A program made the translations under genes and the position numbers. The notes under the pieces were generated by a model, which saw nothing but the letters and a program-made list of their open reading frames with translations, was not told the DNA's origin and ran no database searches. From contig JAOAPG010000130.1 in assembly GCA_025462785.1 (NCBI GenBank), positions 1 to 42,061 of the forward strand: DNA of 42,061 nucleotides. Reading direction: 5' to 3'. Of this stretch, positions 1 through 42,061 are shown one piece after another. This DNA comes from Acidobacteriaceae bacterium. Its GTDB lineage: Bacteria > Acidobacteriota > Terriglobia > Terriglobales > Acidobacteriaceae. The stretch's first letter is position 1. Each line of letters begins with the position of its first letter.

Positions 1-1181
1 GCTTCCTGCGCAGCCGCTGAGAAGCTAGTGAAGTGCCGTGTCACTCCCACCAAGGATTCGGACGTAACATCGAAAGTGAACTGCGGGCCGAAATAGGATC
101 TCAGCACCTCGGCCCCCGCAGCACTGATCGCACTGTGGGCACCCGGATATGCAGGGTCTGGAGCCGTGTTCGTACTTAGCGGAAGCCACGTTGGATTAGG
201 TTCCGTACTAGGATTGCCGTCGGTGCCGGCCATTTCAACAGCAGTGACTGGCCGCCAGAATTGGTACGTGTACTTAGCGTCAAAGAAGGCGATCACCGTG
301 TCGGCAAGGCTGAGGTTCAGCAGTGCAAACAGACGAGCGCTTCGGGCCAAATTAAGGTGTTGTTTCAACGCTGCGGTCTGCGCAATCTCGTTCCAGAAGT
401 CCTGAATATTTCCATTCCAGAACATTCCAATTTGCGTCTGCTCCGGGGTACGAGTTGTGCTGTTGATGGATCCCAGACTTTTGACCTCATCAAAAACCTT
501 CGTGTACTCGTCGCTGGTCAACGCGGGCGGCGGGCCGGGACGAAATTCGTCCACACGCGCCAAGGCAAACGGCGTGACCTGCGGCCAGTGCGTGAAATCC
601 GCTGGTGCGAAATTGGGTGGTGTCAGTTGATAGCCGCCCGGCTGGTTTCCGGGCACAAACGGAGGCAGAGCGACGGCCGATCCGTCATTGCTTCGCAATA
701 ACAAGATCTGAGCCGCAACGGTTTGTCCTACTGCGATGCCATCCGCCTTATTCTGCCCATCCGCAATTTGCGCCAAGTCTTGCTGAAGCTCAGCGTCGAA
801 TGTCGGCTGAAAAGCTGTGTACAGCGCGACCAGCACATCATGGGCGGCTTGGTCTGCTGCAGCTGGTTGCGAAGCGTTCCGCGGCACGCCCCGGAGGCGG
901 ACAACGTACGGACTGAAGGTTCCGTCAATGTTGTTGATGGCGTCATAAGTGGCAGCATGCAGCATGGCGAAGTTGCGGGTTGAATGAATAGTTGCTGGTT
1001 GGGCGCCGGGAGTTCGTACGATTACTAGAAGAGTCTTGTTCCACTCGACGACTGGATTCACCGACTGAGGAGACGAAGCTCCTGGAGTAGCTTCGCCGTT
1101 CGGCGTGCCACTAGCGGACGAGGTGACCCAGGTCGAAAGACTGACGCATAGAAGTACTAGCATGATTAAACGTTTTGCCAT
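1..1181 (-). CDS. Vanadium-dependent haloperoxidase-like / PAP2 superfamily protein (3' end truncated by the window edge)
   Basis: Minus-strand reading frame from ATG at 1181 (MAKRLIMLVLLCVSLSTWVTSSASG...) read open by hand through about 250; absent from the ORF track because it has no stop in the window. Contains FDAKYTYQFWRPVTA and INSTTRTPEQTQIGMFW, parallel to the next gene. Confidence 0.8.
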   Translation of the reverse strand, partial: MAKRLIMLVLLCVSLSTWVTSSASGTPNGEATPGASSPQSVNPVVEWNKTLLVIVRTPGAQPATIHSTRNFAMLHAATYDAINNIDGTFSPYVVRLRGVPRNASQPAAADQAAHDVLVALYTAFQPTFDAELQQDLAQIADGQNKADGIAVGQTVAAQILLLRSNDGSAVALPPFVPGNQPGGYQLTPPNFAPADFTHWPQVTPFALARVDEFRPGPPPALTSDEYTKVFDEVKSLGSINSTTRTPEQTQIGMFWNGNIQDFWNEIAQTAALKQHLNLARSARLFALLNLSLADTVIAFFDAKYTYQFWRPVTAVEMAGTDGNPSTEPNPTWLPLSTNTAPDPAYPGAHSAISAAGAEVLRSYFGPQFTFDVTSESLVGVTRHFTSFSAAAQE

Positions 1182-1519
1182 TGAATTGTCCTCATTGTTT
1201 GGGGTAGGAGAGAATGGCAGAGCCGATTCATTTACAAACGGCAACGTTAGACACCCTCGCCATTGTAGAAAACTGAGGATTGGGGCAAATATTCCCGGGT
1301 CGACTTGGCATCGCAAAACAATCGTGAGAGGGGTGAACCCAATGACCTCGCGCACCCGGCATCGCAAAATACGTTAGAGACTCTGATGAGTAGTGCGGTG
1401 AAATACGCAATCAAACCAGAATTGCCGCACGAGGAGTGATTGGCCGGTGTACAGGCTTTTTCAAAAGAGGCGGGCAGAGGCGGCAAAAACCAAAGACTCG
1501 CCACCTCTGACATTCCGCT

Positions 1520-2764
1520 CTACTGCACAGGCCTGAAATAATTGGCCACCACGTTCTGTGCGACTTTATGGCCGAGCACAAATCCCTGTACCAACGAGTG
1601 ATGGTAGTGAAATCCAGCATAGATACGTGCGAATTCCACCTCGTTCTGCCACTCGCGAATGCTGTTAAAGTTGTGGGTTGTGCCGGTTACCGCGCTAGTA
1701 ACGGATATCCGCAAGTTTGGGCTTCCAAAATAAGCCTTAAGTATATCGGCCAATGCTCCGGTCAGGCAGGCGTGTGCTGCCGTGTATTCTGGATGCGAAG
1801 GCGTCGTGGCCAACGGTAACCAATTGGTATCAGCGACAGTATCAGGATTACCGTCGATATCGCCATTGCGAATCGCGGTCACTGGCCGCCAGAAGCTGAA
1901 GTGATATTTCGCGTTATAGCAACCGATTAAGCTGTCGGCCTCGGCTGCATACGCCATGCCAAACAATCTCGCTGTATCCGCAAGGCTCAGGTTCAGCTCA
2001 GTGGCTTTCGCGCGTAGCAACCGGCCGTATTGGGAGGTAGTGTGATCTGTCCAAAAGAGGCCAATCTCTTTTTGTTGTGGCGTCCTCACCGTGCTGTTCA
2101 AGGCTCCCAGCGTCTTCACCTGGTTATAATCGTTGGCCCAAGTGCTACTGAGCAGGTCGGGCGGTGGCTCGTCGGGAAGGAATCGCGCCGGATCATCAAA
2201 TGTGAAGGGCCGCATCTGCCCGACCCAGGGCGTTTGTGGGGCGATTGTGCCAGGCGTCAGGATCCATACCCCGGGGACTGGCGCTGGTGGGAAGCTGTAG
2301 GGCACGCTGGCTCCTCGACCATCGCCTGCGCGCAACGCGATCAAGGCGTTGGCTGAAGCCAGGCCTAAGCTCTGTCCGCTAACTTTCTCTGGACCGTTCG
2401 GGATAGCTCCCAGTGAGATGTTGTACTGGATAAAAAGAGACGAATATTGATCAGGTAACAAGTACAACAGTGTGCGATACGCAGCTTCAATAGCCGCCGC
2501 ATCGGCGGAAGCGCCTGCCGGGGCGGTGAGCGAGTATTTGTAAGGTTCGAAACGTCCATCGATGGCGTTGACCGCGTTGTACACGGCCAATTGCATGTAG
2601 GCGACGTAAATTCCCGCCCCACCCGCAGTTGCGGAGCCTGGTGCCGTGCTGCTGCGAGCTGCTGTGATTGCAATGGAGTTCCAGTCGGTCACGGCGTTCT
2701 GTGCAATCGCCCCTGGCGCAATCAGCAAGGTCGCGACGGCTACTAAGCGTTTGAGTCCGTTCAT
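1520..2764 (-). CDS. Vanadium-dependent haloperoxidase-like / PAP2 superfamily protein, secreted
   Basis: 414 aa ORF; signal peptide; YHFSFWRPVTAIRNGDIDGNP and SHPEYTAAHACLTGAL motifs typical of bacterial vanadium chloroperoxidase-like proteins. Confidence 0.85.
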   Translation of the reverse strand: MNGLKRLVAVATLLIAPGAIAQNAVTDWNSIAITAARSSTAPGSATAGGAGIYVAYMQLAVYNAVNAIDGRFEPYKYSLTAPAGASADAAAIEAAYRTLLYLLPDQYSSLFIQYNISLGAIPNGPEKVSGQSLGLASANALIALRAGDGRGASVPYSFPPAPVPGVWILTPGTIAPQTPWVGQMRPFTFDDPARFLPDEPPPDLLSSTWANDYNQVKTLGALNSTVRTPQQKEIGLFWTDHTTSQYGRLLRAKATELNLSLADTARLFGMAYAAEADSLIGCYNAKYHFSFWRPVTAIRNGDIDGNPDTVADTNWLPLATTPSHPEYTAAHACLTGALADILKAYFGSPNLRISVTSAVTGTTHNFNSIREWQNEVEFARIYAGFHYHHSLVQGFVLGHKVAQNVVANYFRPVQ

Positions 2765-2953
2765 TTTTCCTCCTCTTTTTGGCCGCTACTACGGTCCGGA
2801 CGATCTTCGGGTTTCATGCTTGGAGCATCAATCCTACTTCGCTCCTTTCCGCACCAAATTTGAATCAGAAGGTAAGCCCCTGATTCCTCACAAGATAGGA
2901 GCGCACCTCCGAAAGGCGTGTTTGTGTGATAGGCTTCGCTTCCGGAGATCTCT

Positions 2954-4903
2954 ATGCCCCCGGACGAAACGCAGGCTCACGCAGTCCGCCGCTTCGGCGC
3001 GTTTGAGATAGATCTTCGATCGGGAGAACTGCGCAAAAGCGGGATGCGGCTGCGGATTTCGGGTCAGCCCTTTCAAATCTTGGCCGTCCTGGTCGAACGT
3101 CCCGGCGAGGTGGTCACGCGTGAAGAGTTGCATTCCAAGCTGTGGCCGTCCGATACCTTCGTCGATTTTGATCACGGGCTGAATAACGCAGTCGCCCGGA
3201 TTCGCGAGGTACTGGATGATTCCTCGGATACACCGCGATACGTGGAGACCATTCCACGGCGTGGTTATCGCTTCATAGCGGCGCTGGCCTATGTTCGGCC
3301 GGCTACTGTCACTCCGTCGGCCTCAGAGTCGAAAGTCAGCTCTGCGCACGAGATTACGCGTCCGGGTGCTTCGGACCCTTCAGTTCTACCTACTGACAGA
3401 AGATTCTCTTCTACCCGACTGAGGGTCTTGCTCGGGGGAGTAACCGTACTCATACTGTTCACCCTCGCTTTAGTGCTGAACCGCGGCGGTGGCGCCAAGG
3501 GCACGATGGACCCAGCCATCAAATCCCTGGTGGTATTGCCTCTGAAAAACCTGTCGGGCGACGCAACGCAAGAATACCTTGCTGACGGAATGACGGAGGC
3601 TCTCATTGGACGCCTCTCCAGGATCCACGATCTGCGCGTCATTTCCCGCACGTCGGTGATGGTTTTCAAAGACACACGCATGTCCGCGCCGGAAATCGCT
3701 GAAAGGCTGCGCATCGACGCCATTGTCGAAGGTTCTGTAATACGCGAGGGCAGCCGGGTTCGCGTCACTGTTCAACTGATTCGCGGCGCGACCGACGAGC
3801 ACATTTGGGCAGAAGAATACGAGCAAGAATATCGAAGCATTCTTACCTTACAGGAAGAGGTGACTCGGACAATCGTCCAGCAAATTAAGATCAGGCTCAC
3901 ACCCCAAGAGCAAGTGGGCCTGTCAGGCGCGCGTGCGGTCGATCCCCAGGTCCATGAGAACTACCTCAAGGGCCGCTACTATTTCAATCAGCGCACGGAA
4001 GACTCGCTGAACAGAAGCATCGCGTACTTCCAACAAGCAATCACCGGAGACCCGAGCTATGCCTTGGCTTATTGCGGCTTGGCTGACGCGTACGCGCTGC
4101 TCGGGTTTCGCGGTGGTGTTCCCTCAAAACATGCACTGTTCGAAGCGAAGACAGCAGCGCTAAAAGCGATCGAACTGGATGACACTCTCGCCGAACCTCA
4201 CGCATCTCTCGCATTCATCGCCGAGACTCATGAGTGGGATTGGGCAACCGCCGAGCGGGAATACAGGCGCGCGCTGGAACTCAATCCGGGTGATGCCCGG
4301 GCTCGCCACTGGTATGCCGGTTATCTGATGTATGTAGGGCGGTTTGAGGAGGGGATTGCTGAAGCCAAGCGTGCTCGGGACCTCGATCCGCTGTCGTTGC
4401 CGGTCAACAATGCCCTGGCGGGCAGGTTGCTCGTAGCGGGCCGGGTCGACGAGGCTCTGAAGCAATTGCAGGAAACTTTGGAAATGGATCCCCATTTTGC
4501 GCCAGGCCACCAGACCCTTGGCTGGGCATACCTTAATAAGGGAAAGCACGAGGAGGCGATTCAAGAGTTTCAAGAGGCGCTACAACTCTCCGGCACCGAC
4601 GATACCGACCTCATGCTGGACCTTGGTTTCGCCTATGCTGCAGTTGGCAACCGAGAAGAGGCGCGCAGGATACTCGCCAAACTGAAGAACCTACACGACC
4701 GTGGGCTTGTACCATCCGGTTCAATCGGGATTCTCTATGGCGCCTTGGGCGAGTTGAACGAGGCTTTCGCCTGGCTGGAAAAGGCTTATGAGGAGCGTGA
4801 CCCTGAACTTACGTATCTCAAAGTGCCGGGCCGAAGGTTCGAGCCCCTGCGTCACGATCCGCGATTTCAAGACCTAGTGCACCGTGTCGGGTTACCAGAC
4901 TAA
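2954..4903 (+). CDS. Winged-helix (OmpR/CadC-type) DNA-binding domain plus TPR-repeat regulator
   Basis: 649 aa; N-terminal RRFGAFEIDLRSGELRKSG...VVTREELHSKLWPSDTFVDFDHGLNNAVARIREVLDD; TM segment RVLLGGVTVLILFTLALVLN; TPR-like C-terminus. Confidence 0.88.
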   Translation: MPPDETQAHAVRRFGAFEIDLRSGELRKSGMRLRISGQPFQILAVLVERPGEVVTREELHSKLWPSDTFVDFDHGLNNAVARIREVLDDSSDTPRYVETIPRRGYRFIAALAYVRPATVTPSASESKVSSAHEITRPGASDPSVLPTDRRFSSTRLRVLLGGVTVLILFTLALVLNRGGGAKGTMDPAIKSLVVLPLKNLSGDATQEYLADGMTEALIGRLSRIHDLRVISRTSVMVFKDTRMSAPEIAERLRIDAIVEGSVIREGSRVRVTVQLIRGATDEHIWAEEYEQEYRSILTLQEEVTRTIVQQIKIRLTPQEQVGLSGARAVDPQVHENYLKGRYYFNQRTEDSLNRSIAYFQQAITGDPSYALAYCGLADAYALLGFRGGVPSKHALFEAKTAALKAIELDDTLAEPHASLAFIAETHEWDWATAEREYRRALELNPGDARARHWYAGYLMYVGRFEEGIAEAKRARDLDPLSLPVNNALAGRLLVAGRVDEALKQLQETLEMDPHFAPGHQTLGWAYLNKGKHEEAIQEFQEALQLSGTDDTDLMLDLGFAYAAVGNREEARRILAKLKNLHDRGLVPSGSIGILYGALGELNEAFAWLEKAYEERDPELTYLKVPGRRFEPLRHDPRFQDLVHRVGLPD

Positions 4904-4924
4904 AGGGCTCCTCTCCGTGCTATG

Positions 4925-5111
4925 TTCCGGCTGGCGCGTTTAGTTCTTACTTGGGACTCGGCGATGACGAACAGGCATTTGCCTGGTTTGAGCGAGCCTA
5001 CCAGGAGCAGTCAAACATTCTGCAATTCGTTAAAGTGCATCCTTATCGTTAATCCCGTTCGCGACGAGCCCCGTTTTGTGGAACTTGGTACACGGCGTCG
5101 GGCTCGACTAA
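4925..5111 (+). pseudogene. Degenerate duplicate of the 3' end of the TPR regulator
   Basis: Frame-corrected translation ...SYLGLGDDEQAFAWFERAYQEQSNILQFVKVHPYR / NPVRDEPRFVEL / VHGVGLD* parallels the real C-terminus GALGELNEAFAWLEKAYEERDPELTYLKVPGRRFEPLRHDPRFQDLVHRVGLPD*. Frame changes near 5050 and 5090. Confidence 0.75.
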
Positions 5112-5432
5112 TATTGTTAGCCCCACGTGTTCTGGATCGTCGGTGCCACACTCGCGAACCCAGGCCTTCTCTTCTTTGCGATCTCAGCTGCTTGGCCTCG
5201 AAGGCGATTCCAGTCGCCCAAGCTCAGGTCGAAAGCGTCCGCAATTTGTAGAAATAAACTGGCGGAGTGCTTGACTACTGGTATTACAGTTAGGCTCTTG
5301 CGAGTTATCGGCAAATCGGAATGTCGACGATTGATTCGCCACCGATTTTCTCGAATCCGGAACTCCCGCTAATAGCTTGTGTACGGCTGGCGACATGTCT
5401 TTTCTCTTTCGTTCAGCATCATATGCAGTGTC

Positions 5433-6164
5433 GTGACAGAGTATGACAAATTTGCCGAAGTCTATGAACGACATTTCGCCCAAGAGTTCAAACAGCGCGT
5501 ACTTCCAGTGTTGCAGAAAATCCTGCTGAATTCTCTTGCTCCTCCGGCTGAGATTCTTGAGCTCTGCTGCGGCCCCGGCCTCCTCACTCAGGACCTCGTG
5601 GAGCGTGGCTATAAGCTCACCGGTATTGACATCTCTGGACCGATGTTGCGACGGGCCCGGAGCAATGCACCCAAAGCGACGTTCCTCCAAGAAGATGTGC
5701 GACGTTTCCAGCAGCCCCGAGTTTTTGACGCTGCCGTGTGCCTTTTTAACAGCTTTGCCCACTTGTTCTCCGCCGAAGATTTGGTAGCCGCATTTCAGCG
5801 GGTGAATGTTGCTCTCAAACGGGATGCAGTATTTCTTTTCGATCTGAGCACGGAATATGCCTACCGCACAAAATGGCACGGCTCGTTCTCTATGAGTGAG
5901 CCGGACACAGTCTGGATTCTTTCTCCTTCCTATGACTCCAGAGAACGTATAGCAACCAACCACATTACTTTGTTCGAAGCCACTAATTCTTCTTTGTGGA
6001 CGCGCACGGATTTCGACATATACCAATGTTGCCATTCGGAGCAGGAGATCCTGGCGGCCTTAACACACACCGGCTTTGGAGCTGTACAGGTCTTCGATGC
6101 GGAGCGAGACCTCGATATGGTCGATGAAGCTGGGAGAAGTTTTTTTTGTGCGATCCGTAGCTGA
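5433..6164 (+). CDS. Class I SAM-dependent methyltransferase
   Basis: VTEYDKFAEVYERHF...ILELCCGPGLLTQDLVERGYKLTGIDISGPMLRRAR; GTG start proposed at 5433. Confidence 0.85.
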   Translation: MTEYDKFAEVYERHFAQEFKQRVLPVLQKILLNSLAPPAEILELCCGPGLLTQDLVERGYKLTGIDISGPMLRRARSNAPKATFLQEDVRRFQQPRVFDAAVCLFNSFAHLFSAEDLVAAFQRVNVALKRDAVFLFDLSTEYAYRTKWHGSFSMSEPDTVWILSPSYDSRERIATNHITLFEATNSSLWTRTDFDIYQCCHSEQEILAALTHTGFGAVQVFDAERDLDMVDEAGRSFFCAIRS

Positions 6165-6413
6165 GCAATTCGAACCTGCGCCCCATTGCATGCACTGCGT
6201 AAACGTCACGTTGCCACGTCAAATCCGGCGGCCTCATCGGATCGGGGTGCTACGATCGACGGAGCGGATTTTGATAGTCGCACAGTTCCCCCGGCCAGAA
6301 CTCCGGCATCTTTGCACCGCGACGCGGCGTCGGGTTCCCGGTTTGTATATATTGAGGGCGAGCTATAATTTGATCGCTATAAAATATAAGCGTCATATCA
6401 TGGAGACTGAATA

Positions 6414-6632
6414 GTGTTTCCCGTCAAAATATGCACCATCTGCTCGGAAGAGTTCGAGTTGAAGCCCGATAAACCTGGTTACGCTAACCGCTGTCCAGAG
6501 TGCAGCACCCCCGAACAAACGGACGCCATAACCAAGCGCCGCATGGACGCCGACGAACGCAAGACTGTAACTGAAGCGAATGAAGCCCGGAGACAAGCGA
6601 TCCGGGACCTCCTTTACCGTAAAGATCGGTGA
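6414..6632 (+). CDS. Small zinc-ribbon-like protein
   Basis: 72 aa with CTIC...CPEC paired cysteines. Confidence 0.6.
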   Translation: MFPVKICTICSEEFELKPDKPGYANRCPECSTPEQTDAITKRRMDADERKTVTEANEARRQAIRDLLYRKDR

Positions 6633-6941
6633 TCGCTTTCCGAAGCAAACCCTGCTGGTGCTATCAAACGGTGGTCCTGTGCAGTGAATAGATGCATAAA
6701 ATCTGATTATGCCTTTGTCTTTTCGGCTGTTCGCCGAGACCCCCTAACCAACTTTCTCCAGCAGGTAAGCGAGTACGCACCTGTTGAACGCTGACCCAAT
6801 CTCTTGAAACGCTGAACCGTCGTTGGTGCGTCGCACAACGATTCGTGATTTGCTGTTCGAAACTTGGGATCACTCTGCGATAGCCGAGGGACGCCTCACG
6901 AAGAAGCGGCGAGCTTACTTATGTTTTTCTCGGCGTACGCG

Positions 6942-7979
6942 TCAATTTGATTTTTTGGCTTTGTGCGTAATTCCCCGCAAGAGGAACTCCTGTGCGAGGT
7001 CGGCGAGCCCACGCTCGCCGGTGTTAATGAGGGCATTCCCAAACACCCTCCCTGCGCCGCGATCCGACGGCGGATAGTAGGCCATCGAGATCGAAGCCGC
7101 AGCTAAATCGCCACCGATTGTCGAGTAGTTTGGCTGCATCCGTCCGTTGTCTCCGCGACAAATAAATGTGCTGGAGATTGCGTGCCAAGCGCGAGACTTC
7201 TTTGTGCCGGTACCCTGATAGAAGTAACGCGGGTCCTGATGCAGAAGTGATGGCAGGATGGCGCCGCCGATCATAATATCGCTAAAGCCATCGGCATAAC
7301 TAGCGCCCAAACGTTTGGCGTAACCCTCCGCACCCTGGCCGTAGTTGGGGGTGTCTCCTGCTTGGTCGATGCCGGCAATTAAGGCTACTCCGATGATAGT
7401 AACCGGATCAAACGCGACCTTGGTGGCGAGTTTGAATTTCAGCTTGGGCGTGAGCGGCACGGCGTTGTGATCATAGACGACGTAAAAATTCGGGATGATG
7501 CCAAAAATGCGCTGTTGCTCCTCGACTTTAACCTGCTCGGTGGCGATCTCCTCGAGGGAAGCAGGCTTAGCAGCAACACTTACTATGGTACGCGCCTCTG
7601 CGATAGAGAGCTTGCTGGCCTTTAGGATTACGTACTGGCCTGGGTTGAGAATGACCGGGGCGGAGGTCCAGTTTGCAAATCCCTTGGCGCTGACGGTAAC
7701 GTGATAAGCACTTCCTGGTTGGAGATCCTTAAATTGAAAGAAACCGTTGTCATTCGTCACGGACATGTAGGGGTTTTTGAGGACGGTACCTTGAAGAACC
7801 ACAGTGGCGCCGACAACAACGGCGTCGTTCACATCCGTTACAGTACCGACGATAGTTGCTGCGTTGGGCTTGGGCGCGTCAGGCAACAGAGTCAGTTTCT
7901 CCTGCGCCTTGGAACTCATGGATCCGTAAAGACAGACCAGAACTGTGTAGATCAGGAGTACTAAGACGCGCCACTTCAT
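6942..7979 (-). CDS. Carboxypeptidase-regulatory-like domain protein, secreted/outer membrane
   Basis: 345 aa; signal peptide; ATIVGTVTDVNDAVVVGATVVLQG...NDNGFFQFKDLQPGSAYHVTVSAKGFANW typical CarboxypepD_reg fold. Confidence 0.75.
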   Translation of the reverse strand: MKWRVLVLLIYTVLVCLYGSMSSKAQEKLTLLPDAPKPNAATIVGTVTDVNDAVVVGATVVLQGTVLKNPYMSVTNDNGFFQFKDLQPGSAYHVTVSAKGFANWTSAPVILNPGQYVILKASKLSIAEARTIVSVAAKPASLEEIATEQVKVEEQQRIFGIIPNFYVVYDHNAVPLTPKLKFKLATKVAFDPVTIIGVALIAGIDQAGDTPNYGQGAEGYAKRLGASYADGFSDIMIGGAILPSLLHQDPRYFYQGTGTKKSRAWHAISSTFICRGDNGRMQPNYSTIGGDLAAASISMAYYPPSDRGAGRVFGNALINTGERGLADLAQEFLLRGITHKAKKSN

Positions 7980-8402
7980 TGCGGGTCCTCCTTGGTGAAT
8001 TGATGACAGAAGCCGTTGATGTGACTCTCCTTAAACAGATTGAGTTAAAGCAAACCGCAGGCCAAGCGAGATGCTAAGGAAACACCTCGTAAATCGCTGG
8101 CTCTAATGAAGAGCAAAAGCCCAGGCGGGGAACATGTCTGGACGTGTCGAAGGCAAGCTCGACACTTGTCACCGGTTGGTCACACAGGGTAAGGCTCTCG
8201 CAGAGTTGATGAGTGAAGGAGCAAAGTTTCGTTGCAGCGGCGGGGCAACTGAAACGCCTGTCGTAAGGGGCGGGAATTCGCGGGGTCTTTTAGACCTAGA
8301 TCTGGCTGGTAGCAGAAAACGCCGACTTCACGGTATGAACAACTGTGGAAAGAGGAGTAGTCGGGCTGAGTACAAACGGCATCCTAGCATCGAGACCTTC
8401 GA

Positions 8403-9797
8403 ATGAGGCGATGCGGTTTTCGACTGATGGTGGTGTTGGTGAGCGCGGCAGGATTCTTCCTGACATTAAACGGGTGTGGTGGAAGCCCCCATTCACCCGA
8501 TTCTCAGCCCATTCAACACGTAGTGGTGATCTTTCAAGAAAATCGCACGCCTGATAACCTTTTCCAGGATCCGGTGCTGATCGCGCGTGGCGCTGATATT
8601 GTCAGTTCGGGAGTCAACTCCAAGGGGCAGGTTATTCCGCTCAGTCCCATTGACCTGGGCACGACCGGCTCCAACCCTCAGAACTACGACCTTAGCCATT
8701 CCCACCGCGCCTTCGTCTCCATGTACAACGGCGGCAAAATGGATGGAGCGGACCTAATCGGATGCTATCCAACCGCAAATTGTCCGCCAGATCCCAATCT
8801 GCAATTTAAGTATGTGAAGCCCTCAGACGTGCGACCCTACTTCCAACTCGCGGAACGGTACACGTTCGGCGATCGTATGTTTCAGACCAATCAGGGGCCC
8901 AGCTTTCCGGCACACCAATTCATCATCTCGGGCACCTCTGCACCAACGGCCACAAGCAATCTTTTCGCGGCGGAAAATACGATCGGAGGACTCATCGCGG
9001 GTTGCATTGCCTTGCCCGGAACGATCGTTGCATTAATCGATCCATCCGGCGAGGAATCATCGAGCCAGTATCCCTGCTTCGAGCACCCCACACTTACCGA
9101 TCTGCTCGATTTTACCGGCGTTTCCTGGCGCTATTACACCCCTTCAGCAGGCTCTATATGGACTGGTCCCGACGCAATCCGGCACATCTGCCAGCCGGAA
9201 ACGCGGCACCGCAAACTGGTCTGCACCGGGAGAGCCTGGAGCAATGTGATCATCCCGCAGACTAAGGTCCTGACGGACATCGCGAACAACCAACTTGCAT
9301 CTGTGAGTTGGGTAATTCCCGGCGGCAGAGCATCCGACCACGCTGAGGGCAACGACGGTTCCGGGCCGTCTTGGGTCGCTTCAATCGTGAATGCAATCGG
9401 CAACAGCCCTTATTGGTCGAACACCGCCATCATCATAACGTGGGATGACTGGGGCGGCTGGTACGATCACGTTGCGCCACCACAAGTGTTAGTGAACTGC
9501 GAGCAGTGGGGTTGCGGATACGCGTATGGATTCCGCGTGCCGTTGATCATCGTGTCTCCATACGCGAAGGCCGCTTACATTTCTCACGTCCAGCATGATT
9601 TTGGCAGCATTCTCAGATTTATCGAAGAAGATTTCGGCCTGCCCTCGCTCGGATATGCAGATAACTACGCAGACGACCTTTCCGATTGCTTTAACTTTAA
9701 CCAGACGCCTCTGAAGTTTCAGGCGATCCCGGCGCCGGTGAGTGCGGAGCAGTTTCTCAACGACCGAAGACCCTCGACCGATCCAGACGACGACTGA
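8403..9797 (+). CDS. Secreted phosphoesterase (phospholipase C / acid phosphatase family lipoprotein)
   Basis: 464 aa; lipobox-like LNGCGG; IQHVVVIFQENRTPDNLFQD, DRMFQTNQGPSFPAHQF, WDDWGGWYDHVAPP motifs. Confidence 0.85.
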   Translation: MRRCGFRLMVVLVSAAGFFLTLNGCGGSPHSPDSQPIQHVVVIFQENRTPDNLFQDPVLIARGADIVSSGVNSKGQVIPLSPIDLGTTGSNPQNYDLSHSHRAFVSMYNGGKMDGADLIGCYPTANCPPDPNLQFKYVKPSDVRPYFQLAERYTFGDRMFQTNQGPSFPAHQFIISGTSAPTATSNLFAAENTIGGLIAGCIALPGTIVALIDPSGEESSSQYPCFEHPTLTDLLDFTGVSWRYYTPSAGSIWTGPDAIRHICQPETRHRKLVCTGRAWSNVIIPQTKVLTDIANNQLASVSWVIPGGRASDHAEGNDGSGPSWVASIVNAIGNSPYWSNTAIIITWDDWGGWYDHVAPPQVLVNCEQWGCGYAYGFRVPLIIVSPYAKAAYISHVQHDFGSILRFIEEDFGLPSLGYADNYADDLSDCFNFNQTPLKFQAIPAPVSAEQFLNDRRPSTDPDDD

Positions 9798-10086
9798 CTC
9801 GCGAAGATAACATTAAGATGTACGGCAGCCGATGCATATGTTCTGGTCAGAAGACATGCCGGTTGGGAGCGCTTCCGAACTACAGCTAGAGTGCCTTTAG
9901 TCTCTTCGTTCGTCAGATGTGTCCTGTAGCCCAGTCGTCTCAACTCTGCAGGGCATGCCGGCTAGATTCGCTCGATGAAATCATCAAGCGATCCGAAGAG
10001 AGTTCCCAGACAACGGCACTTGCGCAGCAAACATCTAGTGGATGAGCCTTCGGACAGCAGGAGGCGGGAAATTTGAAGGAGGGGCT

Positions 10087-10323
10087 ATGGCAACGTGCGA
10101 GGTTTGTGGGAACGAATATGACAAGAGTTTTGAGCTGATCGCCGCCGGCGCGCGGCATACGTTCGACAGCTTTGAATGCGCGATCCAGGCCATCGCCCCT
10201 GTCTGCGAGCATTGCAAATGCAAGGTCATCGGGCATGGAGTTGAAGTCAAAGGTCAATTCTTCTGCTGTGCACATTGCGCGAGATCTGCAACCTCGGCCG
10301 ATGTTAAAGACCGCGCGGCCTGA
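10087..10323 (+). CDS. Small Cys-rich zinc-ribbon / metallothionein-like protein
   Basis: MATCEVCGNEYDKSFELIAAGARHTFDSFECAIQAIAPVCEHCKCKVIGHGVEVKGQFFCCAHCA; ribosome-binding-like gaaggagg just upstream. Confidence 0.65.
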   Translation: MATCEVCGNEYDKSFELIAAGARHTFDSFECAIQAIAPVCEHCKCKVIGHGVEVKGQFFCCAHCARSATSADVKDRAA

Positions 10324-10664
10324 GCGACCGACCTCTCAATCGCACAAAACAAGTATCCGGAAATTCGGTCCGAGGATTACAGCTGCAGGGCTCGAGAAAT
10401 TACGGGAGCACGGTGCAGCGATTCAGCGTGCCTCAGCGTCAAGCGATTTCAGGAAGTCTAGCAAGAATCGAAGGGACTACAGACCGGCCGTAGTCGCCTT
10501 CGGGAGAGGTATCGCTGCATCAAGGACATACACGAACTGGACGGGGCGGTTAACAAAGCGATTGGGTTTTCGGTCTGACGGAGTTCATTCGCGTGGATGC
10601 TGGCGCCGCACACCGGACGCAAAATCGCGGAGCGCTTGGTAGTACTGTCTCTTTAGCTTTTGCT

Positions 10665-10701
10665 AAAAAAAAACCCAAGCCACCAAATTGGTGGTTTGGG
10701 T
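10665..10701 (-). terminator. Intrinsic terminator of the minus-strand operon ending with the double-AAA ATPase
   Basis: Near-perfect hairpin acccaagccaccaa/attggtggtttgggt at 10673-10701, followed on the minus strand by nine T (A-run 10665-10673 on plus). Confidence 0.85.
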
Positions 10702-10745
10702 CTCTCTTGAAAAAGCGAATTACTGCGAGCACTTACAGCATGTGT

Positions 10746-12776
10746 TCAATCACGAGCCTTCCAGGGCTTGCAAATATAGTCCCGAGGGCGGTTACCACCA
10801 TTGCAGCGCCTCCGTCCGCCTTCAGGCCGCAGGCCTTGTAGTTCTGCATGGAATTCCAGCAGCACTCTCGCGGCTTTGAGAGGTTCGCTGGCGTCTCCCT
10901 CATTACTTCGAGGAACCCTCTCATGAAGTTCCACCTGGTTGGGACACTGTTTGGCCACGTCATGAACGATGGCACCGGAAATTTGCCTCTCCCGCAAAGC
11001 GTGACCTCTGATGAGCGCGCGATCACAAATGAGATTGATCAAGCGCGGAATGCCCTGCGCGTAACAGTTAACGGCCGCGACGCCCTGATCGCTAAAGACT
11101 GGACTCGACTGTGGACCATCGAGGGCCAGCTCAATTCGGGAAGTGATATATTTGCCGGTTTCCGCCTGATCGAACGCCTGAAGTCGACAGTCAACTTCGA
11201 TTCGGCTCCGCAACTCCCGGAATTCACCCAGCATAAGGCTTTGCTCCACCTGTGGAGTCCCCATAACTACAATCTGCAGTTTTGCGTCCTGCACTGGTAA
11301 GGTCGCCAGGAGCTGAATTTCACGCCAGGTATTCAGCGAAAGCTCATGCGCTTCGTCTATGAATAGGACACCTTGGTCGGGTGGGTCATCCAAATCGGGT
11401 CTCTGTGCTGTTTGTAACTCGTCTCGTTGCGATTGCGACGGACTATTCGACTTCAAGATGTCACCCGGACGCAAATATTGGCCGGGCAGGTACTCGGCGG
11501 AGATGCCCGCGGATTTCAGCATCTCCACTAGGCAAGCGGACAGCAGGGTTTTCCCTGTTCCGGGCTCGCCGGTAAGCCGCATCACCCGCTCCTGCCGTAA
11601 AAGCCCCGAGTACAGATTTGCCAGTGCGGCCGAATGAGTTGACGTAAAGCACAGACATGCAGTGTCGGGCGAGGCATCGAACGGGGCTCGCTTAAAGTGA
11701 TAAAAGCGGATGTAGGAGTTTGAACCAGCGGCGTGGCGCTTCTCCATCCCGGCTGACGCAGTGCTTACGTGCTCTTTGTCGGCTGCCTCGGCCACATGCT
11801 TCCCTGCGTCTGGGTTCGGCCGAGCGACGTCGCCTGTAGTCTCAAGCGGTTGGAGATCCCCGATCACTTCTTGCAGAATGTCCGGATCCACACGCTCCCT
11901 ACCAACTGCGGTCAGCAACAGCAAGGCATTGAAGCAAATGGTATTGATCTCACGCGGCACGCCATGGCTTACTTCCCAGATACGTTTCAGTGCCGCCGGC
12001 GTGAACAGTGGCTGCCCGTGGTACCCGGCAATCTTGAGGCGGTGTTCGATATAGCTGTTCGTCTCATCCATATCAAGAGGTTGGAGGGTCTTAACGATCA
12101 AGATCCGTTGCTGAAGCTGTGCGAGTTCCGGCGCGGCCAGCTTTTTGGCCAGTTGCGGCTGCCCTGCCAACACGATTTGCAGCAATTTTTCAAAAGGAGT
12201 TTCGAAGTTCGACAGCAAACGCACGGCTTCGAGCACTGACGTACTGAGCGTTTGGGCCTCGTCGATAACAACAATCGTCCTACGACCCCTCCTCCGCTCT
12301 TGGATTAACAGTCGATTGATAGCATCCTGTACCTGGACCACATCTGAATCGTGCAATTCGCTCCCTAGTTCCAGCGCCAGATAACGCAGGAAGTCTCGTG
12401 CATCTCCCTGAAGCTGGAACAGAAATGCCGTATGGGCCATTCGCTTGAAGTGCTCCAGGACATCAAAGAGTATGGTTGTCTTGCCCATTCCCGGCGGCGC
12501 GATCAATGCCTGGAAACCCATCCCGCATTCAAGGCCCACAATCAGTGACGCTCGCGCCTCCGCATGGCTGCGGCTTAGATACAGGTAGCGCGGGTTGGGC
12601 GTGAATCCGAACGGATTGTCTTGAACCCCGAGCTTCTCAAAGACAATGCTCGCGCTTCCGAATGATGTTGTCGAGACATTCCGCTGCCGCAAACTGGCTT
12701 CATTTACAGCAGGCTGTGTTATGGCCGGCTGCGAGGACGGTGCGGATATCGGTCCTATTGAGATAAGCTTTGTCAC
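10746..12776 (-). CDS. Fused double AAA (ExeA/TniB-like secretion ATPase) protein
   Basis: 676 aa; two ATPase modules: APPGMGKTT...IVVIDEAQTL and GEPGTGKTL...VLFIDEAHEL, each preceded by a FxxxPFxxxP-type ExeA N-terminal signature. Confidence 0.85.
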   Translation of the reverse strand: MTKLISIGPISAPSSQPAITQPAVNEASLRQRNVSTTSFGSASIVFEKLGVQDNPFGFTPNPRYLYLSRSHAEARASLIVGLECGMGFQALIAPPGMGKTTILFDVLEHFKRMAHTAFLFQLQGDARDFLRYLALELGSELHDSDVVQVQDAINRLLIQERRRGRRTIVVIDEAQTLSTSVLEAVRLLSNFETPFEKLLQIVLAGQPQLAKKLAAPELAQLQQRILIVKTLQPLDMDETNSYIEHRLKIAGYHGQPLFTPAALKRIWEVSHGVPREINTICFNALLLLTAVGRERVDPDILQEVIGDLQPLETTGDVARPNPDAGKHVAEAADKEHVSTASAGMEKRHAAGSNSYIRFYHFKRAPFDASPDTACLCFTSTHSAALANLYSGLLRQERVMRLTGEPGTGKTLLSACLVEMLKSAGISAEYLPGQYLRPGDILKSNSPSQSQRDELQTAQRPDLDDPPDQGVLFIDEAHELSLNTWREIQLLATLPVQDAKLQIVVMGTPQVEQSLMLGEFRELRSRIEVDCRLQAFDQAETGKYITSRIELALDGPQSSPVFSDQGVAAVNCYAQGIPRLINLICDRALIRGHALRERQISGAIVHDVAKQCPNQVELHERVPRSNEGDASEPLKAARVLLEFHAELQGLRPEGGRRRCNGGNRPRDYICKPWKARD

Positions 12777-12832
12777 GGGGATTGACTACTAACGACGCGG
12801 ATACTGGACGCTGGGAAGTGAGTTGTATGTAT

Positions 12833-14116
12833 TCAACGGACCTGCGTCTTCCAAAACTTCTTTTTCCCCTCTTGAGGCGATACAACTGCAACTATGTTTC
12901 TGCGGGTACGCAAAGACCTCCCTAGCAGGCGCCTTCCTAATTCGACGATACGGTTTATCGAGAAGGGTAATAGCGGTAATAGATCGTCCTTTGCAAGGTA
13001 CGCCATTTCGTCAATGCCTCGAAGTGAGTGAAGCCATTCTCTGACAGTTATATTTCCCTCCCTGCGGTAACGATAAGTGGATACCAGGTCGAGATCTTCA
13101 GCAATCCACTTGCGGCCGGGCACGATAGTAGCGGATGGTAATGGCTGTTTTGTAAGATCCAGATAAAGGGCACGCACGACGTCCATTCCGTTACTGGCAG
13201 CAAAAAGGCGAAAGGTTGCACCTATTCGTGGGTTAATATCTAAAACCTTATATTGCCCATCACGAGCATCATAGCGATATCCAATGTCAAGGATCCCTCT
13301 ATATCCGATGCTTTTCATAAAACGCCTGGTGGTGTTCTCAACCTCTTCATTTGGAAGGCAAATTCCCAGACTCGTCGAACCCGTATGCACTGGACATTGC
13401 CGAAGCTTCTTCCCAGTGAATCCGGCTAAGCAATCCGACTCGGCATTAAAATACCCGTTGAACATCCAGACTGTATCGTCCCCACCTGGAATATATTCCT
13501 GAATCATTAGATTTGGACATTGCGGGTCCTCAGCGGCCTCGTAGGCCTGCACGAGCTCGCGTCGGCTTGAAGCTACAAACATCTTCTTTCCAGTTCGTTT
13601 CCAGAGGCGGAAGCCGTCAATTCCTTTGAGCATAACCGGGAACAAAGCTCGCTCAACAAACTCCAACACATCTTGTTTTGATTCTGGAAAAACAGCTTCC
13701 GGAGTTGGAATGCCATGTTTCTTTGCCAGAAAGAACATTTCTTGCTTGCTTGACAGAGCGTAAACCAAAGCGGCGCTTTGGTCTGGGAGCAGGAACACAT
13801 CTCGTAGCTGAGTGACGTTCTCCGCAACGAAGATGGCCGCTTGATCAGTGGTGGGAATAAGTATCGGGCGGCGTCGAAGGGTGCGGCTTAGGTCGTGTAA
13901 AAACTCAAGAGTCTCTCGAGTGGTATGTTTCTCCATGTCCCAGGTGGTGTTGCCACGACAGTGTCTAGAAAACGCACAAGGAACAAACACATGTGGATCA
14001 ATGCAATATACAGGTACTCCCATTCGTCCAAGGCTTCGGGCAATGCCTAACGGCCCATGGTCCTTCGACATTAGTATTAGGACCGGTGTTGAGGTGTCCT
14101 TGATGTGCATTCGCAT
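12833..14116 (-). CDS. ATP-grasp carboxylate-amine/thiol ligase
   Basis: 427 aa; TTDQAAIFVAEN, FPVMLKGIDG, MIQEYIPGGDDTVWMFNGYF, KVLDINPRIGATFRLF. Start codon overlaps the upstream ComB stop (TAATG). Confidence 0.85.
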   Translation of the reverse strand: MRMHIKDTSTPVLILMSKDHGPLGIARSLGRMGVPVYCIDPHVFVPCAFSRHCRGNTTWDMEKHTTRETLEFLHDLSRTLRRRPILIPTTDQAAIFVAENVTQLRDVFLLPDQSAALVYALSSKQEMFFLAKKHGIPTPEAVFPESKQDVLEFVERALFPVMLKGIDGFRLWKRTGKKMFVASSRRELVQAYEAAEDPQCPNLMIQEYIPGGDDTVWMFNGYFNAESDCLAGFTGKKLRQCPVHTGSTSLGICLPNEEVENTTRRFMKSIGYRGILDIGYRYDARDGQYKVLDINPRIGATFRLFAASNGMDVVRALYLDLTKQPLPSATIVPGRKWIAEDLDLVSTYRYRREGNITVREWLHSLRGIDEMAYLAKDDLLPLLPFSINRIVELGRRLLGRSLRTRRNIVAVVSPQEGKKKFWKTQVR

Positions 14117-14844
14117 TACCTAACGCTAAGGAGTTCGTCGCTGACTGCAACAATCTCGTGGTTGTCAACAGTGCACACCGACTTGACATCGTTGATGTTC
14201 GAGAGAATGAAGTGGAGATCGTCGAGCTGGTTGGTATTCTTTAGATACTCGACACTGTTACTAACGAGGAAGGCTGTGAGTGGCAGCTTCCGCCAGCGCT
14301 GAATAAGCATGGCTGTGCCTTCATCTCCCGGTGTGTGACCGGATCTCAGGATTCGCGCAGCAATCCGGGCGCAACACAGCTGGTCTTCTTCCCGAAACTC
14401 TTCTCTGCTGCCTGCGCCAATAACGGCTACTCTCTCGTGATTGGCAGCAACATAACTTGCAACTGCGGCGTAGTTCCGGAGGCAGGCGATGTACACGGCT
14501 GGGGCGACCTGTGCGTTGTGGATGAGCTTCGTTCCCGAGCTCGAGAGGACGATCACAGGGCGGTCCACGTCCGTGCGTCCAGCCAGTTTTGCCGGACTGT
14601 TGTTCATATCGAAAAGCGCTGGCATCTCTCCTGCGACTTCACCCATCAGCAACGGATTGGGCAGGCGTTCGGCCAACAGATACGCATCGTCGAGGGATGC
14701 AACAGCGAAGCAGCGACGACCGAGTGCAAGCGCAGTCACAAGAGTCGTGGTTGCGCGAATCACATCCACCGCAATTACCGCGAATCCCCGTTCACCGTAT
14801 TTGGCAGCACTGTCGGGTAGATAATCGATACACACTGTTTTCAC
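14116..14844 (-). CDS. comB: 2-phosphosulfolactate phosphatase (ComB family)
   Basis: 242 aa; VIAVDVIRATTTLVTALALGRRCF, LMGEVAGEMPALFDMNNSPAKL, VLSSSGTKLI match the ComB family pattern; adjacent to ComA-like gene. Confidence 0.82.
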   Translation of the reverse strand: MKTVCIDYLPDSAAKYGERGFAVIAVDVIRATTTLVTALALGRRCFAVASLDDAYLLAERLPNPLLMGEVAGEMPALFDMNNSPAKLAGRTDVDRPVIVLSSSGTKLIHNAQVAPAVYIACLRNYAAVASYVAANHERVAVIGAGSREEFREEDQLCCARIAARILRSGHTPGDEGTAMLIQRWRKLPLTAFLVSNSVEYLKNTNQLDDLHFILSNINDVKSVCTVDNHEIVAVSDELLSVR

Positions 14845-14880
14845 GTTTGTCTCCTGTACTACGTGCTCGCGGCATTGGCA

Positions 14881-15708
14881 TCAAGCTGATCGCTGACCAG
14901 CAGCGCGGGGCCGCAAATTGTCTTTCGCAAAGGCGTCGGAGTGCAGGCCACGCCTGTAAATTTCGACGCGCAGAAGCTCCTCAAGCCTGACATTGCAGAG
15001 ATGGACCTGGGGACCAAAATGGTCCAACAATGCGAATTGGCTGGGCTTATTTGGCGCTTCGAACATGACTGTGGGAAGTCCGAACGCGTTCATGAACCGA
15101 TCAGCAAATTCAGGATTGAAGTCGCCCTGCTCATTGAACAATCCGACCCCGCGAGCGCTCTCCCTCGCCTCCACTACCAATTGGACTGCGCCCGCATCCA
15201 GCCATCTCTTCCCCTGGTCGATCAAGATTTCGACGACGTCCTCACTAAAAGCTCCCCCGTGCTTTTTCCCAAGCTCAAACTGGACTTCGAGGCCTCTTTC
15301 GCGAGCCATGTTAACGACCTGGGTGGGCGAGAGGTGAAGAACCGAAAAACCTTCGCCTGCTTCCATGCGTGTCACGCCCAGTTCTGCGCACAGATCCAAA
15401 TATGCAGGTAGCTGTTTCTGTGCTACTGCGATCTCAAACGGCCCGCCCCCCGTGACAGTCGGGACCGCATGTCGCCGTGCTGCGGCCAGCTTGCGTTGCG
15501 TGGCCGTTTCTTTCGCGATCAGCCAACATGCCATTGAGATCTTGAGAATTGACATCAAATGCGAACTTTGCTCGAGGTGGCTTTCTACGGTTGCAGGGTC
15601 ATAGCCTGGATCGAATGGACTGGTGCAGGCTGGCAGGTGGGCGACACCTATTAAGTCGAGATAATCATGGGTGTGTAGTTCCTGGCGGATCAGATGTGTG
15701 TTGGACAT
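14881..15708 (-). CDS. comA: Phosphosulfolactate synthase (ComA family)
   Basis: 275 aa; HLMSILKISMACWLIA...TVTGGGPFEIAVAQKQLPAYLDLCAELGVTRMEAGEGF...VQFELGKKHG...WLDAGAVQLVVEARESARGVGLFNEQGDF...MFEAPNKPSQFALLDHFGPQVHLCNV. Confidence 0.82.
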   Translation of the reverse strand: MSNTHLIRQELHTHDYLDLIGVAHLPACTSPFDPGYDPATVESHLEQSSHLMSILKISMACWLIAKETATQRKLAAARRHAVPTVTGGGPFEIAVAQKQLPAYLDLCAELGVTRMEAGEGFSVLHLSPTQVVNMARERGLEVQFELGKKHGGAFSEDVVEILIDQGKRWLDAGAVQLVVEARESARGVGLFNEQGDFNPEFADRFMNAFGLPTVMFEAPNKPSQFALLDHFGPQVHLCNVRLEELLRVEIYRRGLHSDAFAKDNLRPRAAGQRSA

Positions 15709-15886
15709 TATCGTTAAGACCTCCTTGTCTCATGTTCACATTGGCACCGATATGGACCTTGGTACACGATGCCGCGCACTGTAACTCTCTATCAGTGGCA
15801 CACGTACCGCTTGCGCTGGCGGTATCTGTATTTCTAAATAGATGAGGATCCAGAATTATGGCGCAATCCACAACGCCCGTTCGGCT

Positions 15887-17263
15887 CTAGTTCTTATTGG
15901 CCGCTGGTTCTGTACACACCATAGTGGACTCAGCGTCAGCAGACTGTGACACACTGCAGCTGTGAAGTTCGAGGCACTGCAGGGGTGAACATGGATAGAG
16001 AAATACTCTAAGACGGCGTTTGGGCTGTTGCTCGTGACTGACGGCCTTTATAACCTCTTGCCACGAGGAAACCACATTGATGCCAGCTACTGTGGCCGGC
16101 AATTGTGCGGCGCGATTGTCCGGGCAGTACAACCAAATTGGGTTCGGCGACGTCCTTCTCTGGCTCACAACCCTCCGCAGCACTCGCCGTGAACGACGCG
16201 CAACGGTTCTGATCATCTGATCAAGGCTCATGCGCGCGAATCGTTCCGCTTTCCGCCGTAAGGCGCGGAAATCATGGGGTGCTGTCAAGGGGAAAAGGTG
16301 GTGCTTGCCCACACCCTCGCTGCACGATGCTATAGCTATTCGAGAGACACCGGGAAGAGCGGAGCGCTGCAGGGGGGTCATCCCCTTCATCTGCGCGAAA
16401 GTCAAGCTTGCATCATTCGGATACGCATTGCTCAGAATCACATCTGCCACGTCGGGAGCGGGAGCTGTGTACATCTTTCGCCACGATGCCACGGCGTCCG
16501 GATGGTAAGACAAATAGTCGCCGGAGTACATGCAAACAACTTCTCGGTCTGCATTAATAAGGAGAGAGATCATTGTCGTGACGTGAAGCAGTCGCGCAAT
16601 CTCATCCAGGTCCCTGCGGAAGTTGCTCGCTCGCGTATCACCCCATCCAATGCTGGCATGGCGAGAGTGCAACCGGGTGATAGATTGCCCTCCCAGTACT
16701 CCTAACACGAGTTTGGAGCCTCCACCGAATCCCGCCGTGTGGTTGGGGTAAACACCTCCTATTCCGAATACAAAATCCCCAGCCACAACCTCCTTGTTAA
16801 CGGTCACTGGGGTGCCGAAACTGGTGGTTCCGATCGTGACAAGACCATTGCGATGATCATGAGGAATTACGCGACACTCGGCCGCCGCCTCAGCGCCAAC
16901 CTTCTTGAAGATACCGTCTGCGGTAATTGAAGCGTGCATCCCGGACGCCACTACAATGGTCACGTTCCTCAATGAGACTCCCGCATCTCGCAATTGTGAT
17001 AGGACGAACGGCATGATTCGAGAGACGGGGGTTGGCCTGTTTAGGTCATCAACGATGATGACCGGACGCATTCGTCCGGCACAAAGCCGCCGCAGGGGCG
17101 CTTGGTTGGTGGGACACTCAAGGCACGCGGTGATCTGATCGTCGCTGAGCAGAGGTGGAGTTTGCGGCCAGAAAACATCCACTTCCCATTCGTCCGGGAC
17201 CGGCAAGTCGAGCAGGCGATCGCCATACCAAGCAGCCGTTCGCAGTTGAAAAGCGGGTGACAT
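15887..17263 (-). CDS. LarA-like nickel-dependent 2-hydroxyacid racemase (DUF2088 family)
   Basis: RPVIIVDDLNRPTPVSRIMPFVLSQL, TIVVASGMHAS, GGVYPNHTAGFGGGSKLVLGVLGGQSITRLHSRHA; start placed at 17263 (MSPAFQLRTAAWYGDRLLDLPVP). Confidence 0.8.
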   Translation of the reverse strand: MSPAFQLRTAAWYGDRLLDLPVPDEWEVDVFWPQTPPLLSDDQITACLECPTNQAPLRRLCAGRMRPVIIVDDLNRPTPVSRIMPFVLSQLRDAGVSLRNVTIVVASGMHASITADGIFKKVGAEAAAECRVIPHDHRNGLVTIGTTSFGTPVTVNKEVVAGDFVFGIGGVYPNHTAGFGGGSKLVLGVLGGQSITRLHSRHASIGWGDTRASNFRRDLDEIARLLHVTTMISLLINADREVVCMYSGDYLSYHPDAVASWRKMYTAPAPDVADVILSNAYPNDASLTFAQMKGMTPLQRSALPGVSRIAIASCSEGVGKHHLFPLTAPHDFRALRRKAERFARMSLDQMIRTVARRSRRVLRRVVSQRRTSPNPIWLYCPDNRAAQLPATVAGINVVSSWQEVIKAVSHEQQPKRRLRVFLYPCSPLQCLELHSCSVSQSADAESTMVCTEPAANKN

Positions 17264-17273
17264 TTGTTTTACT

Positions 17274-18113
17274 TCAGTTCTTTTTTTGTGCGAGTACGAT
17301 GTATTGCGAGCCGGTCGAGCGCAGCAGAGGCGTGTTCCGGTCGGCCAAACGCTGTAAAGCGTTGTGTACTCTGATGCCGAAAGAGCCGGACAGCAGTTCG
17401 CGTCGAAACAGCGAAAAAGGCCCAAAACCCAGCGTCATTCCGTCAACCTTCAGGTATCCCGCAGTGTTAAGAATCGCGTCAAACTCTCTGATCGAGCATC
17501 TCTGAGTCCCTGGTCCCCGCTGATTGCGGCGTAAAGTCCGTAGCTTTGTTCTTATAGATGCGTGCAGCGGATTAAGCCTGGGATCCAGGAACTCGTTAAG
17601 TCGCCACCGATTGTCAATATTGGTGATCAGATATCCGTTAGCTCTAGTTGTTCGGGCGATCTCATCGATTGGGCGTTGCAAGGACCTGAGCCATGGCAAT
17701 ACACCGATCGCCAATACAAGGCGGAAGTGACTGCTGGGGCATCCCAGGTGATTAATGTCGGCCGGGTAGACTGTCACACGCTCAGCGACACCACACTCGA
17801 GCGCGCGTGCTCGGGTGAATTCCAGCATCTGGTCAACAGTATCGACAGCGTGGACCCTATAGCCCCGACGTGCTAGTGCGACGCTGACCCTACCAGCGCC
17901 ACATCCAGCATCAAGCACTAGGCTGTCCGGTGGCAGGGATAACTTGTCCACCATAGCCAGGATTATCGCCTCGCGCTGTTGATGGATCACTGAGTAGATA
18001 TCTTTCTTCGAATAGATACTGTCCCATTCGCGGGCAATAGCCTGAAAGTAGGAATCGAGCCGACGTTGCTGCTCGTCGGCGGCTGGCGAATACCTAACTC
18101 GGCTCAGACTCAT
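17274..18113 (-). CDS. Class I SAM-dependent methyltransferase
   Basis: LVLDAGCGAGRVSVALARRGYRVHAVDTVDQMLEF; ORF extends to 18341 but conserved part starts near 18113. Paralog of 40102-40917. Confidence 0.82.
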   Translation of the reverse strand: MSLSRVRYSPAADEQQRRLDSYFQAIAREWDSIYSKKDIYSVIHQQREAIILAMVDKLSLPPDSLVLDAGCGAGRVSVALARRGYRVHAVDTVDQMLEFTRARALECGVAERVTVYPADINHLGCPSSHFRLVLAIGVLPWLRSLQRPIDEIARTTRANGYLITNIDNRWRLNEFLDPRLNPLHASIRTKLRTLRRNQRGPGTQRCSIREFDAILNTAGYLKVDGMTLGFGPFSLFRRELLSGSFGIRVHNALQRLADRNTPLLRSTGSQYIVLAQKKN

Positions 18114-18442
18114 GTCCGTAACGATAGCGCCCCGGGTGCGACGGAACTCTCCCGAGCAAGTGCATAGATTCCTGATTGCGGCGCAGGGAAAATCCCGGAG
18201 CTGTCGAATCAAGGTTTGCCGCCAACCGATTTCCTGGCCAGCGTGCGTGTCAATGGTGGCCTGCGCTTCGCGGGCAGCCATCCACCCTACGACATTGCAT
18301 AAGGCGAGCGCCTTGCTAGCGCTGGGATTGGCTTCGCGCAAAGCAGCAATCGTATCGGGTTTTGGCTCCCGCCTTTTTCAATCACCGTCCACAGCAGGAA
18401 TGGGCGGTAACCTGTTACTGTCCCGCCCGGATACTGAGTAGA

Positions 18443-18473
18443 TCTAAACCCTCTGACCAAGGTCTAAAACCTC
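18443..18473. promoter_or_regulatory. Candidate operator: 11-bp direct repeat in the divergent intergenic region
   Basis: TCTAAACCCTC (18443-18453) and TCTAAAACCTC (18463-18473), 20 bp apart. Confidence 0.3.
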
Positions 18474-18561
18474 AGTGATCTTCTCTCCTGGTCCCCATGA
18501 CCTTATGGTGAAGGCACACCCCCGCTCCCTGGCAGTGGTGAAAAAGGAAATGGAGCTTTTA

Positions 18562-19842
18562 ATGAAAAAGAGTTTTGGAACCGTAGCATTACTGTGGGTT
18601 GCCGGCATATTTGCAATTACTCTGCAGTCGTACGCACAAAGCACGGCTTTGCCAATGGGCAGTAAACCGATCGAGGCTGCGAATTTTGGCTTTGAGTGCA
18701 TGAGGAACAGCCCCACCTGCGGTTTAAATGGCTCGTGGATTCCGACGATCTCTCAGCCCGGGACGGTGCGCTTGTGGGACACGGGAACCAACTGGGGCCT
18801 GCTGAACCCTTCCAAAGGGAAATATAACTGGAGCGATTTAGATAAATGGCTTGACTTGATTGCTGCACACCAGCCGCGGGCGGCTATGTACACCTTCGGC
18901 CATGTCCCTTGCTGGGAAGCTACCGTTGCCTGCACTAACAACGGCTTTGGTAGCGGCTCGAGTTGGTCCCCAAGTCCACCCACAGACCTGACATCGACCG
19001 GCAGCCCCAGTTTCAACGCTTTCGTGAAAGCGTTGGTGAGCCACTGTTCTCCGGCCGGCCACTGTGTCAAGGACTACATCAAATATTGGGAGCTGTGGAA
19101 CGAAGCCAACAGCCCATACTACTGGAGTGGCAAGGTAGCGCAGTTGTACAATCTCTTTAAGCCTGTGATCCCGATCATCCGTAACAACGTTCCTGGCGCG
19201 ATCGTCTCGACTCCTCCCGTGTCCGGCGGCAATACCAGCTGGATGACCAGCTGGATGCAGCAGGAGAACAGCAACGGTAGGCTCTCCGACTATTATGGTT
19301 TCCACGTCTATCTCCAGGACACCGCGCCCGAGACCCGAATGAACATGGTTCGGTCCATGGTCGCCACCAAGAACAACAATGGATGGACCACCAAACCATG
19401 GATGAATACGGAGTCGGCTTTCTACAGCAACAGGTATACCTGCTCTACGAGCTACAGCAGCGCCCAGTGCCAAAGCGAGGTCGTGAGATGGTACATCTTA
19501 CAACTAGCGTATCAGGGAGGCGCGGGTGGTGCCTTCCAGGTGAACTGGTATGACTGGGACAGCCTCGAGAGCGGTGGCTATGACACGTACTATCACGGGA
19601 TGATGCAGTGGTTGGTAGGCGCGACGTTCACAGCCTCATGCACGAATAACAACACGGTGTGGAGCTGCCCGCTCAAGGAGCGTAACGGTAAGACTGCACT
19701 GATTGTTTGGAATACGGCCGGCAAAAGTACTTACACTCCACCGACTCAATACGTTGACTACAAGGACCTCACGGGCACGACTACATCAATATCGGCCCTT
19801 GAAGCGACGACAATTGGGTTATTCCCAATCATGTTCGAATAA
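18562..19842 (+). CDS. Secreted GH-A clan glycoside hydrolase-like protein (GH39/GH5-like)
   Basis: Signal peptide; YIKYWELWNEANSPYYWSG (acid/base E) and KPWMNTESAF (candidate nucleophile E). Confidence 0.75.
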   Translation: MKKSFGTVALLWVAGIFAITLQSYAQSTALPMGSKPIEAANFGFECMRNSPTCGLNGSWIPTISQPGTVRLWDTGTNWGLLNPSKGKYNWSDLDKWLDLIAAHQPRAAMYTFGHVPCWEATVACTNNGFGSGSSWSPSPPTDLTSTGSPSFNAFVKALVSHCSPAGHCVKDYIKYWELWNEANSPYYWSGKVAQLYNLFKPVIPIIRNNVPGAIVSTPPVSGGNTSWMTSWMQQENSNGRLSDYYGFHVYLQDTAPETRMNMVRSMVATKNNNGWTTKPWMNTESAFYSNRYTCSTSYSSAQCQSEVVRWYILQLAYQGGAGGAFQVNWYDWDSLESGGYDTYYHGMMQWLVGATFTASCTNNNTVWSCPLKERNGKTALIVWNTAGKSTYTPPTQYVDYKDLTGTTTSISALEATTIGLFPIMFE

Positions 19843-19877
19843 TACGGCCGGATCTCAGTTCAAGAAGCAGATCTCGT

Positions 19878-21320
19878 TCATTCTTCCGTAGCAAATTGCA
19901 ACGGAACTCTTTGTCGCGCTGTCCTGATGACAGCGCGATTTTTTTTGCTCTTTAGTTTCAGGGCTGCCACGTAGGTGCGCCGCGCAAAGTGATATACGCT
20001 GGAATCCGGATCAAACGAGCCCCGGATCAGTTCCTTAGCCAGCGACTCAATGCGGGCGCGTAGGAACTCAAAAGGGGCGCGCTGCCGGTAGTTGGTGAAG
20101 TACGCTTCGAGTTCCTCTTTGCTCTTGGCACGACCATTGTCCGCGTATTTCGCCACGTAAGGGGTGAAGTCCGGGTACAACCCCGTTTTGCTGAAACTGC
20201 CGTGCAGCGTGGTTTTCATGAAGTTTCCGATCAGCAGGTCATCGAAAATCTCCCAATGAATCGCGGTCATGAGCGAATGTCGCGGCACCTCAAACGTGAT
20301 TGCCCGGTGGAACTTGCGGCTAGAGAGTTCTACGATGTGGTCTTTTTTACCCACGCGAAAGTTCAAAAAATCAAAGTGGCCGCTGAGATGTTCGATTGCC
20401 CGGAAGTAGCGCGTAATCTTCTGTACGTCCACAGCATCAAGCTGCTCTTCCCAATCATCGCCAAACTCGGCCGGTGAACGGATACTGCGGGACCGCTCCG
20501 GTGGTGCGAGCGAAACGTAAGTGTCATTCGCGCAATCGTAACGGATGAAGGCCGGCAGCAGCTCGGAGGTTTTTGAGTCAAAACCGAAGGGATAATCGGA
20601 AAGTTTCGTCGTATACTCCTCGGCCCAGACGCTGTCCTCCCGCTGATAGCGGTGCATTGAGCTGAACGGGATGAAGTAGCGTGTAGGGAACATTGCGAGC
20701 TGAAACGCGATCTGCTTGCCCACAGGGAGTTTCTTCGCCGCCGGCGGAGGTATTCGTTGCCCCTGCTCGTCGAAGCAGTTGATCATGTCGGCATCACCGA
20801 ACCCCGACAAGTGCAGAAGAAATGATGTCTTGTACTGGGTGATAGTATTGCGTACGAACGGGCCCCAGCCGCGGTCGCTGGTGTCATTTAAATCGGCCAG
20901 CAGCCGGCCATTGACATCGATCAGCAGAATGCCGTCCTGATAATAGTCGGCAATACAAAGTACGCGGATGCGGTCCGAAAGTTTGTACCAAGTTCGATCC
21001 TGCATTACCTGGACTCTGTAGCCTTCTTGCTTGAGGTCGGCAGCAATCCGTCCACCTACGTGGTTCGGGAGCAGAATGGTTTTGTCGCGCAGCATTGGGA
21101 GAGAGTCACGGCTTAGGTGGTCAGGGTGCCCGTGAGAAATCCAGGCATACTGCGCCTTCGCGATCGATTGCAGTTGCTCCTCCGGGATTTCATGGGAGAA
21201 AATCCAACTGCCGAAGTAAGCGCTTCCTGCGATCCACGGGTCGGTAATTAACACGGGAACTTGATCATGGCAGATGAGGGTTGCGTTTCCAATGGTTTCG
21301 AAACCGATTTCCATTCTCAA
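19878..21320 (-). CDS. MBL-fold hydrolase (UlaG / CMP-Neu5Ac hydroxylase-like)
   Basis: 480 aa; LITDPWIAGSAYFGSWIFSH, YAWISHGHPDHLSRDSLPML, RVLCIADYYQDGILLIDVNGRLLADLND. Confidence 0.75.
   Translation of the reverse strand: MRMEIGFETIGNATLICHDQVPVLITDPWIAGSAYFGSWIFSHEIPEEQLQSIAKAQYAWISHGHPDHLSRDSLPMLRDKTILLPNHVGGRIAADLKQEGYRVQVMQDRTWYKLSDRIRVLCIADYYQDGILLIDVNGRLLADLNDTSDRGWGPFVRNTITQYKTSFLLHLSGFGDADMINCFDEQGQRIPPPAAKKLPVGKQIAFQLAMFPTRYFIPFSSMHRYQREDSVWAEEYTTKLSDYPFGFDSKTSELLPAFIRYDCANDTYVSLAPPERSRSIRSPAEFGDDWEEQLDAVDVQKITRYFRAIEHLSGHFDFLNFRVGKKDHIVELSSRKFHRAITFEVPRHSLMTAIHWEIFDDLLIGNFMKTTLHGSFSKTGLYPDFTPYVAKYADNGRAKSKEELEAYFTNYRQRAPFEFLRARIESLAKELIRGSFDPDSSVYHFARRTYVAALKLKSKKNRAVIRTARQRVPLQFATEE
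19914..19946 (+). terminator. Intrinsic terminator of the GH gene
   Basis: Perfect 10-bp stem tcgcgctgtc-ctgat-gacagcgcga followed by T8; lies inside the convergent MBL coding sequence. Confidence 0.85.
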
Positions 21321-21473
21321 TTTACCTTTTTGGCTGGTGCGCGGGTCGAATGGCCAATGATTACTGAGGCCAGCAGAACTCGCGCGTTTGAATCTGGCTT
21401 AGCTTTGGATTGGCAGCAAACAACCAGTGTCTTCAGAATGCCGCAAAACATGAGAGAGGAGGGCATGCCGGCA

Positions 21474-23015
21474 TTATTGGCACGACGCGAACTTAAAAGA
21501 AGCAATCCGTGTGTGCCAGTTGTTGGTTCCGTTGCTGACTAGGTACTCATTTGTGTACCAGAAGGTGCAGTCGTCTGTGGGATCAACAAACATGCTCGTA
21601 TAGTCGCCCCAGCGATTGCTGTTTGTCTGTGAACCATTGCCCTGGATAATTGTCTTTTCGGCCTCCATCGTTCCCAACGTGTCGGAAGGTACCCGTCCGG
21701 TATTGCAAATGGCCGGATGCATCGAGGAACTGGAGACGCTGTAGCCCACGGCGATATCGCCCAGCTTGTCCATTGCTATGCTGCCCATCCAGCGATAATT
21801 CGAGTCTGGACGAAATGTACCTTGCTGATACACAAACGGAGCGGAACCAGGACTGCGAATCTCGTACCAGCGAATAGCAGAGGGAGACCCCACGGAGTGG
21901 GTGACCACAATGGATTCATGCCCGTCACTGAAATGGCGGTAAGCCAAGCGGTACATCAGCCGGTCGCCAAGCGAATCAAGTTTCTGTTGCGTGGTGGATT
22001 GCGGGATGCAGACTCCTCCCGCACAAGCCTCCGAAAATCCCGCTACAGAGATGTTGGCGGGCCCGGTAAGGGTCGAATTCGAGGGCGTAGCGAAGTCGAC
22101 ATGGAACTTCCAGACGCCGAGCGAATTGGATCCAAAGTTCATGAAGTAATTGGGCGAGCCGCTGGGAGGAGCGATGCTGCCGTCTAAGTCGGACGGCAAC
22201 GGGTTGAGGTACTGCGACGGAAACTGAAAGCAGACCGCGATCGCCGCTAACCCGCTCAACATATTGCCCCTCTGGAGAGCACATGCATAGGCGTATAGGA
22301 ACGCGCCCGTGTTCGGATCCTGTTCATTATTAGATAAGTAATATGCGTCAGGCCACACACCCAGCTTGGGGTAATCAGGAAATTCGTTCGGCAGTTGAAA
22401 GGAGTAACGGTAGTACCCGCCGGTTGCGTCCGAGGTTTTAGATACCGCGACGCATTGATACCACGGGCCGCTGGAAGAAGCGGCAGCATGACGACTAATA
22501 ATCCAGCGATTGGCCGGTTTGTCGTACTCAATCGTACCGTCCCCCGGGTTGGTCGTTGCGCATGGACCGCTGAAGCCCTTAAACACGCTGTTCCCCGCGG
22601 CTGGACCGTATAGCAGCGTACCCGTTTTTGAATAGACGGCAAACCTGGCGTTAACCCATTCGACGATTTGCGTCGTGCCGACGGCGGCGTTTGGGTCAGG
22701 CACAGACCAGACGCCGTTGTCAGCGATCCCCTCAAAGTTAGCTCCCGAGGTCGTACTTACTGCCGCCGTGGCGCTTGTCTGCACTACAGTATCCCGCCCA
22801 TTCGATCTTGGGGGCCCACCGTGATGTTCGCGAATGGGAAACGGAGGGCCAGCGTCGCGGAGCGGCGGGATGTGTGATAACGACGGAAGATCATCGTGCT
22901 CGACCTCGTAGATGACGATTGGCTCAGAAGAATTCTGGGCCGAGAAATATGCGCCTGCCAAAAAAAATACAATCAGCGCGGCTAGCCTTACAACTTTCTC
23001 GATCATGACTTCCAC
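21474..23015 (-). CDS. Secreted protein of unknown function
   Basis: 513 aa; signal peptide; GVWSVPDPNAAVGTTQIVEWVNARFAVYSKTGTLLYGP. Confidence 0.65.
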   Translation of the reverse strand: MEVMIEKVVRLAALIVFFLAGAYFSAQNSSEPIVIYEVEHDDLPSLSHIPPLRDAGPPFPIREHHGGPPRSNGRDTVVQTSATAAVSTTSGANFEGIADNGVWSVPDPNAAVGTTQIVEWVNARFAVYSKTGTLLYGPAAGNSVFKGFSGPCATTNPGDGTIEYDKPANRWIISRHAAASSSGPWYQCVAVSKTSDATGGYYRYSFQLPNEFPDYPKLGVWPDAYYLSNNEQDPNTGAFLYAYACALQRGNMLSGLAAIAVCFQFPSQYLNPLPSDLDGSIAPPSGSPNYFMNFGSNSLGVWKFHVDFATPSNSTLTGPANISVAGFSEACAGGVCIPQSTTQQKLDSLGDRLMYRLAYRHFSDGHESIVVTHSVGSPSAIRWYEIRSPGSAPFVYQQGTFRPDSNYRWMGSIAMDKLGDIAVGYSVSSSSMHPAICNTGRVPSDTLGTMEAEKTIIQGNGSQTNSNRWGDYTSMFVDPTDDCTFWYTNEYLVSNGTNNWHTRIASFKFASCQ

Positions 23016-23111
23016 ACTCCTGGTTTTGGTTCTTAAAGAGAGTTCCGCGATGCGTTTGTAGGATGCATTTATGTACGTGTTGCTGGATGTGCTTCATATG
23101 CCAATCAATGC

Positions 23112-24167
23112 TTAATGTGTTGGGGTCAGCAGAAAAGCGTGTGTCGGTCCGGCATGAGGCGGCTCGTCAGGGTCCGCCACGTGGGCCAGATCCGCTCCAA
23201 CCAGGCCGATGGCGACGATCTGTCCGCGATCGTTAACGCCCATCCCTCGTATTAGGACCACTTGGTTCGGCGGAATCAGCGTGTTCAGGTCCTGCATTCC
23301 TGTCGTGCTCGACCACACAAAGGCGCGCGGGCCGAGGTTTGTAGTAGCAACTCCGACCACTTGTCCCGAATTGCTGACATCCAGGGCCTCGCTGAAATTG
23401 CCGCTGGGGAGCGTGCCCAGGAATTGCATCGTGCCATTCGCCCAGAGAAACGCGTGCGTGCTTGCAGCGTTTGAGGAAGAACCCACAACCTGACCGGAGT
23501 TGCTGATTTTAAGTGCGCGACTCTCGGAATCGCCGGCAAGAGCGCCCAAATTCTGCATGCCGGATGCCGCCGACCACAAGAATGCGCGCCTGCCCGAAGG
23601 GGAGTCCGAGATACCCACAACCTGACCGGCGTTGTTGATGCCGTACGCCTCGCTGAAACCACCTCCAGGCAGGGTACCGAGATTGCGGATGCCCGCAGTC
23701 TGGATCCAAAGAACTGCGTGATGTCCGCCCGTGCCCCCGGAATACCCGGCTACTTGACCGGGGTCGTTGATGGCGTAAGCCACACTGCTGCTGTCGCCGG
23801 GGAGGGTGCCGAGGTCTTTCATGTTCCCATTCCAGAGGAAAGCGTGCACACTCGTGGCGGTGTTGGCTTGTCCAACTACCTGCCCGGCATGGTTGACGGA
23901 AAACGCAGCGCTGTAATCACCACCTGGGAGGAATCCGAGACTCTGGATCCTCCCATTCGTCCACAAAACCGCCTGGTTTTCATCTTGTGGAACGCCGGAG
24001 ACGCCTGCTCCTTGCGCGTTGAAGTTAACGCTGCGAACGATGCTGCTCCCTTCGGATAGGGAACCCAGGTCGCTAAGCGAGTATGTGACGGTCTGCGCAT
24101 AGAGCGGCTGCGCGATCCACACGGCGATTGAACAGAACGGGATGAGTATCGTGACAGGCATATTCAT
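23112..24167 (-). CDS. HAF-repeat extracellular protein
   Basis: 351 aa; repeated INxxGQVVGxS...HAFLWxxxxxMQxLGTLPGGxxSxAxxI units. Confidence 0.85.
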   Translation of the reverse strand: MNMPVTILIPFCSIAVWIAQPLYAQTVTYSLSDLGSLSEGSSIVRSVNFNAQGAGVSGVPQDENQAVLWTNGRIQSLGFLPGGDYSAAFSVNHAGQVVGQANTATSVHAFLWNGNMKDLGTLPGDSSSVAYAINDPGQVAGYSGGTGGHHAVLWIQTAGIRNLGTLPGGGFSEAYGINNAGQVVGISDSPSGRRAFLWSAASGMQNLGALAGDSESRALKISNSGQVVGSSSNAASTHAFLWANGTMQFLGTLPSGNFSEALDVSNSGQVVGVATTNLGPRAFVWSSTTGMQDLNTLIPPNQVVLIRGMGVNDRGQIVAIGLVGADLAHVADPDEPPHAGPTHAFLLTPTH

Positions 24168-24201
24168 TGTGAGCTCCTGTACCTCTATGGACTTGCGGCG
24201 A

Positions 24202-25692
24202 TTAGCCGATGTGCACGATCGCGGCTACCGAGGGCCTGCCATTGTTCAATATGAACACCATGTAATAACCGGGAGGAGCGATGTTCGCGTTAGCCGGAGC
24301 AGTAACATTGAGTCCAGCAGCGCCCGTAGCGCTCGTTCCGGGCGTGAAGGTCAGACGCATAAAGCGCTGTTGCATGTTGAAGGAGTGAGTGACGGAACTG
24401 AGTCCGATCCAACTGACCTGCGTGATTGCAGGGGCGTCGGGCGTTGCAATGAAAAACTTCTGTCCGTACGTTACTGTGCTCGGTGCTGCGGCGATCGTCG
24501 GCCGGGTGCCTTGGAACAAGTACGGAGGTGAGTAGACCTCCGCAGTGGTAGCTGACACCTCACCGCCGGCAGAGAGCACCCTGGCGTCCGGCAACAAGAC
24601 GGCAGTGGAATGGTAGCCGCGATACACGGTGAGACTGGCTACAACTGTCCACCTGCCCATCGCCGGGTCCCAAATTTCCGCCGGTAAAACCGGAAGGGAA
24701 CTGTTGTCGAAACCAGTTCCGCTGCTCCCGCCAGTTACCAGGACCTTGCCGTCGGCCAGAATAGTTGCGTTGTGCTGCCGGCGTGGGTAATTCATCGACC
24801 CGGTGTACTGCCAATGCGGGCTTGACTGATTGAGGTCAATAACCTCAGCGGTCTTGGTCGGCGGATTGTGTCCGCCGGCGATGAGAACTTTGCCCACGTC
24901 GTACATCACAGCCGGGCCGTAATCGCGACTGCTGCCGAAATTCGTTTGTGCTACGAACGCCCATGAGCCGGTGCCTGCGGTGTTCAGATATTTCGTCTGC
25001 GCATATGGACCGGCGAGAAATACGCGGCCATTAGGCGCAAGCATCATGCGTGGATACACGGGTAAAACCACTTCAGCAGTGGTCAAATCCCGCCATGCTC
25101 CGGTCGCCTGCTGCCATATCTCTGGCAGCGGATCATTGCCTGTTGTCGAATCAATCTGGCCGGAGATGACCAGGACGTCACCGTTCGCCAAAGTAACGTT
25201 GGTCGGATACCAGCGGCCCGCATTCATGTTCGATAGCTCCGTCCAGGCATTAGCAACCGGGTCGAAGATAGCCGCGTTCCGTACGCCACACCCAGAGCCG
25301 CAGCCGCCAAGGCCACCAGCCCAGAGAATAGTGCCGTTGGGGAGAAAGGAGTGACCACCGCAAAAGATGTTGAAGCTGGCGGGTGTCGCAGGAGTAATCG
25401 CAGCAGTCGCAGGGTTCCAGAACTGGGGAATGTCTCCCAGTGAAAACGACGCGGAAAACAGTACCTGCCCCGTCTTCGGCAGGAAATGCAAATGAACTCC
25501 CTTGTAAGGCCAGCTTTGCTGTGCTGAGAACTGTCCAGTCACAGAAGCCTGACCCTGCACAACGCAGCTGCAGGCGATGAGGAGCACGGCAACAATAATC
25601 GCCGACATCACATTGGCGCTGACGCAGCGGATGAACTGTTTTGTCGAGCTGGCTTTCCTTTGTTGCTGCATTTTGCTTGAAGAGGGCCACAT
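24202..25692 (-). CDS. Kelch / galactose oxidase-like radical copper oxidase, secreted
   Basis: 496 aa; aligns by eye with galactose oxidase active-site segments: FCGGHSFLPNG (Cys), AGRWYPT (Tyr), RGYHSTAVLLPDARV (Tyr-His), VTHSFNMQQRFMRL (His); DUF1929-type C-terminus. Confidence 0.85.
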   Translation of the reverse strand: MWPSSSKMQQQRKASSTKQFIRCVSANVMSAIIVAVLLIACSCVVQGQASVTGQFSAQQSWPYKGVHLHFLPKTGQVLFSASFSLGDIPQFWNPATAAITPATPASFNIFCGGHSFLPNGTILWAGGLGGCGSGCGVRNAAIFDPVANAWTELSNMNAGRWYPTNVTLANGDVLVISGQIDSTTGNDPLPEIWQQATGAWRDLTTAEVVLPVYPRMMLAPNGRVFLAGPYAQTKYLNTAGTGSWAFVAQTNFGSSRDYGPAVMYDVGKVLIAGGHNPPTKTAEVIDLNQSSPHWQYTGSMNYPRRQHNATILADGKVLVTGGSSGTGFDNSSLPVLPAEIWDPAMGRWTVVASLTVYRGYHSTAVLLPDARVLSAGGEVSATTAEVYSPPYLFQGTRPTIAAAPSTVTYGQKFFIATPDAPAITQVSWIGLSSVTHSFNMQQRFMRLTFTPGTSATGAAGLNVTAPANANIAPPGYYMVFILNNGRPSVAAIVHIG

Positions 25693-25813
25693 GGGAACAC
25701 CATTCCCTTGGAGGTAAAGATAGCGATGGCAATCAGAGTTTGATCAGCCGCCGTTAGTTCGTGCAGGCGCTTGATCTCGGCACAACAAATTCGGTCAGGT
25801 CCACAATCGTTTC

Positions 25814-25999
25814 TCATTGGACAGTGAGCGTGATGGTGGTGGCATGCCCCGGAGTGCCGGAGCTTGAAGTTGCGTCGATGATGATCTCGTAGGTCCCGGC
25901 AGCCGCGGTCACTCCGTTTCTGCCTGCCCCCTCGTTCCCGCCGCAGGACGTGAACAGAAACACTATGACACACAGGAAAATATGGCTCGCAAGGAACAC
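25814..25999 (-). CDS. Very short lipoprotein-like ORF, possibly the remnant of an Ig/BACON-domain protein
   Basis: 61 aa; LFTSCGG lipobox and GTYEIIIDATSSSGTPGHATTITLTVQ terminal beta-strand motif. Confidence 0.4.
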   Translation of the reverse strand: MFLASHIFLCVIVFLFTSCGGNEGAGRNGVTAAAGTYEIIIDATSSSGTPGHATTITLTVQ

Positions 26000-26040
26000 G
26001 ATCGTCGACTTGCGATTACATCTCCTGCTGGTCGCGCCAG

Positions 26041-27042
26041 CTCACAGGCCCGCCATGGGGAGCAGCGCAGCATAAGATTCGGGCCCATTTCGAAGCAATG
26101 CTGTCGAAGTAGTTGAAACCGTGAGGGTCGAGCTGAGTACGTTGCTGTCGGGCACGGGCGCGGAAGGGGCAAACGAACAGGAGAGCGCGCGAGAAAGGAA
26201 CTGCGCAGATCGAGGTCCGTAAACCCGTTGCTGCTGGAAATCCCCCAGCTGCCTTCGGTGCACCACAGCGGTTTGTTCGGACCGTGCGCCGCCATGACGG
26301 CTCGGACGCTGTTCAGCAAACTCACGACATCCTCCGCCACAGGAAAAACTTCGGGCGTGTCCTGATGTCCAAGGTAGGGTGAATGGCAATAATATCGGCA
26401 GACGCCCCGCCGCCAGCGCTGAGATAACCGTCCAACCAGGTGGCCGCCGCGGTCGGGGCGAATGGAGATGGGGTTAGGATGCGTGCATTCGGATTGACAC
26501 TAAGAATAATGTTCCTGGCATCCTGCGCCATTCGCACTAGTTGAGCGTCAGTACCCCCCGAGAACCCCGGGCCGTCGGGTTCATTCCATATCTCCCAATA
26601 TTCAATATTGAATCCTGCTGCCGACGTGACTCGTAATTGCTGTTACGAAACTCTTAAACGCCTGGTCCGTGCCGCTACCGTCCGGGTTAACATCATCCGG
26701 GGGATAACAGGAACCGGGAGCAATTGCGCAAGTGGTGTCATTCGGGTTGGAAGATGCCCAGGCTGGCGTATGCCCAAACGTATAAACGACATCCGCGATC
26801 CCGTTCGAATTTGCTGTCGCCAGCCAGCTATCCAACATGCTGAAATCGCAGGTAGAAATGGACGAGCACAGTTGGAACCAATTCGTGTGTGTATCCCATA
26901 GCCGCAGGCTGGAGAAAGAGGCGGCAGGCCACTCATTCGTGGAGTGAGCGTGCATCCCAAAGAAACTCGGCGCCACCGTGACCTGCGCGGGGAGACTGGC
27001 TGAAGCGCAGAGCAGCAGAAGTACCGCCCGGAGGTTTTTCAT
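26041..27042 (-). pseudogene. Frameshifted GH-A clan glycoside hydrolase-like gene
   Basis: MKNLRAVLLLLCASASLPAQVTVAPSFFGMHAHS...RIQY* then in another frame YWEIWNEPDGPGFSGG...IIAIHP then back to YLGHQDTPEVFPVAEDVVSLL...LWCTEGSWGISS. Confidence 0.75.
26597..26610 (+). repeat. 7-bp tandem duplication (caatatt x2) causing a frameshift
   Basis: CAATATTCAATATT; removing one unit restores ...SRIQYWEIWNEPDG. Confidence 0.8.
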
Positions 27043-27120
27043 CGTGGATCCAGGACAGATTTGAGGCCCTAACACGCGGCAAACTGGGGCGAAGGTTGTA
27101 TTTTTTAGAAGCGCGACAAA

Positions 27121-28029
27121 TCACGCAGACTGCAATTCGCGTTGCACCGTCAAGTACCCCAATCTCGCAAGAACGTAGCCTGCATACCGATCGATGAGAT
27201 CGAGCTGTTCGGGGGGCAGCTTGCCGCGCCAGCCGCCGGTCTCGCCTTTGTACACGAAGCGGCCTTCTTCTCGCGAACTCTTGAACGGATGCTTTACAAC
27301 CCGGATGCCCGAGGCGTGAAGGCGATCCTCCTTCGTCCGCATGGCTTGCAGTGAATTGTTCTGAATGGCGCCACGTATTACCCCACCGTCAACGGGAACC
27401 GCGAGGAAATGCAGCACTTGGGTCAGCACCTCTTCCGTGTTGTGGCGTAGATCTTCATAACGCACTAGCATGAATTGATCTGTTTTTGCCAGATCGGAGT
27501 CGAGGTACGAGAGCACATGCCCGGGCCACGACCCGTGCCGCTTGCGGCCGGTCATGAGGCGAAAGAGGTAGTCGTCGAACGTCCTTGAGCCCACTCCCAT
27601 GTGCCACTCGCGTCGAAAATGCGAAATAGCAACGTCGCGAACATCGCGCACAAGGTATATGACTTTGTGATAGGCGCCACGATAAGTCTCATGCGTGCCG
27701 ATGAACCTGCCCCCGCCCGGCAGGATGCCAGGGGCGTAAAAGTGTTCCCCAACAATACGAGAACCGGCATTGACGTTGCCGAACTCGGCAGGGTCACCCG
27801 TCAGGATCTCGTAAAGCATGAAGCGAAACCATGTGCTGCCTGATTTCGGGTAGCAAGCCAGAAACACGTCCTCCGGCCTGAAGCCGTGATGACGAAGCCA
27901 AACGATGGGCTCCCGTATCCGCGTCTCCGTGATCCGGTAACGTATGCGCCGATTCCACGGCATTCTTTCTTGTTGTATGGGTTGTCGCAAGTTGAGGGGC
28001 ATAGGCGTGTTGCTCTGGTTGGGCCGCAT
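27121..28029 (-). CDS. PAPS-dependent sulfotransferase domain protein
   Basis: 302 aa; FLACYPKSGSTWFRFMLYEIL, VIYLVRDVRDVAISHF, MLVRYEDLRHN, FVYKGETGGWRGKLPPEQ. Confidence 0.88.
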   Translation of the reverse strand: MRPNQSNTPMPLNLRQPIQQERMPWNRRIRYRITETRIREPIVWLRHHGFRPEDVFLACYPKSGSTWFRFMLYEILTGDPAEFGNVNAGSRIVGEHFYAPGILPGGGRFIGTHETYRGAYHKVIYLVRDVRDVAISHFRREWHMGVGSRTFDDYLFRLMTGRKRHGSWPGHVLSYLDSDLAKTDQFMLVRYEDLRHNTEEVLTQVLHFLAVPVDGGVIRGAIQNNSLQAMRTKEDRLHASGIRVVKHPFKSSREEGRFVYKGETGGWRGKLPPEQLDLIDRYAGYVLARLGYLTVQRELQSA

Positions 28030-28120
28030 GGGGTCGTGTCCTCCTAACGGGAATTGCTGGTCGGGATGTAGGGATTAGCTTTGCAGTTGCCAGCTTCGGA
28101 TCGCTGTAACGCCCGGGCAA

Positions 28121-29443
28121 TCAGGCGATCGATTGTATCCCCGACCATTTCGCTGCATTTGCACTGTTTTCGATTCCGGGTCCAAGCGAGTGGTTAGGGG
28201 CAGTTGCCGCAAAACTGACAGGCAGTGCGGTCAGGCCGCGCAGACCCAAGTTTGGCCGCCATTGCAGCGGTATCGGAGCCAATGCCATCTCCGGAGCACA
28301 GCGCAGCAATGTTTCAAAAGCAATATGAGCCTCCAGGCGGGCCAATGGTGCCCCGAAGCAAAAGTGAGGTCCGCCCCCGAAGGCCAAGTGCTTGTTGCCG
28401 CTGCGAGTGATGTCGAGGCGGTCAGGTTGCGAAAATTGCTCAGGGTCGCGGTTGGCCGACCCCATAACCGCAATCACTGATTGTTCCTTCCCGATTCGCC
28501 TACCCCGAAGTTCTACATCATGGGGCGCCAGGCGGGTTGTGTGCTGACTGGGCGCTTCGTATCGGAGTAGTTCCTCCATTGCGGTAGGGATCAGCGGCGG
28601 CTCGCTTCGTAGTTTTTCGAGTTCTCCCGGGTTTTTGAGCAGGGAGAGCATACCGTTACCGATCAGGTTGGGCGTGGTTTCCTGGCCGCCCACCATGACC
28701 AGAATGCAGTTGGCGATAATGACTGCATCGTCGAGGTGCACTCCGTAAATGCCAGCGTTCAGGAGTGCGGTGATCACGTCCTGCCTCGGACGTGCCCGGT
28801 GCTCTTCCAGAGCGTTGCGGAAATAGGCAATCATTTCCTGCAGGCTTTTCAGCATCTTCGCGTCGCGATCAGGGTTGTGCTGAAAGTTACCCAGGATTTC
28901 GGCGAAGTCGGCAGACCACAACTTGAGCTGTTCATGGTCTTCGGGTGGGACCCCCATTAGTTCTGCGGTCACGATTGCGGGCAAGCGGTTGGCGAAATCA
29001 CCGAGGATATCCATGCTGCCGGCTGCTAACCGGGGCCGGAGCAGGTCATTCACAATGTCCTGAATGTGCTCGCGAAGGCGTTCCAGCAGGCGCGGTTTGA
29101 ACATGCCCGCGCAGACCCCGCGCAGACGCGTATGGTCCGGGGGATCCATGAAGAGCATCTGCAGGACCATGACATCAGCAATAGGCTTGATGGAATCTGC
29201 GCCCATTTGGATCAGCCGTTCCGGGCACGGTGCGCATTTAGCCGAGAAGTTTTGCAGCACGAACAATACGTCCGAATACTTGGTGACGACCCACGCATTC
29301 AGGAATGGATCCCAATGAACAGGATCCTCATCTTGCAACCGGTGATAAAGCGGGTAAGGATAGGCCAGAATGTCCGGATCGTACAAATGGTAGAGGCTGA
29401 GACTGGGATCAGTATTCAGTCCGGTGTAATTGGCAACGGTCAT
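28121..29443 (-). CDS. Cytochrome P450
   Basis: 440 aa; I-helix MVGGQETTPNLIGNG, ExxR-type EELLRYEAPSQHTTR, heme loop LAFGGGPHFCFGAPLARLEAHIAF. Confidence 0.95.
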   Translation of the reverse strand: MTVANYTGLNTDPSLSLYHLYDPDILAYPYPLYHRLQDEDPVHWDPFLNAWVVTKYSDVLFVLQNFSAKCAPCPERLIQMGADSIKPIADVMVLQMLFMDPPDHTRLRGVCAGMFKPRLLERLREHIQDIVNDLLRPRLAAGSMDILGDFANRLPAIVTAELMGVPPEDHEQLKLWSADFAEILGNFQHNPDRDAKMLKSLQEMIAYFRNALEEHRARPRQDVITALLNAGIYGVHLDDAVIIANCILVMVGGQETTPNLIGNGMLSLLKNPGELEKLRSEPPLIPTAMEELLRYEAPSQHTTRLAPHDVELRGRRIGKEQSVIAVMGSANRDPEQFSQPDRLDITRSGNKHLAFGGGPHFCFGAPLARLEAHIAFETLLRCAPEMALAPIPLQWRPNLGLRGLTALPVSFAATAPNHSLGPGIENSANAAKWSGIQSIA

Positions 29444-29519
29444 GTGCGGACCCCGCGAATTTGACGCGAATGTTGTTTGTGCGCTGGTTGCATTTGGCGC
29501 TTGCGAGTCTGGCTACCCG

Positions 29520-30680
29520 TCAATACAGGCTCCCATCGCCGTCGAAAGATGATGGATTCCATGCAGCCGGATCCAGTAGGGCTTCCGACAATCCCTTTTT
29601 GTCGGCTTTGTACTGAAACATCCAATTGGGAAGTTGACGAGCAAAAGGGGCATGATCTTCCAGGCTGATAGCGCTGTAGTTCTGCACGCCGATATTCTCC
29701 AGGACGTGGATTCCTTCGCGTCTGCAACATCCCAGAGCCCAAGACATCATCGCCGGCAGAGCGCCGGTTTCGAGTTCCTGGAAATCCGTCAACCGTACGC
29801 GCTTCAGACCGATCCGCTCGTTGTCAAATCGCATGAAAACGGCATAAGCCACAATTCGACTGCCGTCTTTCGCGGTTACGATCCAGGCGCGCTTTTCCGC
29901 GAGCACATGCTTGAAGTGCCACTGCAGCGCTATTTTGCTATGCTCGGCGAGAAGGCGATCCGGATAGCGCAGTTTCAATTCTTGCCAGAACACGTCAAAG
30001 TCATCATTAAAGCCCTCAGCAATGTCTAACTGGAATTTGCTATGGCTCTTGAACGCCGGTCGGCGTTTGTTGGCCAACAGGATGGCTGCGCTTAGGGGCA
30101 AGCTCAAAAGCCTCGGGTGTCGAGCGTTGCGCGATGCCAGAACGCTTTCCGCAAAACCACGAGGATCCGTGACCCAGAATACCGCCCGATCCCACCTACC
30201 GGCCGGCACTCTTCTAGTGCCGAACGAAGAATAAGCATCTACTGCGATTTTCTTCAGGGTGGCATTGATAAAGAGATCCACACCTTTCTGGCTGAAATGC
30301 TCCGCCATCAGCAGGACCGAATAGCTTCTGTAGTGTTGATCTACGACCCAGCAACGTCCCGTGGCTACCAGAAGCCGCTCGCCGCGAAAATAGTAATTCA
30401 GGGGAATGTTTCCTAAGTAGCCGACGATGTCGCCGGCCTCGTTCTGGAGGACCCAGCCAATCGGCCATTCACCCTCGAGCGCGTTGTAAACAGGGTTCTC
30501 AGTCCAGAGATGTTTCCAAGCGGCAAGGGGCTCGAAATTAAGCGAATGGCGCTCGGCGAGGTCTACGAGCTGTCCATGGTCCTCAAAACGCGCCTCGCGA
30601 ATGCGAGGCACCGAAGAGAACCAACCGCGTCCAGCCTCCATTGTCGGAACCGGATACACTGTAGGTACAGCCGTCTGCAT
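29520..30680 (-). CDS. GNAT-like acyltransferase protein
   Basis: RIREARFEDHGQLVDLAERHSL...GWVLQNEAGDIVGYLGNIPLNYYFRGERLLVATGRCWVVDQHYRSYSVLLMAEHF; start placed at 30680. Confidence 0.65.
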   Translation of the reverse strand: MQTAVPTVYPVPTMEAGRGWFSSVPRIREARFEDHGQLVDLAERHSLNFEPLAAWKHLWTENPVYNALEGEWPIGWVLQNEAGDIVGYLGNIPLNYYFRGERLLVATGRCWVVDQHYRSYSVLLMAEHFSQKGVDLFINATLKKIAVDAYSSFGTRRVPAGRWDRAVFWVTDPRGFAESVLASRNARHPRLLSLPLSAAILLANKRRPAFKSHSKFQLDIAEGFNDDFDVFWQELKLRYPDRLLAEHSKIALQWHFKHVLAEKRAWIVTAKDGSRIVAYAVFMRFDNERIGLKRVRLTDFQELETGALPAMMSWALGCCRREGIHVLENIGVQNYSAISLEDHAPFARQLPNWMFQYKADKKGLSEALLDPAAWNPSSFDGDGSLY

Positions 30681-30735
30681 TAATTTTGCCTCCGCGAACG
30701 AGCACAACGGGTGCGACGTACAAATTCCATGCGGA

Positions 30736-32607
30736 TCACGCCATTTTTCTGGTACCACTTGCCATGCGGGAGCCCAGGATGTGTTCGACCGCAGCGGATA
30801 ATTGGGCTGCGTTTGGGGTCTCGAAAAGCTGCTTCAACGAAACTTCCACGCCGAATGTGCTGCGCAATTTCGCCAGCACATGTACTCCGAGAAGCGAATG
30901 GCCACCCAGAAGGAAAAAGTTGTCGTTGCGGCCAATACTCGGAACACCTAGAACGTTGGCCAGAATACTCGAGACGCGCTTTTCGACATCGGTTTCCGGG
31001 GCGACGTACGAACGGTCGCGAATCGTATTGTTCTCATCGGGAGCGGGGAGTGCCGTGGTGTCGGTTTTCCCATTCGGAGTAAGCGGAAGAGAATGTGTCC
31101 TGACGAATATAGATGGACACATGTATTCAGGCAGCAGAGCGCGTAAGTGTGAATTCAACGATGTGGCTGTAATATTCTCCCCGGCCAATGGCACCACATA
31201 GGCGACTAACGACTTGTTGCCCCCATGGTCTCGGGCTACAACGGCACTCTCCCGTACCGTAGGATGTGTGTTCAAGGCGGCAATGATCTCATTGGGCTCG
31301 ATCCGGAATCCGCGGATCTTGATCAGCTGATCGATTCGCCCCAGGAATGCGATCTGACCATCGGGCAGGTAGCGACCCTGATCCCCGGTGCGATAGAGGC
31401 GCGCTTGCGGATCGCCGCTGAATGGGTCCGGCACGAAACGGGCGGCGGTGAGCTCAGGGTGGCGGCGATATCCCCGTGCTACTCCGGCGCCGCCGATATG
31501 GATTTCGCCGGCTTCACCGGGCGCAACGCGACGCATATTTTCGTCCAGGATATAAACTCTGCATCCATCGATGGCGTAGCCAATAGGCGGCAGAGTTTTC
31601 GTGCTGCCATTCTCTGGAGGCACTCTGGACGACGTCGAGACCACTGTGCACTCGGTAGGGCCATAATTATTGATCAACGCGAATGGGAGGGCTGCAGGAG
31701 GATAACGGTGCAGGACATCCGCACCGGTAAGCATGAGGCGCAGGGGCGTACGTTTGGGCCAGGGTAACGCAATTAATTGTTCCGCGAGCGCGGTCGGGAC
31801 AAACGTAACGGTGATGCAATGGGACACCAGCCAATCGCGGAGCGCTTCAGGCGAAATGCGAACTTCTTCATCGGCCAGGTGAACACTTGCGCCCGCCGAG
31901 AGATACGGCCAGAGTTCCCACACGGCCGCGTCAAAACCGATGCTGGCCATCTGTGTCGCCCGATCCGCCGGCGTGATTTCAAAGGCGCGATTATGCCAAT
32001 TGACAAGGTTCAACAGGTTGCGATGCGTTACCTCGACGCCCTTCGGCTTGCCCGTCGAACCGGATGTGTAAATCACGTAGGCGAGATCGTCTGCAGTGGC
32101 AATCTGGGGTGGAACTTCCGATTGGAAATTTCCGGCTGAGGGAAAGTCACGTTGAACGACAACGGACCGCCAAGGGCCGGAAGGCAAGCTCTGGGCCGTG
32201 CACAGATCCGTGATCACCACCGGTACCTCTGCATCCTCGAGCATGTAAGCGATACGGTCCCGAGGATATCCTGGATCCAAGGGTACGTATGCCCCTCCGG
32301 CTTTCAGGATAGCCAGTGCCGCCGCCACCATAACGGTCGAAGGCCTCAGGAAAATGCCGGCCAAGAGATCAGGTCCGATACCCAGCAAACGCAAGCGCAA
32401 CGCGAGGTAATTTGAGCATTGGTCCAGCTCAGCAAATGTCATTTGCTGCGAACCGCATCGCACCGCCATTTCGTGCGGCCGTAATTTGCCCTGGGCAACT
32501 AACAAATCGGGGATGGTGGGAATGTCGCGACCGGCACCTCGCATGTGCGTGTCGAGACCGGGTGATATTGAGAGCAGACTCTGCTGCAGTGTGGACGCTT
32601 CCGACAT
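30736..32607 (-). CDS. Stand-alone NRPS adenylation-PCP didomain protein
   Basis: AYVIYTSGSTGKPKGVEVTH, NNYGPTECTVVSTS, RLYRTGDQGRYLPDGQIAFLGRIDQLIKIRGFRIEPNEI, LPLTPNGKTD; PCP motif NFFLLGGHSLLGVHVL. Hand-extracted code DAWFLGNVVK. Confidence 0.93.
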   Translation of the reverse strand: MSEASTLQQSLLSISPGLDTHMRGAGRDIPTIPDLLVAQGKLRPHEMAVRCGSQQMTFAELDQCSNYLALRLRLLGIGPDLLAGIFLRPSTVMVAAALAILKAGGAYVPLDPGYPRDRIAYMLEDAEVPVVITDLCTAQSLPSGPWRSVVVQRDFPSAGNFQSEVPPQIATADDLAYVIYTSGSTGKPKGVEVTHRNLLNLVNWHNRAFEITPADRATQMASIGFDAAVWELWPYLSAGASVHLADEEVRISPEALRDWLVSHCITVTFVPTALAEQLIALPWPKRTPLRLMLTGADVLHRYPPAALPFALINNYGPTECTVVSTSSRVPPENGSTKTLPPIGYAIDGCRVYILDENMRRVAPGEAGEIHIGGAGVARGYRRHPELTAARFVPDPFSGDPQARLYRTGDQGRYLPDGQIAFLGRIDQLIKIRGFRIEPNEIIAALNTHPTVRESAVVARDHGGNKSLVAYVVPLAGENITATSLNSHLRALLPEYMCPSIFVRTHSLPLTPNGKTDTTALPAPDENNTIRDRSYVAPETDVEKRVSSILANVLGVPSIGRNDNFFLLGGHSLLGVHVLAKLRSTFGVEVSLKQLFETPNAAQLSAAVEHILGSRMASGTRKMA

Positions 32608-33635
32608 GGTATGAATCCTTTTGAAGAAATAGGCAGCCACTTCCTGGCATCGCAGACAGCGGAACCTGATCGCTGTGCTTGGCCCGTGCCAATGGGCTGC
32701 TGGTATGCTGGTGTGCGTTGACTTGATGAGGTAATTCCGCGCTTTTCCATTCGGGACCGGTATAAGTCACCGTTGGTGACGCGTTTGAGCGCAAACTGGC
32801 TGATCACCTTGAACAGCGCCTCGAGTCTGTCCCACTCGCCGTGTTTGTCAATTTCCCAGCTGTGCAAATAGAGATGGGCAATTCCGCCGTTGCGAGAGAC
32901 GTGCTCCAGAGCGCAAACAAACTGAGAGGCCCAGCCGGTTCGTGCTTTGAATGTGGTCAGAAGATTGTAGGCTCCTTTGAGATTACCTTCCAGAAAAGCG
33001 TGCCGAAGCTGGATGTACACAGGGTACGTGTTGGCGTACGTACTGAGCCCCCAGAGAAAAGGATTCTCTGGGAAATCGGTAAGGTTAAACATGCATGTGC
33101 GCGCGCCGAGAAAGCCGGCCTCCTTCACCTGTTCGGCAATATGGCGGCTGAACTTGCCTCCGGGGTAACAGAAAGACACGACTTCATGACCCAGTGTGTC
33201 TTGCATGAAGTTTTTGCCGTCGCAAATCTCCCGCCAGCCCTTGTCAGCTGGGATCCTGGTCAACCGCACATGGTTGAGTGTATGGCTACCAACCTCGCAA
33301 TGGCGGTCGATTTCCCTGATCTGGGACGCCTTCATCACCTGCCGCTCGGCGTTCGCGCCCGGGATATAGAAGGTCGCTTTGAGATCGTATTTCAATAGCA
33401 GATCGAGGCATCGGAGATCTAACGGGTGTCCGTCGTCCACACTGAGGGTTACGTATTTCTCCCCAGTGTTGATATCTGCCGTAGGAACAGCTTGCCACGG
33501 CTGTGTGACATTCATATACATTCTCTTGGAAAGTTCGCGGCAGGTGATATTGGTTCGCGGATAAGTGCGCGCTTGCTCCCTAGCGGCGCGTGGAATTCTA
33601 TGTGTAAGATGCCGGTATTGAGGTCGGGTGTTCAT
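32499..33635 (-). CDS. NodB-type polysaccharide deacetylase
   Basis: YVTLSVDDGHPLDLRCLDLLLKYDLKATFYIPG, CEVGSHTLNHVRLT, VSFCYPGGKFSRH, HLYLHSWEID. C-terminal ~85 aa look unrelated and overlap the next gene. Confidence 0.87.
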   Translation of the reverse strand: MNTRPQYRHLTHRIPRAAREQARTYPRTNITCRELSKRMYMNVTQPWQAVPTADINTGEKYVTLSVDDGHPLDLRCLDLLLKYDLKATFYIPGANAERQVMKASQIREIDRHCEVGSHTLNHVRLTRIPADKGWREICDGKNFMQDTLGHEVVSFCYPGGKFSRHIAEQVKEAGFLGARTCMFNLTDFPENPFLWGLSTYANTYPVYIQLRHAFLEGNLKGAYNLLTTFKARTGWASQFVCALEHVSRNGGIAHLYLHSWEIDKHGEWDRLEALFKVISQFALKRVTNGDLYRSRMEKRGITSSSQRTPAYQQPIGTGQAQRSGSAVCDARKWLPISSKGFIPCRKRPHCSRVCSQYHPVSTRTCEVPVATFPPSPIC

Positions 33636-33645
33636 AACACGAGAG

Positions 33646-35064
33646 TCAAGGATTGGCTCTCGAGCCGCTTTCGATCAGAACGGGCTTTGCTCCAATCTGG
33701 ACGACGTGATTTGCTGGAATTGCAGCTGTGTTACCGCTCAGGTCCTTAACGATTTGAAACTCACTACCTACCTTGTGCGGCATGGTTGCGCACGTTTCTC
33801 CCGAACAGGCCTGCGAAACACTCCCATTCCGCGGCTCATGAGTACTGTCGTTGCTCGTGTTCCATAGGATCAGGGCCTTTTGGCCGTTTGCTCGCAGCAA
33901 CGAGCATTCATATACAGGGTCAGAATGAGTGCAAGCCCCGGTAAAGCGGGCTCCCAGTAGCCAGTGGATGAGTTCGTTGTAGGTTCCATCCTGTCTCCCA
34001 ATTGTGCTGAACCAATACCAGTCGATTTCTTGGGCCCCGTATGCGAATTGCAAAATAAGCCACCGCGCCAAGAAGGCGTCACATTCGTCGTCTGTAGCGC
34101 CTTGATTCAGGGGACAATCGTAGGGCGTAAATGGACCGGAGCCCAGAAAGCCGGTTTCCGTGTTGATCCAAGGCGTAGTAGTCCAGCCAGCTTGATTCTT
34201 TTTGGCTACCATTGGCGTGACGATCGCAGCAAATCTTCGCTCTGGGAGATCGCTTACTGGTTTCCAAATCGAGCCCGGACCGATGTAGGCGTGGAATCCA
34301 AAAATGTCCGAAAGCCGCCCGTTCGTATTTTCCTGGGCCAGCCATTCATCCATCCAGGATGGATTCACCGCCAGGAAAGGAGCGGGAGTTGTGATGCTCA
34401 CACCCGGAACATTAGCGCGAATGATGCCTACGGACGGTTTGACCATCTCGTATAACTGTTGAACCGTACCACTCCAGTAGGGGGGGGCATTGGGTTCGTT
34501 CCAGAGTTCAAAATACTTAATGTAATCCTTCACGCAATGACCGGCGGGTGAACAATGCTTCGTCAGTGCGGTTACGAAAGCATTGAAGGACGGACTGCCA
34601 TGAGCGGTCAAATCGAGCGGCGGATTAGGCGAGCCTCGAGAATTACATTTAGGTCTAACATTCCAGCAGGGCACCCGATTGAAGGTGAACAAAACGGCGC
34701 GTGGTTGATGGGAAGCTATAGCGTCCAGCCAGAGGTCAAGATTAGTCCATTTATAGATGCTCGGGTCCGGCTGTAACCGGTGCCATGTCGTGCCGCTGTC
34801 ATGCAACCGTATGGTGCCTGGCTGAGAAACAGTTGTGATCCATTTTGCATTCTGGCAGGTGCCGGGGTTGTCAAAATTGCAGGCGAACCCAAAGTCGGTC
34901 AGCTGAATTGGATCGGTTGATGGCAGTGGTGCTGTGCTTTGCGCACCCGCGAAAAAAGTGCTTTGGGCGACAACTACCCCCCATATTGCAGTCGATAAGG
35001 CACATTGCAACATACGATTCTGTGTCGGCCTGATCGCGTATGCTTGCAAGAATGCCGCAAACAC
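33646..35064 (-). CDS. Secreted GH-A clan glycoside hydrolase-like protein, paralog of 18562-19842
   Basis: CSPAGHCVKDYIKYFELWNEPNAPPYWSGTVQQLYEMVKP and TTPWINTETGF closely parallel the 18.5 kb copy. Confidence 0.77.
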   Translation of the reverse strand: MFAAFLQAYAIRPTQNRMLQCALSTAIWGVVVAQSTFFAGAQSTAPLPSTDPIQLTDFGFACNFDNPGTCQNAKWITTVSQPGTIRLHDSGTTWHRLQPDPSIYKWTNLDLWLDAIASHQPRAVLFTFNRVPCWNVRPKCNSRGSPNPPLDLTAHGSPSFNAFVTALTKHCSPAGHCVKDYIKYFELWNEPNAPPYWSGTVQQLYEMVKPSVGIIRANVPGVSITTPAPFLAVNPSWMDEWLAQENTNGRLSDIFGFHAYIGPGSIWKPVSDLPERRFAAIVTPMVAKKNQAGWTTTPWINTETGFLGSGPFTPYDCPLNQGATDDECDAFLARWLILQFAYGAQEIDWYWFSTIGRQDGTYNELIHWLLGARFTGACTHSDPVYECSLLRANGQKALILWNTSNDSTHEPRNGSVSQACSGETCATMPHKVGSEFQIVKDLSGNTAAIPANHVVQIGAKPVLIESGSRANP

Positions 35065-35068
35065 CCGA

Positions 35069-35917
35069 TCACGCCGCCTTGGTCACAGCGCTCTCGTGCG
35101 CCTCGAGCACTCTCACTTCACGGTGGTGGAATTTCAGGGCGAAAAAAGGCATCTTGAACATCTTTAGTGTTCGCGTGAACCTTCGCCTCGGTTCGCTAAT
35201 CAATCGGAACAGCCATTCCGCTCCCGCGGTTTGAACCCACTTGGGCGCGCGCCTCTTGGTCCCGGAAACAAAGTCCAGAGTCCCGCCCATACCGTAAGCG
35301 CAGCGGACTCCCAGCCTCAAAAGGGAATCGGCATTCTGCGCTACCCACATCTCCTGCTTGACTGGGCCGAAACAGACAACGAGGTGCGCGGGGCGAAAAC
35401 GCGCGATTCTTTTCAGGATCGCGTCGTTCCATTCTTGATGGTGAATGCTTGAACAAAAAGCAGGAGCGTATCCCTCGATCAGCAAACCAGAGCAGCGTGC
35501 CTTCAAAATCTGGACTGCCTTGCGGTTACAAGCTTCTTCAGCGCCAAGCAAGAAGAGCCGTTCACCATGTTTCATCGCGTGGTCTGCCAGGTCATAAATG
35601 AAATCAGAGCCGGATAGTTTCTCTAAGTTTCGTCCGGCGTAAAACAGTGAACACAACAGCTGAAGAATCCGCCCATCGATCGTGTTAATGGTCTGATTCA
35701 AGATTGTCTGGAATGCCGCATTCTCGTGCGCATACACGAAGATTTCGCTATTCACCGTCACGATTTGCCTCAGCTGGAAGCTGCTACTCGATAGCAGCTG
35801 ATCAACGGGCATCGAATAGAGCAATACCTTTCCCAGCCGCACCGCACACGCATGATTGGCGGAACTGGAAGGAGTAGCCCGAACGGTTCTCTGTTTAGGA
35901 GATAACACCAGCTTCAA
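35069..35917 (-). CDS. WecG/TagA/CpsF-family glycosyltransferase (GT26)
   Basis: SDFIYDLADHAMKHGERLFLLGAEE, HLVVCFGPVKQEMWVAQN, RCAYGMGGTLDFVSGTKRRAPKWVQTAGAEWLFRLISEPRR. Overlaps upstream GT by 4 bp. Confidence 0.88.
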   Translation of the reverse strand: MKLVLSPKQRTVRATPSSSANHACAVRLGKVLLYSMPVDQLLSSSSFQLRQIVTVNSEIFVYAHENAAFQTILNQTINTIDGRILQLLCSLFYAGRNLEKLSGSDFIYDLADHAMKHGERLFLLGAEEACNRKAVQILKARCSGLLIEGYAPAFCSSIHHQEWNDAILKRIARFRPAHLVVCFGPVKQEMWVAQNADSLLRLGVRCAYGMGGTLDFVSGTKRRAPKWVQTAGAEWLFRLISEPRRRFTRTLKMFKMPFFALKFHHREVRVLEAHESAVTKAA

Positions 35918-37185
35918 TCGGTGTGAAGTTGCTCGTTCACGAATGCCTCAGCGCACTTGCTCGAGCTGCGAACTGCAATATGATTCGCAGACCCATCGTG
36001 GCGACGAGTTGCGCGGCTCTTCTCGATCACCTGCTTGAAAATGGTCTCAAGGGATGAATAGCGAAAGCGAAGATCGTATTGATGTTCAGCCACGGCTCTT
36101 GCCTGTCTCCCCATCGTCGCGATCTCGACAGGATGCTCATACAACCAGCGCACGCTGGCCGCTAAATCGCCCACATTCTGCGCTTCGACTAGCAATCCCG
36201 TTTGTTGGTGCCGAATGATGTGCGGCAGGGCACCAATGTTGGAGGCCACCACGGGCTTGCCGCTTGCGAATGCCTCCAGGACAACTATGGGGAAGTTCTC
36301 GTAGCAATGTGACGCGACGATAGTGAAGAGGCTGTTTCGAAGGTAGTCTTTCTTTTCCTGCCCGTTTTTGAAGCCTACGAGCTCGATATTAGAGAGCCCG
36401 TTGCGGTGGATATACTCGCGTAATTCACCCTCGGCGTCTCCGCTCCCCACAATTTTCAACGGAACATGCGGAAGCTGTTTGAAAGCCGCGGCGACCGTGA
36501 GCACACCTTTGTCACGGTACAGACCGCCGAGGTACAAAACGTATTGACCTTTACCGAACTGTGGAGCGTAGGCGGAGGTATCGAGGTGGTTCGGGCAAAT
36601 ATAGATTCGGTCTTCCGGTATTCCCGACTCCAGCAACAAGGATCTCGCAAACTCGGTCAGGCAGATATAACCACCGATCTTGCCCATCAACCCCAGCCGC
36701 CGGTTCAGGTACAGTGATGCGGCATACAAGCCACTGTAGGCGGCACTGTCGCGGAAACAGCGCTTGCGCACCGCTCCCCAGTAGTTTCCAAGCTTGCAGG
36801 ATTCACAAATTTGATTGTTGATGTAGAAGCGCGAATTCGCACACCACAGGCGAAAGTCGTGAATGATATGAACACTGGGGATACCCAGTTGATGGAGTAC
36901 GTGGTACAGCGATGGCGAGATGAGGGGAAATACGTTATGCACATACGCCACGTCAGGGCGAAAATGCCGCGCCAACTCCGTAATCTCACGGACCGTACGT
37001 CGCGAGTACAGGGCATCAACCCCCAACGTCACGCGTTCCCACCGCCCGGCGGAGTCGATCTCGCCACTATGCCGCGTATAGCTGAGCACAGGGCCGTGTT
37101 CTGCCAGGAGGCGCTCGTCTGCTTGAGCCACGCCGTCTGATCCGCCATACTGTTGGAACTGGTTATGAACGCAGAGAATGTGCAT
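35914..37185 (-). CDS. GT4-family glycosyltransferase
   Basis: HILCVHNQFQQYGGSD, YVLYLGGLYRDKGVLTVAAAFKQL, PIVVLEAFASGKPVVASNIGALPHII. Confidence 0.9.
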   Translation of the reverse strand: MHILCVHNQFQQYGGSDGVAQADERLLAEHGPVLSYTRHSGEIDSAGRWERVTLGVDALYSRRTVREITELARHFRPDVAYVHNVFPLISPSLYHVLHQLGIPSVHIIHDFRLWCANSRFYINNQICESCKLGNYWGAVRKRCFRDSAAYSGLYAASLYLNRRLGLMGKIGGYICLTEFARSLLLESGIPEDRIYICPNHLDTSAYAPQFGKGQYVLYLGGLYRDKGVLTVAAAFKQLPHVPLKIVGSGDAEGELREYIHRNGLSNIELVGFKNGQEKKDYLRNSLFTIVASHCYENFPIVVLEAFASGKPVVASNIGALPHIIRHQQTGLLVEAQNVGDLAASVRWLYEHPVEIATMGRQARAVAEHQYDLRFRYSSLETIFKQVIEKSRATRRHDGSANHIAVRSSSKCAEAFVNEQLHTD

Positions 37186-37199
37186 GGGACGTGAATCGG

Positions 37200-38267
37200 C
37201 TACAACGCTTTATCGTCTGTTTGCTTTTGTGTCGCCCGGTAAAGTACGTACTGTCTGTCGCCATATTTCAGAAAACGATATGCCTGCCAAACGGAAATCG
37301 GCGAAATCGAATACGCAACTCGCGGCACCTCGTCGATGATCCGCAACATCCCGACCAGGAGGCGGTCCGTAAATCGCTCCCAGGCTCCCGCTTTAGGACT
37401 CCTGCATTCGGAAAGGCGTTGACAGAGAAGCCACTCGCAATCATCAGCTTTCCAAAGAGCTTTGTAGCGCCGGATTTTATGTGCGAGCCGCGGCGGAAGT
37501 GCTCCGGGGCGCTTCTGCAGAGAGACGATCTTGCTGCCGTGGGCCATGGCGTGGTGAGCGCCATCGAAGAGTGCGGAGCGATCTACTCCATCGAGGACAG
37601 TGATTGCCGGGACAAATGGGATTTGCAGGAACTCGCAAATGCCGTTCATTGTGGTGGTTGTTTTCTCCACGAGGTCCTGATAATGGATTTGGTGGACGGG
37701 AACCCCGGAGTCTCTAAGCGTGTCACATTGATTTTTCAAGATCTCGCACGCCAATATTGCCCGAAGAGTCATTCCTGGCCGGGAAAACCAGCTGGAGTGG
37801 GGGGCGGCCTCCATGACACTCCGACAAATCTCCTCCGGATCGCGCCAAATTACGATGAAGCGTGCATTGGGAAATTCGCGAGCCAAATAGACCAGCCGGT
37901 CATAGTACGATGGCGACTTACAACCCCATATGTGTGCGCCCTTTCTTCGGGCGTATTCTCGGCCGGCGACCTCGGCGGCCTCGGCCAGAGTAGTAAGCGG
38001 CACTGCGATGCGCTGTGGATCAAGATGGTGTCGGCTCACCGCTGAGTTCCAATATTCCCACTTCTCAACCCACTTTTTCCGGCTATAGCTGATTGCAAAC
38101 ATGGGCCACAGCACCGGGAGGTCGCCTTCATAGAACAGCGCAATCTCGGGATGCTGATTCAGAAGCAGCTGCAATAGCGTAGTGCCGGAGCGCCACACGC
38201 CAACAACGAACAGCGGCAACCCACAACGACGATCAGCAGTACAGATCTGCCCTGGTAGAACACTCAC
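37200..38267 (-). CDS. Sulfotransferase family protein
   Basis: LPLFVVGVWRSGTTLLQLLLNQHPEI (PAPS-binding loop), FIVIWRDPEEICRSVMEA; GTG start proposed at 38267. Confidence 0.82.
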   Translation of the reverse strand: MSVLPGQICTADRRCGLPLFVVGVWRSGTTLLQLLLNQHPEIALFYEGDLPVLWPMFAISYSRKKWVEKWEYWNSAVSRHHLDPQRIAVPLTTLAEAAEVAGREYARRKGAHIWGCKSPSYYDRLVYLAREFPNARFIVIWRDPEEICRSVMEAAPHSSWFSRPGMTLRAILACEILKNQCDTLRDSGVPVHQIHYQDLVEKTTTTMNGICEFLQIPFVPAITVLDGVDRSALFDGAHHAMAHGSKIVSLQKRPGALPPRLAHKIRRYKALWKADDCEWLLCQRLSECRSPKAGAWERFTDRLLVGMLRIIDEVPRVAYSISPISVWQAYRFLKYGDRQYVLYRATQKQTDDKAL

Positions 38268-38271
38268 AAGC

Positions 38272-39828
38272 CTAAACTCCTCCGGGTGAACGCAATGCTC
38301 CCGGCATAAGCTGCGGAATAAGCTGTACGTGGCCAGGTGTGCGCGCTGGTTCGCCGCCGCAGCCTTGTGCCGCGAACTCAGCCAATTTCTCGCCCACGAT
38401 GACGAGGGCCAGCAATGCCATGAACGGCGGCCGAGCTCGTCCCCCGAAACTCGCATTGAAAAAGCCGTTGAGTAAAAAGCTCGCGTACAGCGCAAGGCAT
38501 CCGGCGGCGATCTGATGAATGAAGTCTGTGGCCGGAATGCGGCGGAGCACGCGCAGGAGATTTCTGAGGATTACGTAATTGATGATGATGATAAGCGCCA
38601 AGCCAACCAGACCATTGTTATACAACACCTCAAGGAAAGCGTTGTGCAGGTGTGGGGCTCCCCATTCAACTGCGTTTACCTGCATAGCGATAAACGTAGA
38701 GGCCAGATAACCATGACCCAGGATTGGCGCCCGCCAAATCGCTGGAAGAACAGCGTTCCACAGCAGCGTTCGGCCACTCAGGGTCGCCATGCCCTGGTCG
38801 CTCTGCCCGTAATGTTGCAGGTAACCAGATAACGGGGTAAACACCGCGAGGACGAATGCCAGCATACTGGCAGCTGCGAAATACCCGAGTGCTGCGCCGA
38901 CGCCGCGGCGCACAAGGAAGAAGAGACCCCCAGCAAGTATCCCTGCAACGATGGCGGCTTTGCCTCCGGCGATGATCATGACCACGAATGCTGCGCCGCC
39001 CAGGATCATGGTCGTGAGGCGAACGCCGGCACCTTGGCTTCGGGAGTACGAGAGCGGGGCGAGCAGCATCAGGGTTCCGGCATCTCCTGACAGGCCATCT
39101 GGGTTCACAAGGCTACCCAGACGCCCTTCCGCGTCGAAAGCGGAGCCGGTGATACTTCCTAAAACTATGGGTACAATCACAATGATTGCGAACGCCCAAA
39201 AGTTGAATCGAAGAAAAGAAGCGATGTCTTGAGCATCCCGTATCTGAAGCGAGCACAATAAAAGCAACAAGATTACGAGAGCGAGCTTGAACACCCATGC
39301 GACTCCGAACAGCGGCCGAGGTGCATACGCGCATGACAGGAGGCAGATGAGCGCGAAAAACGTAAGCCATCTGTATTCGCCTGTGAATAATCGGCGCCAG
39401 CTATCAGCCGCAGTAGCAAACAGAATCAGCACGGCGACAAAGCACAGGATCCAACAGATGGCCTCGGCGTAAGCGGTCGTGGGAAAATTCCCTTCGAAAG
39501 CGGCCTCGTTGGCGTAAATGTCCTCGCGAAAGAAAATTCTTTGCGAAATCAACAGCAACAACCAAATGGCGAAAACCGCTCTGGGATGATGCCCAGGGGA
39601 GCGGAAGGCCGCTGCCAGGGAGAAGACCAGCAGGGCGGCGATACCGAGCACGCGTACCCCGTCCCAGATCAACGAGCTTGCGGCTGACGTGAGGATCGCT
39701 GCGGTACCCACCGAAACTGCGCCCAGGAATAGCACTGCAACAAGGTTGCGGCCAACCTGGAGAATCGCGCTCGAGCGGATGCTGTTTTGCATCAGCGGCT
39801 GTGACGGCGCACTGTCTTGGATTGCCAT
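38272..39828 (-). CDS. O-antigen ligase / Wzy-type polymerase
   Basis: 518 aa, many TM segments; SGRTLLWNAVLPAIWRAPILGHGY...HLHNAFLEVLYNNGLVGLAL. Confidence 0.85.
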   Translation of the reverse strand: MAIQDSAPSQPLMQNSIRSSAILQVGRNLVAVLFLGAVSVGTAAILTSAASSLIWDGVRVLGIAALLVFSLAAAFRSPGHHPRAVFAIWLLLLISQRIFFREDIYANEAAFEGNFPTTAYAEAICWILCFVAVLILFATAADSWRRLFTGEYRWLTFFALICLLSCAYAPRPLFGVAWVFKLALVILLLLLCSLQIRDAQDIASFLRFNFWAFAIIVIVPIVLGSITGSAFDAEGRLGSLVNPDGLSGDAGTLMLLAPLSYSRSQGAGVRLTTMILGGAAFVVMIIAGGKAAIVAGILAGGLFFLVRRGVGAALGYFAAASMLAFVLAVFTPLSGYLQHYGQSDQGMATLSGRTLLWNAVLPAIWRAPILGHGYLASTFIAMQVNAVEWGAPHLHNAFLEVLYNNGLVGLALIIIINYVILRNLLRVLRRIPATDFIHQIAAGCLALYASFLLNGFFNASFGGRARPPFMALLALVIVGEKLAEFAAQGCGGEPARTPGHVQLIPQLMPGALRSPGGV

Positions 39829-39889
39829 GTTTGACTTCTAGTACTGATATGCAGCTCGCTCGCTGCGGCAGGTCACGCTGCGTCGCGTT

Positions 39890-40087
39890 GGGGGTTCGCT
39901 GTTAGAATAGGCGCTCGCCGGGGCGAAAGGATCGGTTCGCCTGTCGTGACGCGGGTGCCACTATTGCGTCGCAGTAACCACAGTTGCGATCAGATAACTA
40001 GCCAAGTTCGCCAGCGGCATTGCCGATATCAAGCCAACAATATCGAAGTGTTTTGCTGAAGGGACACCAATCGCCAGGAAGCTGCCG
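39890..40087 (-). pseudogene. Duplicated, degenerate 3' end of the flippase gene
   Basis: gtcgtgacgcgggtgccactattgcgtcgcagtaaccacag(t)tgcgatcagataactagccaa matches 41059-41125 nearly exactly, with a one-base insertion; similarity continues with mismatches to about 40087. Confidence 0.8.
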
Positions 40088-40101
40088 CTTGTTGCGGAAA
40101 A

Positions 40102-40917
40102 TTAACTCCTGGCAAGAGCAATATAGACATGCCCGGTGGAGCGCAGTACTGGCCAATTTCTATTGGCGAGGCACTGAAGACTACGATGTATCTTCAATCC
40201 GAGCGAATCTGAAAACAATTTCTTATTGAAGAATGAAAAAGGTCCAAATCCGAAAGTCATTCTCCTAATGATGCTAAAACCAGCTCCGCGGAGAGCTGAG
40301 TCAAGCTGATGGTTTGTACGTAAGTGATAGCATGATGATCTCCGAAGCCCCAAGCGCCGCAACATCCCCCTAGCTAAGGCCCTTGGAATTGAGAACATCG
40401 GATTCCAGCGCGGATCCAGAACAAAGTGTAAGCTCCAAGTATTGTCGCCTGTGATGATGACGGACCCGCCCGGTTTCAGAACGCGTCGAATCTCGCTTAT
40501 TGGGCGGTCCAGCGAGTCCAGCCACTCTGTGACGCCTACCACGATCGATAAATCAAAGGAGTTGTCTGCAAACCCAAGATAGCGGATGTCACAGATAGTA
40601 TTTCGAATGCGGTTACCTAGGTTCGACTCTGCAGCCAGCTGGCGGGCCATTGAAATCATAGTCGGAACGGTATCAATGGCGTGCACGAGATATCCTCGCT
40701 CTGCTAGCGCAAGTGAGATAAGGCCAGGCCCGCAACCTACGTCCAGTACCCGAGCTCCTGGCCGCAAACCAAGTTCATCGATCGTTGAGAGCACTATGTT
40801 CCTTCGCTCTTGATAAAGAATGGAATACAGGTTATTTCGGCCATATATCTGTTTCCAGTGCGATGCTGTCGACCCGAAATGGGCATTGACAACCTTCTGA
40901 TGTTCATTGCCCGCCAT
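40102..40917 (-). CDS. Class I SAM-dependent methyltransferase, paralog of 17274-18113
   Basis: RVLDVGCGPGLISLALAERGYLVHAIDTVPTMISMAR; shared C-terminus GFGPFSFFNKKLFSDSLGLKIHRSLQCLANRNWPVLRSTGHVYIALA. Confidence 0.85.
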   Translation of the reverse strand: MAGNEHQKVVNAHFGSTASHWKQIYGRNNLYSILYQERRNIVLSTIDELGLRPGARVLDVGCGPGLISLALAERGYLVHAIDTVPTMISMARQLAAESNLGNRIRNTICDIRYLGFADNSFDLSIVVGVTEWLDSLDRPISEIRRVLKPGGSVIITGDNTWSLHFVLDPRWNPMFSIPRALARGMLRRLGLRRSSCYHLRTNHQLDSALRGAGFSIIRRMTFGFGPFSFFNKKLFSDSLGLKIHRSLQCLANRNWPVLRSTGHVYIALARS

Positions 40918-40950
40918 GCCATCGACACCGCCGCTGGAAAGCTGTTCCGT

Positions 40951-42061
40951 CTACAAAATAATTTTAGTCGAGCAGCGTGTCGGTAGCGGCAATTCAGGCG
41001 ACGTCGCGTGGTTTGCTGCTGGGATACGCGCTAACTGCGGCGAAAGGACCGGTTCGGCTGTCGTGACGCGGGTGCCACTATTGCGTCGCAGTAACCACAG
41101 TGCGATCAGATAACTAGCCAACTCCGCCAGCGCCATTGCCGAAACCAGCCCCGCAATCCCGAAACGTTTTGCCGAAGGGATACCAACCAGAAGGAAAAGA
41201 ATCGCTGGCGCCAGACTGGAGTGGAAGACGCAGTGCGGCAAGTTCATCGCTCGAAGAGAAAGCTTGGGTCCACAACCGGCAGCCCAGATGATGGACTCGA
41301 CCGCAAACAGCGGAAGTAAGCCCCGCACGCCCATGTACTTGCCCCCGTACACCAACCGGAACGCCGTGCTACCGGCACACATGACGAGTATCCAGTAGGC
41401 TACTGCTCCCGAGAGAAACAGAGCAGTTATGCGATTCGAACCGACTGGGGAACCGCTTTGTTCGCGTCGGGAGGCGTAGGGAAGTATGAGGCCCGCCAAG
41501 GGCAGTAACGTCTGATTGAAGGGAGCGGCGAAGTTCATGAGGGCCTTTAGTGCACCTACCTGTGACATTCCAGCAAATGCACTCAGGATCGGATAACACG
41601 CGTATGCAGTCACCCAACCCAACATTGCGCTCGCAACCGCCCATCGTCCGTACTCCCAGTGTCGGTGCCAGGTTTCCCGAACCTTGAAGAACTCTTGCCC
41701 GCGCTCCAGCACAAGGGTTGCGCGCCAGAGGAGGAAACAGCTGCTTCCCAGCGCTGCGGCTCCCATGAGAATGAATCCCAGGAAGGGAGTCATCCTGGAC
41801 CGCAACATCAGCAGCCCGCCGAGCAATAATAGAAAATAGAGGGTTGCGCCGAGTGCCACCGGCTCGGGCGAGACGCGCACGTAAAAAATGCGGCGTGCAA
41901 GATGGAACAGTAGGAGACATGGGACAGCGAGACTGAGCCCAGCAAGCGCTGCGGACAATTCCGCGTAATGCAGCTTTAGAGCGACGAGCGCCGCAACACC
42001 CAGCGTCGCGCTGACCGTGCCTGAGATTGACGCATGTACGATGAATAAACTTTTGAGGTAG
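40951..42061 (-). CDS. Polysaccharide flippase (Wzx/MATE-like), 5' end beyond the window
   Basis: Multi-TM; frame stays open to the right edge (YLKSLFIVHASISGTVSATLGVAALVALKLHYAELSAALAGLSLAVP...). Confidence 0.75.
   Translation of the reverse strand, partial: YLKSLFIVHASISGTVSATLGVAALVALKLHYAELSAALAGLSLAVPCLLLFHLARRIFYVRVSPEPVALGATLYFLLLLGGLLMLRSRMTPFLGFILMGAAALGSSCFLLWRATLVLERGQEFFKVRETWHRHWEYGRWAVASAMLGWVTAYACYPILSAFAGMSQVGALKALMNFAAPFNQTLLPLAGLILPYASRREQSGSPVGSNRITALFLSGAVAYWILVMCAGSTAFRLVYGGKYMGVRGLLPLFAVESIIWAAGCGPKLSLRAMNLPHCVFHSSLAPAILFLLVGIPSAKRFGIAGLVSAMALAELASYLIALWLLRRNSGTRVTTAEPVLSPQLARIPAANHATSPELPLPTRCSTKIIL

Follow-up and report, generated by a model that had tools for sequence, protein, structure and literature searches.

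A candidate sulfolactate synthesis-and-ligation cassette found mostly inside bacterial surface-polysaccharide clusters

Introduction

Sulfonates are thought to account for a large share of the organic sulfur in soils, and little is known about what makes them. Free sulfolactate has been proposed as the product of yitC/yitD in Bacillus spores; in Bacillus subtilis yitC encodes the ComB partner and the sulfolactate of spores is the product, and no ATP-grasp gene or polysaccharide locus is known there. In archaea, the coenzyme M route begins with ComA followed by ComB (PMC5695019). Here we describe ComA- and ComB-like genes in a 42,061-nucleotide stretch of an Acidobacteriaceae genome (contig JAOAPG010000130.1, hereafter the window), where they lie beside a putative ligase in a polysaccharide setting.

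Gene order and conservation of the cassette

The window carries five minus-strand open reading frames, and checks of the frames and Pfam searches reproduced the operon, order and coordinates given by a first-pass annotation made from the sequence alone:

17274..18113, minus strand: SAM-dependent methyltransferase, 279 aa, refined start ATG 18113 (Pfam Methyltransf_11, 3e-16)
15887..17263, minus strand: LarA-like nickel-pincer-nucleotide protein, 458 aa, refined start ATG 17263 (Lar_N, 1.3e-40)
14881..15708, minus strand: ComA-like phosphosulfolactate synthase of a distinct clade, 275 aa (PF02679, 8.9e-44)
14116..14844, minus strand: ComB-like 2-phosphosulfolactate phosphatase, 242 aa, GTG start (PF04029, 1.8e-38)
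12833..14116, minus strand: ATP-grasp ligase, 427 aa (fold by AlphaFold2 and Foldseek)

The methyltransferase and LarA-like genes are 10 bp apart, the LarA-like and ComA genes 178 bp and the ComA and ComB genes 36 bp, while the ComB and ATP-grasp genes overlap by 1 bp. A scan for sigma-70 promoters gave no match.

A further 35 genomes hold ComA of the window's clade. They come from at least seven bacterial phyla and are mostly from uncultured organisms, with Bradyrhizobium elkanii in addition, and we refer to the resulting 36 loci, window included, as module loci. The cassette occurs in Acidobacteria, Ignavibacteria, Proteobacteria, Nitrospirae, Chloroflexi and Actinobacteria, with B. elkanii WSM2783 among its carriers. 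Two module loci (L032 and L033) are short archaeal MAG contigs that may be mis-binned, and archaeal occurrence is therefore not claimed. The grouping is not due to chance, because the ComA-ComB order is kept in 29 of the 32 module loci with room for it and an ATP-grasp gene is present in 30 of 32. Among 151 relatives, ComB was found in exactly six, the same six genomes that hold a module-clade ComA. A methyltransferase-family gene accompanies 19 of the 31 loci with upstream room, ending at most 300 bp from ComA in 13 of these. The first-pass annotation had proposed surveying the co-occurrence of all five genes, and its gene set recurs in part: the core unit is ComA-ComB plus the ATP-grasp ligase, often with a methyltransferase, whereas the LarA-like gene is confined to the window and two other loci (3/36), was rejected as a core gene and is accessory. 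A mandelate-racemase-superfamily enzyme is encoded in five module loci other than these three, and in the Ignavibacteria loci extra ATP-grasp and FemAB-like genes lie downstream of the cassette.

The ComA-like and ComB-like proteins

Both family assignments are firm at the Pfam level and fall below the equivalog cut-offs. The window ComA matches PF02679 at 150.2 bits (8.9e-44; cut-off 25.2) and the solved ComA structures 1qwg/24fo at 2e-26, scoring 145.4 bits against the archaeal ComA equivalog TIGR03849 (cut-off 280). Its ComB matches PF04029 at 132.4 bits (1.8e-38; cut-off 26.4), scores 84.8 bits against the TIGR00298 equivalog (cut-off 175) and has 2z0j, 2yyv and 1vr0 as solved relatives. 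The families initially named for both genes thus hold.

The module ComA proteins form a separate clade on a very long stem (support 100/99), in which 32 of 58 canonical-invariant positions are kept. All conserved charged candidates are retained, namely D20, K43, E79, E103, E133, K137, E168, R170, E171, E205, K209, E237 and R240. Every or almost every module member departs from the canonical ComA sampled at eight pocket positions that are invariant among the latter (G47A, T48C, S49W, T76G, S105G, D106E/Q, D138H and R244H). The canonical FGxGTS and SDG motifs are changed in all 32 module ComA, and their replacements, SMACW and GEG/GQG, are extremely conserved within the clade. An HSA32-like function was rejected, as the HSA32-like clade lacks Lys137 and ARES and module ComA keeps both.

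Given the altered pocket motifs, the nucleophile or the product may differ from those of canonical ComA. With a nucleophile other than sulfite, the enzyme would yield another 3-substituted lactate (via its 2-phosphate) for ligation by the ATP-grasp protein. The long stem, the strongly conserved replacement motifs and the sub-equivalog scores of ComA and ComB are consistent with such chemistry, but the full set of candidate catalytic charged residues, including the Lys137 and ARES region lost in the HSA32-like clade, and the conserved ComB partner count against it. We consider this alternative unlikely, and from the residue pattern sulfite is the likely nucleophile of module ComA.

The archaeal precedent raises the question of coenzyme M, since ComA and ComB open that route. 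The first-pass annotation had seen no continuation of the pathway in the window, and the wider searches bear this out: sulfopyruvate decarboxylase ComDE (TIGR03846) exceeded the cut-off in none of 16 module genomes, including the window genome (G000, 69% complete) and four of 94-97% completeness that gave no strong match, and searches with Xanthobacter queries found no XcbC1, XcbD1 or XcbE1 homologs in the module loci. Coenzyme M synthesis was rejected on these grounds, and we regard it as very improbable that the operon serves it.

The ATP-grasp ligase

By sequence the ATP-grasp protein is weakly recognized (Pfam CPSase_L_D2, 7e-6). Its AlphaFold2 model (pLDDT 85.7) matched PurK, biotin carboxylase and the L-amino acid ligase 3vot in Foldseek, which confirmed the fold and picked out no single substrate. 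The metal-binding D/E-x-N-x-R motif is present, with D293, N295 and R297 invariant. Together with its recurrence beside ComAB, this upholds the earlier designation as an ATP-grasp partner. Strong matches are nearly confined to module genomes; however, a strict tie to ComAB was rejected, as one genome (G070) holds a close relative without ComAB and two loci (L012 and L015) hold ComAB without ATP-grasp. The tie of the ATP-grasp protein to sulfolactate is therefore indirect. Such separability, along with the ComA-family gene in the B. subtilis control, would suit free sulfolactate as the end product with ATP-grasp as an unrelated neighbor, but the near-constant presence of the ligase gene across phyla makes this improbable.

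The LarA-like protein

The best NCBIfam match of the LarA-like protein is the LarAH6 malate racemase (196 bits, below the cut-off of 500). Equivalents of the NPN-binding Arg, Lys184 and His200 are present as R76, K184 and H199 (numbered from ATG 17263), and the LarA H108 equivalent is kept. In place of H174, the three module copies all carry Asn, whereas a residue comparison found His at this position in Mar2 and nine non-module LarAs. The swap is probably independent of the Blautia/Streptococcus type, because the protein is closest to Mar2-type sequences (139 bits) and reaches only 34-36 bits against the DUF2088/LarA-like structures 9q3j and 9q2u, which we take to be members of the single-His LarA group. 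A structure predicted from the three sequences had a pLDDT of 59. The window genome, at 69% completeness, encodes a LarE-type protein (TIGR00268, 311.5 bits; cut-off 150) and a C-terminal fragment only of LarC.

The first-pass annotation had suggested that this protein interconverts sulfolactate stereoisomers. The (R)-sulfolactate made by ComA is L-configured, whereas Asn-type single-His LarA enzymes have been argued to take possibly only D-enantiomers (PMC12611868). Considering this mismatch, the Asn in every module copy and the rarity of the gene, a role as sulfolactate racemase is not supported.

The polysaccharide setting

The window carries two further minus-strand features that define the setting:

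10746..12776, minus strand: XrtA/PEP-CTERM system-associated ATPase, marking a polysaccharide locus (TIGR03015, 337.8 bits; cut-off 324.5)
28121..41958, minus strand: rest of the polysaccharide locus, context outside the core cassette (Pfam/NCBIfam): P450, A-PCP NRPS-like protein, polysaccharide deacetylase, WecG-type GT, GT4, sulfotransferase, O-antigen ligase/polymerase-like protein, second methyltransferase and flippase-like protein

These genes, including Wzy, WecG, GT4 and deacetylase at 27-42 kb, agree with the exopolysaccharide setting originally assigned. Polysaccharide genes lie near 19 of 31 module loci and near 2 of 40 control regions, a difference with p about 2e-7 in a count that omitted own-locus probes. 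Because module loci supplied the glycan probes, this is not a fully independent result. Three loci (L029, L032 and L033) have no polysaccharide gene nearby.

The cassette could also make sulfolactate and attach it to a lipid, a peptide or a small molecule rather than to a polysaccharide. Loci with no polysaccharide gene nearby, an ATP-grasp fold that resembles both amino acid ligases and carboxylases, and the extra ATP-grasp and FemAB-like genes in Ignavibacteria fit such an acceptor; the enrichment in polysaccharide genes and in XrtA loci, and the close ATP-grasp relative inside an XrtA-type polysaccharide locus in G070, argue against it. We judge this alternative unlikely.

Proposed function and significance

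Our preferred reading, to which we give about even chances, is that the cassette forms a conserved unit for the synthesis and ligation of sulfolactate or a similar compound, mostly inside surface-polysaccharide clusters and probably decorating surface glycans. ComA would attach a nucleophile, most likely sulfite, to C3 of phosphoenolpyruvate and ComB would take off the phosphate to give (R)-3-sulfolactate. The ATP-grasp enzyme would then activate the sulfolactate carboxylate as an acyl-phosphate and join it to an amine or a comparable acceptor, with an amino-sugar or aminoacyl group of the repeat unit as the likeliest candidate, and the methyltransferase may O-methylate the sulfolactate hydroxyl or a nearby sugar. 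The LarA-like and mandelate-racemase-superfamily enzymes would be accessory. The family assignments, charged residues, ComB co-occurrence, ATP-grasp linkage, polysaccharide enrichment, lack of ComDE over the cut-off and lack of Xcb homologs in the loci speak for this reading, while the altered ComA pocket, the equivalog scores, the separability of ATP-grasp and ComAB and the loci without polysaccharide genes speak against it.

Literature searches that paired phosphosulfolactate or sulfolactate with ATP-grasp or polysaccharide returned nothing relevant, sulfolactyl decoration was found described for no polysaccharide, and the earlier statement that no described system is known to have this gene set stands; the ComAB-ligase combination seems new to the literature. 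More tentatively, this widespread cassette may place (O-methyl-)sulfolactyl groups derived from phosphoenolpyruvate and sulfite on bacterial surface polysaccharides, and so be an origin of the carbon-bonded sulfonate in soil and sediment extracellular polymers. If true, the cassette would be one genetic source of sulfonate bound to polymers, and the decoration would be of a kind new to glycans. Two enzymes are open to direct test, the changed-pocket ComA clade and the single-His, Mar2-like LarA, and a genetic test is feasible in a cultured soil strain because B. elkanii WSM2783 has the cassette.

Comparison with known systems

The archaeal ComA/ComB pair (Methanocaldococcus jannaschii, 1qwg) shares with the window its families, its two-step order and the charged residues including Lys137. 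The window ComA, by contrast, belongs to a clade of its own whose pocket motifs are altered. No continuation to ComDE was seen, and an ATP-grasp ligase and methyltransferase occur instead, in a polysaccharide setting. YitD of B. subtilis (1u83) is also a bacterial ComA-family protein but is distant from module ComA (63 bits). The coenzyme M genes of Xanthobacter autotrophicus Py2 (L046) likewise include a ComA-family protein in a bacterium, yet there the ComA gene is followed by genes for fumarate-lyase-like proteins and a PLP-type enzyme, which are absent from module loci, and no ComB is listed beside ComA. Mar2 (6d6z, malate racemase) and the LarA-like protein have the NPN-binding residues and one catalytic His in common, with Asn in the window protein; the single-His LarA of Blautia/Streptococcus (PMC12611868) has the same His-to-Asn swap, but the window protein is nearer Mar2-type sequences. 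Lastly, as in XrtA/PEP-CTERM EPS loci, genes for the XrtA-associated ATPase, UGDH, Bac_transf, NusG-like protein, Wzy and GT surround the cassette, although only a minority of such loci hold ComAB and G070 has a locus of this type that lacks the cassette.

The operon and its polysaccharide setting

The five minus-strand genes lie where the first-pass annotation had placed them and in the order it gave, as open reading frames in the window:

18113 (ATG, refined start), minus: methyltransferase (Pfam methyltransferase domain, 3e-16)
17263 (ATG, refined start), minus: LarA-like protein (Pfam Lar_N, 1.3e-40; solved relative, malate racemase 6d6z)
15708-14881, minus: ComA-like protein (Pfam ComA, 8.9e-44; solved relatives, 1qwg/24fo)
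14844-14116, minus: ComB-like protein (Pfam ComB, 1.8e-38; solved relatives, 1vr0 and 2yyv)
14116-12833, minus: ATP-grasp protein (weak by sequence, firm by fold)

Spacing is 10 bp between methyltransferase and LarA, 178 bp from LarA to ComA and 36 bp between ComA and ComB, with a one-base overlap of ComB and ATP-grasp. The ComA-like and ComB-like calls hold at Pfam level, though both proteins miss the curated equivalog cut-offs by a wide margin. The predicted fold makes the ATP-grasp assignment firm, with the AlphaFold2 model (pLDDT 85.7) matching solved structures of PurK, biotin carboxylase and L-amino acid ligase in Foldseek.

The proposed exopolysaccharide setting was confirmed by an adjoining XrtA/PEP-CTERM-associated ATPase (TIGR03015 over cut-off) and by the polysaccharide genes that take up much of 27-42 kb. 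The contig, at 42 kb, is no longer than the window and belongs to a genome 69% complete; the closest ComA relatives to carry a name come from Acidobacteria/Terriglobia MAGs. Among loci with the window-type ComA clade (module loci), probes for GT, Bac_transf, UGDH, Wzx, Wzy, deacetylase and WecB, own-locus probes excluded, matched in 19/31, vs. 2/40 control regions drawn from two relatives (p about 2e-7), and window-derived probes alone in 9/31 vs. 1/40; as the probes originate from module loci, this test is somewhat biased towards them.

Other features of the window deserve mention. The ATPase (10746-12776, minus) has two AAA stretches, duplication-like, and a homologue of the operon methyltransferase (40102-40917, minus) lies near the opposite end of the polysaccharide locus. 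Two sulfotransferase-family genes within that locus (27121-28029 and 37200-38495, minus) mean that its polysaccharide may bear sulfate esters beside any sulfonate. A stand-alone NRPS-like adenylation and carrier protein (30736-32640, minus) overlaps a polysaccharide deacetylase ORF, with a P450 close by (28121-29443). A divergent gene (18475-19842, plus) encodes a secreted-looking 455-aa protein without a match in Pfam or NCBIfam, whose motif WNEANSPYYW hints at a glycoside hydrolase.

Conservation of the cassette

Scanning a single genome from each species yielded 35 further loci with ComA at 60-77% identity. Such a scan picks up close relatives only, so tightness within the clade partly reflects sampling. 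By their record titles the loci come from Acidobacteria, Ignavibacteria, Proteobacteria (Bradyrhizobium elkanii among them), Gemmatimonadetes, Nitrospirae, Chloroflexi and Actinobacteria. Most are MAGs, and two contigs from archaeal MAGs could be mis-binned. Co-occurrence of the five genes held for ComA-ComB (ComB directly 3' in 29 of the 32 loci with room) and ATP-grasp (30/32, 24 of these within 1.1 kb), partly for the methyltransferase family (19/31), but not for LarA, which among module loci is limited to L011, L015 and the window itself. Six of 151 relatives carry the ComA clade, further matches at 27-28% identity being other ComA types; exactly these six have the ComB, and strong ATP-grasp matches (≥448 bits) are confined to them and one further relative, G070. 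No other clade member or intermediate emerged from a Pfam-model search of 396 genomes across the phylum.

The polysaccharide locus in G070 is of the same type, with UGDH, Bac_transf, ATP-grasp, flippase-like, APH-like kinase, Wzx and Wzy genes, but it lacks methyltransferase-ComA-ComB, its initiating transferase being followed directly by ATP-grasp. In L027, L028 and L037, homologues of these genes flank methyltransferase-ComA-ComB-ATP-grasp, which indicates that the first three form a unit able to be missing while ATP-grasp remains. L012 and L015 have ComAB without ATP-grasp, with GT and deacetylase genes in its place in L015. The ligase is thus a frequent partner of ComAB that may, or may not, use the ComAB product.

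A mandelate-racemase-superfamily gene (closest solved structure 2poz, a putative dehydratase) lies 3' of ATP-grasp in L023, L025, L035, L038 and L040. L038 belongs to the cultured B. elkanii WSM2783, a useful test strain, where methyltransferase-ComA-ComB-ATP-grasp-enolase-superfamily genes have Wzy, GT and radical SAM genes in their vicinity. Tandem ATP-grasp genes follow ComB in L092 (12665-15123) and L020 (11607-14158), and the Ignavibacteria loci L014 and L016 have a second one farther off and a FemAB-like gene. The ComA match of L043 (10001-10778) is split in two, possibly by a frameshift or sequencing error.

The LarA-like protein

The LarA-like protein keeps the NPN-binding Arg76, Lys184 and His199 and the catalytic Asp73, His110 and Lys293, and the cofactor can probably be made, given a LarE-type gene and a LarC fragment in the source genome. 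At the position of the second catalytic histidine (LarA His174), each of the three module copies has Asn, whereas Mar2 and nine non-module LarAs from relatives have His. (R)-Sulfolactate is L-configured, since sulfomethyl outranks carboxylate under CIP. It is the ComA/ComB product (PMC5695019), and Asn-type enzymes have been argued to process perhaps only D-enantiomers, with no lactate racemisation found for one of them (PMC12611868); LarA groups without H174 may not invert any stereocentre (PMC7583248). Racemisation of the ComAB product, as initially suggested, is therefore not predicted. The nearest characterised relatives are malate racemases and malate resembles sulfolactate, so it is thinkable that the enzyme acts on sulfolactate or on an acid related to it.

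Predicted chemistry and comparison with known systems

The cassette is real and conserved, and apparently undescribed so far: within open full text, no paper relevantly links phosphosulfolactate synthesis with ATP-grasp or sulfolactate with polysaccharides, in line with the earlier claim of novelty. A coenzyme M continuation, which the first-pass annotation did not see in the window, did not emerge elsewhere over cut-off: sulfopyruvate decarboxylase (TIGR03846) reaches it in 0/16 module genomes (sub-threshold matches of 130-152 bits in four), and Xanthobacter XcbC1/D1/E1 homologues occur in no module locus. At gene level there is good support for a ComAB pair that would make sulfolactate or something closely analogous, lies in polysaccharide loci for the most part and frequently has an ATP-grasp ligase beside it; the chemistry we infer.

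Two other ComA-family arrangements were seen: a separate clade (L085-L088), from a single family within the same phylum, with KIAVGLS, SNN and EAAEL replacing canonical motifs, and a domain ending a 970-aa protein on a Legionella lytica plasmid (L047, 2802-5714), with an aminotransferase before it and ComB after.

Module ComA forms a single clade (support 100/99) on a very long stem and keeps 32 of 58 canonical-invariant positions, including D20, K43, E79, E103, E133, K137, E168, R170, E171, E205, K209, E237 and R240 (M. jannaschii numbering). Every member, or almost every one, has the changes G47A, T48C, S49W, T76G, S105G, D106E/Q, D138H and R244H, where D138 and some other labels give the most frequent letter among canonical sequences and the M. 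jannaschii residue may differ; judging from conservation, these positions would line the pocket. Sulfite as nucleophile is likely but unproven. Whereas Lys137 and the ARES stretch are gone from the HSA32-like clade, the module clade keeps Lys137, and we read its ComA as catalysing a ComA-type addition to PEP in a remodelled pocket.
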